Positions 1-64,000 of a stretch of DNA of 64,000 nt are shown here, in pieces. The notes beneath the pieces were generated by a model. That model searched no databases. It was not told the DNA's origin and was given only the letters and a program-made list of their open reading frames with translations. Position 1 is the first letter of the stretch, and every line of letters starts with the position of its first letter. The stretch lies in assembly GCF_001422485.1 (NCBI RefSeq), contig NZ_LMNF01000001.1, forward strand, positions 689,900 to 753,899, written 5' to 3'. A program made the translations under genes and the position numbers. The DNA comes from Agreia sp. Leaf283. Lineage in GTDB: Bacteria > Actinomycetota > Actinomycetes > Actinomycetales > Microbacteriaceae.

Positions 1-1
1 C

Positions 2-724
2 ACCGACTTCCTGAACAACCCGTCCTGGGCGCTGCCCGAGGTCTGGGAGTGGGGCAACTACGTCTCGGCCTGGGTCACCGGAAACCTGGCGACGACCATC
101 ACGAACAGCATCATCGCGACCGTCCCGTCGCTCGCTCTCATCGTGATCCTCGGTGTCGCCGGCGGGTTCGCTCTCGAGGTCATGGTGTTCAAGGGCCGCG
201 GCGGCATCCTGCTGCTGATTCTCGCGGGCATCATGATCCCCGTGCAGATGATCCTGCTGCCGCTGTTCACGATCTTCTTCAACCTGAACATCACCGGCTC
301 GCTGCTGCCCCTGATCATCATCTACACCGGACACGGCCTGCCATTGACGATCTTCATGATGGCCACCTACTTCCGGGCGATCCCCCGCGAGGTGTTCGAG
401 GCGGCCACGATCGACGGCTCCACGATGCTGCGTTCGTTCTGGTACATCGGCTTCCCGATGGTGCGCAACGCCGTGATCACCGTGGGCCTCGTGCAGTTCT
501 TCCTCATCTGGAACGACCTGCTCATCGCCATCACCTTCGCGAGCAACCGCTCGCTCAACACCATCCAGGCCGGACTGCTCAACTTCTCGGGCGAGTACGG
601 TGCCACCGACTACGGACCGCTCTTCGCCGCGATCTGCATCACGACCGGCGGAATCCTGATCCTCTACCTGTTCCTCAACCAGCAGATCATGAAGGGCCTC
701 ACGGCCGGTTCGGTTAAGGGCTAG
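2..724 (+). CDS. Carbohydrate ABC transporter permease, MalG type (5' truncated)
   Basis: This is the C-terminal 240 residues of an inner-membrane permease that carries a sugar into the cell as part of an ABC importer. The reading frame is already open at the window edge, so the start is outside. Several hydrophobic segments are visible. The EAA loop that docks on the ATPase reads REVFEAATIDGSTMLRSFW, and the C-terminus NQQIMKGLTAGSVKG is the usual end of MalG-like permeases. The other importer parts should lie to the left. It is followed by a strong hairpin and then a rhamnosidase gene, so the substrate may be a rhamnose-containing oligosaccharide; that link is inference from context. Confidence 0.93.
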   Translation, partial: TDFLNNPSWALPEVWEWGNYVSAWVTGNLATTITNSIIATVPSLALIVILGVAGGFALEVMVFKGRGGILLLILAGIMIPVQMILLPLFTIFFNLNITGSLLPLIIIYTGHGLPLTIFMMATYFRAIPREVFEAATIDGSTMLRSFWYIGFPMVRNAVITVGLVQFFLIWNDLLIAITFASNRSLNTIQAGLLNFSGEYGATDYGPLFAAICITTGGILILYLFLNQQIMKGLTAGSVKG

Positions 725-732
725 AACCCCGG

Positions 733-773
733 CGTCGGATGCGTTCGATGGTGGTAGTCGAACGCGTCCGACG
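733..773 (+). terminator. Hairpin terminator after the permease gene
   Basis: Arms at 734-748 and 758-772 pair over 15 bases with one G-T wobble, around a 9-base loop. There is no T-tract, as is common in high-GC actinobacteria. It begins 9 bases after the permease stop, so it probably ends the upstream ABC operon or reduces read-through into the rhamnosidase gene. Confidence 0.6.
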
Positions 774-835
774 ACGGGCTCCCGTCGCCATCAGTTCTCT
801 TTCCTCAGCTTCACCGTCCCAGACAGAGGTATGCC

Positions 836-3442
836 ATGTCGGCCACCCCATCAGCCCCCTCCATCGAGCATCACCGCGTTCCCTTCGGCATCGGAGACCG
901 CCGGCCCCGCCTGTCGTGGAAGACCACCGCCGCTCCCGGATGGGCGCAGGCCGGCTATGAGCTCGAGGTCACCCGCAACGGCATCCCCGCCACGCGCCGG
1001 GTCGACTCGACGGAGTCCGTGCTCGTTCCCTGGCCCGGTCCCGACCTCGTCTCCCGCGAGCGGGCCACGGTGCGGGTGCGCCTCACCGGCGAGGACGGCA
1101 TTCAGGGCGAGTGGAGCGAGCCATCCACTCTCGAGACGGGGCTGCTCGACGCGTCCGACTGGGTGGCCAAGCCGGTCGGTGGCGCCTGGCGCGAGGAATT
1201 CGAATCGGATGATCGTCGCCCGGCGCTCGTGCGCCGAGCGTTCGCGCTGACCGGGCCCGTCGCATCCGCCCGCCTGTACGCCTCGGCGCACGGCCTCTAC
1301 GAGGTCGAGATCAACGGCCGCCGAGTGGGCGACGACGCCATGTCTCCCGGCTGGACCAGCTACGCGCAGCGCCTGCGCTACTACAGCTACGACGTGACGG
1401 AACACCTGGTCGACGGCGAGAATGCGATCGGCTCCTGGCTCGGCGACGGCTGGTACCGCGGCCGCCTGGGGTGGCGCGGCGGATGGCGCAACCTCTTCGG
1501 CAGCGACCTGTCGCTGATCGCGCAGCTCGAAGTCACCTACACCGATGGCCGCGTCGAGACGATCGCCACCGACAAAACATGGAACGCCGCGTTCGGTCCG
1601 ATCGTGCGCACCGGCAACTACGACGGTGAGGACTACGACGCGCGCGACGAGCAGGCCGGCTGGTCGAGCCCCGGGTTCGACGAGAGCGCGTGGACCCCCG
1701 TCGCCGTGCGCTATCGCGACCCCGCCACGCTCACCGCCCCGGATGGGCCGCCCGTGCGCTGCACACAGGAGGTTCTGCCGGTCGAGGTCATCGACACCCC
1801 GTCGGGCGGAACCGTGCTCGACTTCGGCCAGAACCTGGTGGGGCGCGTGCGTATCCGGGTGTCGGGCGAGGCCGGCCAGACGGTGACACTGCGCACCGCC
1901 GAGGTGATGCAGCACGGCGAGATCTACACTCGCCCCCTGCGCGAGGCGCGCTCGACCGACAACTACACGCTCGCGGGCCGCAAGGTCGAGGAGTGGGAGC
2001 CACGGTTCACGATGCACGGCTTCCGTTTCGTCGACGTGGCCGGATGGCCCGGAGACGTTCGCGAGGCCGTCGCCCGGGGCGCGATCGTGGCCCGGGTGTA
2101 CCACTCCGACATGGAGCGCACCGGCTGGTTCGACAGCTCGGACGAACTCGTGAACCGCCTGCACGAGAACGTGGTGTGGAGCATGCGCGGCAACTTCGTC
2201 GACATCCCGACCGACTGCCCTCAGCGTGACGAGCGCGTGGGCTGGACCGGCGACATCCAGGTCTTCGCGCCGACGGCATCGTTCCTCTACGACGTGTCGG
2301 GCTTCCTCGGAAGCTGGCTGAAGGACGTGGCCGTCGAGCAGCTTCCCGACGGAACCGTGCCCTGGTACGTGCCCGCGATTCCCGCGCACCAGATGTGGAC
2401 ACCGGTCCGCCCGGGTGCCGTGTGGGGCGACGTCGCCGTGCTCACACCGTGGGTGCTCTACGAGCGCTACGGCGACGTGGGCGTGCTCGCCGAGCAGTAC
2501 GACAGCGCCAAGGGGTGGGTCGACCTGATGGACCGCCTCTCGGGCGACGACCACCTGTGGAACGAGGGCTTCCAGCTGGGCGACTGGCTCGACCCCGCCG
2601 CTCCCCCGCAGGACCCGGCCGACGCTACGACCGACAAGTACCTGGTCGCGACCGCGTACTTCGCCTGGAGCGCGCGGCACCTCAGTCTCACCGCCGAGGT
2701 TCTGGGCAAGACCGACGATGCCGAGCACTACGGCCTCCTCGCCGACAAGGTTCGCGACGCCTTCGCCGCCGAGTACCTGCTGCCCGACGGCCGTCTCACC
2801 TCCGACGCGCAGACCGCCTACTCGCTCGCCATCACCTTCGACCTGATCCCGGATGACGCCCGCCGGGCGGCTGCCGGGCGGCGGCTCGCGGAACTCGTGG
2901 AGGCTGCCGGCAACCGCATCGCCACCGGCTTCGCGGGCACGCCGCTGGTGTCGGATGCTTTGACGATGGCCGACGCGGTCGACACCGCCTACGACCTGCT
3001 GCTCGAGAAGGAGTGCCCGTCATGGCTCTACGCCGTGACGCAGGGAGCGACCACCATCTGGGAACGCTGGGACAGCCAGCTGCCCGACGGCCGAGTGAAC
3101 CCGGGCACGATGACGTCGTTCAACCACTACGCGCTGGGCGCGGTCGCCGACTGGATGCACCGGGTCGTCGCGGGATTGGCCCCGGCCGAGCCGGGCTACC
3201 GCACCATCGCGTTCCGACCGCAGCCGGGCGGCGGTCTCACCCACGCCTCGGCGACGCACGAGTCGCCGTACGGCACCGTCTCGATCGCGTGGAGGTTCGA
3301 GGGCGACGATCTCGTGGTCGAGACGCAGGTTCCCGTGGGCGCCTCGGCCGTGCTCGAGCTCGAGGGCCACGAGCCGATCGCGCTGCAGCACGGCAGTCAC
3401 GTCAATCGCGTTCCCGCGGGAGTCGCACTGGCGCGTCGCTAG
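836..3442 (+). CDS. Alpha-L-rhamnosidase, GH78
   Basis: This 868-residue enzyme should hydrolyse terminal alpha-L-rhamnose from glycosides or pectic oligosaccharides. N-terminal beta-sandwich regions (about 1-380, including SARLYASAHGLYEVEINGRRVGD and the LDFGQNLVGRV motif) precede an (alpha/alpha)6 barrel. The GH78 acidic cluster DCPQRDERVGWTGD lies near residue 460, followed by GDWLDP and a C-terminal beta domain. No signal peptide is seen, so it is probably cytoplasmic and acts on imported oligosaccharides. The ATG is preceded by AGAGGT at suitable spacing. The LacI gene follows 42 bases after the stop in the same orientation. The length matches bacterial GH78 enzymes. The exact aglycone cannot be read from sequence. 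Confidence 0.95.
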   Translation: MSATPSAPSIEHHRVPFGIGDRRPRLSWKTTAAPGWAQAGYELEVTRNGIPATRRVDSTESVLVPWPGPDLVSRERATVRVRLTGEDGIQGEWSEPSTLETGLLDASDWVAKPVGGAWREEFESDDRRPALVRRAFALTGPVASARLYASAHGLYEVEINGRRVGDDAMSPGWTSYAQRLRYYSYDVTEHLVDGENAIGSWLGDGWYRGRLGWRGGWRNLFGSDLSLIAQLEVTYTDGRVETIATDKTWNAAFGPIVRTGNYDGEDYDARDEQAGWSSPGFDESAWTPVAVRYRDPATLTAPDGPPVRCTQEVLPVEVIDTPSGGTVLDFGQNLVGRVRIRVSGEAGQTVTLRTAEVMQHGEIYTRPLREARSTDNYTLAGRKVEEWEPRFTMHGFRFVDVAGWPGDVREAVARGAIVARVYHSDMERTGWFDSSDELVNRLHENVVWSMRGNFVDIPTDCPQRDERVGWTGDIQVFAPTASFLYDVSGFLGSWLKDVAVEQLPDGTVPWYVPAIPAHQMWTPVRPGAVWGDVAVLTPWVLYERYGDVGVLAEQYDSAKGWVDLMDRLSGDDHLWNEGFQLGDWLDPAAPPQDPADATTDKYLVATAYFAWSARHLSLTAEVLGKTDDAEHYGLLADKVRDAFAAEYLLPDGRLTSDAQTAYSLAITFDLIPDDARRAAAGRRLAELVEAAGNRIATGFAGTPLVSDALTMADAVDTAYDLLLEKECPSWLYAVTQGATTIWERWDSQLPDGRVNPGTMTSFNHYALGAVADWMHRVVAGLAPAEPGYRTIAFRPQPGGGLTHASATHESPYGTVSIAWRFEGDDLVVETQVPVGASAVLELEGHEPIALQHGSHVNRVPAGVALARR

Positions 3443-3484
3443 ACTCTCCTGCAGTTCACGAAAGTGATTCGAAAGGGCGAGCGG

Positions 3485-4528
3485 ATGTCTGACGAGGCGA
3501 AGCAGTCCGCGCGAGCTGCGCAACCCAGCATGCAGGATGTCGCGACGGCGGCCGGCGTCGCCCTCGGCACCGTCTCGAACGTTCTCAACCACCCGCAGCG
3601 CGTGGCGGAGTCGACACGACTGCGTGTGCAGCAGGCCATCGCAGAGCTGGGTTTCGTGCGCAACGCGAACGCCCGCTCGTTGGCCGGAGGCTCGACCGAC
3701 AGCATCGCTCTCATCGTTCCCGACCTCGGCAACAGCCTGTTCGTCGACATGTCGAAGGGCGCGCAGGCCGAAGCGCGCGAGCACGGCCTCAGCCTGCTCA
3801 TCGCATCGAGCGCCGACAGCCTCGCCGAGCAGGACCGCTACCTCGACCTCTTCGACGAGGCCAGAACCCAGGGCATGCTGCTCGCCCCGATGCACGACTC
3901 TCGCGCGGGCATCGAACGCGTGCGCAGCCACGGCCGGCCGGTGGTGCTCGTCAACTACAGCGACCCGCTCATCGAGTGCTGCACCGTTCTGATGGACAAC
4001 GTGCTCGACGGCTACCTCGCCGCACGCCACCTGCTCTCGACCGGTGTGGGCGAGCTCGTGTTCGTGGCGGGGCCCGAGCGCCTGCAGCCCGTGCGCGATC
4101 GTCAGCTGGGCGCCACCCGTGCGGCATCCGAGGCGGGCGTCGAGCTGTCACTCGTGCGGGTGGATGCCGTCACGGCCGCCGAGGGGCGCGCCGTCGGCTC
4201 CGAGCATGGTGCAGCCTGGGCCGCCGCAGCCTGCCGTGTCGGGATCATCGCCTCGACCGACCTGCTGGCCCTCGGCATCCTGCAGTCGCTGCTCGCGATG
4301 CCGGGTATCTCGATCCCTGGCGATGTCGCCGTGATGGGCAGCGACGGAAACCGCAGTGCGTGGGAGAGCCCTCTGCCCTTCTCGACCGTGGAGCCGCCGG
4401 GCTATCGCATGGGCGTGGAGGCGGTGCGGCTGCTCGTCGAGGAGATCGCCGGCGCCTCGCACGAGCACCGCACGACCGTGCTCAGCCCCTCGATCCTCGA
4501 GCGCGAGAGCACCCTCGGCCACCGCTGA
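3485..4528 (+). CDS. LacI-family transcriptional regulator
   Basis: This is a 347-residue repressor. The N-terminal helix-turn-helix reads MQDVATAAGVALGTVSNVLNHP, followed by the hinge helix and a periplasmic-binding-like effector domain. I chose the ATG at 3485 because AAAGGGCGAG sits just upstream; a GTG at 3464 would add seven residues. It lies between two GH78 genes on the same strand. A perfect LacI-type palindrome stands before the second GH78 gene (4681-4694), so local control of rhamnoside use is likely. The effector, perhaps rhamnose or a rhamnoside, is inference. Confidence 0.93.
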   Translation: MSDEAKQSARAAQPSMQDVATAAGVALGTVSNVLNHPQRVAESTRLRVQQAIAELGFVRNANARSLAGGSTDSIALIVPDLGNSLFVDMSKGAQAEAREHGLSLLIASSADSLAEQDRYLDLFDEARTQGMLLAPMHDSRAGIERVRSHGRPVVLVNYSDPLIECCTVLMDNVLDGYLAARHLLSTGVGELVFVAGPERLQPVRDRQLGATRAASEAGVELSLVRVDAVTAAEGRAVGSEHGAAWAAAACRVGIIASTDLLALGILQSLLAMPGISIPGDVAVMGSDGNRSAWESPLPFSTVEPPGYRMGVEAVRLLVEEIAGASHEHRTTVLSPSILERESTLGHR

Positions 4529-4644
4529 GCGCCGCCGCAGCCTCGATCGCCGTCGCGATCCGCCCCGAATTGCTCTGATTCCCGTCAGAAGACAGCACTT
4601 CGCGTCGGTTCGTGCTCGCCCTCTCAGCGCCGGGCAGGACCATC

Positions 4645-4674
4645 TTGTCTTGCGAGGGGCGATCAGCTTAGACT
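4645..4674 (+). promoter_or_regulatory. Candidate promoter of the second rhamnosidase gene
   Basis: A TTGTCT box at 4645-4650 and a TAGACT box at 4669-4674 are separated by 18 bases, a plausible housekeeping promoter. The LacI-type palindrome starts 6 bases after the -10 box, where a repressor would block initiation. Confidence 0.5.
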
Positions 4675-4680
4675 CGGCTA

Positions 4681-4694
4681 TTGAAGCGCTTCAA
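4681..4694. promoter_or_regulatory. LacI-type operator, perfect 14-bp palindrome
   Basis: TTGAAGCGCTTCAA reads the same on both strands and has the central CG typical of LacI/GalR operators. It overlaps the predicted transcription start of the GH78 gene at 4724, and a LacI gene ends 152 bases upstream. Confidence 0.7.
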
Positions 4695-4723
4695 CGGCGT
4701 CCGTTTCGCGAAAGGCACCCTGC

Positions 4724-7468
4724 ATGCACGTCACCGGCCTCGGCATCCACGGCTTCGCAGAGACGCTCGCCGTCGACGAACCCGAGCTGCGCGTCTACTG
4801 GCAAGTCGAAAGCCCCGAACGCGGTGCGCGCCAGACGGCGTACCGCATCCGGCTCGACCTGATGGATGCGCCGGGGGACCCTCGAGGCGCCGTCTGGGAC
4901 AGCGACTGGGTCGACTGCGACGCCACCCGCGACATCGCACTCGAGCCCGAGGAGCCCCTGCTGCCGACGACCGCCTACCGCTGGTGGGTGGCCGTGCGCG
5001 ACGAGCGCGGCCGCGAGTCAACGAGCGAGCCGGCCACCTTCCACACGGGCTACCAGAACTCGCACGCGGCTCCCCCCTTGAGCCCGAACCGCGACATCAT
5101 GCCCGACGACAGCCTGCTGTTCCGCAGCTGGTTCGCCGACCCGGATGCGCGGTGGAAAGGACGCTGGATCGGCACGACGAGCGACAGGCCGTTCTACGTG
5201 CGGCGCGCATTCGAGCTCGACGAGACGCCGGTGCGCGCCGTCGCCTTCGCGACCGGTCTCGGCCACCTGCAGTTCTTCGCGAACGGCGCGCCCGCATCCG
5301 ATCACCGTCTCGACCCGGGCTGGACCGACTACCACCAGACCGTGCAGTACGCGGCCTACGACCTCACGGGCCGCATCACGGCCGGGCCGAACGTCCTCGG
5401 CGCGCACGTGGGCAACGGCTTCTACGCGGGCGAGCAGGGCGACCGCTTCTTCTGGCCGCTCTACGAGGACAAGACGTACGTGCGCTATGGAAATGAGCTC
5501 CCCTTCGTGGCCGAGCTGCACCTCACGTACGCCGACGGCCGCCGCGAGACGGTGATCAGCGACCAGAGCTGGCGCATCCGCGAATCGGCCACGACGCTGG
5601 CGAACGTCTACGCGTCGGAGGACCATGACCGCAGACTCTTCCCGACCGGGTGGACGGCGACCGGCTTCGACGACTCCGAGTGGCGTCAGGCGTCGTTCAT
5701 TCAGGGCCCGCGCGGGCATCTGCGCTACCAGTCGCAGCCCGCACTCACCGCGATCGAAACACGCACGCCCGTGGAGGTGACTGAACCGCGCCCGGGCACC
5801 CTCGTCTTCGACCTGGGCCAGAACATGTCGACGATGGTCGAGGTCTCTGCGGTGGGCAACGCCGGAGACCTGATCGTGGTGCGCTACGGCGAGACCCTCG
5901 GCGACGACGGCGTACTGGTCATGACCGACCCCGAGTTCTCGGAGTTCGGCACCCACGTCTATTCGACGTTCACCCTCGCGGGAACCGGCGAGCCCGAGAC
6001 GTGGCAGCCCGACTTCTCGTATGCGGGTGCCCGCTGGGTGCAGCTCGAGGGCGTCGCCCCGATGGATGACGACGGCTCGAGCGGTCTGCCGCGCATCACC
6101 GACGTGCGAGGCCACTTCGTGTCCAGCGCCTCGGCGCGCACCGGCACGATGACGACGGACGTCGACGACGCGAACGCCATCCTGGCCGTGCTCGAGCCGA
6201 CGTTCGCGAGCAACCTGCAGAGCCTGCACACCGACTGCCCGCAGATCGAGAAGTTCGGCTGGCTCGAAGTGGTGCACCTGCTGGCGAACGGCACGCAGTA
6301 CATCCGCGACGTCGAGGATCTCTACACGAAGATCCTTCGCGACGTGATGCGAGCGCAGGACAGCGACGGGCTCGTGCCGACGATGGCACCCGAGATCCGC
6401 TATATGACGGGGCCGTTCCGAGACTCGATCGCGTGGGGCAGCGCGATCGTCTACCTGCCGAAGTTCCTCGTCGACGCGTATGACTCCACGGGCATACTGG
6501 CGGAGGCGTATCCGGCGGCAGCCCGTTACATGAGCTACCTGCAGGGCAAGGAGGTTCTCGGCGGCATCATCCGGCACGGCCTCGGCGACTGGGGCGTCAG
6601 CGGCGCATACGGCAACGGGCATGCGAATCTCGAGACGGCGATCTATATCGACTGCCTGCGCATCATGGCCTCGTTCGCCGACCGGCTCGGCAGGTTGGCC
6701 GACGCCGTGGCCTACCGCAACAAGGCCTCCGAGGTCACCCGGGTGTACAACGACCACCTGCTGGAGGCCGACCCTGAGACCGGCCGCTATCGCTACGTGA
6801 ATCGCGACGGCCTGCCCACTTCGATCACCGCGGTCAACCAGGCCGCCGCATTGCAGTTCGGCCTCGTGCCCGCGGAGCACAGGGCCGACGTGGAGGCGGC
6901 GTTCGTCGCGGAGGCCGCGAAGGCCACCTTCGAGACGGGGGAGATCGGCATGCGGTACCTGTTCCTGCAGCTCGCCGACCTCAAGCGCAGCGACATCTGG
7001 ATGCGCATGGCCCGCCGCGAGGAGCACCCGAGCTACATGCGGTTCATCCGCCGCGGAGAGACGACCCTGCCGGAGTTCTGGGCCGACGAGGTGCGGTCGA
7101 AGAACCACGACATGCTCGGCCATGCCCTCGAGTACTTCTGGCGCGGCGTACTCGGCCTGCGTTCGCTCGAGTCGGCCTACCGGGTGTTCGCCGTCGACCC
7201 CGACTACACGGGCGAGTTCGCATCGGTGAGCGCTGACTTCGCCTCCCCTCGTGGCACCATCTCACTGCGGATCGATCGAGGCGCGCAGAGCACGCGCATT
7301 CATGTGACCGTGCCGGCGAATACGTCTGCTGTGGTGACTCTTCCCGCGTACGCTACAACGGTGGCTGTCAACGGCGAGCCGGCTTCTGCCATCTCACCGG
7401 ATGCGTCGGCCGCGACCCTGTCGCTCACGTCGGGCGACTGGAGAATCGAGACCGAAGGAACCGCGTGA
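4724..7468 (+). CDS. Alpha-L-rhamnosidase-family protein, GH78 (second copy)
   Basis: This 914-residue protein has the GH78 layout: N-terminal fibronectin-like and lectin-like domains, a LVFDLGQNMSTMVEV segment, the (alpha/alpha)6 barrel with TDCPQIEKFGWLEVVH near residue 504, and a C-terminal beta domain. The acidic cluster differs from the first copy: DCPQRDERVGWTGD is replaced by DCPQIEKFGWLE, so the last aspartate is a glutamate. This points to another GH78 subgroup and possibly another linkage or substrate. No signal peptide is visible. The gene has its own promoter and operator and overlaps the following oxidase gene by 4 bases (GTGA), so the two are translationally coupled. Confidence 0.92.
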   Translation: MHVTGLGIHGFAETLAVDEPELRVYWQVESPERGARQTAYRIRLDLMDAPGDPRGAVWDSDWVDCDATRDIALEPEEPLLPTTAYRWWVAVRDERGRESTSEPATFHTGYQNSHAAPPLSPNRDIMPDDSLLFRSWFADPDARWKGRWIGTTSDRPFYVRRAFELDETPVRAVAFATGLGHLQFFANGAPASDHRLDPGWTDYHQTVQYAAYDLTGRITAGPNVLGAHVGNGFYAGEQGDRFFWPLYEDKTYVRYGNELPFVAELHLTYADGRRETVISDQSWRIRESATTLANVYASEDHDRRLFPTGWTATGFDDSEWRQASFIQGPRGHLRYQSQPALTAIETRTPVEVTEPRPGTLVFDLGQNMSTMVEVSAVGNAGDLIVVRYGETLGDDGVLVMTDPEFSEFGTHVYSTFTLAGTGEPETWQPDFSYAGARWVQLEGVAPMDDDGSSGLPRITDVRGHFVSSASARTGTMTTDVDDANAILAVLEPTFASNLQSLHTDCPQIEKFGWLEVVHLLANGTQYIRDVEDLYTKILRDVMRAQDSDGLVPTMAPEIRYMTGPFRDSIAWGSAIVYLPKFLVDAYDSTGILAEAYPAAARYMSYLQGKEVLGGIIRHGLGDWGVSGAYGNGHANLETAIYIDCLRIMASFADRLGRLADAVAYRNKASEVTRVYNDHLLEADPETGRYRYVNRDGLPTSITAVNQAAALQFGLVPAEHRADVEAAFVAEAAKATFETGEIGMRYLFLQLADLKRSDIWMRMARREEHPSYMRFIRRGETTLPEFWADEVRSKNHDMLGHALEYFWRGVLGLRSLESAYRVFAVDPDYTGEFASVSADFASPRGTISLRIDRGAQSTRIHVTVPANTSAVVTLPAYATTVAVNGEPASAISPDASAATLSLTSGDWRIETEGTA

Positions 7469-8727
7469 GAAACGAACCCGAGCTGAACTGGGCGGGAACG
7501 CTCGAATACCAGGCCGCAGACATCATCGATGCGACCACGATCGATGAGGTGTCCTCCCTCGTCGCCGGGGCCGAACGGATCCGCGCACTCGGCACCCGGC
7601 ACTCGTTCAGCGACATCGCCGACACCGACGCCCTGCTCGTGACGGTCACCGAGATCGAGCCCGACTTCGTTCTCGACGACGAGGCCCGCACGGTCACCGT
7701 CGGCGCGGGCACCCGCTACGGAATTCTGGCCCGCTACCTCGAAGACAACGGCTGGGCCCTGCACAACATGGGCTCGCTGCCGCACATCTCGATCGCGGGT
7801 GCCATCGCCACGGGAACGCATGGCTCGGGCAACGGCAACGGCGTGCTCTCGACCGCGGTCTCGGCGCTCGAATTCGTGACGGCCGACGGCGAGCTGCGCA
7901 CCGTCCGTCGCGGAGAGCCCGGCTTCGACGGCCTTGTCGTGGGCCTCGGGGCGTTCGGCGTGGTCGTACGCATCACCCTCGACATCCAGCCGTCGTTCCA
8001 GGTTCGGCAGGATGTCTTCCGCGGCCTGCCCTGGGACGTGCTGCTCGACGACGTCGAGGGAGTGACCTCGCTGGGCTACAGCGTGAGCGTGTTCACCGAC
8101 TGGGTCGAAGACACCATCGCCAACTTCTGGGTGAAGACCCGGCTCGACTCCGGTGTCGACGTTCCCGACGAGTGGAACGGCGCGAAGCGCGACATCGTCT
8201 CGGCCGGTTCGCTGTGGGAGACCTCGGACGACAACCTCAACGAGCAGGGCGGCAAGCCCGGTCCGTGGCTCGAGCGGCTACCGCACTTCCGACTCGACCG
8301 CATCCCGTCGAACGGCGACGAGATCCAGACGGAGTACTTCGTTCCACGTTCCCAGGGCGGCGACGCCCTGCGCGCCGTGCGGGCGCTCGGCGAGAAGATC
8401 GCTCCCCACCTGATCATCACCGAGCTGCGCACCGCCGCGGCCGACGACCTCTGGTTGAGCATGGCCTACCAGCGCGACTCGCTCATCATCCACTTCACAT
8501 GGAAGAACGAGCCCGACGCCGTTCTGGCCCTGCTGCCGCAGATCGAAGAGGCGCTCGCGCCGTTCGACGCGCGACCCCACTGGGGCAAGCTCAACACGGT
8601 GGATGCCGCGACCCTGTCACGGCTGTATCCGCGGCTTCCCGAGTTCCGGGCTCTGGCCGCTGAGTGGGATCCGACGGGCGCGTTCCGCAACGCCGCGCTC
8701 GACAGGCTGATCTTCACGGAGGAGTAG
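7465..8727 (+). CDS. FAD-binding alditol/xylitol oxidase-like protein
   Basis: This 420-residue flavoprotein is of the VAO/GLDH type. ALGTRHSF places His46 exactly where Streptomyces AldO carries covalently bound FAD, and GAIATGTHGSGNGNG is the second FAD-binding stretch. The C-terminus has the substrate-domain features of alditol oxidases (PHWGKLNTVDAATLSRLYPRLPEF). Such enzymes oxidise a terminal hydroxyl of polyols or aldonolactones with O2, giving H2O2. The GTG start overlaps the stop of the GH78 gene, so it is co-expressed with a rhamnosidase. Its substrate may be a sugar alcohol or lactone released by that pathway. The family is well supported; the substrate is not. Confidence 0.85.
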   Translation: MRNEPELNWAGTLEYQAADIIDATTIDEVSSLVAGAERIRALGTRHSFSDIADTDALLVTVTEIEPDFVLDDEARTVTVGAGTRYGILARYLEDNGWALHNMGSLPHISIAGAIATGTHGSGNGNGVLSTAVSALEFVTADGELRTVRRGEPGFDGLVVGLGAFGVVVRITLDIQPSFQVRQDVFRGLPWDVLLDDVEGVTSLGYSVSVFTDWVEDTIANFWVKTRLDSGVDVPDEWNGAKRDIVSAGSLWETSDDNLNEQGGKPGPWLERLPHFRLDRIPSNGDEIQTEYFVPRSQGGDALRAVRALGEKIAPHLIITELRTAAADDLWLSMAYQRDSLIIHFTWKNEPDAVLALLPQIEEALAPFDARPHWGKLNTVDAATLSRLYPRLPEFRALAAEWDPTGAFRNAALDRLIFTEE

Positions 8728-8798
8728 GCGGCTCGCGGCGGACCGTTCGTGGGGCATGCATGTTGCCGTCGACGCCACCTCGGTCGGGTGCGCTACGT

Positions 8799-8857
8799 AT
8801 TCAGGAGGAGAGCCCTGCCGCGTGGATAGTGGCGGCGGACGGCCGCTCCTCCTGAAT
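8799..8857 (+). repeat. 59-bp hairpin repeat, copy A
   Basis: Arms ATTCAGGAGGAG (8799-8810) and CTCCTCCTGAAT (8846-8857) pair perfectly. The loop region holds GTGGATAGTG at positions 24-33 of the element. The inner stem is partly degraded compared with copies B (13093-13151) and C (62730-62788). It sits between the convergent oxidase and SDR genes, 3 bases beyond the SDR stop codon. Confidence 0.85.
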
Positions 8858-8860
8858 TCG

Positions 8861-9724
8861 TCACGCGAGCGCCGCGAAGCCCTCTCTCCAGAGGTGCTCC
8901 GGCTCGAAGCCGAGCCTTTCGCGCGCCTTGTCGATCGACATCAGCGTCTCGAACTCGCCCAGCGACTTCGTCACGGGGGTTCCGGGGAACGTGATCTCGG
9001 CGAGCTCGGCCGACGGAATGGACAGTCCGGTGTCGGACGCCGCGATGTTGTACACCTCGAAGCCGGGCTCGGCTGCGGCGAGCGCGAGGGCGACGGCGGC
9101 TGCGCCGTCCCGCGCGTCGATGTAGCTGAACAGCAGATCGCGCCGATACGCGGGATCGCCGGCGCGCTCGAAGCTGCCGTACTCCTCGGCGGTGATCACG
9201 TTCGTGAAGCGCAGCGCCGTGATCGAGAGCTCGTCGTTCCAGCGCACGAACTGCCCGGCCATCGCCTCCTCGACGACCTTGCCGAGGCCGTAGGTGTTGT
9301 TCGCCGCACTCACATTCTCGTCGAGGGGCAGGGATGCCGGTGCCTCGTCGAAGGGGAAGCCCATGGCGGTGATGCTCGACGCGTAGACGATGGTCGTGAT
9401 GCCCGCGCGGAGAGCGGCGAAGAACACGTTGAACGACACCGTGACGTTGTTGTGGAACGTCGTCGCGTCGGGCACCAGCCCGTTCACGGGGATGGCGGCG
9501 AGGTGCACGAGCGCGTCGATTCCGCTGTGTCGCGCGGTGACCCCGAGCATGCTGTCGAGCGTCTGCCCGTAGTCGGTGAAGTCCACGGTCGTGAACCGCA
9601 GTCGAGGGTCGGCCGCCTGCGAGCCCGCGAGGTCGAAGCCGATCACCTCGTGGCCGTCGGTCAGGAGTCGGTCGACGGTGGCCCGTCCGAGTTTGCCGGA
9701 GCTTCCGGTGACGGCGATGCGCAT
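8861..9724 (-). CDS. NAD(P)-dependent epimerase/dehydratase (extended SDR)
   Basis: This 287-residue extended short-chain dehydrogenase has an N-terminal nucleotide-binding motif MRIAVTGSSGKLGRATVDRL, with acidic FDLAGS after beta-2 suggesting NAD. DALVHLAAIPV and the active-site YGLGK (Tyr-x-x-x-Lys) follow. The size fits uronate dehydrogenase-like and GalE-like enzymes. It is the last gene of the leftward operon starting at 12928, 62 bases after a cupin gene. An oxidation or epimerisation of a sugar or sugar acid is likely; the substrate is unknown. Confidence 0.85.
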   Translation of the reverse strand: MRIAVTGSSGKLGRATVDRLLTDGHEVIGFDLAGSQAADPRLRFTTVDFTDYGQTLDSMLGVTARHSGIDALVHLAAIPVNGLVPDATTFHNNVTVSFNVFFAALRAGITTIVYASSITAMGFPFDEAPASLPLDENVSAANNTYGLGKVVEEAMAGQFVRWNDELSITALRFTNVITAEEYGSFERAGDPAYRRDLLFSYIDARDGAAAVALALAAAEPGFEVYNIAASDTGLSIPSAELAEITFPGTPVTKSLGEFETLMSIDKARERLGFEPEHLWREGFAALA

Positions 9725-9749
9725 GGGGGTGTCCTTTTCTTAGGTTCTT

Positions 9750-9773
9750 CCCTTCGACAGGCTCAGGGAACGG
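9750..9773. repeat. Short intergenic repeat (CCCTTCGACAGGCTCAGGGA type)
   Basis: A single copy of the 24-base repeat that recurs throughout the window. It lies between the SDR gene and the upstream cupin gene of the same operon. Confidence 0.8.
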
Positions 9774-9785
9774 GAGGCGGTCGGG

Positions 9786-10178
9786 TCAGCGGGCGGGGAA
9801 ATCTGCGGGAACCGGCGCGGCCGGCACGTCGTGCCCCGCCGCATCCGATTCGCTCTCGTGCAGGTGGCCGACCAGACCGCCGGCCGGCAGCCCGCTCTCG
9901 AGAAAGAAGCCGCGCAGGGTCTCGTAGACCTCGACGATGTCGTGGCTGTCGCCGGCCTGGGTGAGCACGATGTCACCCGCCTGCACATAGTGCTCGGAGC
10001 CCTCGAGCAGGATCTTGCCCTTGCCCTCCCAGATCATCCAGACCTCGTCGTCGTCGTGGTGGTGCCGCTCGAACCGGCCGCCCTCCGTGGCGACGACGAA
10101 GCGCCCGATCGAGGCGATGCCCGTCCAGTCGGGTTTCGTATCGGGGTTGAGCCAGGAGCCCGGCGCGATGATCGGCAT
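9786..10178 (-). CDS. Cupin-domain protein
   Basis: A 130-residue single-domain cupin starting MPIIAPGSWLN. Metal-ligand motif 1 is present as GGRFERHHHDDDEVWMIWEGKG, and motif 2 is weaker around GDIVLTQAGDSHDIVEV. The ATG shares one base with the stop of the upstream cupin gene (TGATG), so the two are translationally coupled. Small cupins of this kind are often sugar isomerases, epimerases or dioxygenases. Next to a PEP-hydrolase-like and a Tm-1-like gene it probably takes part in a small-molecule catabolic pathway; the reaction is unknown. Confidence 0.8.
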   Translation of the reverse strand: MPIIAPGSWLNPDTKPDWTGIASIGRFVVATEGGRFERHHHDDDEVWMIWEGKGKILLEGSEHYVQAGDIVLTQAGDSHDIVEVYETLRGFFLESGLPAGGLVGHLHESESDAAGHDVPAAPVPADFPAR

Positions 10179-10606
10179 CAGTTCGACTGGCTCCAGAGCG
10201 GTGCCGTGCCGGGGTCGAGGATGCGCGCGTCGGGCAGACCGTCGAGGCCGGTCTCGGCGCCTCCGGGCGTGTACGTGACCGAGAGACGCAGGGGCCGCCA
10301 GGTGGTGTTGTAGGTGGAGTGCTGCGTGGCCTTCGGGATGTACACCGCATCGCCCTCGCGGATCGGGAACGCGGGGCCGTCGCCGACCGTCTGCTCGCCC
10401 TCGCCCGAGATGACGTAGATGACCTCGTCCTCGCCCGGGTGGTCGTGCGGCGCGTGGCCCTGGCCGGGGTAGATGATGACCTCTCCGACGGTGAGCTGGG
10501 CTCCCTCGTCGAGGTGCGGGGTGACCAGCCACTTGATGGTTCCCCAGCCGAAGGTGCGGGTGGGAACCTCGTCGGGGCGACGGCCGGACTGTGCTGATGT
10601 GGTCAT
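10178..10606 (-). CDS. Cupin-domain protein
   Basis: A 142-residue cupin with clear metal-binding motifs: GQGHAPHDHPGEDEVIYVISGEG (motif 1, H-x-H-x-E) and IPKATQHSTYNTT (motif 2 histidine). It is paired with the next cupin, which overlaps its stop codon. The repeated pair suggests a heteromer or two successive steps. The upstream PEP-hydrolase-like gene ends 81 bases before its start, with a palindromic repeat in the gap. Function is not identifiable from sequence alone. Confidence 0.83.
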   Translation of the reverse strand: MTTSAQSGRRPDEVPTRTFGWGTIKWLVTPHLDEGAQLTVGEVIIYPGQGHAPHDHPGEDEVIYVISGEGEQTVGDGPAFPIREGDAVYIPKATQHSTYNTTWRPLRLSVTYTPGGAETGLDGLPDARILDPGTAPLWSQSN

Positions 10607-10638
10607 GCGTGAAACTCCTTCTTCTGCGGGGGCGGATG

Positions 10639-10687
10639 CCCTTCGACAGGCTCAGGGAACGGTCCGTTCCCTGAGCCTGTCGAAGGG
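10639..10687. repeat. Perfect 49-bp palindrome from two opposed short repeats
   Basis: Two copies of the 24-base repeat face each other around a single T, giving 24-base perfect arms. It abuts the stop codon (10688-10690) of the PEP-hydrolase-like gene and could act as a transcript 3'-end stabiliser or terminator inside the operon. Confidence 0.8.
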
Positions 10688-11509
10688 CTAGAACGTGATG
10701 TTCTTGAACTCTTCGATCTGGGCCTTGATGGCGCGCTCGGTGGGCAGTCGCTCGGCACTGGATGCGCCGAAGAACCCGGCGACACCGGTCGTATTGGCGA
10801 GTACGTAGGCCGCATCCTCGGGTTCGGCGATCGGGCCGCCATGGCAGAGCACGATCACGTCGGGGTTGATCTTCACGGCCGCGTCGCGCATCTCCTGCAC
10901 GCGGCCGACGCAGTCCTCGAGCGTCAGGGCCGTGTGGGCGCCGATCGTGCCGGCGGTGGTCAATCCCATGTGCGGAACCAGCACATCCGCCCCCGCCTCG
11001 GTCATCGCGATCGTCGATTCGACGTCGAACACGTAGGGCGAGGTGAGCAGCTCGCGCTCGGCGGCGAGGCGGATCATGTCGACCTCGAGGTCGTAGCTCA
11101 TGCCCGTCTCCTCGAGGTTCTGCCGGAAGACGCCGTCGATGAGTCCCACCGTGGGAAAGTTCTGCACCCCGGCGAAGCCCATGCGCTTGAGGTCGTCGAG
11201 GAAGTTCTCCATGATGCGGAACGGGTCGGTGCCGTTCACGCCCGCGAGCACCGGGGTGTCGCGCACGATCGGCAGCACCTCGCGGCTCATCTCGACGACC
11301 ACCTGGTTGGCGTCGCCGTAAGCCAGCAGCCCCGACAGCGAGCCGCGGCCGGCCATGCGGTAGCGGCCCGAGTTGTAGATGATGATCAGGTCGACGCCGC
11401 CGGCCTCCGCCGACTTGGCCGAAATTCCAGTGCCCGCTCCGGCGCCGATGATCGGCTTGCCCTGGGCGATCGTGGCGCGCAGGCGCTCGAGTGCGGTGGC
11501 TCTGTCCAT
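10688..11509 (-). CDS. Phosphoenolpyruvate-hydrolase-like TIM-barrel protein
   Basis: This 273-residue protein matches the TIM-barrel family annotated as PEP hydrolase-like (PF09370). Characteristic stretches are [57 protein letters not shown] and [14 protein letters not shown]. It starts at the ATG 24 bases after the UPF0261 gene. In tomato Tm-1 the UPF0261 domain and this barrel are fused in one protein; here they are adjacent genes, which supports a shared function. The reaction has not been established for this pair. It probably acts on a carboxylated sugar-derived intermediate, which is inference. Confidence 0.85.
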
Positions 11510-11533
11510 GTCGGTGTCCTTCGGTTCAGTCGT

Positions 11534-12928
11534 TCAGTTCTTCGTGATGAGCGCGTGCAGTTCGTCTGCGGCCTGTCGACCGAACAGCGGATCGTTGATG
11601 TTCGCGTCGAGTTCGAGCACGGTCACGGCGGATCCCTCCACGGCGGCGGTCACGTTCTCGAACAGGGCCTCGTCGGCCGCCACGTCGCGGAACGGCTGGC
11701 CCGCGGCATCCAGAGCCGAGACGCCCCCGCGGGGGATCATCAGGATCGTCGGCGACTCGGCCGCGGCGAGCTTGGCGCCGAGCGATTTGCCGAGCTCGGC
11801 GTTCTCGTCGACGGTCGTGCGCATCAGCGTGATCGTGGGATTGTGCACGAAGAAGTGCCGATCGGCGAACGGCGCCGGCACGGTCGCCTCGGGTCCGAAG
11901 TTGACCATGTCGAGGGCGCCCAGGCTGACCACCTGCGGTGTTCCGGATGCTCCGGCCGCGGTCACCCGGTCGGGTCCGGCCGTGAGGACACCCCCGACCA
12001 GCTCGTCGGCGAGTTCGGTGGTCGTGAGGTCGAGCACCCCGGCCAGCATGTTCGAGCGGGCGAGCGCCTCGAGCGCCCTGCCCCCGGAGCCTGTGGCGTG
12101 GAAGACGAGCACCTCGTAACCGAGCTCGTCGAGTCGCTCGCGCGCGGCATCCACGGCCGGGGTCGTGACCCCGAACATCGACGCGCCGATGAGCGGTCGC
12201 TCCCCGCCGCCTCCGTTCGCTGAGCCTGTCGAAGCGCCGCCGTCGTTCGCTGAGCCTGTCGAAGCGCCGCTTGTCGAAGCGCCCCCGCGCCCCGCGTACG
12301 CCGCAGCCATCCCCGCTGCCGCCGCGGCCGCGTTGCCGAGCACGCTGCGCGAGATCTGGTTGATGCCGGCGATGTCGACGACGCTGTACATCATGGTCAC
12401 GTCGCTGGCACCGACGTAGGGAGAAACGTCTCCGGAGGCCATGGTCGACACGATGAGCTTCGGCAGACCGATGGGAAGATCGCGCACGGCCCGGGCGGCG
12501 ATCGCCGAGCCGCCACTGCCGCCGAGGGCGAGCACCGCGTGCACTCCAGAGTCGGAGACGAGCTGCGCGAGCACGGCGGCGGCCCCCTCTCCCATTCGGG
12601 TCACAGCCGCACCCCGGTCGTCGCCGTCACGCAACGCGTCGATCGTGGTGCCGGCCGCTTCGGCCACGGCGGTCTGCGGGAACGCGACGGCGCCCGTGTA
12701 GCCGTGGGGGTCGCGGATGCCCGCATCCACCGCCACGACCGTGACGCCGAGGGCGGCGAGCTGATCGGACATCCATTGGTACTCGGCGCCCTTGGTGTCG
12801 AGCGTGCCCACGAGGGCCACGGTCGGTCGTGACTCTGTGGACTGGGCCTCTGTGGACTGGGCCTCTGCGGACTGGGCCTCGGCTGCTTCGGTCGCCTCGG
12901 TCGCCTGGGCTGGCGAAGTCTCGCTCAC
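11534..12928 (-). CDS. Tm-1-like ATP-binding (UPF0261) protein
   Basis: This protein of about 464 residues has the N-terminal fold seen in tomato Tm-1: VALVGTLDTKGAEYQWMSDQLAALGVTVVAVDAG near residue 30 and VLALGGSGGSAIAARAVRDLPIGLPKLIVSTMASGDVSPYVG in the middle. I chose the GTG at 12928 (VSETSPAQ) after a purine-rich stretch; longer open reading would run through hairpin B and is unlikely. Two oddities are visible: three 15-bp tandem repeats code for the N-terminal (STEAQ)n linker, and the common intergenic repeat is inserted twice in frame at 12214-12282, coding for an inter-domain linker rich in Gly, Ala and Ser. It is first in the leftward operon and has a LacI-type palindrome upstream. 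Confidence 0.85.
   Translation of the reverse strand: MSETSPAQATEATEAAEAQSAEAQSTEAQSTESRPTVALVGTLDTKGAEYQWMSDQLAALGVTVVAVDAGIRDPHGYTGAVAFPQTAVAEAAGTTIDALRDGDDRGAAVTRMGEGAAAVLAQLVSDSGVHAVLALGGSGGSAIAARAVRDLPIGLPKLIVSTMASGDVSPYVGASDVTMMYSVVDIAGINQISRSVLGNAAAAAAGMAAAYAGRGGASTSGASTGSANDGGASTGSANGGGGERPLIGASMFGVTTPAVDAARERLDELGYEVLVFHATGSGGRALEALARSNMLAGVLDLTTTELADELVGGVLTAGPDRVTAAGASGTPQVVSLGALDMVNFGPEATVPAPFADRHFFVHNPTITLMRTTVDENAELGKSLGAKLAAAESPTILMIPRGGVSALDAAGQPFRDVAADEALFENVTAAVEGSAVTVLELDANINDPLFGRQAADELHALITKN
12214..12282. repeat. Intergenic-type repeats inside the UPF0261 coding region
   Basis: CGTTCGCTGAGCCTGTCGAA occurs twice with a 30-base period (from 12214 and 12244) and is followed by a partial third copy (TTGTCGAAGCGC at 12271). 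All are in frame with the gene and code for a Gly/Ala/Ser/Thr linker. Confidence 0.8.
12836..12880. repeat. Three 15-bp tandem repeats in the UPF0261 N-terminus
   Basis: TGTGGACTGGGCCTC is repeated at 12836, 12851 and, with one change, 12866. It codes for repeated Glu-Ala-Gln-Ser-Thr in a low-complexity leader ahead of the folded domain, so copy number can vary without a frameshift. Confidence 0.8.
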
Positions 12929-13037
12929 TCGGTCTCTCTCTCGTCGTCGTGAGGTGCCGTCTGGCCCGCTGTTCGCGGAGTGCACGTCGTTGTGATCGCG
13001 CCCTGGAGTGCGGCACTCTCTCATCTTCGAACACATA

Positions 13038-13051
13038 TTGAAACGTGTCAA
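13038..13051. promoter_or_regulatory. LacI-type operator before the UPF0261 operon
   Basis: TTGAAACGTGTCAA is a palindrome with one mismatched pair and a central CG. It lies 110 bases upstream of the predicted UPF0261 start and just downstream of a LacI gene on the same strand. Confidence 0.55.
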
Positions 13052-13092
13052 CTGCCGTGCCGACGACAGGCATGTCGGGTGCACGGTCACTA

Positions 13093-13151
13093 ATTCAGGA
13101 GGAGAGCGCTGCCGAGTGGATAGTGGCGGCGGCAACGCTCTCCTCCTGAAT
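13093..13151 (+). repeat. 59-bp hairpin repeat, copy B
   Basis: The arms pair perfectly for 16 bases (ATTCAGGAGGAGAGCG with its complement). One C/A mismatch is followed by 5 further pairs and a loop holding GTGGATAGTG. It lies 24 bases beyond the stop of the leftward LacI gene ending at 13176, between that gene and the UPF0261 operon. Confidence 0.88.
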
Positions 13152-13175
13152 GAGAAACGGGAGACTGCGCTAGCG

Positions 13176-14186
13176 TCAGCCGCCGGTACTCGCCCGCACC
13201 ACGAGCTCGGGCTGGAACACCACCTGCTGCGGAGGCGCCGACGGGTCCTCCGCCTCGGCCAGCAGGATCTCGACCGCGGTCCTGCCGATCAGCGCGCTCG
13301 GCTGCCGGATGCTCGACAGCGGCACCACGGCGGCGCTCGCGAAGTCGATGTCGTCGTAGCCGATGAGCGCGATCTGCCCGGGAACCGCCACGTCGGCACC
13401 CTGCATCGCGAACGCCTGCAGCAGTCCCATCGAGACGAGGTCGTTCGCCGCGAAGATCGCGTCAGGCCGATCGCCGGACGCCCGTCCGACGATGTCGGCT
13501 CCCGCGGCGCGCCCGGCCAGAACGCTCAGCGCGTCGATCTCGATCACCTCGAGCGAGGCATCCGGATGCCCCGCGACGGCCGCGCGGGCGCCCTCGAGTC
13601 GGTCGGCGACCTGGCGGATGCCCATGGGGCCGCCCACGAAGGCCAGCCGACGCCGACCAAGAGAGAGGAGGTGCTCGACCGCGAGCCGTCCGCCGGCGAG
13701 GTCGTCGACCGACACCGAGCTGAACGCTCCGTCGGGGCTCGACCGGTCGACGAGCACGGCCGGAATGCCGCGCTTCTTCAGACGGGAGAGGCGCTCGCTG
13801 ATGTCGGCGTAGGCCGAGATCACGACCCCGTAGACCCGTTGCTGCTCGAACAGGTCGAGGTAGGTGGCCTCGCGCGCCGGATCCTCGTCGCTGTTGCCGA
13901 GGGTCACGGTGAGCCCGGACTGCGAGGCCTCGTCTTCTGCTCCGCGGGCCAGGTCGGTGAAGAACGGGTTGCGCACGTCGAGAACGACCATGCCGATGGT
14001 GCGGCTACGACCGTTGCGCAGTTGCCGGGCGGCGTCGTTGCGGATGAAGCCGAGCTCGTCGATGGCGCGCTGCACGCGCTCCGCCGACGCGGGCGAGACC
14101 TTCTCGGGATGATTCAGCACGTTCGACACCGTGCCGACGGAGACGCCGGCGCGCTGGGCGACGTCTCTCACGCTCGACGCTGACAT
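13176..14186 (-). CDS. LacI-family transcriptional regulator
   Basis: A repressor of 336 residues. The N-terminal helix-turn-helix is SVRDVAQRAGVSVGTVSNVLNHPEKV, followed by the ligand domain (IGMVVLDVRNPFFTDLARGAEDEA, IALIGYDDIDFASAAVVPLSSIRQP). The ATG at 14186 follows AGGGTGAG; a GTG at 14195 would add three residues. It is transcribed towards the UPF0261/PEP-hydrolase/cupin operon and ends about 250 bases before it, so that operon is its most likely target. The effector is unknown. It resembles the other LacI proteins here in the ligand domain, which suggests local duplication. Confidence 0.93.
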   Translation of the reverse strand: MSASSVRDVAQRAGVSVGTVSNVLNHPEKVSPASAERVQRAIDELGFIRNDAARQLRNGRSRTIGMVVLDVRNPFFTDLARGAEDEASQSGLTVTLGNSDEDPAREATYLDLFEQQRVYGVVISAYADISERLSRLKKRGIPAVLVDRSSPDGAFSSVSVDDLAGGRLAVEHLLSLGRRRLAFVGGPMGIRQVADRLEGARAAVAGHPDASLEVIEIDALSVLAGRAAGADIVGRASGDRPDAIFAANDLVSMGLLQAFAMQGADVAVPGQIALIGYDDIDFASAAVVPLSSIRQPSALIGRTAVEILLAEAEDPSAPPQQVVFQPELVVRASTGG

Positions 14187-14267
14187 GGTTCTCACCCTAG
14201 GGCCACGCCCGCCGATCGCCCGGCCACGACGCTGGTCAGCGCCGAGGAACTCATCACCGGGCCCTCG

Positions 14268-15293
14268 TCACGCCTCCGGGTCGGCGAAGCCCGCCGTCGA
14301 CTCCCTGACCACGAGTTCGGGCTGGAAGAGAACCTGCCGATGCGTGTGGCCGTCGGGCGAATCGACCTCTTCTTGAATCAACGAGACGCCCATGACGCCG
14401 AACATGGCGCCGGGCTGGCGGATAGTCGACAGCGGCACGACGGCCGCGGTGGCGAAGGCGATGTCGTCATAGCCGATAAGAGCGATCTCGTCGGGAATCT
14501 GGACGCTGTGCGACATGACGAAGGCCTGGATAAGTCCGAGGGCCACGAGGTCGTTGGCGGTGAACATGCCGTCGGGCCTGCGACCGCGATCGCGGTCGAG
14601 GATCTGCTCGCCCACACTCCGGCCCACTCCGACGGTCAGCTCGGCCGTGTCGATGACCTCGAGGGTGGCGTCGGCGACCTCGTCGACAGCTCGGCGGGCA
14701 CCGGTGAGGCGATCCTCGATACCGATGATGCTCACGGGCCCTCCGACGAAGGCGATGCGTCGTCGGCCGATGTCGAGGAGATGCTTCACCGCCAGATATC
14801 CGCCGTGCTCATCGTCTCCGGCGACGGAGCAGAAGTCGTCGAGACTCACACGGCGTTGCACGAGCACGGGGGCGATGCGGTGCTGTCGCAGCTGCTTGAG
14901 GCGCTCGGTCAGGTCGTCGATCGGCGCCAGAAAGACACCCTGCACCCGCTGCTCCTCGAACAGGTCGATGTAGCGCAGTTCGCGTTCTGCGCTCTGGTGG
15001 GAGTTGCCGACGATGAGCATACGACCGCCGACCTCGGCCTGGTCCTCCGCGCCGCGTGCCATGTCTGCGAAGAACGGGTTGCTCGAGTCCTGCACGATCA
15101 TGCCGATGGTGCGGCTGTTGCCGGCACGCAGCTGGCGGGCCGCGTCGTTGCGCACGTAGCCCAGTTCACGGATGCCCTCGAGGACTCGGGCCACCATGTC
15201 GGCATTGACGGTGTTCGGTCGGTTCAGCACATTGGAGACTGTTCCCAGGGATACTCCCACGTGCTCGGCTACGTCACGGATGCTCACGACCAT
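14268..15293 (-). CDS. LacI-family transcriptional regulator
   Basis: A repressor of 341 residues starting MVVSIRDVAEHVGVSLGTVSNVLNRP. The ATG at 15293 follows GGAGGG at 7 bases; the longer open frame upstream lacks an HTH and is not needed. The ligand domain has the usual SNPFFADMARGAEDQA and IALIGYDDIAFATAAVVPLSTIRQPG stretches. It is divergent from the operon starting at 15492, and three tandem 12-base operator-like units lie between them, so it probably represses that operon and perhaps itself. It lies 81 bases upstream of another LacI gene on the same strand. Confidence 0.93.
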   Translation of the reverse strand: MVVSIRDVAEHVGVSLGTVSNVLNRPNTVNADMVARVLEGIRELGYVRNDAARQLRAGNSRTIGMIVQDSSNPFFADMARGAEDQAEVGGRMLIVGNSHQSAERELRYIDLFEEQRVQGVFLAPIDDLTERLKQLRQHRIAPVLVQRRVSLDDFCSVAGDDEHGGYLAVKHLLDIGRRRIAFVGGPVSIIGIEDRLTGARRAVDEVADATLEVIDTAELTVGVGRSVGEQILDRDRGRRPDGMFTANDLVALGLIQAFVMSHSVQIPDEIALIGYDDIAFATAAVVPLSTIRQPGAMFGVMGVSLIQEEVDSPDGHTHRQVLFQPELVVRESTAGFADPEA

Positions 15294-15395
15294 GTGCTGC
15301 CCTCCCCGAGCCCACCATCGGCCCCCGAGCGGCTCCGCGGGCAACGATTCGATAAAGCTCTTGTCACCGTCTCCGGCGTGTGCAATCATAACTCG

Positions 15396-15431
15396 TGAAT
15401 CGTTTCATGAATCGTTTCATAGAACGTTTCA
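15396..15431. promoter_or_regulatory. Triple tandem LacI-type operator
   Basis: Three head-to-tail 12-base units follow without spacing: TGAATCGTTTCA (15396-15407), the same again (15408-15419), then TAGAACGTTTCA (15420-15431). The unit resembles half-symmetric LacI operators with a central CG. It lies between a divergent LacI gene and the ADP-ribosylglycohydrolase-like operon, 60 bases before its start. Confidence 0.7.
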
Positions 15432-15491
15432 GAAAAGATTGATCGAAATCCGGCCGAGAGCCGAACCCTTACTGATGAGAGGCACCTGACG

Positions 15492-16979
15492 ATGGCGTCA
15501 CGAGAAAAGATCCTGGGCTGCTGGCTGGGCAAGGCCGTGGGCGGAACCCTGGGCCAGACCTTCGAAGGCCTGTCCGGGCCCCTGTCCGCAGACTTCTACT
15601 ACCCCGTTCCCGAGGAGATGGTGCCCAACGACGACCTCGATCTGCAGGTGCTCTACGCGTGCATCATCGACGGCCTCGAGACCCCTGTGGTCGACCGGCA
15701 CATCCTCGCCGCCTCCTGGGCGGATCACGTCGAGTTCCCGTGGAACGAGTACGGAGTCGGCATGCGCAACCTCGCCGAGGGGCTGCGGCCTCCCTTTACC
15801 GGGTCGTTCGACAACTGGTTCACCTGCGGCGAAGGGGCAGCCATCCGCAGTGAGCTCTGGGCCTGCCTGGCCCCGGGAGATCCCGACCTCGCCGCTGCCT
15901 ACGCCTACGAAGACGCGTGCTTCGACCACGCGGGCGACGGCATCGTCGCGGCCCAGTTCCTGGCCAGACTGCAGTCGCTGGCCTTCGTCGAGTCCGACCC
16001 CGACACCCTGCTCGACGGCGCACTCGCCGGCATCCCCTCCGACAGCGGAATCCACGCCGTCGTCACCGACACCCGCGCCTGGGTGGCCGAAGGTCTCGAC
16101 TGGCTCGAGGTGCGCGAACGCATCATGGAACGCTACGGGCGCAGCGACTTCACCGACGTACGTCCCAACACGGGATTCGTCGTGCTGGGCTGGCTCGCCG
16201 GCGCCGACTTCTCGGAGCGCATCTGCATCACCAACAACTGCGGCGAGGACTGCGACTCGTCGACCGCCTCGCTCGGCGCCCTGCTCGGAATTCTCGACCC
16301 CGGTTCCATCGACCAGAAGTGGCTCGCCCCCATCGGCCGCGACCTCGTGCTCAACGACGAGATCACCGGCATCACTCCCCCCGCCACGATCGACGGCTTC
16401 ACCGACCTCGTTATCGACCTGGCCGAACGCCTCGGCGGCCGAGCACCGGAGCCCGAGCTCCCCGCCTTCGACGCCGGTTCGCACGCCATCCCCGTGCAGC
16501 TCAGCTGGTACAACACGATGTTCGGCAAGTGGGACATCCGCGACCAGACAGAACTGCCGCCGATCGGCTCCGCGTCACCCGCCGCGCAGGTCGACTTCGC
16601 CCCGGCCACCCTTCCGGGCACGTGGGTCACGAAGCCCCGCGAGGAGTTCGAGGACCGCATCCTCGTTCTCCGCTACTCGCTGACAGGCCGCGGCCGCGAG
16701 AACGTGCGACTGATGTTCAACAGCACCGAGCACTTCAGGGTCTGGCTCGACGACGAGTTCCTGTTCGGGGCCCAGGGAAGCCAGTACATGTTCCCTGCTC
16801 CCCACGCCGCGCCCGTCGGCCAGACCCACGACTTCACGCTGGGCGATGGCGTGCACGACCTCGTCATCGCCGTACGCAAGCCGCCCGCCGAACGAGCCGC
16901 AGCCGAGTGGGTCATCGGCCTGGTCGAGCTGCCGAGCGCGCTCTGGATCGAGAACGCATTCGCGCCGGATCGCGGCTGA
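15492..16979 (+). CDS. ADP-ribosylglycohydrolase-fold protein with C-terminal beta domain
   Basis: A 495-residue protein. Residues 1 to about 330 have the DraG/ARH fold: ILGCWLGKAVGGTLGQTFEG at the N-terminus, the acidic PNDDLDLQ motif, and NCGEDCDSSTASLGALLGI, which supplies the metal-binding aspartates. Residues of about 360-495 form a beta-rich region (RENVRLMFNSTEHFRVWLDDEFLF) resembling the carbohydrate-binding sandwich modules of glycosidases. It is first in an operon with a sugar ABC importer and two glycosidase-like genes and is fronted by LacI-type operators. A role in cleaving a sugar glycoside rather than ADP-ribose is therefore likely, but this is inference. Confidence 0.85.
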   Translation: MASREKILGCWLGKAVGGTLGQTFEGLSGPLSADFYYPVPEEMVPNDDLDLQVLYACIIDGLETPVVDRHILAASWADHVEFPWNEYGVGMRNLAEGLRPPFTGSFDNWFTCGEGAAIRSELWACLAPGDPDLAAAYAYEDACFDHAGDGIVAAQFLARLQSLAFVESDPDTLLDGALAGIPSDSGIHAVVTDTRAWVAEGLDWLEVRERIMERYGRSDFTDVRPNTGFVVLGWLAGADFSERICITNNCGEDCDSSTASLGALLGILDPGSIDQKWLAPIGRDLVLNDEITGITPPATIDGFTDLVIDLAERLGGRAPEPELPAFDAGSHAIPVQLSWYNTMFGKWDIRDQTELPPIGSASPAAQVDFAPATLPGTWVTKPREEFEDRILVLRYSLTGRGRENVRLMFNSTEHFRVWLDDEFLFGAQGSQYMFPAPHAAPVGQTHDFTLGDGVHDLVIAVRKPPAERAAAEWVIGLVELPSALWIENAFAPDRG

Positions 16980-17007
16980 AGCCTGCCCCGACAGGGCATC
17001 CATACGT

Positions 17008-17025
17008 ACCCTTGGCCGCAAGGGT
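17008..17025 (+). other. Small hairpin in the leader of the binding-protein gene
   Basis: ACCCTTG and CAAGGGT pair perfectly around the tetraloop GCCG, about 45 bases before the start codon at 17069. It could mark an RNA processing or stabilising site that favours high expression of the binding protein. Evidence is limited to the inverted repeat. Confidence 0.35.
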
Positions 17026-17068
17026 GCTCTTCCCGAATACACCGAAGTAACTGGAGGACGACAACACC

Positions 17069-18400
17069 ATGAGAATCACCCGCATCACGAAACGACGGGC
17101 AGCGCTCGCGCTGGCCCTCGGCGTCACCGCAACGCTCGCCTTCTCGGCGTGCAGCACCGGCGGCGACACCCCGACCGACGGCAAGACCACCGTGACCTTC
17201 TGGTCGTGGAACCCCGACGAGACGACGGCCGAGCCGTATATCAAGGCCTTCGAGGCAGAACACCCCGACATCACGATCGACCACCGCTTCATCCAGTTCG
17301 CCGACTACACGAGCGCCACCCAGCTGGCCCTGACCTCGGGCTCGGGGCCGGATGTCTTCGGCACGCAGGTGGGCGCGCTCACCGAGCAGTTCGCCCCGCT
17401 CTCAGCCGACCTCGCCCCGTACCTCGAAGAGACGGTTGGCGCGGACTGGTCGGACAAGCTCACGGCGACGGACCAGCTCGCGGTCGACGGCAAGCAGGTC
17501 GGCGTTCCGTGGATGATCACGGGTGGAGGCCTCGTCTGGGCGAACCAGACGCTCGTCGACTCGCTCGGACTGACCGTGCCCACCACCGCGGCCGAACTGA
17601 AGACGTTCTGCGCCGCTGTCGAGGCCGCAGGCAAGGACTGCATGGAGCAGGGAGCGAAAGACTCCTGGCAGAACATCGACGTCTACCAGTCGATCATCAA
17701 CCAGATCGCGCCCGGCGACTTCTACGACGCGGTCTCCGGCGACGCCTCGTTCGACACCCCCGAGTTCATCGAGGCGTTCGACGTGTGGAAGAGCATGTTC
17801 GATGACGGCATCTTCCAGGACGGTGCCCTCGGAGCCGCCGCCTACCCCGACGCCAACGACGCGTTCCACAAGGGCGGGGCGGCTCTGATCGCCTTCGGCA
17901 GCTGGCAGAATTCCGACACCACCAAGACACGACTCGGCCAGTACGTCGACACCTACGGCGACCCCGCGCTCGCCGACACCGAGTTCGTGCCCTACTTCTT
18001 CCCGCAGGTCGTCGACGGTGGAAAGACGGGAACGATGTTCGGCGGTCCCGATGTGGGCTTCGCCGTCGCCTCGAGCAGCAAGGTGAAAGACGCCGCGGCG
18101 ACCTTCGCCCTGTGGCTCAGCGCGAGCGACGCCGGCCAGGAGCTCATGGCGAAGAGCGTGCAACAGCCCGCCCTCGCCTCCGTGCCGCTCGACCTGAGCG
18201 ACGTGGTGACCGACACCCAGAAGTCCGCGCTCGAGGCACAGGGGCCGGCCCTCTCCGACATGATCGGTGCCCGACAGATCTCGAGCGCCGACGTGCAGAC
18301 CGCCCTCGGAGACTCCCTCTCGGCCGTCGCCTCGGGCCAGCAGAGTTCGGCGGATGCTGCGAAGGCCGTCGACGACGCGATCGCGGCCGCGTACAAGTAG
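17069..18400 (+). CDS. Sugar ABC transporter substrate-binding lipoprotein
   Basis: A 443-residue extracellular binding protein of the MalE/UgpB type. The lipoprotein signal has a positively charged start, a hydrophobic core and a lipobox FSAC with Cys at about residue 28. A Gly/Thr/Asp-rich linker follows, then a typical beginning TVTFWSWNPDETTAEPYIKAFEAEHPDI. GGAGGACG is upstream of the ATG. The two permeases follow after a strong hairpin, so it is the substrate receptor of that importer. An ATPase gene is missing from the operon, as usual in actinobacteria where a shared MsiK-type ATPase serves several importers. The substrate is probably an oligosaccharide. Confidence 0.93.
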   Translation: MRITRITKRRAALALALGVTATLAFSACSTGGDTPTDGKTTVTFWSWNPDETTAEPYIKAFEAEHPDITIDHRFIQFADYTSATQLALTSGSGPDVFGTQVGALTEQFAPLSADLAPYLEETVGADWSDKLTATDQLAVDGKQVGVPWMITGGGLVWANQTLVDSLGLTVPTTAAELKTFCAAVEAAGKDCMEQGAKDSWQNIDVYQSIINQIAPGDFYDAVSGDASFDTPEFIEAFDVWKSMFDDGIFQDGALGAAAYPDANDAFHKGGAALIAFGSWQNSDTTKTRLGQYVDTYGDPALADTEFVPYFFPQVVDGGKTGTMFGGPDVGFAVASSSKVKDAAATFALWLSASDAGQELMAKSVQQPALASVPLDLSDVVTDTQKSALEAQGPALSDMIGARQISSADVQTALGDSLSAVASGQQSSADAAKAVDDAIAAAYK

Positions 18401-18420
18401 CGCTCCGCCGACCCGAAAGC

Positions 18421-18462
18421 GGCGGTGTCGCGGGCCGGGCCCCCTCCCGGCCCGCGGCACCG
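18421..18462 (+). terminator. Strong hairpin between binding-protein and permease genes
   Basis: Arms 18421-18438 and 18445-18462 form 18 pairs with one G-U wobble around a 6-base loop, nearly all G-C. In ABC operons such a structure usually reduces read-through or protects the upstream mRNA, so that the binding protein is made in excess of the permeases. Confidence 0.65.
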
Positions 18463-18532
18463 CCGCGGTCCCTCGACCTCCCCCAACACTCCCCCCACCC
18501 CCACGGCACCACCCGACGAAGGCGACAAGTCA

Positions 18533-19507
18533 ATGACGATGAGCCCCACCCTCGACACCTCCGACCCGGAGGACGGAACCGGCACCCCCGGCGACTCGCG
18601 CGCGAGACGCGGCCACGGGCATCCACCCACCCGACGGCCGAAGCGCCGCGGCGGCCGCACCGCGTACCTCTACGTCCTGCCCGCCCTGATCCTGGTGGTG
18701 GGTGTGGTCTACCTCGGCATCGGCTACAACGGGTGGGTCTCCACCCTCGACTGGAACGGCATCGACCCCAACCCCGAGTCGGTGGGCTTCGACAACTACG
18801 CGAAGATCTTCAGCGACAGCATCTTCTGGGACTCGCTCTCGCACGTCGCCATCTTCGGCGTGATCGTGATCCTCGTGCAGATGGCGCTGGGGCTCACGAT
18901 GGCGCTCGTCTTCAGCGGCCCGATCTTCGGCAGCAACATCTACAAGATCATCGTCTTCGTGCCGGTCATCCTCTCTCCGGCGGCCGTGTCGATCGCTTTC
19001 CGCCAGCTGCTCAGCCCCGACGGTCAGGTCAACGAGGCGCTGCGGTTCATCGGCCTCGACGTTCTGACGAACGCCTGGATCGCCGACCCGAAGACGGCAC
19101 TCATCGCCCTCGCCGTGATCAACATCTGGCAGTGGACGGGATTCAGCTTCATCCTTTACCAGGCCTCGGTGAGCCAGATCGACCAGAACCTCTACGAGGC
19201 CGCCCAGATCGACGGCGCCGGAACCTGGCGGATCATCCGGTCGATCGTCATCCCCCAGCTGAAGGGAACGCATGCGACGCTCGCACTCACGGGCGTGATT
19301 GGCGCCCTGAAGACATTCGACATCGTGTTCCTCGTGACGGGCGGAGGCCCTGGCCGCAGCACGGAGTTTTTGACCACCTACATCTACAAGCAGGCCGTGC
19401 AGCAGTTCAACTCCGGCTACGCCGCGGCGCTCGCCATGGTTCTGCTGGTGCTCGCCCTCACTCTCACCGCATTCCAGATGCGGGCCTACCGTTTCGGAGA
19501 GGACTGA
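18533..19507 (+). CDS. Carbohydrate ABC transporter permease, MalF type
   Basis: A 324-residue inner-membrane permease. A hydrophilic Pro/Arg-rich N-terminus of about 40 residues is followed by the first membrane helix (TAYLYVLPALILVVGVVYLG). The EAA loop LYEAAQIDGAGTWRIIRSIVIPQLKGT lies in the C-terminal third. I chose the ATG at 18533 (MTMSPTL) because GAAGG lies upstream; an earlier in-frame GTG at 18425 lies inside the upstream hairpin. It pairs with the MalG-type permease starting 3 bases after its stop. Confidence 0.92.
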   Translation: MTMSPTLDTSDPEDGTGTPGDSRARRGHGHPPTRRPKRRGGRTAYLYVLPALILVVGVVYLGIGYNGWVSTLDWNGIDPNPESVGFDNYAKIFSDSIFWDSLSHVAIFGVIVILVQMALGLTMALVFSGPIFGSNIYKIIVFVPVILSPAAVSIAFRQLLSPDGQVNEALRFIGLDVLTNAWIADPKTALIALAVINIWQWTGFSFILYQASVSQIDQNLYEAAQIDGAGTWRIIRSIVIPQLKGTHATLALTGVIGALKTFDIVFLVTGGGPGRSTEFLTTYIYKQAVQQFNSGYAAALAMVLLVLALTLTAFQMRAYRFGED

Positions 19508-19509
19508 TC

Positions 19510-20301
19510 ATGTTCGGACGCGTATCCCTTCGACAGAGGCTCGTCTACCAGGTGGTGGCGACGGTTCTCGTCATCCCCTTCCTGTTCCCCCTCGTGGCCA
19601 TCGTCGCGATCTCGTTCTCGGGCCAGGGGCCACTGGCCAACTACACGGCCGTGATCACTCAGACGCCGTTCTTCACCTTCCTGCTGAACAGCGCGGTGAT
19701 CTCGGCGGGCACCATCGCGCTCATCTACGCGGTGACCATGCTGGCCGGCTTCGCCTTCGCGAAGCTCAAGTTCTCGGGCCGCAAGCTCCTCTTCAACGCG
19801 ATCCTCGTGGGTCTCGTGCTGCCGAGCATCGCCCTGATGGTGCCGATGTTCATCATCGTGCGCCAGCTCGGCCTGTTCAACAACTTCCTTGCGGTGATCC
19901 TGCCGCTGAGCGCGGTCACGGTTCCGCTCACCCTGCTCCTCGCCCGCAACTACCTCAACGGAATCCCCGACGAGGTGATCGAGGCGGCGAAGATCGACGG
20001 GGCCACGAGCTTCGGCACGCTGGTGCGCATCGTGATCCCCCTCTCGCGCCCGATCACCGCGGTGATCATCGTCTGGGCGTTCCTGCAGGCGTGGAACGAG
20101 TTCTTCCTGCCCCTGCTGTTCCTGCAGGATCAGAACCTGCAGGTGCTCACCCAGGTGCCCCAGTTCTTCACGAGCACCTACGGCTCCGACGTGCCCAAGA
20201 TCTTCGCCGCCCTCGTGCTGGTCTGCCTGCCCATCGTGATCACGTACCTGCTGCTGCAGAAGTTCTTCGAGAAGGGACTGACGGCGGGTGCCGTCAAGTG
20301 A
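19510..20301 (+). CDS. Carbohydrate ABC transporter permease, MalG type
   Basis: A 263-residue permease starting MFGRVSLRQRL, with hydrophobic helices and the EAA loop DEVIEAAKIDGATSFGTLVRIVIPLSRP. The C-terminal QKFFEKGLTAGAVK is the family signature. It forms the importer channel with the preceding MalF-type protein. Its stop overlaps the GTG start of the GH127-like gene by 4 bases, linking uptake with intracellular hydrolysis. Confidence 0.93.
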   Translation: MFGRVSLRQRLVYQVVATVLVIPFLFPLVAIVAISFSGQGPLANYTAVITQTPFFTFLLNSAVISAGTIALIYAVTMLAGFAFAKLKFSGRKLLFNAILVGLVLPSIALMVPMFIIVRQLGLFNNFLAVILPLSAVTVPLTLLLARNYLNGIPDEVIEAAKIDGATSFGTLVRIVIPLSRPITAVIIVWAFLQAWNEFFLPLLFLQDQNLQVLTQVPQFFTSTYGSDVPKIFAALVLVCLPIVITYLLLQKFFEKGLTAGAVK

Positions 20302-21995
20302 GCGACGGCGCCGAGGCGTTCGCTCGGGGCATCCTGCGCGAACGCCTGCGTCTCGCGACCGCTCAACTCGGCTCGAGCACGCCCTACAGCGATGACCTCG
20401 TGGTGCAGGATGTCGAACACCGGCCGGGCGCGCACCGCCTGTTCCAGGACTACCGCGGCGATCTGTCGGGCCGTTACCTCGGAGCCGTCGCCGTGGCCTA
20501 CCGCGAGCGCCTGCCCGTCGACCTCGACAAGGCGCACCGCATTCTCGACCGCGTGATCGCCGCCCAGAATCCCGACGGCTCGTTCGGCTCCCCCGCGCTG
20601 CCCGCCCTGGCCCGCGATCACGGCGCCGCCTGGGGGCACGGCCGACTGCTCGACGGCCTGCTCTCGAGCGCCTCGTGGGTGTCGGCCGAGAGGGCCGACC
20701 GTCTCGGTGACGCGATCGATCGTCTGGCGGGCCACGCCGTCGCATCCGCCGCCGGCTGGGTCGACTGGCTCTCGCGCGAACCGTCGCGCAAGTTCCTCCT
20801 CGACCCGCTGTCGCTGGTGCGTCCGCTCGCCCGGTTCGCCGCCCTGCGCGGCGATGACCGGGCGATGGATGCGGCCCGCCGGCTCGTCGAGGCGGCTCCC
20901 GCCATCGTCGATCGGCTGCACCTGCACGGGTACCTGCTCTTCTTGCGGGGTCGCCTCGAGGTCGCCGTCGCCCGCGACGACTGCTCGGAGGTCGATGCGG
21001 TGTGCAAGCAGGCCGACGAGGTCGCGGCCCGGTTCCTGCTGCCGAGCGGCTCGGCCCTCGAGAGCCTCTCGACGCCCTGGGACATCAACACCGAGGGCTG
21101 CGGCACCGCTGACTGGGTGATGCTCTGCCTCGAACTCGCCGAGGCGACCGGCCTCGATCGATTTCGCGAGCGCGCCTGGCTGGCCGGCCTCAACGGTCTC
21201 GCCCACGCGCAGCAGGCATCCGGTCATTTCGGCTGCGAGACGCTCGTCGGCGACGGCCCACTGCTCGCCCTCGACTACGCGCCCGAGGCATGGTGGTGCT
21301 GCACTTTCCACGGCATCGAGGCGCTCGGCGCGCTGAGCCGGTCGCTGGCGCGAGTGGATGCGTCGGGCGGGTTGGTCGTGAACCAGCCGCTCGACGCCGT
21401 GGTCGAGTCCGCCGATGGCGACGTGCTGCTCGAGGTCGCCGGCGGCTACCCGTTCGGCGATCGCGTCGAGCTGCGAGCGGGCGCCGCCCTGCCGCAGGGC
21501 AGCGGTCTGCGGCTGCGGATCCCCGAGAGCGTGACGGTGTCGTTCTCGACGGGGCGCCTGGAGGCAGGCTGGCTGATCCTCGACGCGCTCGATCCGAATT
21601 CCGTCGTCGTCGTCGAGGTGTCGCCCGCCCTGTGGTTCGATGTGGCGGGAACCGCCTCGACGCCGCCGTTCGGCAACACGACGTCGGGCGCACCGGAGCT
21701 CGGCGAGACCCGGGTCACCCTCTTTCTCGGGCAGCTCGCCTACGCCGCGAACGCGCACGAGAATGACGCGGAAGACCTCGTGCGCGCCCGCACCCTCGTG
21801 CTCGACCCGTCGCATCCGGTGCTGCAGCGTGGCGACGCGACGGGCGAGTACGCGGTGCGAGTGGCCGGTCGCAACGAGTTCGGCACCACCGTTCGGCTGG
21901 CGCCGCTGGTCACGAGCGAGCTCGCGAGGAACTCGCGGATGACGCGCCTCGGCTTCGCCGGCATCGTCGCCGAGCACAGCGGGGCGCACGCATGA
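20298..21995 (+). CDS. GH127-like (DUF1680-type) glycoside hydrolase
   Basis: A 565-residue protein with an (alpha/alpha)6-barrel pattern in the N-terminal 380 residues and beta-sandwich sequence afterwards. In GH127 beta-L-arabinofuranosidases a Glu and three Cys bind zinc and one Cys is the nucleophile. Here NTEGCGTADW supplies Glu-x-Cys near residues 265-270 and WWCCTFHG supplies the Cys-Cys pair near residue 334, so the metal site looks intact. The surrounding residues are divergent, so the substrate may differ. The GTG start overlaps the permease stop. No signal peptide is seen, consistent with action on imported sugars. Family assignment is by motif only. Confidence 0.75.
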   Translation: MSDGAEAFARGILRERLRLATAQLGSSTPYSDDLVVQDVEHRPGAHRLFQDYRGDLSGRYLGAVAVAYRERLPVDLDKAHRILDRVIAAQNPDGSFGSPALPALARDHGAAWGHGRLLDGLLSSASWVSAERADRLGDAIDRLAGHAVASAAGWVDWLSREPSRKFLLDPLSLVRPLARFAALRGDDRAMDAARRLVEAAPAIVDRLHLHGYLLFLRGRLEVAVARDDCSEVDAVCKQADEVAARFLLPSGSALESLSTPWDINTEGCGTADWVMLCLELAEATGLDRFRERAWLAGLNGLAHAQQASGHFGCETLVGDGPLLALDYAPEAWWCCTFHGIEALGALSRSLARVDASGGLVVNQPLDAVVESADGDVLLEVAGGYPFGDRVELRAGAALPQGSGLRLRIPESVTVSFSTGRLEAGWLILDALDPNSVVVVEVSPALWFDVAGTASTPPFGNTTSGAPELGETRVTLFLGQLAYAANAHENDAEDLVRARTLVLDPSHPVLQRGDATGEYAVRVAGRNEFGTTVRLAPLVTSELARNSRMTRLGFAGIVAEHSGAHA

Positions 21996-23155
21996 GCGCG
22001 CCGCGCGAACGGTCCGGCGACGCTCGACGGCCGACGGTGCTGGCGTACTACTTTCCGAGCTGGCACGACGACCCGCGCAACGCCGCCTGGTTCGGCGAGG
22101 GCTTCACCGAGTGGAGCCTGCTGCGCGACGCTCGCCCGCGCTTCGCCGGCCACAGGCAGCCGCGGGTGCCCGCACTCGGCGAATGGAACGAGGCCGACCC
22201 CGAGGTGGGAGCGCGGCAGATAGAGCTGGCGACCGAGAACGGCATCGACGGCTTTCTGATCGACTACTACTGGTACGACGACGGCGGCTACCTCGAGGGC
22301 GCCCTGCGCGACGGCCTGCTGCGGGCTCCCAACGTGGGCGATATGACCTTCGCCCTGATGTGGGCCAACCACGAGCTCGTCGACATCTTTCCGGCGGCAT
22401 CGCCAGACGCGCCTCCCCCTCGACTCGCCACGGGCGCCATCGACCGAGCGGCCTTCGAGCGCTTCGGCAGGCACATCATCGCCGAGTACTTCACCCATCC
22501 GTCGTACCTGCGCGTCGACGGCAGGCCGTGGCTCTCCGTCTATGAGATCGGTTCTCTCATCGCGGGGCTCGGCGGCGTGGCCGAGACCGTCGACGCGCTC
22601 GACTGGCTCCGCGCCGAGGCGGTCTCGAGCGGCCTGCCCGGCATCCACCTCGACGCGGTGATCTGGGGATTCGGCGTGCTGCCGACCGCGGTCGTGCTCG
22701 ACGACCCCCTGTCACTGGTGACGAGACTCGCGTTCGACTCGGCCACGTCGTATGTGTGGATGCACCACGTCGACGTCGACGCGCACGATTTTCCCGCGGG
22801 CGACGCCGACCGGCTGCGACGGGAGGCGTTCGCCGACTACGAGCGCACCGCCGCCGCGTTGCCCGTGCCCTTTCACCCCAACGTCACGGTCGGCTGGGAC
22901 TCGAGCCCGCGCACCGCCCAGCAGCTGCCCTACGAGCGCGGCTCCTACCCCTTTCTCACGACCTGGGATGCGTCCCCTGCGCAGTTCGAGGGCGGCCTGG
23001 TCGAGGCGAAGTCGTTCGCCGACCGACACGGCGGCCCGCATCCGATCGTCACCATCAACGCGTGGAACGAGTGGACAGAAGGGTCGTATCTGCTGCCCGA
23101 CACCACCCACGGCATGGCCTACCTCGACGCGGTTCGACGGGTGTTCGGGCGCTGA
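21992..23155 (+). CDS. GH99-like/WbsX family protein
   Basis: A 387-residue protein of the WbsX/GH99-like group. Typical stretches are VLAYYFPSWHDDPRNAAWFGEGFTEWSLLRDARPRFAGHRQPRVP at the N-terminus, IDGFLIDYYWYDDG, and INAWNEWTEGSYLLPD at the C-terminus with the conserved Asn-Glu-Trp-x-Glu. Such proteins are thought to be endo-acting glycosidases on mannose- or rhamnose-containing glycans. It starts with an ATGA overlap of the GH127-like stop and ends the operon, 3 bases from the convergent LacI gene. No secretion signal is visible. Confidence 0.85.
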   Translation: MSAPRERSGDARRPTVLAYYFPSWHDDPRNAAWFGEGFTEWSLLRDARPRFAGHRQPRVPALGEWNEADPEVGARQIELATENGIDGFLIDYYWYDDGGYLEGALRDGLLRAPNVGDMTFALMWANHELVDIFPAASPDAPPPRLATGAIDRAAFERFGRHIIAEYFTHPSYLRVDGRPWLSVYEIGSLIAGLGGVAETVDALDWLRAEAVSSGLPGIHLDAVIWGFGVLPTAVVLDDPLSLVTRLAFDSATSYVWMHHVDVDAHDFPAGDADRLRREAFADYERTAAALPVPFHPNVTVGWDSSPRTAQQLPYERGSYPFLTTWDASPAQFEGGLVEAKSFADRHGGPHPIVTINAWNEWTEGSYLLPDTTHGMAYLDAVRRVFGR

Positions 23156-23158
23156 CGC

Positions 23159-24175
23159 TCAGGCCGGCACCCGCGTGCTCTCGCGCGCCATGAGCTCGGG
23201 CTCGAACACCACGTGCTGGAATTCGGAGCCCGCCGTGCCGTCTATCTCCGCGGTCAGCAGCTCGGCGGCGGCCTTGCCCATTCCCCAGGTCGGCTGGCGC
23301 ACCGACGAGAGGGGAACCGCCGCCGATGCGGCGAAGTAGATGTCGTCGTAGCCGATGATCGCGATGTCGTCGGGCACGCGCACGCCCGCCCGGGTGAGCG
23401 CCTGAAGCACCCCGAGGGCGAGCAGGTCGTTGGCCGCGAAGATCGAGTCGGGCCGCTCGGAGGGCTCGAGAGCGAGCAGTTCCTCTGCCGCATCCCGGCC
23501 CGCGTCGGCCGACATGTAGGGGCGCTCGATCACGCGCAGGGGCGCGATTCCGGCCTCGGAGAGAACGGACTGGGCTCCGTGCAGGCGTTCGCTCACCTGC
23601 ACGACGGCGCTCGAGCCCCCGATGAACGTGGGCCTCACCCGCCCGATGTCGACGAGGTGCTGCAGGGCTATCTGTCCTCCCCTGCGGTCGTCGACCGACA
23701 CCGAGCTGAAGTCTCCGATGCCGCCGAACCGGTCGACGAGCACCACGGGCGTTCCACGGCGGCGCAGGCGCTCGAGCCGGTCGGTGGTGCGGCTCACCGG
23801 GGTGACGAGCAGGCCGGCGACCCTCTGCTCCTCGAAAAGATGCAGGTACGACTCCTCGCGGGCGGCGTCTTCGGCGCTGTTGCCCAGAATGAGCGAACGC
23901 GACGAGAGAGCGAGGGTGTCTTCGACCCCGCGGGCGAGGTCGGTGAAGAACGGGTTGCCCACGTCGAGCACCATCATTCCGACCATGCGGCTCTGCCCCA
24001 CTCGCAGCTGTCGGGCGGCGTCGTTGCGCACGAAGCCCAGCGTCTCGATCGCCTCGAGAACACGCTTCTCCGTGCCGGGGGCGACCTTCTTGGTGCCGTT
24101 GAGCACATTCGACACCGTGCCCACCGACACCCGGGCCAGGGCGGCCACATCACGCACATTGGCGGCGACCATCAT
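23159..24175 (-). CDS. LacI-family regulator, probable rhamnose regulon repressor
   Basis: A 338-residue LacI protein. The HTH VRDVAALARVSVGTVSNVLNGTKKV begins near residue 7, and the ligand domain has NPFFTDLARGVEDTL and IAIIGYDDIYFAASAAVPLSSVRQPTWG. GGAGG precedes two adjacent ATGs (24175 and 24172). It is divergent from the rhamnose ABC operon at 24410. Matching 12-base operators (TGNATCGATTCA) stand in this divergent region and before rhaI, so it probably senses rhamnose or a derivative and controls both. Target assignment is by position and shared motif. Confidence 0.9.
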   Translation of the reverse strand: MMVAANVRDVAALARVSVGTVSNVLNGTKKVAPGTEKRVLEAIETLGFVRNDAARQLRVGQSRMVGMMVLDVGNPFFTDLARGVEDTLALSSRSLILGNSAEDAAREESYLHLFEEQRVAGLLVTPVSRTTDRLERLRRRGTPVVLVDRFGGIGDFSSVSVDDRRGGQIALQHLVDIGRVRPTFIGGSSAVVQVSERLHGAQSVLSEAGIAPLRVIERPYMSADAGRDAAEELLALEPSERPDSIFAANDLLALGVLQALTRAGVRVPDDIAIIGYDDIYFAASAAVPLSSVRQPTWGMGKAAAELLTAEIDGTAGSEFQHVVFEPELMARESTRVPA

Positions 24176-24246
24176 TCATCCTCCGGAAGGCGGTTCTTCG
24201 ACACCGCGCAGGGAGCACGGCGACCAGCGGACACGAGGATGATCGG

Positions 24247-24268
24247 GATACAACCTTGTATCGATTCA
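24247..24268. promoter_or_regulatory. Overlapping palindromes in the LacI-rha divergent region
   Basis: GATACAACCTTGTATC (24247-24262) has perfect 7-base arms. TGTATCGATTCA (24257-24268) overlaps it and matches the rhaI operator TGAATCGATTCA at 11 of 12 bases. They lie 72 to 93 bases upstream of the LacI start, suggesting autoregulation and possibly a second factor. Confidence 0.6.
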
Positions 24269-24367
24269 CCCCACCATACAGAGCGGATGCCTCGGCGCAA
24301 GGTTGCGAACTGGTAACGGCCTTGACGCTGCCGCTCCTGTCGCCGTAGGGTTCCAACAGATTCGAGT

Positions 24368-24379
24368 TATATCGATTCA
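24368..24379. promoter_or_regulatory. rha-type operator before the ABC operon
   Basis: TATATCGATTCA matches the perfect operator near rhaI at 10 of 12 bases. It lies 31 bases before the ATG of the ABC ATPase gene, a position suitable for repression. Confidence 0.5.
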
Positions 24380-24409
24380 ATCGTCCTCAACGTGGAGGTG
24401 CGCCAGCCC

Positions 24410-25969
24410 ATGGCGAATGAAGTCCAGCCCGGCATCGAGCCGCCCCCGCCATCGGGCACCCCCGCATCCGGCACGCCTGCGCTCTCGCTCACCGGCGCAT
24501 CCAAGACCTTCGGGCCCGTCGTCGCCCTGGCCGACGGAACCATCGACCTGCGAGCCGGCGAGATCCACGCCCTCGTCGGCGAGAACGGCGCCGGCAAGTC
24601 GACGCTCGTCAAGATCCTCGCCGGCGTGCACGCCCCCGACGGAGGCGACTTCGAGGTGGGCGGCGTCGGCGTCTCGTTCAAGACGCCGGCAGACAGCAAG
24701 GCCGCCGGCGTCTCGGTCATCTACCAGGAGCCCACCCTCTTCCCCGACCTCACCGTCGCCGAGAACATCTTCATCGGCCGCCAGCCGCGAAACCGGGCCG
24801 GCCTCATCAACCGCGGCGAGATGCGCCGGATGGCCCGCGACCTCTTCACCACCCTCGGTGTGCCGATCGATCCCGACCGCATCGCGGAGGGCCTCTCGAT
24901 CGCCGATCAGCAGATCATCGAGATCGCCAAGGCCATCTCGCTCGACGCGAAGGTGCTCGTGATGGACGAGCCCACCGCCGCCCTCTCGGGCGTCGAGGTC
25001 GACCGTCTCTTCGGGGTCGCACGGGGCCTCCGCGACAAGGGCGCCGGCATCCTGTTCATCTCGCACCGCTTCGAAGAGGTCTTCGCGCTCTGCGACCGCA
25101 TCACGGTGATGCGCGACGGCCGCTATATCGGCGTGCACAACACCGCCGACGTCACCGTTCCGCAGATCGTGAAGGAGATGGTCGGGCGCGAGCTCGGCGC
25201 CCTCTTCCCCAAAGTGGATGCCCCGGTCGGCGAGACGGTGCTGTCGGTCGAGGGTCTCACCCGGCTGGGCACGTTCCGTGACATCTCGTTCGAGGTGAAG
25301 GCGGGCGAGATCGTGGCGCTCGCCGGTCTCGTGGGAGCCGGGCGCACCGAGGTGGTGCGCGCCGTCTTCGGCATCGATCGCTACGACTCGGGCTCGGTGA
25401 CGTTACACGGCAAGGCGCTCGCCCCGCACAATCCACAGGCCGCGATCACCGCCGGTATCGGCTTCGTGCCCGAGGACCGCCGCAAGCAGGGCCTGGTCAT
25501 GGACCTCTCGGTCGCGAAGAACGCCACGCTCACGCTGCGCAAGGCGCTCGCCCGCTTCGGCCTCATCTCGGGCAACCGCGAGCGCCGCACCGCCGAGGAC
25601 TGGTCGAGCCGGCTTCAGGTCAAGACCGGGTCGCAGGACTACGCGGTGTCGACCCTGTCGGGCGGCAACCAGCAGAAGGTGGTGCTGGCCAAGTGGCTCG
25701 CCACCGAGCCCACGCTGCTGATCGTCGACGAGCCCACCCGCGGCATCGACGTGGGAACCAAGAGCGAGGTGCACCGCCTTCTCTCCGACCTCGCCGGGCG
25801 CGGCATCGCCATCATCATGGTCTCGTCCGAGCTGCCGGAGGTGCTCGGCATGGCCGACCGCATCCTGGTCATGCACGAGGGCCGCATCACGGCCGAGCTG
25901 CCTCGCGCCGAGGCCACCGCCGAGCGCGTGATGAGCGCCGCCACCTCGAGCCTGGAAGGCGCCCTGTGA
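24410..25969 (+). CDS. rhaT: Rhamnose-type sugar ABC transporter ATP-binding protein
   Basis: A 519-residue double ATPase of the RbsA/RhaT type. The first domain has Walker A GENGAGKST at residues 58-66 and the DEPTAALS Walker B. The second has the degenerate P-loop GLVGAGRTE and the signature LSGGNQQKVVLAKWLA followed by DEPTRGIDVG. The ATG at 24410 lies 11 bases after GGAGGTG; an upstream GTG at 24392 is possible. It drives import through the two permeases that follow. Rhamnose is inferred from rhaM and rhaI in the same operon; the symbol follows the Rhizobium rha transporter naming. Confidence 0.9.
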   Translation: MANEVQPGIEPPPPSGTPASGTPALSLTGASKTFGPVVALADGTIDLRAGEIHALVGENGAGKSTLVKILAGVHAPDGGDFEVGGVGVSFKTPADSKAAGVSVIYQEPTLFPDLTVAENIFIGRQPRNRAGLINRGEMRRMARDLFTTLGVPIDPDRIAEGLSIADQQIIEIAKAISLDAKVLVMDEPTAALSGVEVDRLFGVARGLRDKGAGILFISHRFEEVFALCDRITVMRDGRYIGVHNTADVTVPQIVKEMVGRELGALFPKVDAPVGETVLSVEGLTRLGTFRDISFEVKAGEIVALAGLVGAGRTEVVRAVFGIDRYDSGSVTLHGKALAPHNPQAAITAGIGFVPEDRRKQGLVMDLSVAKNATLTLRKALARFGLISGNRERRTAEDWSSRLQVKTGSQDYAVSTLSGGNQQKVVLAKWLATEPTLLIVDEPTRGIDVGTKSEVHRLLSDLAGRGIAIIMVSSELPEVLGMADRILVMHEGRITAELPRAEATAERVMSAATSSLEGAL

Positions 25970-27006
25970 GCATCGACACCGCACGTCCACCCGTGCACAC
26001 CGACCACGGCGGCCCGCTCCACGCCGTTCGGGGCTTCTTCCGCTCCCGCGAGATTCCGGTCGCCGGGGCGCTGATCGCGCTCGTGATCATCACCACGGTC
26101 ATCAACCCGCGGTTCCTCTCGCCGCAGAGCGTCAAAGACCTCATGCTCAACGCGACGATCGTGATCATCCTCGCCGTCGGCCAGGCGCTCGTGATCATCA
26201 CCGAGAACGTCGACCTCTCGATCGGCTCGATCCTCGGCCTCGTCGCCTTCGGCACGGGCACGCTCTTCAACGCGTGGCCCGGCGTTCCCATCCCCCTCGT
26301 CTTTCTGGGCGGGATGCTCTTCGGGGCCGTTCTGGGGGCGATAAACGGATTCCTCGTGACGGCCGCGAAAGTGCCCGCGCTCGTGATCACCCTGGGAACG
26401 ATGTACATCTTCCGTGGCATCCTTACGAGCTGGGCCGGCTCGAAGCAGTACTTCTCGGGCGACAACCCCAAGGCGTTCGGCAACCTGAGCGTGGATGTCT
26501 TCCTCGGCATTCCGATCATCACGATCGTGGCCATCGTGGTCGTCATCGCGGTGGGCATCTTCATGCACTCGGTGCGGGCGGGTCGCGACCTCTACGCGAT
26601 CGGCAGCGACCGGGATGCCGCACGGCTGTTCGGAATCGCCGTCGGGCCGCGCGTGCTCGCCGCATTCGTCGCATCCGGGGCCCTGACCGGCCTGGCGGGC
26701 GTGCTCTACACCTCGCGCTACAACTCGGTGGGCGCGCTCACCGGATCGGGCCTGGAGCTCGACGTCGTGGCGGCCGTGGTCGTCGGAGGCGTTGCGATCT
26801 CGGGAGGAACCGGAACCGTCTTCGGCGCGGCCATCGGAGCCGTGCTGCTCTCGACGATCACGAGTTCGCTGACCGCGACCCGGGTCGACAAGTTCTGGCA
26901 GCAGGCCTTCGTGGGCATGCTCATTCTGGCCGCCATCATCGTCGACCGCGCCGTGTCGGTGCGCAACGCCCGCAAGCTTCGAGTGAGTGAGTCCCGCGAT
27001 GTCTGA
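25966..27006 (+). CDS. rhaP: Rhamnose-type sugar ABC transporter permease
   Basis: A 346-residue RbsC/RhaP-type permease with multiple membrane helices. Family stretches are IITENVDLSIGSILGLVAFGTGTLF, GAINGFLVTAAKVPALVITLGTMYIFRG and AAVVVGGVAISGGTGTVFGAAIGAVLL. The GTG start overlaps the ATPase stop by 4 bases. A second, different permease follows, giving a heterodimeric channel as in rhizobial rhamnose importers. Confidence 0.9.
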   Translation: MSIDTARPPVHTDHGGPLHAVRGFFRSREIPVAGALIALVIITTVINPRFLSPQSVKDLMLNATIVIILAVGQALVIITENVDLSIGSILGLVAFGTGTLFNAWPGVPIPLVFLGGMLFGAVLGAINGFLVTAAKVPALVITLGTMYIFRGILTSWAGSKQYFSGDNPKAFGNLSVDVFLGIPIITIVAIVVVIAVGIFMHSVRAGRDLYAIGSDRDAARLFGIAVGPRVLAAFVASGALTGLAGVLYTSRYNSVGALTGSGLELDVVAAVVVGGVAISGGTGTVFGAAIGAVLLSTITSSLTATRVDKFWQQAFVGMLILAAIIVDRAVSVRNARKLRVSESRDV

Positions 27007-28054
27007 AACACTGAGCCCGAATATCGTCAAGGCCCGCAGCGGCCTCGCGAAGCGCCTCACCGGCAGCGACGCGATCATCATCTACATCCTCGTCGCCGTG
27101 ATCATCGTGTCGATGATCTCGGTGAGGTTCTTCGCCTCGACCCTCACCGTGGGCTTCCTCTCCATTCAGGTCATCCCCATCCTGCTCATCGCGATGCCCA
27201 TGGCCCTGGTGATCATCTCGGGCGAGATCGACCTCTCCGTCGCCTCCATCGCCGGCCTCACCAGCGCGGTGATGGGCGTGCTCTGGCGAGACTCCGGCTG
27301 GGACATCGGCATCGTGATCCTGGTCTCGGTGCTGGTCGGCGTGGTCTGCGGCGTCTTCAACGGCTTCCTCATCACGACCCTCGGCCTGCCGTCACTCGCG
27401 GTGACGATCGGAACGCTCGCCCTGTATAGAGGACTCGCCCTCGTGGTGATCGGCGACCAGAAGGTGGCGAACTTCCCGAAGGAGCTCAACACCTTCGTGC
27501 TCTCGAAGATCGGCACGACCGGAATCCCCGTGGTCATGATCTTCGTGGTCATCATCATCGCGTTCTTCGCCGTGCTGCTGCACTTCACCCCGTTCGGCCG
27601 CGGCCTCTACGCGCTCGGCTTCTCGAAGGAGGCCGCCACGTTCGTGGGCATCCGGGTGGGGCAGGCCAAATTCTGGCTGTTCGTGGGAACCGGCGTCGTG
27701 TCATCCATCGTCGGTGTCTTTCTCACCCTGCGCCTGGCGAGCGCCGGCCCCGACAACGGAACCGGCATGGAGCTCAGCGTCATCGCCGCCGTGCTGCTCG
27801 GCGGCGTCTCGATCTTCGGCGGCAAGGGGTCGATCCCCGGAGTCGTCGGAGGAGTGCTGCTCATCGGCGTTCTCACCTACTCGCTGCGCCTCGCGAAGGT
27901 GCCCGAGACCGCCCTCATCATCGTGACCGGAAGCCTGCTCGTTCTGTCGGTCGTGGCCCCGAGCATCGTCTCGTGGGCACGCGAACGACTGCGGCTCGCC
28001 CGCGTTCACCGAGTTGTCCAGCAGACATCGTCTTCTGGTTCACCCCACGCCTAA
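26999..28054 (+). CDS. rhaQ: Rhamnose-type sugar ABC transporter permease
   Basis: A 351-residue permease of the same family as its neighbour: MALVIISGEIDLSVASIAGLTSAVMG, NGFLITTLGLPSLAVTIGTLALYRGLALV and SVIAAVLLGGVSIFGGKGSIPGVVGGVLLIG. The ATG at 26999 overlaps the end of the previous gene by 8 bases; a GTG at 26987 would add four residues. It pairs with the preceding permease. Confidence 0.9.
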   Translation: MSETLSPNIVKARSGLAKRLTGSDAIIIYILVAVIIVSMISVRFFASTLTVGFLSIQVIPILLIAMPMALVIISGEIDLSVASIAGLTSAVMGVLWRDSGWDIGIVILVSVLVGVVCGVFNGFLITTLGLPSLAVTIGTLALYRGLALVVIGDQKVANFPKELNTFVLSKIGTTGIPVVMIFVVIIIAFFAVLLHFTPFGRGLYALGFSKEAATFVGIRVGQAKFWLFVGTGVVSSIVGVFLTLRLASAGPDNGTGMELSVIAAVLLGGVSIFGGKGSIPGVVGGVLLIGVLTYSLRLAKVPETALIIVTGSLLVLSVVAPSIVSWARERLRLARVHRVVQQTSSSGSPHA

Positions 28055-28098
28055 AGCACCAGGCGTCCGCACCACATCACACGAAAGAAGGAAGAACA

Positions 28099-29160
28099 AT
28101 GGAGTTGTTTTCTCGTAAGACGCGCGGCGGTCGCCGCGCAGCAACCGTCGCCGCGGTCGCGGTCTCGGTCGCGCTGCTGGCAACCGGATGCGCCGCGGGC
28201 GGATCCACCGACGGCGGCACCGATTCGGCGGGTGGCGGTGGCGACAACACCATGGCGTTCCTGCCGAAGCAGCTGAACAACCCGTACACCGACGTGGTCC
28301 TCGGCGGCGGAGAGGACGGCGCGAAGGAGGCCGGCTTCACCTCGCAGGTCCTCGGCCCGCTGGAGGCGAGCGCGAGCGCTCAGATCCCCTTCATCGAGCA
28401 GGCCACGCAGGAGGGCTCGAAGGTCATCGTCATCGCCGCGAACGACCCGGATGCCGTCGGCCCGTCGCTGCAGACGGCTCGCGAGGCCGGCGCCAAGATC
28501 GTGGCGTTCGACTCCGACACCAACCCCGACTACCGCGACATCTTCATCAGCCAGGTCGTCGCCAAAGACGTCGCCCTGATCCAGCTCGAGATCATCTCGG
28601 AGCAGATCGGCGGAGCCGGCGACATCGCGATCCTCTCGGCCACGGCCACGGCCACGAACCAGAACGAGTGGATCAAGTTCATGGAGGAGGAGCTCGCCTC
28701 CAACCCCGACTACAAGGACATCAAGCTCGTCGCGAAGGTCTACGGAGACGACGACGCAGACAAGTCCTTCCAGGAGACGCAGGGCCTGCTCTCGTCGTAC
28801 CCCGACCTCAAGGGCATCATCTCGCCCACGACCGTCGGTATCGCGGCTGCGGCCAAGTACCTCTCGACCTCGGACTACAAGGGCAAGGTCGCGCTGACCG
28901 GGCTCGGACTGCCGAACGAGATGCGCGAGTTCGTCAAGGACGGCACCGTGAAGGAGTTCGCTCTCTGGGACCCGGCACAGCTCGGCTACGTCGCCGCGTT
29001 CGCCGGTAAGGCACTCGTCGATGGAACCATCACCGGAGCCGAGGGCGACACCTTCGACGCCGGCGACCTGGGCGAGATCACGGTCGGCGAGGGCGGTGTC
29101 GCGATCGTCGGACCGCCCACCCGCTTCAACGCCGACAACATCGACGACTACGACTTCTAA
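28099..29160 (+). CDS. rhaS: Rhamnose ABC transporter substrate-binding lipoprotein
   Basis: A 353-residue extracytoplasmic receptor of the RbsB/RhaS fold. The lipoprotein signal ends in a lipobox LATGC with Cys near residue 31, followed by a Gly/Ser-rich linker. The binding domain starts with MAFLPKQLNNPYTDVVLGGGEDGAKEAGF and contains VIVIAANDPDAVGPSLQTAREAGAKIVAFDSD. The ATG follows AAGGAAG. Placement after rhaTPQ and before rhaM/rhaI supports rhamnose binding. Confidence 0.92.
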   Translation: MELFSRKTRGGRRAATVAAVAVSVALLATGCAAGGSTDGGTDSAGGGGDNTMAFLPKQLNNPYTDVVLGGGEDGAKEAGFTSQVLGPLEASASAQIPFIEQATQEGSKVIVIAANDPDAVGPSLQTAREAGAKIVAFDSDTNPDYRDIFISQVVAKDVALIQLEIISEQIGGAGDIAILSATATATNQNEWIKFMEEELASNPDYKDIKLVAKVYGDDDADKSFQETQGLLSSYPDLKGIISPTTVGIAAAAKYLSTSDYKGKVALTGLGLPNEMREFVKDGTVKEFALWDPAQLGYVAAFAGKALVDGTITGAEGDTFDAGDLGEITVGEGGVAIVGPPTRFNADNIDDYDF

Positions 29161-29178
29161 GAAGTAGTCGCCCCGCTC

Positions 29179-29258
29179 GTTCCCTGAGCTTGTCGAAGGG
29201 CCCCCCTTCGACAGGCTCAGGGAACGAACCACTCCCGTTCCCTGAGCCTGTCGAAGGG
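29179..29258. repeat. Array of three short intergenic repeats
   Basis: Copies at 29179-29200 and 29237-29258 face an inverted copy at 29204-29225. The array lies between the rhamnose importer genes and the isomerase gene of the same operon and can fold as a strong hairpin. Confidence 0.85.
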
Positions 29259-29284
29259 CTCCACCAGAAAGCCGAGTGCACCCC

Positions 29285-30754
29285 ATGACCGACCGCAGCG
29301 CCGCCGTCGCCGACCTGCTTCCTCCGAAGAAGCGCCGTCAGACCCGCATCGGCCTCGTCGCCGGTGGCCTCGCCGCTTACTGGCCCCAGTTCCCCGAGCT
29401 CCTGCCGCAACTGCAGGAGTCGAGCCGCTACGTCACCGGCCGCTTCAACTCCCTCGACGCCGAGGTCGTCGACGTGGGCTTCGTCTCGGATGCGCAGGAG
29501 GCCGCGGTCGCCGCCGAGAAACTGCGGGTCGCCGACTGCGACCTCATCGTCATCTTCCTCACCACCTACCTCACCTCGTCGATGGTGCTGCCGATCGCCC
29601 AGCGCGCGAAGACCCCCGTGCTCGTGATCGACCTGCAGCCCACCGAGGCCATGGACCACGCCAACTTCGACACCGGCAAATGGCTCGCCTACTGCGGCCA
29701 GTGCCCGGTGCCCGAGGTGGCCAACGTCTTCAAGCGGGCGGGCATCCCGTTCCGCAGCGTGTCGGGCCACCTCAAGCAGGAGTCGGCGTGGGCCCGCATC
29801 ACCCAGTGGGTGCACGCTGCCGCTGTTCGCGGCGTTCTGCGCAACGCCCGCCACGGCCTGATGGGCCACCTCTACCCCGGCATGCTCGACGTGTCGACCG
29901 ACCTGACCCTCGTCTCGACGCAGTTCGGCTCGCACGTCGAGGTTCTCGAGTTCGACGACCTGCGGGTGCGGGTCGACGAGGTGACGGATGCGCAGGTCGC
30001 CGACCGCAAGGAACTCGCCCGGCGCCTGTTCACCATCGACGACTCCGTGAACGACGACGACTTCTCCTGGGGCGCCAAGGTCTCTGTCGGACTCGACCGC
30101 CTGGTCGAGGACTTCGACCTCGACTCGGCCGCGTACTATCACCGCGGACTGCAGGGAGAGCAGCACGAGCGCCTCGGCGCCGGCATGATCCTCGGCTCGT
30201 CCCTGCTGACGGCCCGGGGCATCCCGTTCGTGGGCGAATACGAGCTGCGCACCAGCCTCGCCATGCTCGCCGCACATACGATCGGCGCCGGCGGTTCGTT
30301 CACCGAGATCCAGGCACTCAACTTCTTCGACGGCGTGGTGGAGATGGGCCACGACGGCCCTGCACACCTTCAGGTCTCCGAGCGCGACCCGCTGCTGCGC
30401 GGCCTCGGCATCTATCACGGCAAGCGAGGCTACGGAGTCTCGGTCGAGTTCGACGTGAAGCAGGGCCCGGTCACCACCTTCGGCATCGGGCAGGATGCCG
30501 ACGGCAGCTACTCCTTCATCACCAGCGAGGGCGTCGTGAAGCCGGGGCCGCTGCTGGCGATCGGCAACACGACATCCCGCGTGGACTTCGGGGGCGACCC
30601 CGGCGAGTGGGTCGACGAGTGGTCGCAGACGGGAATCGGCCATCACTGGGCGCTCTGTGTCGGACACCGGGCCGCAGACATCCGGGCGGCCGCCAGCCTT
30701 CTCGGAATCGAACACCGACACGTCGACATGCGGGCCCTGCCCGCGTGGCGCTGA
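29285..30754 (+). CDS. L-arabinose/L-fucose isomerase-family protein
   Basis: A 489-residue protein with the AraA-like architecture. An N-terminal Rossmann-like region (RIGLVAGGLAAYWPQFPELLPQLQ, DCDLIVIFLTTYLTSSMVLPIAQRA) is followed by LQPTEAMDHANFDTGKWLAYCGQCPVPEVANVFKRAG and a C-terminal region containing GEYELRTSLAMLAAHTIGAGGSFTEIQALNF. The His and Glu expected at the metal site of AraA are plausible but cannot be fixed without a structure alignment. It sits between rhaS and rhaM although a rhamnose isomerase gene is also present, so it may handle a second sugar such as arabinose or fucose. A GTG at 29276 is an alternative start. Confidence 0.82.
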   Translation: MTDRSAAVADLLPPKKRRQTRIGLVAGGLAAYWPQFPELLPQLQESSRYVTGRFNSLDAEVVDVGFVSDAQEAAVAAEKLRVADCDLIVIFLTTYLTSSMVLPIAQRAKTPVLVIDLQPTEAMDHANFDTGKWLAYCGQCPVPEVANVFKRAGIPFRSVSGHLKQESAWARITQWVHAAAVRGVLRNARHGLMGHLYPGMLDVSTDLTLVSTQFGSHVEVLEFDDLRVRVDEVTDAQVADRKELARRLFTIDDSVNDDDFSWGAKVSVGLDRLVEDFDLDSAAYYHRGLQGEQHERLGAGMILGSSLLTARGIPFVGEYELRTSLAMLAAHTIGAGGSFTEIQALNFFDGVVEMGHDGPAHLQVSERDPLLRGLGIYHGKRGYGVSVEFDVKQGPVTTFGIGQDADGSYSFITSEGVVKPGPLLAIGNTTSRVDFGGDPGEWVDEWSQTGIGHHWALCVGHRAADIRAAASLLGIEHRHVDMRALPAWR

Positions 30755-30767
30755 GAGGAACCCGACC

Positions 30768-31136
30768 ATGACGACGCAGCGCGTGTGCTTTCAGCTTCAG
30801 GTGAAGCCCGACCGCATCGAGGCGTACCGCGAGGCCCACGCGGCCGTGTGGCCCGACATGCTCGAGGCCCTGGATGAGACGGGGTGGCGCAATTACTCGA
30901 TCTTCCTGCGACCCGACGGTCTCGTGATCGGCTACTTCGAGACCGACGACCTTCAGGCCTCGCTCGACGGGATGGCCCTCACTGCGGTGAATGCACGCTG
31001 GCAGGCGGCGATGGCCGACAACTTTGTCGACCTCGCCGATGCCTCTGGTAAGCAACGCCCTGCGGACCAGGCGTTCGACTACATCCCCGAGGTGTTCAAC
31101 CTCGCCGATCAGCTGGCGGCCGCACAGCGATTGTGA
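30768..31136 (+). CDS. rhaM: L-rhamnose mutarotase
   Basis: A 122-residue protein of the RhaM/RhaU dimeric alpha+beta barrel family. It contains RVCFQLQVKPDRIEAYREAHAAVWPDMLEALDETGWRNYSIFL with the conserved His in the REAH segment, a C-terminal NARWQAAMADNF and FDYIPEVFNLADQL. It interconverts the alpha and beta anomers of L-rhamnose to supply the isomerase. The ATG follows GAGAGGAACC, 13 bases after the isomerase-like gene. Short, complete and typical in length. Confidence 0.94.
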   Translation: MTTQRVCFQLQVKPDRIEAYREAHAAVWPDMLEALDETGWRNYSIFLRPDGLVIGYFETDDLQASLDGMALTAVNARWQAAMADNFVDLADASGKQRPADQAFDYIPEVFNLADQLAAAQRL

Positions 31137-31168
31137 AACCCCCGATCACCGGCTAACCTGAACACAAT

Positions 31169-31180
31169 TGAATCGATTCA
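31169..31180. promoter_or_regulatory. LacI-type operator before rhaI, perfect palindrome
   Basis: TGAATCGATTCA is a perfect 12-base palindrome, 62 bases before the rhaI start. A possible promoter (TTGTGA at 31131 and TAACCT at 31153, 16 bases apart) lies just upstream. Related copies occur at 24257 and 24368. Confidence 0.7.
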
Positions 31181-31242
31181 TTAGCGCCTCAGGGCGAGTG
31201 GATCCGGCTCACACGACCACAGTAGAAACACGGAGAATTCCA

Positions 31243-32406
31243 ATGGTGCAGTTCAACGACATCGCGTCGCAGCTCGAGGGGCAGTCCATCGAACTGCCCT
31301 CGTGGGCGTTCGGCAACTCGGGCACGCGATTCCGCGTCTTCGGAACCCCGGGCACCGCCCGCAACCCCGAAGAGAAGATCGCCGACGCCGCCCAGGTGAA
31401 CAAGTACACCGGGCTCTCCCCGAAGGTGGCCATCCACATCCCGTGGGACAAGGTCGACGACTACGCAGCCCTCGGCGCCTACGCCAACGACCTCGGCGTC
31501 GAGCTCGGAACGGTGAACTCGAACACGTTCCAAGACGAGGACTACAAGTTCGGCTCCCTCACCTCGTCGAACCCGGCCGTGCGCCAGAAGGCCATCGATC
31601 ACCACTTCGAGTGCATCGACATCATGGATGCGACGGGCTCGAAAGACCTCAAGATCTGGCTCGCAGACGGCACGAACTACCCAGGCCAAGACGACATCCG
31701 CGGTCGCCAGGACCGGCTCGCCGAGTCGCTGCAGACGATCTACGACCGCATCGGCGCCGAGCAGCGCCTGGTGCTCGAGTACAAGTTCTTCGAGCCGGCG
31801 TTCTATCACACCGACGTTCCCGACTGGGGAACCTCGTACGCCCAGGTCGCCGCGCTCGGCGAGCGCGCCCTGGTCTGCCTCGACACCGGCCACCACGCGC
31901 CGGGCACCAACATCGAATTCATCGTCGCCCAGCTGCTGCGCCTCGGAAAGCTCGGCTCGTTCGACTTCAACTCGCGCTTCTACGCCGACGACGACCTCAT
32001 CGTGGGCGCGGCCGACCCGTTCCAGCTGTTCCGCATCCTCTACGAGGTCATTCGCGGCGGCGGCTACGGACCCGATTCGGTCGTGGCTTTTATGCTCGAC
32101 CAGTGCCACAACATCGAGGCCAAGATCGCCGGCCAGATGCGCTCGGTGCTGAACGTGCAGGAGATGACGGCGCGCGCGCTGCTCGTCGACCGCGCCGCGC
32201 TTACGGCAGCGCAGGAATCCAACGATGTGCTCGGTGCCAATGCCGTGCTCATGGACGCCTTCTACACGGATGTCCGGGGCCCGCTCGCCGAGTGGCGCGA
32301 GTCTCGCGGTCTTCCGGCCGACCCGATCGCCGCGTTTACGGCATCCGGTTACCAGGAGAAGATCTCGGCCGAGCGCGTCGGCGCCCAGGCGAGCTGGGGC
32401 GCGTAG
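31243..32406 (+). CDS. rhaI: L-rhamnose isomerase, RhaI type
   Basis: A 387-residue TIM-barrel aldose-ketose isomerase converting L-rhamnose to L-rhamnulose. Landmark stretches are GNSGTRFRVFGTPGTARNPEEKIADAAQVNKYTG, VLEYKFFEPAFYHTDVPDWG (metal-ligand Glu), LVCLDTGHHAPGTNIEFIVAQLL (Asp and catalytic His) and GSFDFNSRFYADDDL (further metal-ligand Asp). The ATG follows CGGAGAATT. It has its own operator-bearing leader inside the operon. This is the RhaI family found in actinobacteria and Pseudomonas stutzeri, not E. coli RhaA. Confidence 0.95.
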   Translation: MVQFNDIASQLEGQSIELPSWAFGNSGTRFRVFGTPGTARNPEEKIADAAQVNKYTGLSPKVAIHIPWDKVDDYAALGAYANDLGVELGTVNSNTFQDEDYKFGSLTSSNPAVRQKAIDHHFECIDIMDATGSKDLKIWLADGTNYPGQDDIRGRQDRLAESLQTIYDRIGAEQRLVLEYKFFEPAFYHTDVPDWGTSYAQVAALGERALVCLDTGHHAPGTNIEFIVAQLLRLGKLGSFDFNSRFYADDDLIVGAADPFQLFRILYEVIRGGGYGPDSVVAFMLDQCHNIEAKIAGQMRSVLNVQEMTARALLVDRAALTAAQESNDVLGANAVLMDAFYTDVRGPLAEWRESRGLPADPIAAFTASGYQEKISAERVGAQASWGA

Positions 32407-32426
32407 CGACCCGCACTGGCCGAGCA

Positions 32427-32522
32427 CCCTTCGACAGGCTCAGGGAACGAACCGTTCCCTGAGCCTGTCGCCGTTCCCTGAGCTTGTCGAAGGGCCCGTC
32501 GTTCCCTGAGCTTGTCGAAGGG
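32427..32522. repeat. Array of four short intergenic repeats
   Basis: One copy in one orientation (from 32427) and three in the other (around 32453, 32473 and 32501) lie between the rhaI stop and the MFS gene. The opposed copies can form a hairpin acting as a transcript end. Confidence 0.85.
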
Positions 32523-32651
32523 CACTCTTTCGAGTGTCGGGGGAATAGAGCAGAGTGGAGGCAGGTTCTCCCGATGAAGCGATTCCCGCGAGCCTCCGCT
32601 CCGCTCGCCTCCGCTACCTCTTCTCTTCTTTCCCTCAGCCTTGGAGTTCTC

Positions 32652-34178
32652 GTGACTGATCGCCTCGCACCACCCACAGACTCCGTGCCGGCCGTGTCGC
32701 CGTCCACTCAGCACGACGCACCCGCATCCCCCTGGGCCGAAGATCCGGCGCTCGCCGGGCGCAACCGCCTCGTCATCTCGCTGCTTCTGGTGTCGGCGTT
32801 CGTCGTCATCCTGAACGAGACGATCATGAGCGTGGCCCTGCCCGTGCTCATGACAGACCTCGACATCGCCGCCGAGGCCGCGCAGTGGTTGACCACCGCG
32901 TTCATGCTCACCATGGCCGTGGTCATTCCGATCACCGGGTTCCTGCTGCAGCGCTTCAACACGCGGCCCGTGTTCCTCGCCGCGATGGCCTTGTTCAGCG
33001 CGGGCACGTTCATCTCGGCCATGGCGCCCGGCTTCGAGGTCCTGCTCGCGGGCCGGGTCATCCAGGCCAGCGGAACGGCCATCATGATGCCCCTGCTCAT
33101 GACCACGGTGCTCAACCTCGTTCCCCCGGCCACGCGCGGCCGCACCATGGGCAACATCTCGATCGTCATCTCGGTCGCCCCGGCTATCGGCCCCACCATC
33201 TCGGGCCTCATCCTCAGCGTGCTCGACTGGCGCTGGATGTTCTGGATCGTTCTGCCCATCGCCGTCGGCTCGCTTGTGCTCGGCTTCCTCAAGATCCCCA
33301 ACGTCACCGAGCCGCGCAAGGCTCCCCTCGACGTGCTCTCGGTGATCCTCTCCGCCTTCGCGTTCGGCGGGCTGGTCTACGGTCTGAGCTCGCTCGGCGG
33401 CGAAAGCGCTGAGGGAGCGATGCCCGGCTGGCTGCCGCTCGTCGTCGGCATCGTGGCACTGGCCGTGTTCATCCTGCGCCAGGTCTCGCTGGCCCGTCGC
33501 GAGAAGGCGCTGCTCGACCTTCGTGTGTTCCGCTCGGGCACCTTCTCTGTGGCCATCGCGATGCTGGCGATCAGCATGATGGCCCTCTTCGGAACCCTCA
33601 TCATCCTGCCGATCTACACGCAGAGCGTCCTCGGTCTCAGCACCCTCTCCACGGGCCTCCTCCTGCTTCCCGGCGGACTGCTCATGGGCATCCTGGCGCC
33701 GTTCGTCGGCCGCATCTACGACCGTTTCGGGCCGCGCGTCCTGCTCATTCCAGGATCGATCATCGTGAGCGCCGCCTTCTGGGGCATGACCCTCTTCACC
33801 GCCACCACGGCGTGGGGCTGGGTGCTCGCCGCGCACATCACCATGAGCCTCGGCTTGGCGCTGCTGTTCACGCCCCTGTTCACCGCGGGGCTCGCGTCGC
33901 TCACCCCGAAGCTCTACTCGCACGGCAGCGCCGTCGTCGGGACAGTGCAGCAGCTCGCCGGAGCCGCCGGAACCGCCCTCTTCGTGTCGGTCATGTCGGC
34001 ACGGGCGATCGCCCTCTCGGGCGGCAGCGCACCGAGCGCGGTCGACACCGCCGGGGGCATCCACGCGGCCATCATGTACGGAGCGTTCATCTCCCTCGCG
34101 GCAATCGTGATCAGCTTCTTCGTGAAGGCCCCGGCTCAGTCAGAGGCCCCGCACGACGCGGTCCCCGCGGCCCACTAA
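32652..34178 (+). CDS. MFS drug/proton antiporter, DHA2 (14-helix) type
   Basis: A membrane exporter of about 508 residues with motif SAFVVILNETIMSVALPVLMTDL in helix 1, LTTAFMLTMAVVIPITGFLLQRF (motif A region) and AGRVIQASGTAIMMPLLMTTVL (motif C-like). These fit multidrug antiporters of the DHA2 group. I prefer the GTG at 32652 because GGAG stands 5 bases before it. An ATG at 32574 would add a 26-residue Ser/Leu-rich leader. It follows an array of repeats after rhaI, so it is probably a separate unit. The substrate is unknown. Confidence 0.88.
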   Translation: MTDRLAPPTDSVPAVSPSTQHDAPASPWAEDPALAGRNRLVISLLLVSAFVVILNETIMSVALPVLMTDLDIAAEAAQWLTTAFMLTMAVVIPITGFLLQRFNTRPVFLAAMALFSAGTFISAMAPGFEVLLAGRVIQASGTAIMMPLLMTTVLNLVPPATRGRTMGNISIVISVAPAIGPTISGLILSVLDWRWMFWIVLPIAVGSLVLGFLKIPNVTEPRKAPLDVLSVILSAFAFGGLVYGLSSLGGESAEGAMPGWLPLVVGIVALAVFILRQVSLARREKALLDLRVFRSGTFSVAIAMLAISMMALFGTLIILPIYTQSVLGLSTLSTGLLLLPGGLLMGILAPFVGRIYDRFGPRVLLIPGSIIVSAAFWGMTLFTATTAWGWVLAAHITMSLGLALLFTPLFTAGLASLTPKLYSHGSAVVGTVQQLAGAAGTALFVSVMSARAIALSGGSAPSAVDTAGGIHAAIMYGAFISLAAIVISFFVKAPAQSEAPHDAVPAAH

Positions 34179-34206
34179 CCCACTAGCCCACTTCGTACGC
34201 CGCGAC

Positions 34207-34266
34207 TGTTGCCCGCGACGACGGATGCTGCCGGTCGCCCGGCAACACCCGTCGCGCTGGGCAACA
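34207..34266. terminator. Bidirectional hairpin terminator
   Basis: TGTTGCCC-GCGACG (from 34207) pairs with CGTCGCG-ct-GGGCAACA (ending 34266), a long stem with one 2-base bulge. It lies between the convergent MFS gene and the gene at 34293, so it can end both transcripts. Confidence 0.6.
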
Positions 34267-34292
34267 CCGACACCCTCCAGTTAGCCGACTGA

Positions 34293-34949
34293 TCAGCGGT
34301 CGTCGAGGTAGCGCGCGATCTCGCGCACTCTCGTCAGGGCCGCGGCCTCCTCTTGAAGGGAGAGCGCGCGAGCCCCCGCCGGCCTGATCACGAAGCCGGT
34401 CTCGGCATCCACCTGCGGCTTCCAGAGGGTGTTCTGGCGCCAGACGGTGTAGCCCGCACGCTGCTCGTCTTTGATGCGCTCGACGTAGGGCGGTCCGGCC
34501 AGTCCGAACACCGCGCCCGCGACGACCAGCGTGACCATGGCGAAAAGGGTAACCGGCCCCGGCTGGCCCACGATGATGAAGGCCGCGACGACGACCACGC
34601 CATACGACGCGAAGCCCCAGGCGGCAATCCTGCGCGATCGGCGAAAGAGCTCCAGTGACGACGGGCCAGGAAGCAACTCGAGCCGCGGCGGAATCTGCGA
34701 GGGCAGGAGCCCCCACGGGGGCAACGATGAGACGTGCGCCTTGCTCGATGTCTCGGGCTTCCGCGCGGGCTCGGGGAGAACCGCCGCGGAGGCCGACCGA
34801 ACCGGCGTCGGCGTCGGCGTGACCTGCACCGGAGGCTTCTCCGCCTCGGAGTCGCCACGGAGTGCCCTCGCAATCGACAGGACGACAGGACGACCCGCGC
34901 GACCGAGTCTCTCTCGCCACGTCATGCCTCCATACTGCCGTCTGCGCAC
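34293..34949 (-). CDS. Hypothetical membrane protein
   Basis: A protein of about 218 residues that I do not recognise. It has a basic N-terminus, a Pro/Thr-rich stretch (VQVTPTPTPVRSASAAVLPEP), then two adjacent hydrophobic helices (IAAWGFASYGVVVVAAFIIV and VTLFAMVTLVVAGAVFGLAG). The soluble C-terminal tail reads YTVWRQNTLWKPQVDAETGFVIRPAG and ends in charged helices. The start is uncertain: GTG at 34949, or ATG at 34925 with GGAGG only one base away. It stands alone between two MFS genes on the other strand. Confidence 0.6.
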   Translation of the reverse strand: MRRRQYGGMTWRERLGRAGRPVVLSIARALRGDSEAEKPPVQVTPTPTPVRSASAAVLPEPARKPETSSKAHVSSLPPWGLLPSQIPPRLELLPGPSSLELFRRSRRIAAWGFASYGVVVVAAFIIVGQPGPVTLFAMVTLVVAGAVFGLAGPPYVERIKDEQRAGYTVWRQNTLWKPQVDAETGFVIRPAGARALSLQEEAAALTRVREIARYLDDR

Positions 34950-35309
34950 GCGGGTGCGCGCCGCGATCAGGTGAGCCGCCGCGTCGGACCGCCCCCGATA
35001 ACCGTCGACTTGTCACGGAACGCGCAGATTGCAGCCAGGAACTGCACTTTGTGACAGGTCGAGACCACCCGCCCTCGGCGATCAGTCAAGGAACGCGCAG
35101 ATCTCACGCGCGGACAGCACTCTGTGACAGGTCGCGGGCCAGCGGTGTGCGCCATGGCCGCTCAGAACGCCATCCGTCGCGTTCAGCGACCGCGCGGCCC
35201 TGACCCCAGCGTTACTATCCTGCATTCTCCTCGCGGTCGTAGTCTCGACGCATTCGACCTCGGACAGCCGGATACGCACAACAGACCGGCTGTCGAAAGA
35301 AGGGCTGTC
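34950..35309. other. Intergenic region with two 45-bp direct repeats
   Basis: This 360-base gap lies between divergent genes. It holds two related 45-base units (35017-35061 and 35090-35134) and otherwise only promoter-like sequence before the MFS gene at 35310. I see no convincing gene. Confidence 0.6.
35017..35134. repeat. Imperfect direct repeat, two 45-bp units
   Basis: Both units begin GGAACGCGCAGAT and end with GCACT(T/C)TGTGACAGGTCG at the same internal spacing; the period is 73 bases. The first unit is preceded by TGTCAC, complementary to the GTGACA in its end. They may bind a regulator of the following MFS gene. Confidence 0.65.
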
Positions 35310-37043
35310 ATGACCTCTCCGCTCGGCACCGGTCAGACGACGGCGAAGGCTCCGGGAGCCCTCGCCCCGCTGGCCGTCGCCATCTTCCGGTGGCTCTGGA
35401 TCGCCGATGTCGTGAGCAACATCGGCGGCTGGATGCAGACGGTCGGCGCGCAGTGGTTTCTGGTGGAAGAGCACGCGTCGCCCGCGATCATCGCGCTCGT
35501 CTCGACCGCAGCGGCCGCGCCCGTGCTGCTGTTCGGCATCCCCGCGGGCGTTCTCGGCGAGTTCGCGAACAAACGGCACCTGCTGATCGGGGTGCAGTCG
35601 GCCCAGGCGCTCGTGGCCGCCGGGCTGGCCGTGCTCACCGCCACTGGAGCGATGACGCCGACCCTGCTCCTGGCCTTCACCTTCGCGCTCGGGGTCGCGT
35701 CGGCCATCCAGCTTCCCGCGTATCAGGCGTTCGTTCCGGGGGTCGTTCCGAAGCCCCTGGTCGGCGAGGCCGCCTCGCTCTCCTCGATCGGCGTCAATGT
35801 TGCCCGAGCCATCGGACCGGCCATCGCCGGCGTCGTGATCGGATCGTGGGGCATCCCGTTCGTCTTCGCCCTGAACGCCCTCAGCTTCGCCGGACTGCTG
35901 ATCGTGCTGATCACGTTCAAGGGCTACACGCCGCCGCAAGGAGACCGCGAGCCCTTCATGTCGGCGACCCGCGCGGGCCTGCGCTACGTGCTGCACGCCG
36001 GTGTCGTTCGGCGCATCTACTTTCAGCTGCTCATCTTCATCATTCCGGCCAATGCACTCTGGGCCCTGCTCCCCGTTCTCGCGAGCGGCCGGCTCGGTCT
36101 CGACTCCAACGGATACGGCGTGCTTCTCGCCGCCCTCGGCGTCGGGTCGATCGCGGGCGCGTTCGTCATTCCGAAGGCGCGGGCGGCCCTCGGCACCTCC
36201 CGCCTCGTCGTCGTCACGAGTGCGGCCTACGGCATCGGCATCGCGGCGACCGCCCTGTCGCAGACGCTCTGGATCACCCTGCCGGTGCTCGTTCTCGTCG
36301 GGCTGTCGTGGATCGGCGTGATCGCCACCTTGAACGGCACGGTGCAGGCGTTCCTGCCCGGATGGGTGCGCACGCGCGGACTCTCCGTCTACCAGCTGGT
36401 GCTGTTCGGGGGCACGGCGTTCGGTGCCGCGATCATTGGAGCGCTCGGCGGCATCTTCGGCACGGCCGAGACGATGATCGGCGCGGGCGTGGTCGTGGTG
36501 CTCGGCGCGGTAATCCTTCTCGCGAGGCCCTTCCTCTCCACCGCAGACAAGAGCCGCGCCTCGTCCGCGATGCCCCTCACCGACGTTCCTCCCATCGCGA
36601 CGCCGCTGCCGGGCGACGACGACGCCGACCCCGATTCGGCCGCGACGGCGGGCACGGGCACGGTCCCGGATGCGGCGCCGCCGGCCGCGCACCCGCTCGA
36701 CCCGGCCGGCTCGACGTTGGTCATCGTGCGCTACGAGATCGCCGGCAGCGATCGCGCCGCCTTCCTCGACGCCATGCGCGCCGTCGAGCAGAGCCGGCGT
36801 CGCACGGGCGCCCGCACCTGGCACGTCTACGACGACCGTGAGCATCCGGGATTCCTGATCGAGGCGTTCCAGGTCGGCACCTGGCAGGAGCACCTCAGCC
36901 AGCACCACACGCGCACGACCGGCTACGACGCCGAGATCGTGGAGTCCGCGCGCAGGCTCGCGGCCTCCCCTCCCACGGTCGAGCACCTCGTCTCGGTCGC
37001 CGTGCCTCGCCACATCCCGAAGACCCCTACGACCGGCCCCTGA
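35310..37043 (+). CDS. MFS exporter of the MFS_3 (EntS-like) type with C-terminal domain
   Basis: A 577-residue protein. About 400 residues form a 12-helix MFS transporter (FRWLWIADVVSNIGGWMQTVGAQWFLVEE, VLGEFANKRHLLIGVQ, RGLSVYQLVLFGGTAFGAAIIGALGG). A Pro/Asp-rich linker (about residues 420-465) leads to a soluble ferredoxin-like domain with VIVRYEIAGSDRAAFLDAMRAVEQSRRRTGARTWHVYDD. This transporter-plus-monooxygenase-like tail arrangement is common in MFS_3 proteins. The ATG follows GAAAGAAGGGC. Substrate unknown; EntS relatives export siderophores. Confidence 0.85.
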   Translation: MTSPLGTGQTTAKAPGALAPLAVAIFRWLWIADVVSNIGGWMQTVGAQWFLVEEHASPAIIALVSTAAAAPVLLFGIPAGVLGEFANKRHLLIGVQSAQALVAAGLAVLTATGAMTPTLLLAFTFALGVASAIQLPAYQAFVPGVVPKPLVGEAASLSSIGVNVARAIGPAIAGVVIGSWGIPFVFALNALSFAGLLIVLITFKGYTPPQGDREPFMSATRAGLRYVLHAGVVRRIYFQLLIFIIPANALWALLPVLASGRLGLDSNGYGVLLAALGVGSIAGAFVIPKARAALGTSRLVVVTSAAYGIGIAATALSQTLWITLPVLVLVGLSWIGVIATLNGTVQAFLPGWVRTRGLSVYQLVLFGGTAFGAAIIGALGGIFGTAETMIGAGVVVVLGAVILLARPFLSTADKSRASSAMPLTDVPPIATPLPGDDDADPDSAATAGTGTVPDAAPPAAHPLDPAGSTLVIVRYEIAGSDRAAFLDAMRAVEQSRRRTGARTWHVYDDREHPGFLIEAFQVGTWQEHLSQHHTRTTGYDAEIVESARRLAASPPTVEHLVSVAVPRHIPKTPTTGP

Positions 37044-37104
37044 ACCTTTCATCGCGCAGCACCACCCGGCAAGTAACCGTCACCCAACAAGTAAGGAAGA
37101 AATC

Positions 37105-37821
37105 ATGTCAACGAAACCCACCATCGTGCTCGTGCACGGAGCATTCGCCGACGCCGCCAGCTGGGCGCCCGTCACCCTCGCGCTGCTGAACCAGGGCTAC
37201 ACCGTGCATGTTCCCCCGGTGTTCAACCGCAGCCTGATCGGCGACTCGGCCTACATCAGGTCGTTCGTCGAGCAGATCGACGGACCGGTCATCCTCGCCG
37301 GCCACTCCTACGGCGGAGCCGTCATCACGGTCGCGGGCGTCGCCGAGAACGTGATCGGGCTCGTCTACGTGTCGGGCTACGCGCTCGACGAGGGCGAGAG
37401 CCTGGGCCAGCTGCAGGGCGGCTTCCCCGACTCGCCGCTCGCCGCGAATCTGGTGTACTCGCCGTACCCCATCGAGGGCGCCGAGCCCGGAACCGACGTC
37501 TCGGTGAAGATCGACACCTTCCCCGAGATCTTCGCAGCCGGTGTGCCCGCCGACACCGCGCGCGTCCTCGCCGTCGGACAGCGCCCCCTCGCGGCCGTCG
37601 CCTTCTCGGAGACCGCACCGGTGGCCGTCTGGAAGACCAAGCCGAGCTGGGGCATCGTCTCGAGCGCAGACAAGACCATCAACCCCGATGTCGAGCGCTT
37701 CGGCTACAAGCGAGCCGGCGCCCGCAAGGTGATCGAGCTGGATGCTCCGCACCTCGTTATGCAGACCAAGCCGGCCGAGGTCGCGCAGTTCATCACGGAT
37801 GCGATCGACGAGCTCGGCTAG
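37105..37821 (+). CDS. Alpha/beta hydrolase
   Basis: A 238-residue single-domain alpha/beta hydrolase. LVHGAFADAASW gives the oxyanion HGAF region, AGHSYGGAV carries the nucleophile Ser in G-x-S-x-G, and DAPHLVMQTKP supplies the catalytic His near the C-terminus. The ATG follows AAGGAAG. The family includes esterases and salicylate- or methyl-ester-cleaving enzymes; the substrate cannot be told. Its TAG stop overlaps the opposing stop of the DUF5107 gene through the shared sequence CTAG. Confidence 0.88.
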   Translation: MSTKPTIVLVHGAFADAASWAPVTLALLNQGYTVHVPPVFNRSLIGDSAYIRSFVEQIDGPVILAGHSYGGAVITVAGVAENVIGLVYVSGYALDEGESLGQLQGGFPDSPLAANLVYSPYPIEGAEPGTDVSVKIDTFPEIFAAGVPADTARVLAVGQRPLAAVAFSETAPVAVWKTKPSWGIVSSADKTINPDVERFGYKRAGARKVIELDAPHLVMQTKPAEVAQFITDAIDELG

Positions 37822-40802
37822 CCCCGGGTGTCGGGCCGGGAGGCCGGAGCCGCCGGCTCCTCCCGCGCGAAGAGCAACAGCTCGGGGTGGCTGGTCGCGA
37901 AGTAGTCGGTCACACCGTCTTCTCGAACAGCCTGGGGTGCCAGGTAGGGCGAGCGCGCCTCCCCCAGGCTGGCGGGCGGATCCGTGGGAGGGAGACCGAG
38001 AGCTGCGATCACCGAATCCCAGGCTCGGATGGCCTGCCCCTCGCCTCCCTCCCAGGGGTGGAACTCGCGAGACCGCAGAATAGCGAACGCGTCTTCGGCC
38101 AGCCCGCCCGCCACAAGCAGTCCGACGAATTCGATCGTGAAGTCGTCGCGGGTGAGCACCAGGCTCGCGTGCGGTCGAAGACGGGCGAGGCGCTCTTCAA
38201 CGGGGTGGCCGAGGCGCGACGCCAGTTGATCCTGCTCGAACAGGAGTCGCGCATCGTGGGGGGCGAGCTCGACCGCCTGTTCGTAGCGGAGCCATGCCGC
38301 CTCGTCGTTGTGCGCGATGTTATAGGCGGCGAGGCCGGCGTTGCGGAACAAGACCGGATGCGCCAGCCCGAGTTCGATCGCCGACTCCCACTCCACGAGG
38401 GCGTCCTGTCGGCGACCATGCGCGAAGAGCAGCATGCCGAGAAGGAACCGGGCCGTCGCATCCGCCGGCTCGATTCGCAGCGACGCCGTCAACGCGTCGT
38501 GCGCGTCGAGACCGTAGGGGAACGCTCGGGTCAGGTCGCTCTCTCTGGCCATCCGGCGCTGTTCCGCGGCGGCGGAGGCGCGTCCGAGCCCTTCGAGCAA
38601 CCCGGCGGCGACGTAGTGGGCCAGCGGAACGAGATTGCCCGCTGCCGTGGCCGGCATCGCCGTCACGCGATGGAGCGTCGCGAGAGCCTCGTCGAATTCG
38701 CCAGCAGCCCTCAGCTCCAGGGCCACGTCGAAGGCGGCCCCCGGATCGGTGAGAGGCGCCCCTCCCAGGAGCGTGCGGATGGTCGGGTTGACCGGCTCGA
38801 GGGCCGACTCCAAGCGCAGCAGCGCATCCGCACGCGCGGCGTCGCCGAGGCGGCGGAGCACGATGGCTTCGAGTACGTCGCGACGACTGTCGTGAGCCGC
38901 GGCCGAGTGGAGCGAGTCGAGCACCCGCAGCGCAGCGCGATGACGTCCGCGACGCGCGAGCGACGCTGAAAGTTCGTAGCCGGCGCCGGCGGCCCAGGTT
39001 CCGTCCCACCCGGCCTTGCCGAAGTACGCCTCCGCCTCGTGCACGCGGCCGAGCCGGAGCGACGCCAGACCGCCGAGGTAGAACGCCTCGGCGTCTTGCG
39101 GATTCGCGTTTCGACGGGTCAATCGCGCGAGGGCGGTCTCGATCCGTTCGATCGCGCTCGAATACGCTCCCGACCTGTATTCGAGGTCCGCGAGCGCGAG
39201 ATTCGTGCGCACATCGCCGCCATCGCGCAGAAGCGCGGCCCGCCAGTAGTCGAGGGGCGAACGCGTGGGATGCCGGAACTGACTGAGGTGCAGCCCCGTG
39301 AGATACAGCTCTTCGACCGTCTCGATCTCGGAGGGTGGAAGCGGTTCGTCGGCGACCCACGGCTCCTCGTCGGTGACGACCGTCTGCGACCATCGCACCA
39401 GCGACCGTCCCGAGGCGTCGAGGAGCTCGATCACCGTGGAATCCGTCAGCGCATCGAAGTCGATCACGGCGGGTGCGCCCGGCCTGAGGTCGGCGATTCT
39501 CGATGCCGTGACCGCTTCTCCGTCGCTCACCCGAAGCGTTGCACCCACCCGGGGCGACGTCACAGCGAAGCTGGCCGAGGGCCGATCGCCTCGCTCGACG
39601 TGCACGGCCGCATCCGGTGTCGCCTGGTGCACTGCGCCGACCGCGGGCAACGGGTACCAGTACTGCGTGAAGACCTTGGTCTCGCCGGGGAGGAGCCAGC
39701 TGAAGTCGGGCTGGTTGTCGGTGTAGACACCGGCCATGAGCTCTACGTATGGCCCGTCGTCGTCGGTGAGTTGCGCATCCCAGGCGTGACCGAAGGCGGC
39801 GTCTCCCCACGTCCACTGCTTCTTGCCGGGCGAGAGCCGCCGTTCCGCCCAGTGCACGAAGCCGGCTCCCGCAGCGTGGTCGTACCCGCCGAAGAAGTCC
39901 TGCTGCGAATCGACGATCATGTACGACGTCGGCACGGGGATGTTGCGGTAGAAGTCGATACGGTCGGCCCCCGGCTCCGCCTCGGCGAGCGCGGCGTAGT
40001 CGACGCCGTAGTACTCACGGTCGGCGGCCGGGAATGCGGTCAGGGCCCGACGCGCGTGGTCGGCGACGTAGCGCACATCTTCGGGAAAGAACGACTGGTA
40101 GTCGTCGTGCACAGGTGCGGCGACGTTCGCCCACCAGAGAAAGGTCTGGCGCTCGCTGGTGCGGTTGTGCAGGCGCACCGCGAGCTCGACGACGCTGCTG
40201 CCGGGTCGGAGTCGCACGCCGTGCTGGCCTGCCATCCGGGTGAAGGGGTCGTGGTCGGCACACCACACGGTCACGGAGCCGTCATCACCGTGCTCGATCG
40301 TCGTCTCGACGGGAAGGTAGGTGGCCGGCCTGTGGTGCTGCGGCCAGTTGAACTCCACACCGCCCGAGACCCAGGGGCCCGCAAGACCCACGAGGGCGGG
40401 CTTGATGACGTTGTTGCGATAGAAGAAGTCGTAGCCGGTCGTCTTGTCGTAGCCGATGTGAATGCGGCCACCCAGTTCCGGCAGCACGACGAGTCGAACG
40501 TACTCGTTCTCGAGGTGCACGGCCTGCCATTCGCGATCGTGCGCCTGGTCGGAGACACGCTCGGTGAAGGGAATCGGATAGACCTTGCCACTCGAGCCCT
40601 GGTAGACGCGCCGGTCGAGATACATGGGATAGGCGCTCGGCTCATCGGCCTCGTAGGTGCGGATCGTCAGGGGCTCGCTCCACGCGACCGGCCGACCCGC
40701 CTCGAGTTCCGGCCTCAACGCATCCGGTGCCTCGGGCAGGACGATCTTGGCCTGAGCATGCGAGGGGTCGGGGGTGGCGGGCATGGTCGTTTCGACGGTC
40801 AT
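37818..40802 (-). CDS. DUF5107 and tetratricopeptide-repeat protein
   Basis: A 994-residue protein starting MTVETTMPATPD at 40802. Residues of about 100-400 form the DUF5107 region, a beta-sandwich resembling galactose-mutarotase/glycosidase folds (LVVLPELGGRIHIGYDKTTGYDFFYRNNVIKPAL, GGVEFNWPQHHRPATYLPV). Residues of about 530-950 are helical TPR-like repeats (LALADLEYRSGAYSSAIERIETALARL, LLGMLLFAHGRRQDALVEWESAIELG). No signal peptide is seen. It ends the leftward operon that starts with an arabinose-like ABC importer, so a role in processing imported oligosaccharide is likely. The long open frame upstream of the start only shadows the permease gene. Confidence 0.85.
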   Translation of the reverse strand: MTVETTMPATPDPSHAQAKIVLPEAPDALRPELEAGRPVAWSEPLTIRTYEADEPSAYPMYLDRRVYQGSSGKVYPIPFTERVSDQAHDREWQAVHLENEYVRLVVLPELGGRIHIGYDKTTGYDFFYRNNVIKPALVGLAGPWVSGGVEFNWPQHHRPATYLPVETTIEHGDDGSVTVWCADHDPFTRMAGQHGVRLRPGSSVVELAVRLHNRTSERQTFLWWANVAAPVHDDYQSFFPEDVRYVADHARRALTAFPAADREYYGVDYAALAEAEPGADRIDFYRNIPVPTSYMIVDSQQDFFGGYDHAAGAGFVHWAERRLSPGKKQWTWGDAAFGHAWDAQLTDDDGPYVELMAGVYTDNQPDFSWLLPGETKVFTQYWYPLPAVGAVHQATPDAAVHVERGDRPSASFAVTSPRVGATLRVSDGEAVTASRIADLRPGAPAVIDFDALTDSTVIELLDASGRSLVRWSQTVVTDEEPWVADEPLPPSEIETVEELYLTGLHLSQFRHPTRSPLDYWRAALLRDGGDVRTNLALADLEYRSGAYSSAIERIETALARLTRRNANPQDAEAFYLGGLASLRLGRVHEAEAYFGKAGWDGTWAAGAGYELSASLARRGRHRAALRVLDSLHSAAAHDSRRDVLEAIVLRRLGDAARADALLRLESALEPVNPTIRTLLGGAPLTDPGAAFDVALELRAAGEFDEALATLHRVTAMPATAAGNLVPLAHYVAAGLLEGLGRASAAAEQRRMARESDLTRAFPYGLDAHDALTASLRIEPADATARFLLGMLLFAHGRRQDALVEWESAIELGLAHPVLFRNAGLAAYNIAHNDEAAWLRYEQAVELAPHDARLLFEQDQLASRLGHPVEERLARLRPHASLVLTRDDFTIEFVGLLVAGGLAEDAFAILRSREFHPWEGGEGQAIRAWDSVIAALGLPPTDPPASLGEARSPYLAPQAVREDGVTDYFATSHPELLLFAREEPAAPASRPDTRG

Positions 40803-40864
40803 TTCGTGCGCCTCGTTCGATATCGGCAGTCGGAAGTGGTGCGGTTCGGATGCTGGGCGGCTGA

Positions 40865-41932
40865 TCAGCCGGGGATGCCGATGCGGCGCTCGCCCGAACG
40901 CAGCTGCTGGATGACCACGGCGACGACGAGCAGCGTTCCCTGCGCGACGTTCTGCCAGAAGGTGTTCACGCCGAGGAGGGTCATGCCGTTCGTGAGGACG
41001 CCCAGCAGGATGACGGCGAGGATGGTGCCGGCGATCGCGCCCTTGCCGCCTTTGAGCGCCGCGCCGCCGAGAGCGGCGGCGGTGATCGCCTGGAGCTCGA
41101 GGCCCTCGGAACCCGAGATCGGCTGGCCCGAACCGGTGCGGGCCGTGATGAGGATGCCCGCGATCGCGGCGACCGCGCCCGTCACCATGTAGACCCCGAT
41201 GATGTAGCGGTTGATGTTGATGCCACCGAGTCGCGACGCGATGTTGTTGCCGCCGACGGCGTAGATGTTGCGGCCGATGGTCGTGTACCGCAGCACGACA
41301 TGGGCGAGCACGGCCACCAGCACGAGCACGAGGATCAGGGTCGGGATGCCGAGGAGGGTTCCCCGGGCGAGGAAGACGAAGAACGGGTCGGCCCCGGTGT
41401 AGCCCTGGGCCCGGCCGTCGGAGATGAGCTGGGCGACGCCCTTGAACGCCGCCAGGGTGGCGAGAGTGGCGATCACGGGGTTCACGCGGCCGAAGACGAT
41501 GATGCAACCGTTCACGAGTCCGCAGAGCACACCGATGGCGACGGCTCCGAGGACACCCATTGCCGCCGACGTCGTCGAGGTGAAGATCATGGCGGAGGTC
41601 ACCGAGGCCAGGCCCGCTATCGAGCCGACCGAGATGTCGAGCGCTCCGAGGATGATGACGATGGTCTGCACCACGGCGAGCAGGCCGACGATCGCGATCG
41701 CCGTGCCGATGACCTTGAGGTTCGGCACCGTGAAGAAGAGCGGGTTCTGGATGCCGATGATGGCGACCACGATGGCGATGGCGAGGATGAGCGAGATGTT
41801 CTGCACACCGACGGTCGTGATGACGCGTCTGAATGTCGATACCCGCTCCACGTCCGATCTCGTCGGCGCGGATGGTTGTGTCTGAGTCTGTGCAGGAAGC
41901 ACGGGGTTGTCCTTTCGGGTGGCGATGTTCAT
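40865..41932 (-). CDS. Sugar ABC transporter permease (arabinose/ribose type)
   Basis: A 355-residue RbsC/AraH-type permease starting MNIATRKDNPVLPAQ. Typical stretches are VVQTIVIILGALDISVGSIAGLASVTSAMIF, GLVNGCIIVFGRVNPVIATLATLAAFKGVAQLISDGRAQGYTG and LEGLELQAITAAALGGAALKGGKGA-like sequence near the end. It overlaps the ATPase stop by 4 bases (ATGA) and precedes the DUF5107 gene by 62 bases. It is the only permease of this importer, so it likely acts as a homodimer. Confidence 0.9.
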   Translation of the reverse strand: MNIATRKDNPVLPAQTQTQPSAPTRSDVERVSTFRRVITTVGVQNISLILAIAIVVAIIGIQNPLFFTVPNLKVIGTAIAIVGLLAVVQTIVIILGALDISVGSIAGLASVTSAMIFTSTTSAAMGVLGAVAIGVLCGLVNGCIIVFGRVNPVIATLATLAAFKGVAQLISDGRAQGYTGADPFFVFLARGTLLGIPTLILVLVLVAVLAHVVLRYTTIGRNIYAVGGNNIASRLGGININRYIIGVYMVTGAVAAIAGILITARTGSGQPISGSEGLELQAITAAALGGAALKGGKGAIAGTILAVILLGVLTNGMTLLGVNTFWQNVAQGTLLVVAVVIQQLRSGERRIGIPG

Positions 41933-43428
41933 GCGGCGACGTCCTCGTCCATCGCGAGGGCCAGAATGCGCTCTTCGCTCGCTTCGGAGCGCGGCAGTTC
42001 GCCCGAGATGCGGCCTGCCGCCATCACGTAGATGCGGTCCGAGACACCGAGCACTTCGGGGAGTTCGCTCGAGACGACGATGACGGCAACGCCCTGGTGC
42101 GCGAGCTCGTCGATGATCGCGTAGATCTCGGATTTGGCCCCGACGTCGATGCCCCGTGTGGGTTCGTCGAGCAGAAGGATCTTGGGCTTGGTCGCGAGCC
42201 AGCGCGCCAGCACCACCTTCTGCTGGTTTCCGCCCGAGAGATTGCCCACGAGTTGCTCGGCAGAGGGGGTGCGGATGCGAAGCCGGTCGATGTACTCCTG
42301 GGCCAGGGCGCGCTCGGCGCGGTTGTTCACGAAGATCCACCGCGACAGGGAGCGGAGGACCACGAGCGCGGCATTGTCGCGAACCGACCGCTGCAGCAGC
42401 AACGCCTCGGCCTTGCGTTCCTCAGGAGCGAAGCCGATGCCGGCGCGGATACTGTCTGAGGGTTGCCGGATTCGGCGGGCTTGGCCCGAAACCAGGATCT
42501 CGCCGCTTGTGGTCGGGTAGTCGCCGGCGATGGTCTTCATGAGCTCGCTGCGTCCGGCACCGACGAGGCCGGCGATACCCACGACCTCACCCGCCCTGAC
42601 CGTGAGGTCGACGCCGTCGACGAATTGGTTGCCGACGCCCCTCAGCTCGAGAACGGTCTCGCCCAGTGGGGCGGGGTCTCGGTGGAAGAACTGGCTGAGG
42701 TCGCGCCCCACCATCATGCGCACCAGCTCATCGTGATCGGTATCCGCGACGAGCTTGGTGCCGACGAAGGCACCGTCGCGGAGCACCGTGATGCGGTCGG
42801 CGAGCTGGAAGATCTCGGCCATCCGGTGCGACACGTAGCCGACGGCGATGCCCTCGGCCTGCAATTGTCGAATCAGAGCGAACAGGAGGGTCACCTCCTC
42901 ATCACCCAACGACGACGTGGGCTCGTCGAAGCAGATGATGCGTGGGCGGCTCACGACCGCCCGCATGATCTCGACGATCTGCCGTTGGGCGGGCGAGAGC
43001 TCGGATCCGAGCGCCTCGGCGCGGATCGTGCGGTGGAAGCCCCAGCGTTCGAGCTCGTCGCGCGTGCGCCGCAGAAGCGCTGTGCGGTTGTAACCCACGG
43101 AGCCCAGGTTGCCCACGAAGATGTTCTCGGCCACGGAGACTGCGGCGATGATCTCCGGCTCTTGCGCTATGACCCGCAGGCCGGCCGCGCGGGCATCCGA
43201 CGGATCACCGAAATCGACAGGCATCCCGTCGATGCTGAGTTCGCCCTCGTCCGGCCGGAAGTCGCCGTTGAGGATCTTGAGCAGGGTGGACTTGCCGGCC
43301 CCGTTCTCCCCCATCAGGGCGGTGACTTCGCCGCTGCGCAGTTCCAGTTCGACTCCGCGGAGCGCCTTGACCGGGCCGTAGCTTTTCGTGATGCCTGTCG
43401 CGCGCAGAGCGATGGATTCCTGCGTCAT
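41929..43428 (-). CDS. Sugar ABC transporter ATP-binding protein
   Basis: A 499-residue double-domain ATPase of the AraG/RbsA type. Walker A GENGAGKST lies at residues 40-48, and LSPAQRQIVEIMRAV with FDEPTSSLG follow in domain 1. Domain 2 has GLVGAGRSELMK and the signature NLSGGNQQKVVLARWLATKPKILLLDEPTRGIDVG. The gene lies between the binding-protein and permease genes of the same leftward operon. Confidence 0.92.
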   Translation of the reverse strand: MTQESIALRATGITKSYGPVKALRGVELELRSGEVTALMGENGAGKSTLLKILNGDFRPDEGELSIDGMPVDFGDPSDARAAGLRVIAQEPEIIAAVSVAENIFVGNLGSVGYNRTALLRRTRDELERWGFHRTIRAEALGSELSPAQRQIVEIMRAVVSRPRIICFDEPTSSLGDEEVTLLFALIRQLQAEGIAVGYVSHRMAEIFQLADRITVLRDGAFVGTKLVADTDHDELVRMMVGRDLSQFFHRDPAPLGETVLELRGVGNQFVDGVDLTVRAGEVVGIAGLVGAGRSELMKTIAGDYPTTSGEILVSGQARRIRQPSDSIRAGIGFAPEERKAEALLLQRSVRDNAALVVLRSLSRWIFVNNRAERALAQEYIDRLRIRTPSAEQLVGNLSGGNQQKVVLARWLATKPKILLLDEPTRGIDVGAKSEIYAIIDELAHQGVAVIVVSSELPEVLGVSDRIYVMAAGRISGELPRSEASEERILALAMDEDVAA

Positions 43429-43510
43429 TGCATGTCCTTTTCAGTTGACGTCGGGATGGTCGGCTGCGCCGGGTGGGGCGACCTGATCGCCACCCCACCC
43501 GGCCGAGCCG

Positions 43511-44551
43511 CTAGGTGCAGACGACGCCCTTGGCTTCCCAGTTCGTGGCATCCACGATCTCGGTGTTGGCGATCGACATCGGCGGGAGGGCGGTGCCGTT
43601 GCGCAGCAGATCGATCATCGAGGTGGCAGCGGCCTTGCCCACCTCGATACCCGAGATGAACAGCGCAGCCTTGTTGCCCGTCTCCTGGCCGGCGTTCCAG
43701 TCCTTGCAGGTCAGGTACGCGCCGAGTCCGACCCCGATGATGTTGTCGGGCGAGACACCGGAGTTCTGCAGGGCAGTGACGACACCGGTCTCACTCTCGT
43801 CGTTGCAGCCCCAGACGACCCAGTTCTTCACCCCGGCGTTGGCCGTGATGATGGCACCCGCCTTGTCCTGAGCGTCGGTGGCCGAGTTGTCGGTACCGAT
43901 GTCGATGATCTCCGGACCGTCACTGACGGCCTCGGAGAAGGCGCTCTCCGCACCGCCGACGCGCTGGGTGCAGACGGAGAGGTCCTCTTTGTACGCAGAG
44001 AGGATGCGCGTGTCCGCTGCAGTCCAGCCCGCCTCCTGGTACAGACGCGCGGCTTCGGCGCCCACCTTCTCGCCCATCGACGTGCCGTCGAAGCCCGAGA
44101 AGGGTGCGGCGGTACCCGAAGCGTCCTCGATCGTGTCGTCGGCCGCCATGATCGGGATTCCGGCCTCCTCAGCGAGCTGAATGACCTGCGGACCGATCTG
44201 CTGGTCGGGCACCACGATGATGATGCCGTCTACCTTCTGAGCGATAGCGGCCTCGACCTCCGAGATCGCCTTGTTCGAGTCGGTGCCGAGATCCACGACA
44301 TTGATGCTGACGTCGCCGTCGGCGTCGGCTGCCTGCTTGGCCCCGTTCGCCTCATCGATGAAGTACTGCTGATCGCCCTGCTTCTGCAGGAAGGCGATGG
44401 TGAGCGGCCCGTCACTCGGGCCTGCTGCGGAATCAGTGGAGGTGCCACTGGACTCCATTCCGGAGGTGCATCCGGTGAGTGCGAGCGCCGCGACGGCGAC
44501 CCCGACTATCGCGATTCGCTTCCACGAGCGCGACGCTGTGTGCTTGTTCAT
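43511..44551 (-). CDS. Sugar ABC transporter substrate-binding lipoprotein, AraF-like
   Basis: A 346-residue receptor with a lipoprotein signal ending LTGC (Cys near residue 28). The binding domain LTIAFLQKQGDQQYFIDEANGAKQAADADGD and VDGIIIVVPDQQIGPQVIQLAEEAGIPIMAADDTIEDASG resembles E. coli AraF more than RbsB. The ATG at 44551 follows GAGGAAATT; an upstream ATG at 44566 would add five residues. First gene of the importer operon, divergent in function from the rhamnose system. L-arabinose is the most likely ligand by resemblance, consistent with the AraC regulator next door, but it is not proved. Confidence 0.88.
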   Translation of the reverse strand: MNKHTASRSWKRIAIVGVAVAALALTGCTSGMESSGTSTDSAAGPSDGPLTIAFLQKQGDQQYFIDEANGAKQAADADGDVSINVVDLGTDSNKAISEVEAAIAQKVDGIIIVVPDQQIGPQVIQLAEEAGIPIMAADDTIEDASGTAAPFSGFDGTSMGEKVGAEAARLYQEAGWTAADTRILSAYKEDLSVCTQRVGGAESAFSEAVSDGPEIIDIGTDNSATDAQDKAGAIITANAGVKNWVVWGCNDESETGVVTALQNSGVSPDNIIGVGLGAYLTCKDWNAGQETGNKAALFISGIEVGKAAATSMIDLLRNGTALPPMSIANTEIVDATNWEAKGVVCT

Positions 44552-44758
44552 CCGTAATTTCCTCATCTTCTTTGACTGGCCGACAACGGAGCCGGAGTGT
44601 GACCTGGGCGGTGCTGGCGGTGGCGGGCGATCATGCCGACGGACTCACCGCACCTAAACGATATGACGGGGCACGACCACGGCATGAGTACAAACCGATG
44701 CAATCACCTAGACGATTCTCTGATCATCGGCGCTACGAGTCAGAGACCTCGGTTGCCG

Positions 44759-45646
44759 TCACCTATCCCGGAAGGCCTCACGGTACTGGCTCGGACTCGC
44801 GCCGTTGATGGCCCGGAAATGGCGCGAGAAGTAGAAGGGATCGTCGTATCCGACCGCGAGCGCGATCGCCGCGACGGACGCATCCGTCGTGATCAGCAGC
44901 TCGCGCGCCCGGGCGCTTCTCAGACGCTTGCGATACTCCACCACGCTGGTCCCCGACGCGTGTCGGAACCGTGCCGAGAAGTGCGAGTCGCTGAAACCCG
45001 CCATCTTCGCCAGTTCGGCCACGCTCGCGTTGCTGTGGAGGTTCTCGCGAAGGTAGTCCTGCACAGCCAGAATCGGGTCGCCGGCCTCGGTGGTTCCTCT
45101 GGCGCGGTCGGCCGCGAGTTGGGCGAGCACACCCCATGCCGCCCCCGATGCCGAGCGAAGGGAGGCGACCGTGTCGTCGCGCTCGAGGGAGACGAGCACA
45201 TGCTCCAATGCGGCACGCGCGGCGTAGGGATCGTGCGCGGGCATGACCGGAGAGAACTCGGTCGACGACTCGGCGATCGCCGTGACGAACACGTCGCTGT
45301 CGAGGCCGACGACGTGCATCCACCAGATCGTCCACGGATTGAGGGGGTCGGCACGATACCGATGCGGCGCCCCGGCAGGGATCACGACGATGTCGCCCGG
45401 CGAGACGCCGTACGTCTGGCCACGCAATTCGACATACCCGGCACCATCCGTGCAGAGGATGACGACGACCTCGTCGGCACCCCGCGGTCGGGAGCGGCCG
45501 TGGGCGGCCGCATGCGGGAAGTGCCCCGCGTCGGTCACCAGAAGACGTTCGGTTATCGGCGCGGCGAGCGCCTCGACGACGCGCGGTCGCGACAAGACAC
45601 GCAACCGTTGACCGGGGAACCCATCGCGGATCAGCACGCGCGCCAT
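44759..45646 (-). CDS. AraC-family transcriptional regulator
   Basis: A 295-residue regulator with an N-terminal cupin-like sugar-binding arm (HAAAHGRSRPRGADEVVVILCTDGAGYVELRGQTYGVSPGDIVVIPAGAPHRYRAD). The C-terminal double HTH has VAELAKMAGFSDSHFSARFRHASG and VAAIALAVGYDDPFYFSRHFRAINGASPSQYREAFR. It lies upstream of the AraF-like importer genes on the same strand and is divergent from the DeoR gene. It probably activates the importer operon in response to a sugar. The 207-base gap to the importer gene should hold its binding sites, but I cannot identify them reliably. Confidence 0.92.
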   Translation of the reverse strand: MARVLIRDGFPGQRLRVLSRPRVVEALAAPITERLLVTDAGHFPHAAAHGRSRPRGADEVVVILCTDGAGYVELRGQTYGVSPGDIVVIPAGAPHRYRADPLNPWTIWWMHVVGLDSDVFVTAIAESSTEFSPVMPAHDPYAARAALEHVLVSLERDDTVASLRSASGAAWGVLAQLAADRARGTTEAGDPILAVQDYLRENLHSNASVAELAKMAGFSDSHFSARFRHASGTSVVEYRKRLRSARARELLITTDASVAAIALAVGYDDPFYFSRHFRAINGASPSQYREAFRDR

Positions 45647-45723
45647 CCTAGGCCGTCGGGCATGTTACTTTATGTGAGATAACGCGCAAACGCTCTCATC
45701 GAGAAGCACGTCAGGAGGCGACC

Positions 45724-46485
45724 ATGGCGACGACCCGCAGCTTCGGCGCCGAGGCCCGCCGTGATGCGCTGCTCGAGACCCTCCGCTCCGAGGGCGGCGT
45801 TCGGCTCGAAGCCGCTGCTGAGCAGCTGGGCGTGAGCGTCATGACCGTGCGCCGCGACCTCGACGAACTGGATGCGGCGGGCCTCGCGAGACGGGTGCGC
45901 GGCGGCGCCGTTCCGGCCCTCGACGCCCGGCCCTTCAGCGAGCGCCGCACAACGGGGCTCGCCGCCAAGACGCGTATCGCGGAGAAGGCCGCCGCCCTTC
46001 TCCCTGGCGCGGGATCGATAGCGGTCGACGCATCCACCACCGCCGGAGGCCTCGCCGCCCACCTCGCACCGACCGGTCCGCTGACCGTCGCGACCAACAG
46101 CTACGAGAACTTCGCCGCCCTCACCCAGAACAAGGCGGTCTCGCCGATTCTGGTCGGCGGCGAACTCGACGACCGCACCGGCAGCTTTGTCGGGCTGATC
46201 GCGTGCCAGAGCGCCCAGTCCATGCTCTATGGCCGGTTCTTCGCGTCGGCCTACTCGCTGGATGCGCCGAACGGCAGCTCCGAGGTGTCGCTCGCCGAGA
46301 GCCAGGTGAAGCGGGCCTTCGCCGAGCGCGCCCGGGAGATCGTGCTGCTCGTCGACTCGTCGAAGCTCGGCCAGCAGGCCCTCGCCGTTGGCTTCGCGTG
46401 GCACGAGATCGGCATCCTCGTGACGGAGCTCGACCCGGCCGACCCGGCGCTCGACCCGTATCGCGACCTGGTCGAACTGCTCTAG
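45724..46485 (+). CDS. DeoR/GlpR-family transcriptional regulator
   Basis: A 253-residue repressor. The N-terminal HTH RRDALLETLRSEGGVRLEAAAEQLGVSVMTVRRDLDELDAAGLARRVRGGAV is followed by the phosphosugar-sensing domain with IAVDASTTAGGLAAHL and VGLIACQSAQSML. AGGAGGCGACC precedes the ATG. The rhaEW and rhaB genes follow on the same strand, and an inverted repeat stands before them, so it probably controls the lower rhamnose pathway with a phosphorylated intermediate as effector. Confidence 0.92.
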   Translation: MATTRSFGAEARRDALLETLRSEGGVRLEAAAEQLGVSVMTVRRDLDELDAAGLARRVRGGAVPALDARPFSERRTTGLAAKTRIAEKAAALLPGAGSIAVDASTTAGGLAAHLAPTGPLTVATNSYENFAALTQNKAVSPILVGGELDDRTGSFVGLIACQSAQSMLYGRFFASAYSLDAPNGSSEVSLAESQVKRAFAERAREIVLLVDSSKLGQQALAVGFAWHEIGILVTELDPADPALDPYRDLVELL

Positions 46486-46488
46486 ACC

Positions 46489-46512
46489 CCCTTCGACAAG
46501 CTCAGGGAACGG
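46489..46512. repeat. Short intergenic repeat
   Basis: A single copy of the CCCTTCGACAAGCTCAGGGA repeat between the DeoR gene and the rhaEW operator region. Confidence 0.8.
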
Positions 46513-46540
46513 ACGGGACGCTCGAGCATTGTATTCCCGC

Positions 46541-46562
46541 GTTAGATTTTGTAACATCTAAC
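46541..46562. promoter_or_regulatory. Inverted repeat before rhaEW, candidate DeoR-type operator
   Basis: GTTAGAT and ATCTAAC form perfect 7-base arms separated by 8 bases, in a local AT-rich stretch 33 bases before the rhaEW ATG. A DeoR-family gene ends 56 bases upstream. Confidence 0.55.
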
Positions 46563-46595
46563 AAAACGCAACAAACCCCGTGCATTGGAGCGCCC

Positions 46596-48644
46596 ATGAC
46601 TTCCCCCGAGACCCCCGTCGCCTCAGCCGAGCTGATCGCCCGCTCCAACCGACTCGGACAGGACCCGAAGAACACGAACTACGCGGGCGGAAACACCTCC
46701 GCGAAAGGCACCGCCACCGACCCGGTCACCGGCGAACAGGTCGAGCTCATGTGGGTGAAGGGCTCCGGCGGAGACCTCGGCACGCTCACCGAGTCCGGCC
46801 TCGCCGTTCTGCGCGTCGACCGTCTGCGCTCGCTCGTGAACGTCTACCCCGGTGTCGACCGCGAAGACGAGATGGTCGCCGCTTTCGACTACACCCTGTT
46901 CGGCAAGGGCGGCGCGGCCCCCTCGATCGACACGGCCATGCACGGTCTCGTCGACGCAGCGCACGTCGACCACCTGCACCCCGACTCCGGCATCGCCATC
47001 GCGACCGCCGCCGACGGCGAGGAACTCACCGAGAAGATCTTCGGCGACAAGGTCGTCTGGGTTCCGTGGCGCCGCCCCGGCTTCCAGCTCGGCCTCGACA
47101 TCGCCGAGATCAAGCGCCAGAATCCGGATGCGATCGGCTGCATCCTGGGCGGCCACGGCATCACCGCGTGGGGCGACACGAGCGACGAGACCGAGGCGAA
47201 CAGCCTCTGGATCATCGACACCGCCGCCGCCTACATCGCCGAGCACGGAAAGGCGGAGCCCTTCGGCCCTGCCCGCGACGGCTTCGGTGCGCTCGAGAAG
47301 GCGGAGCGCCGAGCGAAGGCCGCCGCCCTCGGCGCCACGATCCGCGGCCTCGCCTCGACCGACGCCCCCAAGGTCGGCAGCTTCACCGACGCGGACGTCG
47401 TGCTCGACTTCCTCGCCTCCAGCGAGGCACCGCGCCTCGCAGAGCTCGGCACGAGCTGCCCCGACCACTTTCTGCGCACCAAGGTCAAGCCGCTGATCCT
47501 AGACCTGCCGGCCGACGCATCCATCGAGGACTCGATCGCGCGCCTCGTCGAGCTTCACGCCGAGTACCGGGCCGACTACCAGGCCTACTACGACCGGCAC
47601 GCCACGGCCGACTCCCCCGCGATCCGCGGCGCCGACCCGGCGATCGTTCTCGTTCCCGGTGTGGGCATGTTCAGCTACGGCGCGAACAAGCAGACAGCCC
47701 GCGTTGCCGGCGAGTTCTACATCAACGCGATCAACGTGATGCGCGGCGCCGAGTCGCTCTCGACCTACGCCCCCATCGAAGAGAGCGAGAAGTTCGCGAT
47801 CGAGTACTGGGCCCTCGAGGAGGCCAAACTCCAGCGCCTGCCCAAGCCGAAGTCGCACGCGACGCGCGTCGCGCTCGTCACGGGTGCGGCATCCGGAATC
47901 GGCAAGGCCATCGCGACCCGCCTCGCGAAAGACGGCGCGTGCGTCGTGATCGCAGATCTCGACCTCGAGAAGGCTCAGGATGCCGCCGCGCAGCTCGGAT
48001 CGACCGACGTCGCCATCGGCGTGCAGGCCAACGTGACCAGCGCAGACGAAATCCAGGCGGCGATCGACGCGGCAGTTCTCGCCTTTGGCGGCCTCGACCT
48101 CGTGGTCAACAACGCCGGACTCTCGCTGTCGAAGCCGCTGCTCGACACCACCGAGGGCGACTGGGACCTGCAGCACAACGTCATGGCCAAAGGCTCGTTC
48201 CTCGTGTCGAAGGCGGCCGCGAAGGTACTCATCGAACAGAAGATGGGCGGCGACATCATTTACATCTCGTCGAAGAACTCGGTGTTCGCCGGCCCGAACA
48301 ACATCGCGTACTCGGCGACGAAGGCCGACCAGGCGCACCAGGTGCGGCTGCTGGCCGTGGAGCTCGGCGAGCACGGAGTGAAGGTCAACGGCATCAACCC
48401 CGACGGCGTCGTGCGTGGATCGGGCATCTTCTCGGGTGGATGGGGTGCCAAGCGCGCCGCCGTCTACGGCGTGCCCGAGGAGGAGCTGGGCGCGTACTAC
48501 GCGAAGCGCACCATCCTGGGCCGCGAGGTGCTCCCGGAGAACGTGGCCAACGCGGTCGCCGTGCTCACGGGCGAAGACCTCACACACACCACGGGCCTGC
48601 ACATTCCTGTCGACGCGGGCGTCGCGGCTGCCTTCCTGCGATGA
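46596..48644 (+). CDS. rhaEW: Bifunctional rhamnulose-1-phosphate aldolase / short-chain dehydrogenase
   Basis: A 682-residue fusion. Residues 1 to about 400 are a class II aldolase with NYAGGNTSAKGTA, MWVKGSGGDLGTL and the metal-binding His cluster in AMHGLVDAAHVDHLHPDSGIAIA. Residues of about 426-682 are a short-chain dehydrogenase with VALVTGAASGIGKA, LVVNNAGLS and the active-site YSATK. The first half splits rhamnulose-1-P into DHAP and L-lactaldehyde; the second oxidises lactaldehyde to L-lactate with NAD. TTGGAGCG precedes the ATG. This fusion is typical of actinobacteria, Bacillus and alphaproteobacteria. rhaB follows after repeats. Confidence 0.94.
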   Translation: MTSPETPVASAELIARSNRLGQDPKNTNYAGGNTSAKGTATDPVTGEQVELMWVKGSGGDLGTLTESGLAVLRVDRLRSLVNVYPGVDREDEMVAAFDYTLFGKGGAAPSIDTAMHGLVDAAHVDHLHPDSGIAIATAADGEELTEKIFGDKVVWVPWRRPGFQLGLDIAEIKRQNPDAIGCILGGHGITAWGDTSDETEANSLWIIDTAAAYIAEHGKAEPFGPARDGFGALEKAERRAKAAALGATIRGLASTDAPKVGSFTDADVVLDFLASSEAPRLAELGTSCPDHFLRTKVKPLILDLPADASIEDSIARLVELHAEYRADYQAYYDRHATADSPAIRGADPAIVLVPGVGMFSYGANKQTARVAGEFYINAINVMRGAESLSTYAPIEESEKFAIEYWALEEAKLQRLPKPKSHATRVALVTGAASGIGKAIATRLAKDGACVVIADLDLEKAQDAAAQLGSTDVAIGVQANVTSADEIQAAIDAAVLAFGGLDLVVNNAGLSLSKPLLDTTEGDWDLQHNVMAKGSFLVSKAAAKVLIEQKMGGDIIYISSKNSVFAGPNNIAYSATKADQAHQVRLLAVELGEHGVKVNGINPDGVVRGSGIFSGGWGAKRAAVYGVPEEELGAYYAKRTILGREVLPENVANAVAVLTGEDLTHTTGLHIPVDAGVAAAFLR

Positions 48645-48667
48645 TGCTCAGCATGATGTCCTCGTCG

Positions 48668-48779
48668 CTCCCTGAGCCTGTCGAAGGGATTCGCCGCAGC
48701 GTGGTCTCCCTTCGACAAGCTCAGGGAACGGCGATAGGAACGGCGACGGGAACAGCCCTTCGACAAGCTCAGGGAACGG
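48668..48779. repeat. Array of three short intergenic repeats
   Basis: One copy (48668-48687) is followed by two opposed copies (from 48708 and 48756) in the gap between rhaEW and rhaB. The opposed pair can fold into a hairpin inside the operon transcript. Confidence 0.85.
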
Positions 48780-48789
48780 GGAGCGCCGC

Positions 48790-50244
48790 ATGACCGCCGC
48801 CGTCGCCGCCGTCGACCTCGGAGCGACCAGCGGTCGGGTCATGCTGGGCCACGTCTCGCACAACGAGCTCAGCCTGCGCCCCGTGGCGCGGTTTCCGAAC
48901 AACCCGGTCTCGACGATCGACGGACTGCACTGGAACATCCTCGAGCTCTACCGCAACGTCGTCTCGGGCCTCGGCGCCGCCGTTCGCGAGGAGCCGTCGG
49001 TCGAGAGCATCGCCGTCGACTCCTGGGCGGTCGACTACGCGCTCATGCGGGGCACCCGCATGCTCGGCAACCCCTACCACTACCGCGACGAGCGCACCGC
49101 TGCCGGCGTGGAGGCCACGAACCGTATCGTGTCACCCGCAGAGCTGTACTCGTCGAACGGGTTGCAGTTCTTGCCGTTCAACACGCTCTACCAGTTCGCC
49201 GCAGACAGCATCGCGGGCTCGCTCGATTCAGCGGACACCGCGCTGCTCATCCCCGATCTCATCAACTACTGGCTCACGGGCGTCGCCCGCGCCGAGAAGA
49301 CGAACGCCTCGACCACCGGACTGCTCAACGTGCACACCCGCGAGTGGGACGATGAACTCATCACGCGCCTCGGCCTGCCCCGCGGACTGTTCCCCGAGCT
49401 GGTCGAGGCGGGCACGCCCGTCGGAACCCTTCTGCCGACCGTCGCATCCGAGATCGGACTCTCGCGCCGGGCGGCACAGTCTCTGCAGGTGACCGCCGTC
49501 GGGTCGCACGACACGGCATCCGCTGTGGTCGCCGTGCCTGCGACCGGCGACGATTTCGCGTACATCTCGAGCGGCACGTGGTCGCTCGTCGGTGTCGAGC
49601 TGCCGAGCGCCGTCGTGAGCGAGGCGAGCCGCCTGGCGAACTTCACGAACGAGGGCGGCGTCGACGGGCGCGTGCGCTACCTGAACAACGTGATGGGCCT
49701 GTGGCTGCTGAGCGAATCGGTGCGCACGTGGGAGAAGGCGGGCGGCACACAGATCGACCTGCCCACGCTCATCGCCGAGGCCTCCCAGGTCACGACGCCG
49801 GTCGCGGTCTTCGACGCCGACGACCCGCGCTTCCTCGCGCCGGGCGACCTGCCGTCGCGCATCGTCGACTGGTGCGTCGAGAACGATCTGGATGCGCCGC
49901 GCACCATGAGCGAATTCGTGCGGTCGATCATCGAGAGCCTCGCGCACGCGTACGCGACGAAGATCGAGCTGCTCGCCGAGTTGTCGGGGCGCACGATCAG
50001 CACCATCCACATCGTGGGCGGCGGATCGCTGAACACTCTGCTGTGCCAGCTCACGGCCGACCGCACAGGCCGCACGGTCCTCGCCGGGCCCGTCGAGGCG
50101 ACCGCCATCGGCAACGTGCTCATCCAGGCCCGCGCCCAGGGCCTCGTGACCGGATCGCTCGAGAGCCTGCGCGCCCTGGTTGCGCGGGCGTTCGTCCCGA
50201 CCAGATACGAGCCTCGCTCGCGTCGGCCCGATCAGGCGGCCTGA
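48790..50244 (+). CDS. rhaB: Rhamnulokinase
   Basis: A 484-residue FGGY-type sugar kinase that phosphorylates L-rhamnulose to rhamnulose-1-phosphate. The N-terminus MTAAVAAVDLGATSGRVMLG carries the DxGxxxxR phosphate motif. Further stretches are VDSWAVDYALM, QFLPFNTLYQF, VGSHDTASAVVAVPA with the second ATPase motif, SSGTWSLVGVE, and HIVGGGSLNTLLCQLTADRTGRTV. The ATG follows the repeat array. The length is normal for RhaB. It completes the aldolase pathway with rhaI and rhaEW. Confidence 0.94.
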   Translation: MTAAVAAVDLGATSGRVMLGHVSHNELSLRPVARFPNNPVSTIDGLHWNILELYRNVVSGLGAAVREEPSVESIAVDSWAVDYALMRGTRMLGNPYHYRDERTAAGVEATNRIVSPAELYSSNGLQFLPFNTLYQFAADSIAGSLDSADTALLIPDLINYWLTGVARAEKTNASTTGLLNVHTREWDDELITRLGLPRGLFPELVEAGTPVGTLLPTVASEIGLSRRAAQSLQVTAVGSHDTASAVVAVPATGDDFAYISSGTWSLVGVELPSAVVSEASRLANFTNEGGVDGRVRYLNNVMGLWLLSESVRTWEKAGGTQIDLPTLIAEASQVTTPVAVFDADDPRFLAPGDLPSRIVDWCVENDLDAPRTMSEFVRSIIESLAHAYATKIELLAELSGRTISTIHIVGGGSLNTLLCQLTADRTGRTVLAGPVEATAIGNVLIQARAQGLVTGSLESLRALVARAFVPTRYEPRSRRPDQAA

Positions 50245-50285
50245 CCGGGCGGCCCGCCGACGCGAGCCGCCGGCTCCCCGAACCG

Positions 50286-50354
50286 ACTGAGCCCGGCGTG
50301 GCGCATCCGTCATCTTTGTGGCTGAAGATTCTGGATGCGCCCGCCGGGCTCAGT
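50286..50354. terminator. Bidirectional terminator between rhaB and the surface protein
   Basis: ACTGAGCCCGGC (50286-50297) pairs perfectly with GCCGGGCTCAGT (50343-50354), and GCGCATCC pairs with GGATGCGC inside. It stands between two convergent genes and can stop both transcripts. Confidence 0.7.
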
Positions 50355-50402
50355 CCTCTACCCCACGCGGTCGGGGGTGAGGAGCGCGCGATGGGTCAGT
50401 CG

Positions 50403-53400
50403 TCATTCGACCCGTCGACGCCTCGAGATGACGAGCGCGACTCCGCCGGCGAGCATCAGCCCGAGCAGCGCCGCGAGCCCGATGGTCACGTTCGCTCCTG
50501 TGTTGGGCAGGCTTCCGGTTCCCGGCTTCGCAACCGGAACGACGGGCTCCTCCGGCGCCGGGGCGCAGTCAGAGGCGGTGGTCTCACCGCGATCGGTCAC
50601 GACGGTCGCGGAGTTCAGGAACCCTGTGCCCGTCTCGCCCGTGCCGATCTCGCAGTTGCGGGCTCCCGTGGTGACGGTGGTCGGAACCGTCGCCGTGACG
50701 ACGACCCGGTAGACGTGCACTCCATCGACGGGGATGTCGACGTCTTCGGCGATCACCAGGTCGGTGACACCGTTCCAGCCGTCGTTCACGTCGACACCGT
50801 CGGGTGAGTCGGTGATCTCCGCGTTGTCGACGACGATGCCGGCGCCGTAGTGCAGTTCATCCTCGACCGTGTAGACGGTGTCGACCTCGCCCGTGTTCGA
50901 CACCGTCACGTCGTACGTGATCGTGTAGCTGCCGTCGGCATTCTTCGCCGGCGCACCCACGACCTGCTTGGCCACGGATGTTCCGGGGAAGGTGTTCGTG
51001 ATCGTCACGTCGACGGGTTCGCCGATGGTCGTGATCGTGCCGTTCTCGACCGAGTAGGTGACGACTGCGCCGTCGGTGTCGGTCTCGACGATGACACAGG
51101 TCGCACCGACAGGAAGGCCCGTCACCTTGGTCGGCGTTCCATCGGCCGCGACCGTCGTGTCGATCACGATGGGCGCCGGGTTCTCCGGAACGGTGCAGGT
51201 GATGGTCACGGGGAACGACGTCGCGTCGCCCGCTTCGTCACTCGTGTCGGGGTCGACGACGACCTTGGTCAGAATGATCGAGGCCGTCTGGAGCCGTGTG
51301 AGTCCGGCATCCACGTCGAGGCGCTGCTCGTTCTGCCCGAGGGTCACTGCGGCTGCTTCACCGGTCGTCACATCGGCATCCGAATCCAGCTCGCCATCCG
51401 CACCCTGCTTGTACTGGGTGAAGGCGTAGGTACTGCCCAGCCCAGTGGGGTCGAAGGTCACCGTGTAGGTGCCCGACGGCAGATCGGCGAACAGGTACAT
51501 GCCCGCCGCATCCGTGGTCGTCGACGCGGTGATCGGGTTGCCGTCGATATCGGTGCCGGTCAGCGCCACAGGGAAGCCTGCGATGCCGGGCTCGCCCGCA
51601 TCCTGAATGCCGTTGCCGTCGACGTCGTTCCAGACGTAGTCACCGATCGAGGAGGACACGACGGTGACATCGCGCACAGCTGGTCCGACGGGCTGCGACA
51701 CACCGACGACGCGTCCGGAGGTGCGGTTCTCGTAGACATCGGCGGCGCTGTTTCCCGACGGAGCCATGGCGATGGCCATCGTGAACTCGTCGGTCGGGGT
51801 GAACTCGCCCGCCCGGAGGAATCGGAGCCCGGTGACATCGGCCAGCGAGGTCGGGCAGTCGGCGGCCGAGCCCGAGCCGGACACCACCGCGCCTCCTGAA
51901 GCCGCATCGCACCAGACCGTACTGCCGGTCGCTCCGTTACTCGGATCGGACGGGTCGACCTGAAGATCGGCCGAGGGATCCGCCGTGTAGAGAGTGGCGA
52001 CGCCGGTGGTGGCGCCCGCCGGGGTGACGGAGACGAGTTCGAGGGAACCCGTGAAGTGCGTCCCTCCGATTCCGTTGGCCGGAAGAACGTCAATCACGTC
52101 GGCATCCGACACGTTCTGAGGCGAGTCGATGTTGGCGAAGTCGATCGTCCAGGTGAAGCCTCGGGGTGTGGTGGCTCCGTCGGGCGTGACGTCGACGAGA
52201 GACTTGTCGACCGACTTGGCGATCTTGATTCCCGTGGGAACGACGATCTGCACCTGGGCGGTGTCGCTGCGGGCGGATGCCGGCGACGGGTCGCCGCTCG
52301 AGGTGGCGAGGGTGGTGTTCGTGTAGAGGCCGTTGCGCACGGTCGCCGACACCTCGACGGTGTAGAGGATCGGATCGATCGGCGAGTTGATCTCGTTCTG
52401 GCCGAGGTCCCACTTGACGTAGGTCTCGTCGGCGGCGCAGGTGATGCCGGCACCGGCGGGCGAACCGATCTGGGTGAGGACGGGCGTGATCGGCGCACCG
52501 GATTCACGAGACGACGACACCAGCGACTGGTAGCGAGGCAGGCAGTCCTCGACCGTGACATCGCCGAACGTTCCCGCGGCGGATGACGACGCGGTGAGGC
52601 TGGGGTTCAGTCGATAGTCGATGTTCGATCCCGCGGTGTACTGCGGCACCGCCGTGTCGGTGTAGTCGCCCGTGTCGGGGTTCTTGACGAACTTCTTGAT
52701 GCGGGCCACAGCCTGGCCGACGATGAGGCGGTCTCCGTAGGCGCCCGCATTCGTCGTGGGGTCGTACGTCGAGAGCTGCTTCGTGGCGTCGGGGTCGGCG
52801 AGCACGGCGTCGCGGTCGATGACGCCCTGGGACTCGATGGTGCTGGCCCAGTTGGGGAGGACCGTGCCCTGCGCCCCGGCTGTGTCGAGCACCGTCAGAG
52901 CGATCGAGGTATTGACCGCGAACGTCTGGTCGGTACCAGCCTTGGTGCTGAAGCCGACCCGCACCCGGTTCACGCCCTGCCAGAGGCCGTTCACCAGAGT
53001 GGCGCCGGGCACCGCGGCCGCGGAGTCGTACCACGTTCCGGTCGAGCAGTCGCTGTCCGCACCGCTTGCGGGTGTCGCCGTGGAACTGTACTGAATGGTG
53101 AGGTTTGCCAGCTGCGAGACGTCGGCGTCGTAGTCGGTGCCACTGTCCTTGTGGAAACCGGAGATCCATACGGGTGAACCGCCCGAAGGAAGGGCAACGA
53201 CGGTTTGCGTCGATCCTGCGTAGTCGAAGGTCGACGGCAGTCCGAGCTTGGTGTCGTCCCAGACATCGCAGACGATCTTGCTCGTCGAGAACTGCGTACC
53301 GGTGTTGACCGGTATGGACTGAGTCGAATACAGGTTGCTGAGAACGGTCTGGCCCGGCAGCACGACGGTGTTTCCATCGTGGGACTGGCTCGACCCCGGA

Positions 53401-54827
53401 GGGCCCTCGAACTCGTAGTCGGTGTAGCCGTTCGGCACCGCACCCTCGCTGGTCGTCAGGGTATTGCCCGGATCACCCGTGACGCCGGAGAACACCTTGT
53501 CGAACGTGCCCGAGGAGCGCACGTTGGTGTTACCCGCTCGGGTGTTGTTCGACGGATCATCTCCCTGGTTCGGATTGCCGGCGATGTCGGTCGCTACGAC
53601 ATCGGAGTACGTGTTGCGCCAGTCCAGATTCGAAACGCCGTCGACCGAGGTGCCGAGATCGGTGATGGCCTCGATAGGCAGTTCGATGATGACCACGGTG
53701 GAGAGGACAAGCGCCGAATCCGCGGGAAGAGCGAGCCCGTCTTGCGACGAGGAGGGAACGGTGAAAGCGGTGGTGTCGGCGCCGGTGATCACGAGGTCGA
53801 CCGGCGTGCCGAGCGACGTCTGCGCGCAGGTGATGGAACCGCTGTTGCGCACCGCCTCGGTGTTTGTCTCGCTTCCCCCACTCGGGCTGGGCAGCGCGCC
53901 GTGAAGGTAGAGGACGCTGGGGCTGCAGGACGAGAGGCGGGGCGCGTACTTGTCGAGCGCACCTGCACCAGCTGCCGTCCATGCAGCCGATGTCGTGGTG
54001 CCCGCGCCGAAGAAGGCGTCAGGGGTCAGATCTTCTGTCACGGTGATCGGCGAGGCCAGCGGCGTAATGCCCTTGCCGCCCGAGGGCGCGTTGATGGTCA
54101 GCGGAAAGACCAAGCCGTAGCAGGACCGTGCGCTGTCGAAGGAGCAGGGCGCGGAGTACTGATAGAACGGCCCGCTGGTGTCGCTCGTGCTTGCGAGGCG
54201 CTTGGACACGTCGAACTGCGCAGCAGCCGAAACGGTGTGCTGCACGTTCTCCGATGTCGCCGGGGTGGTCACCTGGTCGGTGGTGGCGGAGACGGAGACG
54301 GGCCCGAGGACCGCGCCGTTCGGTACCTCCGGGCGCACCTTCGACAGGAAGTCGTAGTTCAGCGAGGTGCCCTGGCTCTGCGGAGCGACCAGGCAGTCGA
54401 TCGCCTGCGCGGGCAGCGACGTCCACGATGTGGCCGTCGTCGGCACCACCGGATCGGGCAGTGTCGCCGGAGTCAACGTGGACCCCGGGAGACAGAACGG
54501 CGGCAGCGCCACGAGCTCCTCACCCTGCGGCAGGGTGAACTTCAGATGCGGTGCGGTCTGGTCGCCGCCCTCGTAGCGAATTCCCACCGTGTAGGTCACG
54601 GTGTCGTTCGTGCGGACGACATCGTTGGTGTCCGACGAGTCGTGGCCCGCCGCATCGTCGGCATCGAAGGGGCCGGTGCCGGTCGTCTGAGAGAGGGTCA
54701 CGTTCAGCGTCTCACCCGCCGCGGAGGCGGGAGCCGCGACCGCGACGCCGCTCGCGGCGATGACGGTGATGGCGACGAAGCTGAGCAAGGTGCGAAGTGG
54801 TCGGGTCGGTGCAGGCCGTGAAGGCAT
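50403..54827 (-). CDS. LPXTG-anchored multi-domain surface protein
   Basis: A 1474-residue secreted protein. The signal peptide is a basic start, LLSFVAITVIAASGVAVAA and cleavage near ASAAG (about residue 37). A long region of Ser/Thr-rich beta repeats follows. A SdrD-B-like domain (SSIGDYVWNDVDGNGIQDAGEPGIAG) starts near residue 1060, and a DUF5979-like domain (ASIILTKVVVDPDTSDEAGD) near 1179. The sorting signal LPNTG lies near residue 1437, followed by a hydrophobic helix and SRRRR. It is thus anchored by a sortase to the cell wall, probably as an adhesin or stalk. AAGGAG is 7 bases from the ATG at 54827. No sortase gene is in the window. Confidence 0.92.
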   Translation of the reverse strand: MPSRPAPTRPLRTLLSFVAITVIAASGVAVAAPASAAGETLNVTLSQTTGTGPFDADDAAGHDSSDTNDVVRTNDTVTYTVGIRYEGGDQTAPHLKFTLPQGEELVALPPFCLPGSTLTPATLPDPVVPTTATSWTSLPAQAIDCLVAPQSQGTSLNYDFLSKVRPEVPNGAVLGPVSVSATTDQVTTPATSENVQHTVSAAAQFDVSKRLASTSDTSGPFYQYSAPCSFDSARSCYGLVFPLTINAPSGGKGITPLASPITVTEDLTPDAFFGAGTTTSAAWTAAGAGALDKYAPRLSSCSPSVLYLHGALPSPSGGSETNTEAVRNSGSITCAQTSLGTPVDLVITGADTTAFTVPSSSQDGLALPADSALVLSTVVIIELPIEAITDLGTSVDGVSNLDWRNTYSDVVATDIAGNPNQGDDPSNNTRAGNTNVRSSGTFDKVFSGVTGDPGNTLTTSEGAVPNGYTDYEFEGPPGSSQSHDGNTVVLPGQTVLSNLYSTQSIPVNTGTQFSTSKIVCDVWDDTKLGLPSTFDYAGSTQTVVALPSGGSPVWISGFHKDSGTDYDADVSQLANLTIQYSSTATPASGADSDCSTGTWYDSAAAVPGATLVNGLWQGVNRVRVGFSTKAGTDQTFAVNTSIALTVLDTAGAQGTVLPNWASTIESQGVIDRDAVLADPDATKQLSTYDPTTNAGAYGDRLIVGQAVARIKKFVKNPDTGDYTDTAVPQYTAGSNIDYRLNPSLTASSSAAGTFGDVTVEDCLPRYQSLVSSSRESGAPITPVLTQIGSPAGAGITCAADETYVKWDLGQNEINSPIDPILYTVEVSATVRNGLYTNTTLATSSGDPSPASARSDTAQVQIVVPTGIKIAKSVDKSLVDVTPDGATTPRGFTWTIDFANIDSPQNVSDADVIDVLPANGIGGTHFTGSLELVSVTPAGATTGVATLYTADPSADLQVDPSDPSNGATGSTVWCDAASGGAVVSGSGSAADCPTSLADVTGLRFLRAGEFTPTDEFTMAIAMAPSGNSAADVYENRTSGRVVGVSQPVGPAVRDVTVVSSSIGDYVWNDVDGNGIQDAGEPGIAGFPVALTGTDIDGNPITASTTTDAAGMYLFADLPSGTYTVTFDPTGLGSTYAFTQYKQGADGELDSDADVTTGEAAAVTLGQNEQRLDVDAGLTRLQTASIILTKVVVDPDTSDEAGDATSFPVTITCTVPENPAPIVIDTTVAADGTPTKVTGLPVGATCVIVETDTDGAVVTYSVENGTITTIGEPVDVTITNTFPGTSVAKQVVGAPAKNADGSYTITYDVTVSNTGEVDTVYTVEDELHYGAGIVVDNAEITDSPDGVDVNDGWNGVTDLVIAEDVDIPVDGVHVYRVVVTATVPTTVTTGARNCEIGTGETGTGFLNSATVVTDRGETTASDCAPAPEEPVVPVAKPGTGSLPNTGANVTIGLAALLGLMLAGGVALVISRRRRVE

Positions 54828-55203
54828 GTGGGTCTCCTTGGGTTCTTTACCTGAGAGAGTCCCCACTCTTTCTCCGTGCGATTCTCACCATAGAGCCAGA
54901 TCGACTCATATGTGAGAAAAATTTCTAAAATGTGGAATTGAAGAGATCTGAATTAATTAATTCAGAGCGATCAGAACACGGGAAGGCCAGCGGCGAGCCT
55001 CGAAAGTGGCCTGAATGCTCCTACTGGAAGAGAGAGCCGAGCCGTAAGTTCATGACGCTAATTCACGAATTTTCCTCAACCGACATGCAGAGCATCTCCT
55101 CCACAGGATTCGATTCGCCACTTTTATCCACAGGCACATTCCCTGATCAAACGTCGAATCGCGTGTCCGACTCAGTGTCGGTGGCTCGTGTTTGACTTCC
55201 TGC
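54828..55203. other. AT-rich divergent intergenic region
   Basis: This 376-base gap is clearly lower in GC than its surroundings. It holds a 20-base palindrome at 54947-54966 and the promoters of the divergent surface-protein and HNH genes. I see no gene and no recognisable RNA. Confidence 0.6.
54947..54966. promoter_or_regulatory. 20-bp AT-rich perfect palindrome
   Basis: TCTGAATTAATTAATTCAGA is a perfect palindrome about 120 bases upstream of the surface-protein start and 238 bases before the HNH gene. It could be a regulator site for either gene; no regulator gene is adjacent. Confidence 0.5.
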
Positions 55204-56775
55204 ATGCACCTCGAGAACGCGACCCTCGGCGACATCGCCGAACGCCTTCGCGAGCTCCTCGAGGCAGACCGGGGCCGCTCATCGGCAGACGCTCTGCTCG
55301 AGTCGGCCGCCACCTGGGAGCGACTGGGCATGGTCGCCGACTCCGCCCGTGTCTGGGTCGCCGCAGAGATCGACGCCGAGTCCCGCCGTGAGCTCGGCGC
55401 AGACGGCCTGGCATACCGCCATGGTTTCCCCACGGGCAAAAAACTTCTGGCATCCACGGCCAACGTCTCCGAACGAACGGCGGCCTCACGAATGCAGCTC
55501 GGTCGACAGATCCGCTCGCACCTCTCGAACACCGGCCTTCCGTGCCCCAGCAGATTCCCCGCCGTCGAAGAGGCGTTCTTCGCCGGTCAGATCGGAGCAG
55601 ACACGGCGTCCGTCATCTGCCGCGCGCTCACCGACATCGCGTCGCGAACCACGTTCACCTCCGCACTCGACGAAGCCGAGCGGCACCTCGTGGGCGTCGC
55701 TACGGCCTCCATGCCGACGACCGGTGCCCCCGGGGGCACGACCGAAACCGATCCGGATGGCGACACCGCGGGCGGCTGCTCGGGCACGGCCCCGCGGCTC
55801 TACACGGTCGAAGAGATCGCCCGGCTGGCCATACGCATCCGCGAGCATCTCGACCCCGATGGCGCCGAACCCCGCGACGCTGCCAAGCAGCACCTGCGGG
55901 GGTTCAGCTACCCTCGGATCGGCTCCGACGGCATGGCCCGCGGCCGCTACGCACTACCCCCGCTGCAGCTCGGCATCCTCCTGGCAGCGATCGACCCCAT
56001 TCTGAGCCCCCGCACGGCCGACCCTACGCCGGCCGACCCTACGCAGGCCAACCCTGCGCCGCCCGACTCGGGCCCCGACAGCGAGCCGACATCATCCGAT
56101 GACGCCGACCCCGCCGGCACCCCCGACGACCGACCCTCCCAGACCAGCAAGCTCCGCCCCGCTGTCTCGTCGGCCTCGCTCGACGAGCGCACGTACGAAC
56201 AGAAACTCCTCGACGCCCTGATGACGTTGATCGAGCAGGCAGCCGGGTCGCCGTCGGCATCACTGCTGAACGGAGCCGCGCCCACGGTCAACGTGCACGT
56301 CGCGGCGATCGACCTCGAAGCGGGTCGGGGTGTGGGCTGGATCGATGGCAGTTCCGAACCGATCCCGGTGAGTACGGTGGCGATGCTCCAGTGCACAGGC
56401 GACACGATCGTCAGCATTTTCGGCACCCACGGCGAAATACTCAGCCACGGCAAGACCCACCGTGTGGCAACCCGAAAACAACGAAGAGCATTGGCCGCTC
56501 GCGACGGCGGCTGCGTCTTTCCCGGGTGTCACCACCCGCCCTCGCGCTGTCAGGCGCACCACGTGATTCCCTGGGTCAGCACGATATTCGAACCCGGCGC
56601 CACCGACGTCGACAACATGGCGCTGCTCTGCGCGTTCCACCACTCGGTTATTCACAGTTCCGCGTGGCGGCTCACCATGATCCACGGCTCGCCGCACATC
56701 ACACCGCCCTCGTGGGTCGACCCGCGACGCACACCGCGGCCGGCGGGCAGGCGACGAACGGCCGAGCCATGGTGA
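55204..56775 (+). CDS. DUF222 and HNH endonuclease-domain protein
   Basis: A 523-residue protein of the actinobacterial 13E12-like family. The N-terminal DUF222 region has ARVWVAAEIDAESRRELGADGLAYRHGFPTGKKLLAS and VSERTAASRMQLG. The C-terminal HNH motif reads CVFPGCHHPPSRCQAHHVIPWVS ... NMALLCAFHHSVIH, near residues 440-480, with four Cys/His ligands. Such genes occur in many copies in actinobacterial genomes and are of unknown role; they resemble homing-type endonucleases. The start is ATG 55204 or TTG 55192; neither has a clear ribosome binding site. A Pro/Asp-rich linker (about residues 275-315) joins the domains. Confidence 0.88.
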   Translation: MHLENATLGDIAERLRELLEADRGRSSADALLESAATWERLGMVADSARVWVAAEIDAESRRELGADGLAYRHGFPTGKKLLASTANVSERTAASRMQLGRQIRSHLSNTGLPCPSRFPAVEEAFFAGQIGADTASVICRALTDIASRTTFTSALDEAERHLVGVATASMPTTGAPGGTTETDPDGDTAGGCSGTAPRLYTVEEIARLAIRIREHLDPDGAEPRDAAKQHLRGFSYPRIGSDGMARGRYALPPLQLGILLAAIDPILSPRTADPTPADPTQANPAPPDSGPDSEPTSSDDADPAGTPDDRPSQTSKLRPAVSSASLDERTYEQKLLDALMTLIEQAAGSPSASLLNGAAPTVNVHVAAIDLEAGRGVGWIDGSSEPIPVSTVAMLQCTGDTIVSIFGTHGEILSHGKTHRVATRKQRRALAARDGGCVFPGCHHPPSRCQAHHVIPWVSTIFEPGATDVDNMALLCAFHHSVIHSSAWRLTMIHGSPHITPPSWVDPRRTPRPAGRRRTAEPW

Positions 56776-56851
56776 ACCACGGTCCCTCGCTGCCGAACCA
56801 CCGCCACCCGCCTGTCGACCCCGGCTCGCCACGGCCCCACGGCCCCACACC

Positions 56852-56886
56852 CTCAGCTCAGCTCACCTCAGCTCAGCTCAGCTCAA
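56852..56886. repeat. CTCAG microsatellite, seven units
   Basis: Seven 5-base units (five CTCAG, one CTCAC, one CTCAA) lie at the 3' end of the leftward ABC-2 permease gene and supply its TGA stop codon. Copy-number change here would alter only the last few codons or the 3' end. Confidence 0.8.
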
Positions 56887-57642
56887 CCGGCGACGGTAGA
56901 TCGCGAGCGCCGCCAGGTATGCGACGACGAGTATGCCGCCGAGCCACGCCAGCGCGATCCAGATCTCGCCGCCCACGGGCTGCCCTGCGAGCAGAGCTCG
57001 GATCGTGTCGACGATCGATGTCACAGGCTGGTTCTCTGCGAACCAGGCGACCGGCCCCGGCATCGAGTGGGTGGGAACGAAGGCCGAACTGATGAACGGA
57101 AGGAAGATCAGCGGATAGCTGAACGCGCTCGCCCCATCGATCGACTTCGCCGAGAGGCCCGCGATCACGGCGATCCAGGTCAGGGCGAGGGTGAACAACA
57201 CCACCAGACCGGCGACGGCAAGCCACGCGAGCACCGATGCACCCGATCGGAAGCCGAGCAGCAACGCCACACCCGTGACGACGACCACCGAGATCAGATT
57301 GGCGGCCATCGAGGTGAGCACGTGCGCCCAGAGAACGCTCGACCTCGCGATCGGCATCGACCTCAGTCGGTCGACGATGCCGCTCTGCATGTCGAGGAAC
57401 AGGCGATAGGCCGTATAGGCGATTCCCGACGCGATGGTGATGAGCAGGATGCCCGGGAGCAAGTACTCGACGTACGGCACGTCGCCGCCCGTGTCGATCG
57501 CACCGCCCAGCACGAAGACGAAGAGCAGCATCAGGGCGATCGGGGTGACGGCGGTGGTCACGATCGTGTCGGGGCTGCGCAGTATGTGCCGCAGCGACCG
57601 CGCGGTCAGAACGGCGGTGTCGCCGATCACGTGAGTTGTCAT
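56878..57642 (-). CDS. ABC-2 type transporter permease (DrrB-like)
   Basis: A 254-residue membrane protein with six hydrophobic segments, e.g. TTAVTPIALMLLFVFVLGGAI, LLPGILLITIASGIAYTAYRLFLDMQSG, LVVLFTLALTWIAVIAGL and IALAWLGGILVVAYLAALAIYRRR. The family signature (PIARSSVLWAHVLTSMAANLISVVVV) fits DrrB/ABC-2 exporters. It overlaps the ATPase stop by 4 bases and forms an exporter with it. The cassette with PadR and DUF1048 genes suggests drug-induced efflux; the substrate is unknown. Confidence 0.9.
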   Translation of the reverse strand: MTTHVIGDTAVLTARSLRHILRSPDTIVTTAVTPIALMLLFVFVLGGAIDTGGDVPYVEYLLPGILLITIASGIAYTAYRLFLDMQSGIVDRLRSMPIARSSVLWAHVLTSMAANLISVVVVTGVALLLGFRSGASVLAWLAVAGLVVLFTLALTWIAVIAGLSAKSIDGASAFSYPLIFLPFISSAFVPTHSMPGPVAWFAENQPVTSIVDTIRALLAGQPVGGEIWIALAWLGGILVVAYLAALAIYRRRLS

Positions 57643-58445
57643 GACTGATCCTTTCGACGTGAACCATCTGGAGCGCCGGAACCGACCAGCGCGAAAAAGA
57701 CCTCTTCGAGAGACGGCCGTTTCTCCACGTACTCCACCCGCGCTGCGGGGAGAAGGCTGAGGAGTTCATCGAGGGTGCCGCTGCGAATGATCGTTCCCTC
57801 GTGCAGGATGGCGATCCGGTCTGCGAGCTGCTCGGCCTCTTCGAGGTACTGAGTCGTCAGCATCACGGTCGTCCCCGAGTCGGCGAGCGATCTGATCGTC
57901 TGCCAGACCTCGGCGCGGGCCTCGGGGTCGAGCCCCGTGGTCGGCTCGTCGAGAAAGATCACCGCAGGCGCGCCGATGAGGCTCATCGCGATGTCGAGGC
58001 GTCGCCTCATTCCACCCGAATACGTCGCGGCGCGACGATCTGCCGCGTCGATGAGGGAGAAGCGGCCGAGCAGCTCCTCGGCGATCGCGCCCGCCTTCGG
58101 AAGGTGGCGGAGCCGCGCGATGAGCATGAGATTCTCCCGCCCCGACAACACCTCGTCGACGGCGGCGAACTGCCCTGTGAGACTGATCGACTCGCGCACT
58201 CGCCCCGGCTCGACGGCCACGTCGAAACCGTTCACGATCGACGAGCCCGCATCCGACGTCAGCAGCGTCGAGAGGATGCGCACGAGAGTGGTTTTGCCCG
58301 CACCGTTCGAACCGAGAAGCGCGAAGACACTGCCCCGATCGACATCGAGGTCGACGCCGCGGAGCACGGCGAGGTCGCCGAACGACTTGGCGAGCCCGCG
58401 CACCCGGATGGCGGGCCCCGCGTCAGGCCTGATCGGCGACGGCAC
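57639..58445 (-). CDS. ABC transporter ATP-binding protein (DrrA-like)
   Basis: A 268-residue ATPase with Walker A LGSNGAGKTT, signature YSGGMRRRLDIAMSL, Walker B IFLDEPTTGLDPEAR and switch His replaced in the TTQYLEEAEQL stretch by Gln, as in DrrA-type exporters. The tail RVEYVEKRPSLEEVFFALVG is also DrrA-like. The GTG at 58445 overlaps the DUF1048 gene by 23 bases; no clear ribosome binding site is seen, so the start is approximate. Confidence 0.88.
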   Translation of the reverse strand: MPSPIRPDAGPAIRVRGLAKSFGDLAVLRGVDLDVDRGSVFALLGSNGAGKTTLVRILSTLLTSDAGSSIVNGFDVAVEPGRVRESISLTGQFAAVDEVLSGRENLMLIARLRHLPKAGAIAEELLGRFSLIDAADRRAATYSGGMRRRLDIAMSLIGAPAVIFLDEPTTGLDPEARAEVWQTIRSLADSGTTVMLTTQYLEEAEQLADRIAILHEGTIIRSGTLDELLSLLPAARVEYVEKRPSLEEVFFALVGSGAPDGSRRKDQS

Positions 58446-58788
58446 GATCGATCGATTCGACGAGCCGGGCGCGTTCCTTGCTGATCCACTGCCCGTCGCT
58501 GTAATTCCTGATGAACTCCTCGGCGAATTCCACAGGATCGTCGCCGACGATCTCGCGGATCGGCGTCGAGTCTGTCGCCGCGCGCTCGACGAGGTCGGCG
58601 AGGTCGTCGAACATCTGCACGAGCACGTCTCCCTTGCTGACCGCGCCGGCATAGGTGAGGTAGCGCTCGAGCCCGTCGATCGCGGTGCGGTAGCTGGCAG
58701 GCAGCTGCTTCTTGCGCGCCTTGTATTCGCGCCAGCGCTTCTTGTCTTCGAACGATCCGGTGATCTGTTCGATCCAGGCGGCGGTCAT
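58423..58788 (-). CDS. DUF1048-family protein
   Basis: A 121-residue, mainly helical cytoplasmic protein: FEDKKRWREYKARKKQLPASYRTAIDGLERYLTYAG followed by FDDLADLVERAATDSTPIREIVGDDPVEFAEEFIRNYSDGQWISKERARLVESI. This family is regularly encoded between a PadR regulator and an ABC-2 exporter, as here. It overlaps the PadR gene by 4 bases (ATGA). Biochemical function is not known. Confidence 0.88.
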   Translation of the reverse strand: MTAAWIEQITGSFEDKKRWREYKARKKQLPASYRTAIDGLERYLTYAGAVSKGDVLVQMFDDLADLVERAATDSTPIREIVGDDPVEFAEEFIRNYSDGQWISKERARLVESIDRAVADQA

Positions 58789-59171
58789 GAGTGTTCTCCT
58801 TCGATTCGTGGTGTCGGTGTTCGTGCGGTGTCTGTCGGTGGAGCGTCGACGCGGGTGCGAAGCTGCTCGATGCGCTCGGCCAGGAAGCTCCAGTTGCTCC
58901 AGAACTCGTCGAGGGTGCGGGCGCCGGCGGAGTTCAGCGTGTAGACCTTGCGCGGCGGCCCCTTCTCCGAGGGCTCCTTCACGACGTCGACGTAGCCGCG
59001 CTGCTCGATGCGCAGGAGCAGGGCGTAGATCGTGCCCTCGGCGATGTCGGCGAAACCCTGATCACGCAGCCAGGCCGTGATCTCGTAGCCGTACGCCGCC
59101 CGATCACTGAGGACGCCGAGCACGATTCCCTCGAGCGCACCCTTGAGCATCTCGGTCGCCTGCTTGCCCAT
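58785..59171 (-). CDS. PadR-family transcriptional regulator
   Basis: A 128-residue repressor with the PadR winged helix (LKGALEGIVLGVLSDRAAYGYEITAWLRDQGFADIAEGTIYALLLRIEQRGYVDVVKEPSEKGPPRKVYTLNSAG) and a C-terminal dimerisation helix (LDEFWSNWSFLAERIEQLRT). It heads the four-gene exporter cassette. The divergent region to its right holds repeated TACATAG and a GTACCGGTAC palindrome, possible PadR sites for autoregulation. Confidence 0.92.
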   Translation of the reverse strand: MGKQATEMLKGALEGIVLGVLSDRAAYGYEITAWLRDQGFADIAEGTIYALLLRIEQRGYVDVVKEPSEKGPPRKVYTLNSAGARTLDEFWSNWSFLAERIEQLRTRVDAPPTDTARTPTPRIEGEHS

Positions 59172-59198
59172 CCGGACTCCCTACTACTCAGTGATATT

Positions 59199-59240
59199 GA
59201 CTACCACTACATAGTAAGCATGAGTACCGGTACATAGCAA
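59199..59240. promoter_or_regulatory. Palindromic/repeat cluster upstream of PadR, candidate operator
   Basis: CTACATAGTA and GTACATAGCA form a direct pair of TACATAG motifs, and GTACCGGTAC near 59225 is a perfect palindrome. The cluster lies 30-70 bases before the PadR start in a local AT-rich stretch between divergent genes. Confidence 0.5.
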
Positions 59241-59264
59241 TACTGATTAGCAGAAGAGCGCAGG

Positions 59265-59645
59265 ATGAGTACGGTGGTGCGCATGGGCAGACCATCCGAC
59301 GACGCGATCGATCTCCTGCACGAGATCGCCGCCATCCTTGGCGCGGCCGGCCCCGTCGAGCTCGGAACCATGTTCCACAATCCCGGAATCCGCACGGGCA
59401 CGAAGATCGTCGCCTTCATCGGCAGCGACGACCGACTCATCGTGAAGGTGCCGCGCGAGCGCGCGCTCGAGTTGATCGAGCAGGGGCGCGCCGCGCCGCT
59501 GTCGATGGGTCGCCGAACGATGCGCGAGTGGGTCGAGGTGCCCGCGGGCGACGATCTGCACACGAATGATCCCTCGAAGACGCTCGAGACCTGGTCGGCG
59601 CTGACCAGAGAATCCTTCGACTACGTGCGGTCGCTCCTCGGCTGA
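59265..59645 (+). CDS. TfoX N-terminal-like protein
   Basis: A 126-residue protein whose core (MFHNPGIRTGTKIVAFIGSDDRLIVKVPRERALELIEQGRAAPLSMGRRTMREWVEVP) resembles TfoX/Sxy N-terminal domains found widely outside competence. An N-terminal helix precedes it. The ATG at 59265 follows GAAGAGCG; an ATG at 59283 is possible. It is divergent from the PadR cassette. Function in actinobacteria is unknown. Confidence 0.75.
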   Translation: MSTVVRMGRPSDDAIDLLHEIAAILGAAGPVELGTMFHNPGIRTGTKIVAFIGSDDRLIVKVPRERALELIEQGRAAPLSMGRRTMREWVEVPAGDDLHTNDPSKTLETWSALTRESFDYVRSLLG

Positions 59646-59678
59646 CCGCCCGCGCGACTCAGTCGGAGACGCTGTGAC

Positions 59679-60206
59679 TCAGTCGGACACGCTGTAGGGG
59701 GCGCTGATCACGGCGCGACCGATTCCATGGAAGAAGAGATTGAAGCCGAGCATCGCGGGGGACGCGTCTGCGGGAATGTCGAGGGTCTCGACATCGACCG
59801 CGTGCACGACGACGTAGTACTCGTGGTCGCCGTGGCCGGGAGGAGGGGTGGCTCCGACGTATCCGGCGACGCCGCCATCATTGCGCAGGGTGATCGCGCC
59901 CTGTGGCAGCAGATCGCTGCCCGGCGTTCCGGCGCCGGCGGCGAGACTCGTCACCTCGACCGGAATGTTGAACACGGCCCAGTGCCAGAAACCGGATGCC
60001 GTGGGTGCGTCGGGGTCGTAGACCGTCACGACATAGCTTCTGGTCCCTTCCGGCGCCCCTGACCAGCTCAGCTGGGGCGACACGTCGCCGCCCCCTGCCC
60101 CCGCCCCCACCTGGTCGTTCGACAGCCGCACTCCCTGCTTCACATCGGTCGACTCGAGGTCGAATGCCGGGAGCTTCGGAAGTCGGTCGTAGGGGTTCGC
60201 GCTCAT
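59679..60206 (-). CDS. YbhB/YbcL family (PEBP/RKIP-like) protein
   Basis: A 175-residue phosphatidylethanolamine-binding-like protein. Family stretches are [44 protein letters not shown] and [25 protein letters not shown], with the conserved Asp-Pro-Asp-Ala-Pro and Gly-x-x-Pro-Pro-x-Gly-His motifs of the ligand pocket. No signal peptide, so cytoplasmic. It stands alone between a TfoX-like gene (convergent) and a repeat. Role unknown; bacterial members are often stress-related or inhibitors of proteases or kinases by analogy. Confidence 0.9.
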
Positions 60207-60233
60207 GGGGAGTCCTTTGTTCGGGTGCCGTTG

Positions 60234-60300
60234 CCCTTCGACAGGCTCAGGGATCGCGTCTCGCTCAGGGAACGCGTTCCGGGAGCCTGTCGATAGAGGG
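60234..60300. repeat. Degenerate short-repeat cluster
   Basis: One good copy (60234-60253) is followed by altered copies in both orientations, upstream of the YbhB-like start and of the divergent FadR-type gene. Confidence 0.65.
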
Positions 60301-60371
60301 CTGGCTTAAACGCTAGACCCGACACCTGAGAGAGCGGAATGGATGGACAACCGACCACGCCCCGATTATGC

Positions 60372-60386
60372 TGTGGTCTGACCACA
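60372..60386. promoter_or_regulatory. FadR/LldR-type operator, 15-bp palindrome
   Basis: TGTGGTCTGACCACA is a perfect palindrome around a central T. It fits the FadR-subfamily consensus TNGTNNNACNA (TGGTCTGACCA) and lies 54 bases before the regulator's start. A GACCACA half copy follows at 60393. Confidence 0.7.
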
Positions 60387-60439
60387 TGGCCTGACCACAC
60401 ATGAGTCCAGTGACAGCCAGCGATCGAGGAGGACGCGAC

Positions 60440-61312
60440 GTGACCGCCATCGACACACGCGCCCCCGCATCCGTTGCCCCGGTCGACCCGCGCCGCGCCT
60501 GGCAGGTCGTGCTGCAGCACATCGAGGCCGACCTGCTCGCGGGGCGCCTCGTTCCCGGCGATCACCTGCCCGCCGAGCGGACTCTCGCGAGCGAGCTGGG
60601 CGTCGGCCGCTCGTCCGTTCGCGAGGCGCTGCGCGTGCTCGAAGTCCTCGGGCTCATCCGCACGCAGACCGGATCGGGCCCGCAATCCGGCGCCATCATC
60701 GTGGCTCGCCCATCCGGCGGCATGTCGTCGCTGATGCGGCTGCAGGTCGCCGCCCAGGGCTTCGACGTTCGCGACGTGGTCAAGACCCGACTCGTGCTCG
60801 AGGCCGCCGTCGTGACCGAGCTCGCCGAGGCATCCGTCGCCCGTATCGACGGGCTCGATCTCGGCCCGGCCGTCGAGTTGCTCGACGCGATGGATGCCGA
60901 TGGCCGGGTCTCCGAGGCCGAATTCCTCGCGCTCGACGCGGCCTTCCACCTGGCGCTCGCCGAGCTCTCCGGCAACGCCGTGATCGCCTCGATGATGGCG
61001 GGCCTCCGCAACTCCATCGAGAGCTACGTTCTCGCCGGCGTGCCGAACCTGCCGTCGTGGCCCGAGACATCCGGTCGCCTGCGCCACGAGCACCGCGACA
61101 TCGTCGACGCCATCGAGAAGGGCGACGCCGAGCTCGCCCGCGGCCGCGTTCGCGCCCACATCACGGGCTACTACACCGAGACCAACTTCATCTCCGCACC
61201 GACCGACCCCCTTCGACAGGCTCAGGGAACGCTCCCTGAGCTCGTCGAGGGCAACCGTTCCCTGAGCTCGTCGAAGGGGACCGAACCAGATAGAGGACTG
61301 CCCCATGGTTGA
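60440..61312 (+). CDS. FadR/GntR-family regulator, probable lactate (LldR-type)
   Basis: A 290-residue regulator. GAGGAGG is 7 bases before the GTG start at 60440. The winged helix ([45 protein letters not shown]) is followed by the FCD effector domain with metal-binding His residues ([34 protein letters not shown]). The last 30 or so residues (from about residue 257) are coded by the intergenic repeat at 61208-61278, so the natural C-terminus was probably overwritten. It overlaps the lldD start by 8 bases. Control of lldD through the palindrome at 60372 is likely. Confidence 0.88.
61208..61278. repeat. Short repeats inside the regulator coding region
   Basis: Three copies or variants of the CCCTTCGACAGGCTCAGGGA repeat, one in one orientation and two in the other, form the 3' end of the FadR-type gene and remain in frame until the overlap with lldD. 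Confidence 0.85.
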
Positions 61313-62705
61313 ACGCCGCTTTCCGAACCCCAAGGAACTGCTTCCCCTGATGCAGTTCAAGAAGCCCGAGCTCGACGGCAAGAAGCGTCGACTGCAGGGC
61401 GCGCTGACCATCGACGACCTGCGCACGATCGCCAAGCGGCGCACCCCGAAGGCGGCGTTCGACTACACCGACGGATCGGCCGAGGGCGAGATCTCGTTGA
61501 GGCGGGCGCGCCAGGCGTTCCAGGACATCGAGTTCCACCCGTCGATCCTGCGCGACGTGTCGAGGCTCGACACGACGACGCAGATCCTCGGGGGCACCTC
61601 GACCATGCCCTTCGGCATCGCCCCCACCGGCTTCACCCGCCTGATGCAGACCGAGGGCGAGATCGCGGGGGCCGGGGCCGCCGCCGCCGCCGGCATCCCG
61701 TTCACACTCTCGACTCTCGGAACGTCGTCGATCGAGGCCGTCAAGGCGGCGAACCCGACCGGGCGCAACTGGTTCCAGCTCTACGTGATGCGCCAGCGCG
61801 AGATCTCCTACGGTCTCGTCGAGCGCGCCGCCGCGGCCGGCTTCGACACGCTCATGTTCACCGTCGACACCCCCATCGCCGGCGCGCGCCTGCGAGACAA
61901 GCGCAACGGCTTCTCGATTCCTCCGCAGCTCACCGCGGGCACCATCATCAACGCCATCCCCCGGCCGTGGTGGTGGTACGACTTCCTCACGACTCCCCCG
62001 CTCGAGTTCGCATCGCTCTCGTCGACCGGCGGCACCGTGGGCGAGCTGCTCGATTCGGCGATGGACCCGTCGATCGACTTCGACGACCTCGCGTTCATCC
62101 GCAGCATGTGGCCCGGCAAGATCGTGATCAAGGGAGTGCAGAACCTCGAGGACTCGAAGCGCCTCGCCGACCTCGGCGTCGACGGGATCCTGCTCTCGAA
62201 CCACGGAGGGCGCCAGCTCGACCGCGCCCCGATCCCGTTCCACCTGCTGCCCGACGTGGCCCGCGAGGTCGGCGGCGACGTCGAGGTGATGGTCGACACG
62301 GGCATCATGGACGGCGCCGACATCGTGGCCTCGCTCGCCCTCGGCGCGAAGTTCACCCTGATCGGCCGCGCCTACCTCTACGGGCTCATGGCCGGAGGGC
62401 GCGCGGGCGTCGACCGCACGATCGCAATCCTGTCGGAGCAGATCGTGCGCACGATGAAGCTGCTCGAGGTCGCCTCCATCGAGGAGCTGACCCCGGCCCA
62501 CGTCACGCAGCTGCAGCGTCTGGCGCCCCGCGCCGTCTCGGCGCAGACCGCTGCGGTGGCCGAGCAGGCCGCCTCGCGGCCGGCGAAGGGCACGGCGTCG
62601 TCGGCCGGCGCGCGCAAGGCGCCGACCCGCAAGCCCGCCGCATCCACCCCCGCGGTCGCCAAGGCGGCGGCGAAGAAGGTCGAGGCGACGCCGGCCGACG
62701 CATAG
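61305..62705 (+). CDS. lldD: FMN-dependent L-lactate dehydrogenase / alpha-hydroxy-acid oxidase
   Basis: A 466-residue enzyme oxidising L-lactate (or a related hydroxy acid) to pyruvate. The FMN barrel reads [83 protein letters not shown] and the catalytic His in [14 protein letters not shown], then [36 protein letters not shown]. The last 70 or so residues form an Ala/Lys/Pro-rich tail unusual for LldD. The gene overlaps the regulator and may use the lactate produced by RhaEW. Hairpin C lies 24 bases after its stop. Confidence 0.92.
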
Positions 62706-62729
62706 TCGCTGTCTGATTCGTCGTTCCTT

Positions 62730-62788
62730 ATTCAGGAGGAGCGCGCCACCGTGTGGATAGTGTCGACGGTGACGCGCTCCTCCTGAAT
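62730..62788 (+). repeat. 59-bp hairpin repeat, copy C
   Basis: The arms ATTCAGGAGGAGCGCG and CGCGCTCCTCCTGAAT pair perfectly for 16 bases. One C/A mismatch is followed by 6 further pairs and a loop starting GTGGATAGTG. It lies 24 bases after the lldD stop and 24 bases before the SMR start. Confidence 0.9.
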
Positions 62789-62812
62789 ACGTTGCGCCGA
62801 CGAAGGAGAAGC

Positions 62813-63175
62813 ATGAAGAAGTGGCTGTTTCTGGGCGGCGCCATCGTGACCGAGGTGACCGGATCGCTGTCGCTGAAGGCCGGCCTCGAGAATCCGGGCT
62901 GGTACGCGCTGATGGCGGCGGGCTTCGCGGGGGCGTTCGTGTTCCTGTCGCTGGTGCTGCGCGCGGGGCTGCCGCTCGGCGTCGCCTACGGAATCTGGGG
63001 CGCCCTCGGGGTAGCGCTCACCGCCCTGTTCTCGGCTCTTCTCTTCGGCGAACCGCTGACTCCCGTGATGGGGGCGGGGCTCGTGCTGATCATCGGCGGG
63101 GTGCTGTGCATCGAGCTCGGACGGCAGCGCGCCGAGAAGACGCGTGAGTCGGCCATGCACGGGCAGGCCCGCTGA
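62813..63175 (+). CDS. SMR-family transporter subunit
   Basis: A 120-residue membrane protein of the small multidrug resistance family starting MKKWLFLGGAIVTEVTGSLSLKAGLENPGWYALM, with the conserved membrane Glu in helix 1 (AIVTEV), LPLGVAYGIWGALGVALTALFSALLFGE and a fourth hydrophobic helix. The tail is longer and more charged than in its neighbour. AAGGAGAAGC precedes the ATG. Its stop overlaps the start of the second SMR gene by one base, so the pair probably forms a heterodimer. Confidence 0.9.
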   Translation: MKKWLFLGGAIVTEVTGSLSLKAGLENPGWYALMAAGFAGAFVFLSLVLRAGLPLGVAYGIWGALGVALTALFSALLFGEPLTPVMGAGLVLIIGGVLCIELGRQRAEKTRESAMHGQAR

Positions 63176-63495
63176 TGGCCTGGCTCTTCCTCGTCGGCGC
63201 GATCCTCACCGAGGTCACCGCCACGCTCTCGCTCAAGGCCGCCATCACCGGCAGCAAGCTCTGGTACATCCCGGTCGCAGTCGGCTACGGAATCGCGTTC
63301 ACGTGCCTGTCGTTCGCCCTGCAGAACGACATGCCGCTCGGCGTCGCCTATGGAATCTGGTCGGCGGCCGGAGTCGCGCTCACCGCGGTGGCCGGGCGGC
63401 TCATCTTCAAGGAGCCGTTCACCTGGGTGATGGCAGCGGGCATCGCCCTCGTCATGGGCGGAGTGCTGCTGGTCGAGGCGGGCGCGGAGTTCTAG
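63175..63495 (+). CDS. SMR-family transporter subunit (second)
   Basis: A 106-residue SMR protein, MAWLFLVGAILTEVTATLSLKAAITGSKLWYIPV, with the membrane Glu in ILTEV, MPLGVAYGIWSAAGVALTAVAGRLIFKE and a fourth helix. The two SMR proteins are similar but not identical, as in paired YkkCD- or EbrAB-type systems whose subunits insert with opposite topology. Substrate unknown; guanidinium or quaternary compounds are typical for the family. Confidence 0.9.
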   Translation: MAWLFLVGAILTEVTATLSLKAAITGSKLWYIPVAVGYGIAFTCLSFALQNDMPLGVAYGIWSAAGVALTAVAGRLIFKEPFTWVMAAGIALVMGGVLLVEAGAEF

Positions 63496-63505
63496 CGGAC
63501 GACCA

Positions 63506-64000
63506 CTAGCTCTTCGCCACTGCCCCCGCGTGATCGGGCACGTACTTGTAGCGCCCCTTCTCCGGCCGGTCGTAGTCGTCGGCAACGGGGCGGGGTGGGA
63601 TCGTGACCTCGTCGGGGTCGCGCGACTCGTAGGGAATCTGCGACAGCAGGTGGCTGATGGTGTTGATTCTGGATGCGCGCTTGTCGTCGCTCTCGATGGT
63701 CCACCAGGGCGCGTCGGCGTGGTCGGTCGCCTCGAACATCGCGTCCTTCGCGCGGGAGTAGTCCTCCCACTTCGTGATCGAGACCACGTCGGTGTCGGAG
63801 AGCTTCCAGCGCCGCATCGGGTCGTTCAGGCGCGAGTGGAACCGCTCCTCCTGAATGTCGTCCGACACCGAGAACCAGTACTTGATGAGGATGATGCCGT
63901 CTTCGACGAGCATGCGCTCGAACGTCGGAACCTGGTGAAGGAAGCGTCGGTACTGCTCGGGCGTGCAGTAGTCCATGACCCGCTCGACGCCGGCCCTGTT
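63506..64000 (-). CDS. Polyphosphate kinase 2 family protein (5' truncated)
   Basis: The C-terminal 164 residues of a PPK2-type kinase; the gene continues beyond the window. The frame is open to the right edge, where it reads NRAGVERVMDYC, a conserved PPK2 segment. Then follow ILIKYWFSVSDDIQEERFHSRLNDPMRRWKLSDTDV and APWWTIESDDKRASRINTISHLLSQIPY, all typical. The usual YWFSVSDEEQERRF-type stretch has Asp-Asp-Ile in place of the family's common acidic residues. Reaction: polyphosphate-dependent phosphorylation of nucleotides. Confidence 0.92.
   Translation of the reverse strand, partial: NRAGVERVMDYCTPEQYRRFLHQVPTFERMLVEDGIILIKYWFSVSDDIQEERFHSRLNDPMRRWKLSDTDVVSITKWEDYSRAKDAMFEATDHADAPWWTIESDDKRASRINTISHLLSQIPYESRDPDEVTIPPRPVADDYDRPEKGRYKYVPDHAGAVAKS

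Follow-up and report, generated by a model that had tools for sequence, protein, structure and literature searches.

Five collinear genes on the minus strand of a 64,000-nucleotide stretch of the Agreia sp. Leaf283 genome, here called the window, raise the question of which common task could unite a UPF0261 protein, a PF09370 TIM barrel, two cupins and an extended SDR (8861-12928). A sequence-only reading had delimited five open reading frames, confirmed here by ORF coordinates and Pfam matches (Table 1), and the conserved, operator-bearing operon of largely unassigned enzymes within a sugar-catabolic (rhamnose) region that it proposed is supported. The operon is probably an undescribed catabolic route, and the sugar acid guessed at earlier is a possible substrate. 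The reading developed below is held tentatively, with somewhat less than even confidence: the five genes would carry out the inner catabolic steps within a LacI-type regulon that serves an L-rhamnosyl glycoside taken up by the cell, with Rha-apiose of RG-II origin as the likeliest candidate.

Table 1. Features of the window, with the matches that define them
Feature	Coordinates	Strand	Remarks
ABC importer permease	2..724	+	BPD_transp_1 4e-14
GH78 alpha-L-rhamnosidase-type enzyme	836..3442	+	PF17389 6e-128, over cut-off; SDR-linked GH78 clade
Extended SDR	8861..9724	-	287 aa; PF01370 3.4e-21
Cupin B	9786..10178	-	130 aa; Cupin_2 1.1e-8
Cupin A	10178..10606	-	142 aa; Cupin_2 1.3e-16
PF09370 'PEP hydrolase-like' TIM barrel	10688..11509	-	273 aa; PF09370 4.3e-131
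UPF0261 / Tm-1-like ATP-binding domain protein	11534..12928	-	464 aa; PF06792 4e-62, PF23189 6e-87
Operator TTGACACGTTTCAA	13038..13051		palindromic, 14 bases; precedes UPF0261
LacI1	13176..14195	-	upstream neighbour of UPF0261; orthologues in operator-negative genomes
RhaM-type L-rhamnose mutarotase	30768..31136	+	clusters with L019:5433-5795 (PF05336 rhaM 6e-26)
RhaI L-rhamnose isomerase	31243..32406	+	TIGR02635 632 bits, above cut-off
RhaD bifunctional rhamnulose-1-phosphate aldolase/dehydrogenase	46596..48644	+	TIGR02632 998 bits, above cut-off

Gene order, operator and LacI proteins

The five-gene order is kept in 12 of 299 genomes in a scan of the family, each checked gene by gene, and is also carried by L023, L024 and L025, so that the claim of a conserved neighbourhood holds in 15 genomes from two actinobacterial families. 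Gene calls in the relatives come from a codon-score script by which genes may be missed or mis-started, and cluster labels are the family name of one or a few scanned members. The stop of cupin A and the start of cupin B overlap by 1 nt in nine of the 12 loci measured, the window included. Because the order recurs in 15 genomes and the 14-base operator upstream of UPF0261 is identical in all 15, the arrangement exceeds chance. A chance run of genes with no common task, under the adjacent LacI only, would fit the separate occurrence of UPF0261-PF09370-cupin A without cupin B-SDR (L028, L132) and of cupin B-SDR without the other three genes (L127, L131), but is extremely improbable in view of the identical operator and shared order in two families. 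The loci L028 and L132, which have no GH78, gave no clue to the substrate.

In a scan of 35 genomes the exact operator was found in all 12 five-gene genomes and in three of the seven SDR-only genomes, being absent from the other four. It did not occur in the 11 other PF09370 genomes or in the five same-genus genomes without PF09370, and the reversed pattern had no occurrence in the 35 genomes. The five genes are not the complete set that had been proposed but probably one arm of a larger regulon, since this site, exact or nearly so, is also located before genes for a GH78 rhamnosidase, a second SDR with a CMD gene (SDR2-CMD), an SGL lactonase and an ABC sugar importer. Several such sites lie just left of the window in its own genome. 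Among the other exact sites read, four are located between GH78 and cupin B or the SDR and ten before SDR2-CMD, eight of the latter with a divergent sugar SBP; the SGL sites have one mismatch and come from two genomes only (L225, L226).

The adjacent LacI1 gene is probably not the cognate regulator, because its orthologues (59-92% identity, for example 92% in G001) also occur in genomes without the five-gene operon and without the operator. It is therefore not the dedicated LacI of the sequence-only reading: LacI1 does not co-distribute with the operator, and another LacI clade does. That LacI1 acts only on other genes, an outcome which that reading had set against itself, is probably true as judged by distribution only, yet the operon keeps its conserved operator. 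The tree comprises 55 fetched LacI loci and nine from the window, L018 and L024, a subset of all LacI matches, and contains a clade of 14 rows (SH-aLRT 99) made up of 13 of the 15 operator-positive family genomes and L024. None of its rows comes from the 14 operator-negative genomes in the tree, out of 20 (four SDR-only, 11 other PF09370 and five same-genus genomes, a sixth, G007, being left out); G003, G006, G157 and G284 (no match at 1e-70) as well as G002 and G180 are absent from the tree. The own-genome member (G000:C1:683558-684547) is found 5.4 kb beyond the left edge of the window, and a LacI copy of G004 outside the tree is 97% identical to it, while in G261 the operator is present without the clade. 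From this co-distribution, the clade is the predicted regulator acting through TTGACACGTTTCAA.

The Tm-1-like pair, the cupins and the SDR

The UPF0261 protein carries both PF06792 and PF23189 over cut-off and matches the N-terminal region of Tm-1 in sequence (5e-79) and, by its AlphaFold model (pLDDT 84.9), in fold (3wrx_B, TM 0.78/0.85). The model also matches Saro_1862 of Novosphingobium aromaticivorans (9mpy; TM 0.54/0.60, 35% identity in the structural match), which likewise belongs to the UPF0261 family but was solved with an aromatic ligand, acetovanillone, and may be the kinase MarK cited in PMC13101465. As a relative of the Tm-1-like ATP-binding family, the protein is probably the kinase-type partner of the pair. 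Its neighbour exceeds the PF09370 cut-off of 33.8 with 436 bits, matches the solved relative 2p10 at 1e-112 and has 52 invariant columns in an alignment of 32 rows; an NCBIfam search gave no match for this protein or for cupin B. It is probably a C-C lyase, predicted to act on an activated acid. The label "PEP hydrolase" is a family name only.

Here the two proteins are encoded by separate open reading frames and not by a Tm-1-like fusion. Bacteria, archaea and plants all have the pair, and COG5564 is presumably the PF09370 TIM barrel. For fungi, a phylogenetic-profile study links the two COGs of the pair (PMC8963296). Within the open-licence full-text literature, no paper was found that assigns these two proteins a role in the metabolism of sugars. 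In Tm-1, the TBST domain is taken here to be PF09370. Being split does not set the module of the window apart, as had been thought: in 71 of 80 loci UPF0261 and PF09370 are encoded by separate genes next to each other, the usual bacterial state, and PMC5028733 calls the C-terminal part of Tm-1 the TIM-barrel (TBST) domain and puts the fusion in the plant line. The likeness to tomato Tm-1 and plant Tm-1-like proteins (PMC5028733; 3wrw-3wry) concerns the sequence and fold of the N-terminal region, whereas the window has two genes, which show no antiviral sign and are located among sugar genes together with cupins and an SDR.

Six plasmid loci give a mixed picture, with the pair flanked in Rhizobium by genes for a sugar ABC importer, a cupin and a Gfo/Idh/MocA protein, PF09370-cupin-UPF0261 in a row in Halobaculum, and PF09370 near aromatic genes, with no UPF0261 annotated beside it, in Variovorax. 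A UPF0261 paralogue in the own genome (G000:C1:774546-775070) is accompanied by a xylose-isomerase-like protein, an FAD-linked oxidase and a creatininase-family gene, a cluster that differs from the five-gene cluster. At gathering scores, Rfam matched nothing in the window.

The cupins have invariant residues at H51, H54, H56, E61 and H96 (cupin A, 12 rows) and at H39, H41, E45 and H79 (cupin B, 11 rows). Cupin A travels with UPF0261/PF09370, since 29 of 80 loci have a cupin A-like gene no more than 4 kb from PF09370, and cupin B travels with the extended SDR, which it adjoins in L127 and L131. The profile of cupin A matches quercetin 2,3-dioxygenase (2e-8), which together with the ligand of 9mpy, the CMD-family gene of the regulon and the SRPBCC genes and aromatic ring-hydroxylating dioxygenase near PF09370 on the Variovorax plasmid would suit an aromatic aglycone, released from a flavonoid or phenol rhamnoside, with UPF0261 phosphorylating the phenol and the cupins and CMD protein acting on the ring or product. 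Such a substrate is improbable, as the Sll1358 protein (6e-11) and oxalate decarboxylases (4e-8) match cupin A about equally or better, the importer SBP belongs to the SBP_bac_1 sugar-type family, 9mpy is only 35% identical, and no ring-cleavage gene was seen among the scanned neighbours of the five-gene and SDR-only loci.

Close homologues of the extended SDR (at least 66% identity) are present in 19 of 299 family genomes. It is predicted to be an NAD-dependent sugar 1-dehydrogenase; its structure model is weak (pLDDT 66) and fold matches say only "extended SDR". A second SDR family (50-55% identity) was discarded as a clue to the substrate; of its four loci fetched, three (L134, L135, L137) have it close to genes for ribosomal proteins L10/L12. 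The length and fold class of the extended SDR would also fit a uronate dehydrogenase acting, ahead of a lactonase, on the uronic acid of imported Rha-GlcA or Rha-GalA from arabinogalactan protein or RG-I; a mutated uronate dehydrogenase (6mfh, 6e-7) is among its profile matches, and several relatives have LacZ-like GH2 and AKR genes within the importer run. A uronate is nevertheless unlikely: 6mfh is far behind the best profile match, 4id9 (5e-15), no aldarate dehydratase was seen in the scanned subset of neighbour proteins, and the apiose-type genes near the SDR in SDR-only loci, described below, would be left unexplained.

Rhamnosidase, importer and SDR-only relatives

The GH78 protein of the window, with a PF17389 six-hairpin domain at 2114-3169 (G000:C1:692013-693068), reaches 763 bits against NF041573, below the cut-off of 1720, and has no apparent signal peptide in its N-terminus as read by eye; a relative in its clade (L023:6060-8657) carries five rhamnosidase domains. 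Of the 12 five-gene genomes, 11 have a GH78 gene at most 10 kb from PF09370, versus none of the 11 other PF09370 genomes; such a gene adjoins the SDR in all seven SDR-only genomes. The 17 GH78 proteins tied to the SDR or to a five-gene locus form one clade (97/95) in which five-gene and SDR-only members are intermixed. This tree took the GH78s of ten other five-gene genomes (without G004, G028, G122 and G228), the two of the window, those of six of the seven SDR-only genomes (that of L131, which is split, being left out) and 21 from elsewhere in these genomes out of a longer list; W4724 and several of the 21 have long branches. The permease at the window edge continues an SBP-permease-permease run that begins outside the window, to its left (L225). 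The regulon is likely to serve a rhamnosyl glycoside, and RhaM, RhaI and RhaD in the window are the expected destination of the rhamnose released from it.

The constant linkage to GH78 and the lactonase gene in the same stretch could also be read as a second, oxidative rhamnose route with the SDR as L-rhamnose 1-dehydrogenase. This has a low probability given RhaI and RhaD in the window and, in L130, L230 and L232, a RhaI-cluster gene close to the regulon; no rhamnonate dehydratase-type gene was seen among the scanned neighbours, and the DAK, RpiB and TPI neighbours of the SDR suit a C4/C5 product better.

These neighbours belong to the SDR-only genomes, all seven of which show, no further than 16 kb from the SDR, a match to the apiosidase family (PF13204) or to ApnL, by weak profile matches (4e-13 to 2e-17 for PF13204); the ApnL cut-off (NF049900) was exceeded in none of the 35 genomes. 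RpiB, TPI, PGDH_C and xylose-isomerase-like neighbours occur in three of the seven, two of them with a DAK kinase. Pathways for D-apiose and D-apionate, with ApnL, ApnO, OiaC and others, were reportedly described by Carter and colleagues in 2018, and PMC11747546 names the enzymes for one strain. The relatives resemble these pathways in that their SDR and GH78 pair lies beside ApnL-like, PGDH_C, xylose-isomerase-like, DAK, TPI and RpiB genes, whereas in the 12 five-gene genomes the 20 kb around PF09370 on its contig, some contigs being short, contain no apiosidase-family or ApnL-like match, and an extended SDR serves as the oxidoreductase. At the level of whole genomes the five genes do not replace the ApnL route, because 11 of the 12 genomes carry an ApnL-like match elsewhere.

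A putative route for a rhamnosyl glycoside

In the preferred reading, the ABC importer would take up an L-rhamnosyl glycoside, and the cytoplasmic GH78 would split off L-rhamnose for the nearby RhaM, RhaI and RhaD. The remaining sugar would most likely be D-apiose, Rha-alpha1,3-Api being a fragment of pectin RG-II, although apiose itself is a tentative choice that could well prove wrong. The extended SDR would oxidise this sugar at C1 to a lactone and the SGL-family lactonase of the regulon would open it, after which UPF0261 as kinase, PF09370 as C-C lyase of the acid once activated, and cupin A would bring the acid to central metabolism. These three would stand in for the PGDH_C-type dehydrogenase, xylose-isomerase-like protein, DAK kinase and TPI-type and RpiB-type isomerases that would occupy this point in some genomes without them. 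Rha-Api is an RG-II product cut by an alpha-rhamnosidase according to PMC7939467, and the proposed step resembles that of the Bacteroides thetaiotaomicron RG-II system (BT1012 apiosidase, BT1001 alpha-rhamnosidase); the enzyme here looks cytoplasmic, behind an ABC importer, and is likened to BT1001 by role and not by GH78 homology.

Several observations count against the route. Apiosidase-family and ApnL-like matches are weak and missing close to the five genes, G261 has the operator without the LacI clade, four SDR-only genomes lack the exact operator, and SGL is tied in by one-mismatch sites in two genomes. In its simple version, moreover, the route offers no obvious function for SDR2 and the CMD gene, and the kinase role of UPF0261 rests on family relationship, with an aromatic ligand in 9mpy. 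A more specific version is a long shot: the UPF0261 kinase would phosphorylate D-apionate or a close branched acid, and PF09370 would cleave C2-C3 by a retro-aldol reaction to dihydroxyacetone phosphate and glycolate. Plant Tm-1 fusions and fungal, archaeal and bacterial pairs would then run the same two steps on related substrates, and PF09370-AraC/sigma-54 fusions of Bacillota would sense the same compound.

If this were true, a kinase and retro-aldol lyase pair would represent a novel mode of cleaving branched sugar acids. The operator, the LacI clade that tracks it and the constant GH78 partner lead to a testable substrate class, which would bear on the task of Tm-1 before its antiviral role.

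Composition and conservation of the operon

Five open reading frames follow one another on the minus strand of the window, with Pfam matches to the N- and C-terminal domains of UPF0261, to PF09370, to two cupins (A and B) and to an extended SDR. The five-gene set claimed in the sequence-only reading is present with its expected domains, and the first two proteins belong to the UPF0261 and PF09370 families. In nine of 12 measured loci, that of the window among them, cupins A and B share a single base; in the other three the genes abut (two) or are 14 bases apart (one).

A PF09370 match occurs in 23 of 299 family genomes (G handles; L handles are fetched loci) and is at least 83% identical in 13, while the extended SDR is found at 66% identity or more in 19. 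In 12 of these 13 genomes the SDR lies downstream of PF09370 in the same orientation, and UPF0261, cupin A and cupin B keep their order, between or beside these two, in all 12. Further five-gene loci outside the family scan come from two species of Virgisporangium, which belongs to another family, and a Rhodoglobus MAG. With overlaps between the two sets removed (the same contigs, going by length or coordinates, being G004 and L018, G057 and L026, G059 and L022, G126 and L027, G140 and L019, G160 and L021, G192 and L020), the conserved gene order sought by the neighbourhood check is found in 15 genomes, 12 of them among the 299. Within the genus, the PF09370 gene is present in two of eight genomes; the operon is therefore patchy.

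The operon consists of two modules. Flexivirga (L028) has UPF0261-PF09370-cupin A by itself, as does G284, the thirteenth genome with a closely similar PF09370 gene, and cupin B-SDR occurs without the other three genes in G065 and G232 (L127, L131). Five further genomes carry the SDR without any of those three.

Several repeats lie in and around the operon. It is flanked by a 55-nt near-palindrome (TCAGGAGGAG...GTGGATAGTG...CTCCTCCTGA) whose outer 10 pairs are invariant among copies and which looks like a two-way terminator; for 12 of the 15 copies read, a predicted stop codon is no more than 75 nt away, and no Rfam match was found. All 16 exact-pattern copies of the genome lie at C1:582-1332 kb, with none on the other three contigs (parS was located as a comparison for this regional clustering), and the repeat is present in six of eight genus genomes. 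A perfect 25-base palindrome of another repeat, CCCTTCGACAGGCTCAGGGAACGG, lies between PF09370 and cupin A and looks like a recent insertion, because it is absent at that point in the closest relative, L018 (about window 10622-10686 against L018 10823/10824). The CCCTTCGACAGGCTCAGGGAACGG family has two further, in-frame copies inside the UPF0261 gene, which code for ASTGSAN in the linker joining the two UPF0261 domains; L018 has similar copies in a shorter linker.

Features of the operon, its surroundings and related loci (window positions unless a genome or locus handle is given)
Feature	Position	Strand	Remark
Permease	2-724		continues the importer run of L225
First GH78	836-3442		
Second GH78	4724-7468		
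D-arabinono-1,4-lactone-oxidase-like gene	7465-8727		4-nt overlap with second GH78
Five-gene operon	12928 to 8861	-	
Extended SDR	8861-9724	-	NAD-dependent epimerase/dehydratase-type Pfam match
CCCTTCGACAGGCTCAGGGAACGG palindrome	10638-10688		
In-frame CCCTTCGACAGGCTCAGGGAACGG family copies	12213-12277		
LacI1	13176-14195		adjoins operon
55-nt near-palindrome	8799-8857, 13093-13151, 62730-62788		
GTVSHYLN-clade LacI	G000:C1:683558-684547		own genome
Second UPF0261 gene	G000:C1:774546-775070		own genome (L098)
PF09370-AraC helix-turn-helix fusion	L062:7364-8653		
PF09370-sigma-54 activator fusion	L073:6662-8545		
MGH1-like glycoside hydrolase	L232:5907-7175		G065; downstream of exact operator

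The UPF0261-PF09370 pair and its protein families

The AlphaFold model of the UPF0261 protein (pLDDT 84.9) matches the N-terminal region of the tomato protein Tm-1 (3wrx, TM 0.78/0.85) better than 9mpy, a Novosphingobium UPF0261 protein solved with acetovanillone (TM 0.54/0.60), and 2p10 is the single close solved relative of the PF09370 protein. The window genes do not have the fused architecture of Tm-1, a fusion which PMC5028733 describes as an event of the plant line. The idea of a split Tm-1 module holds in that the genes are separate and adjacent, but such a pair is ordinary, because 71 of 80 loci from the PF09370 query (the best 80 of 114) have a UPF0261 match whose end lies no more than 300 bases upstream of PF09370. 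In nine of these best 80 no such match was in reach, that of L082 sitting at the locus edge, and 29 of the 80 have a cupin A-like gene no farther than 4 kb from PF09370. As the domain is joined in Bacillota to an AraC-type helix-turn-helix or a sigma-54 activator domain (one representative of each scanned), PF09370 may bind the compound of the pathway; the clusters holding these representatives are present in 39 of the best 80 of 114 loci. Such fusions lie near UPF0261-PF09370 in many Bacillota loci.

In both cupins the residues that are invariant in the alignment (H51, H54, H56, E61 and H96 in cupin A; H39, H41, E45 and H79 in cupin B) would fit metal sites. The second UPF0261 gene of the genome has a xylose-isomerase-like protein, an FAD-linked oxidase and a creatininase-family gene as neighbours.

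A search by name of open-licence full texts found no paper tying the UPF0261/PF09370 pair to a sugar pathway. In fungi, COG5441 (named UPF0261 in that source) and COG5564 rank as a top linked pair (PMC8963296). Wood-decay fungi have a UPF0261 gene among the genes whose differential expression is specific to brown rot (PMC6867892), and in Brucella a UPF0261 gene is listed as a candidate difference associated with virulence (PMC2364660). A paper on HPE catabolism (PMC13101465) cites MarK as the single-component kinase starting acetovanillone catabolism in a Novosphingobium strain, and the HpeHI kinase from the same field has a different fold (PMC12167813).

Operator sites and LacI genes

CG-centred palindromes were sought in the 330 bases before UPF0261 in the window, L018-L027, L133 and L028. 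One identical palindrome, TTGACACGTTTCAA, is common to all 12 five-gene loci and was not found in that stretch of L028. A search of 35 whole genomes gave 29 exact copies of the 14-mer, spread over 15 genomes. Each of the 12 five-gene genomes has one copy before UPF0261, three of the seven SDR-only genomes (those with the SDR and without UPF0261, PF09370 and cupin A) together have four that separate GH78 from cupin B or SDR, and 13 copies lie elsewhere. The 14-mer is absent from the 11 other PF09370 genomes and from five same-genus genomes without the PF09370 gene, and the reversed pattern has no occurrence in the 35. Eleven of the 13 elsewhere sites were read (all except those of G057 and G126): ten precede the pair of a classical SDR gene and a CMD-family gene (the divergent gene being a sugar SBP at eight and an AKR at two), and one, in G065, precedes an MGH1-like glycoside hydrolase. 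Relatives of the latter gene lie beside the SDR in L024 (Rhodoglobus) and beside ApnL in L131.

When about 1.92 million bases of locus sequence were scanned (the set without L001-L017 and L099-L124), sites with at most one mismatch turned up in only 15 sequences, each from a five-gene or extended-SDR locus. An exact site lies between GH78 and SBP in L024, and several loci have one-mismatch sites ahead of a GH78 or SBP gene. The own genome has the exact operator once, and three one-mismatch sites in the 17 kb left of the window (L225): one between a LacI and an SGL lactonase gene, two between SDR2 and SBP. The gene order there is LacI, SGL, CMD, SDR2, SBP and permease, continuing into the permease and first GH78 of the window, and the close relative G004 (L226) has the same one-mismatch arrangement. 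From their positions, the operator sites would control the adjoining genes, which form a predicted regulon.

The sequence-only reading took the adjacent LacI1 for the dedicated regulator. This is probably wrong, since LacI1 orthologues also occur in operator-less genomes (91-92% in G001, G002 and G005, for example), whereas another LacI clade tracks the operator. In a tree of 64 LacI proteins this clade (SH-aLRT 99) has 14 members, whose helix sequence is GTVSHYLN or closely similar. Thirteen operator-positive family genomes contribute one member each and Rhodoglobus L024 another; the 14 operator-negative genomes contained in the tree contribute none. The G004 copy, outside the tree, shares 97% identity with the own-genome member and 69% with that of L024; G261 has the operator and no member of the clade. 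The own-genome member lies to the left of the window, with about 5.4 kb between its end and the window start (689900).

Rhamnosides, apiose and the predicted pathway

Eleven of 12 five-gene genomes have a GH78 domain no more than 10 kb from PF09370 (in G004 the distance is 20 kb), against none of the 11 other PF09370 genomes, and all seven SDR-only genomes have one beside the SDR. In a tree of 39 GH78 proteins, 16 SDR-linked proteins and the first GH78 of the window form one clade (97/95) in which five-gene and SDR-only members are mixed; of 21 GH78s from elsewhere, 20 fall outside it and one (L152) is its sister. No signal peptide was seen in the first GH78, its N-terminus being judged by eye. 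The second, divergent GH78 falls outside the clade on a long branch; with its lactone-oxidase-like neighbour it also occurs in G004 (L226). Among L-rhamnose genes, the window holds RhaI and RhaD above cut-offs and a RhaM-type gene assigned by cluster.

The second sugar could be apiose. Within 5 kb of the SDR, an apiosidase-family (PF13204) match is found in G075, G047 and G065 (about 15 kb away in G261) and an ApnL-like match (NF049900, below cut-off) in G184, G064 and G232, all SDR-only genomes. TPI-, RpiB-, PGDH_C- and xylose-isomerase-like genes in L127, L128 and L129, and a DAK-type kinase in L127 and L129 (families determined on L129 and extended to the other loci through cluster membership), give a neighbour set that appears to resemble the route from apionate to erythrose-4-phosphate reportedly described by Carter et al. 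in 2018. Rha-alpha1,3-Api is a constituent of RG-II and is cut by an alpha-rhamnosidase of B. thetaiotaomicron (PMC7939467). Against this link, no PF13204 or ApnL-like match lies closer to the operon than 20 kb on its contig in any of the 12 five-gene genomes, and 11 of them have an ApnL-like match elsewhere in the genome.

In the proposed pathway, all enzyme roles being predicted, a rhamnosyl disaccharide would be imported and cleaved by GH78 inside the cell, the extended SDR would oxidise the second sugar and SGL would open the lactone. UPF0261 would then provide an activation step followed by C-C cleavage by PF09370, and the cupins may act as metal-dependent isomerases or decarboxylases. 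The system as a whole reads as a LacI-type sugar regulon with an unusual inner pathway.
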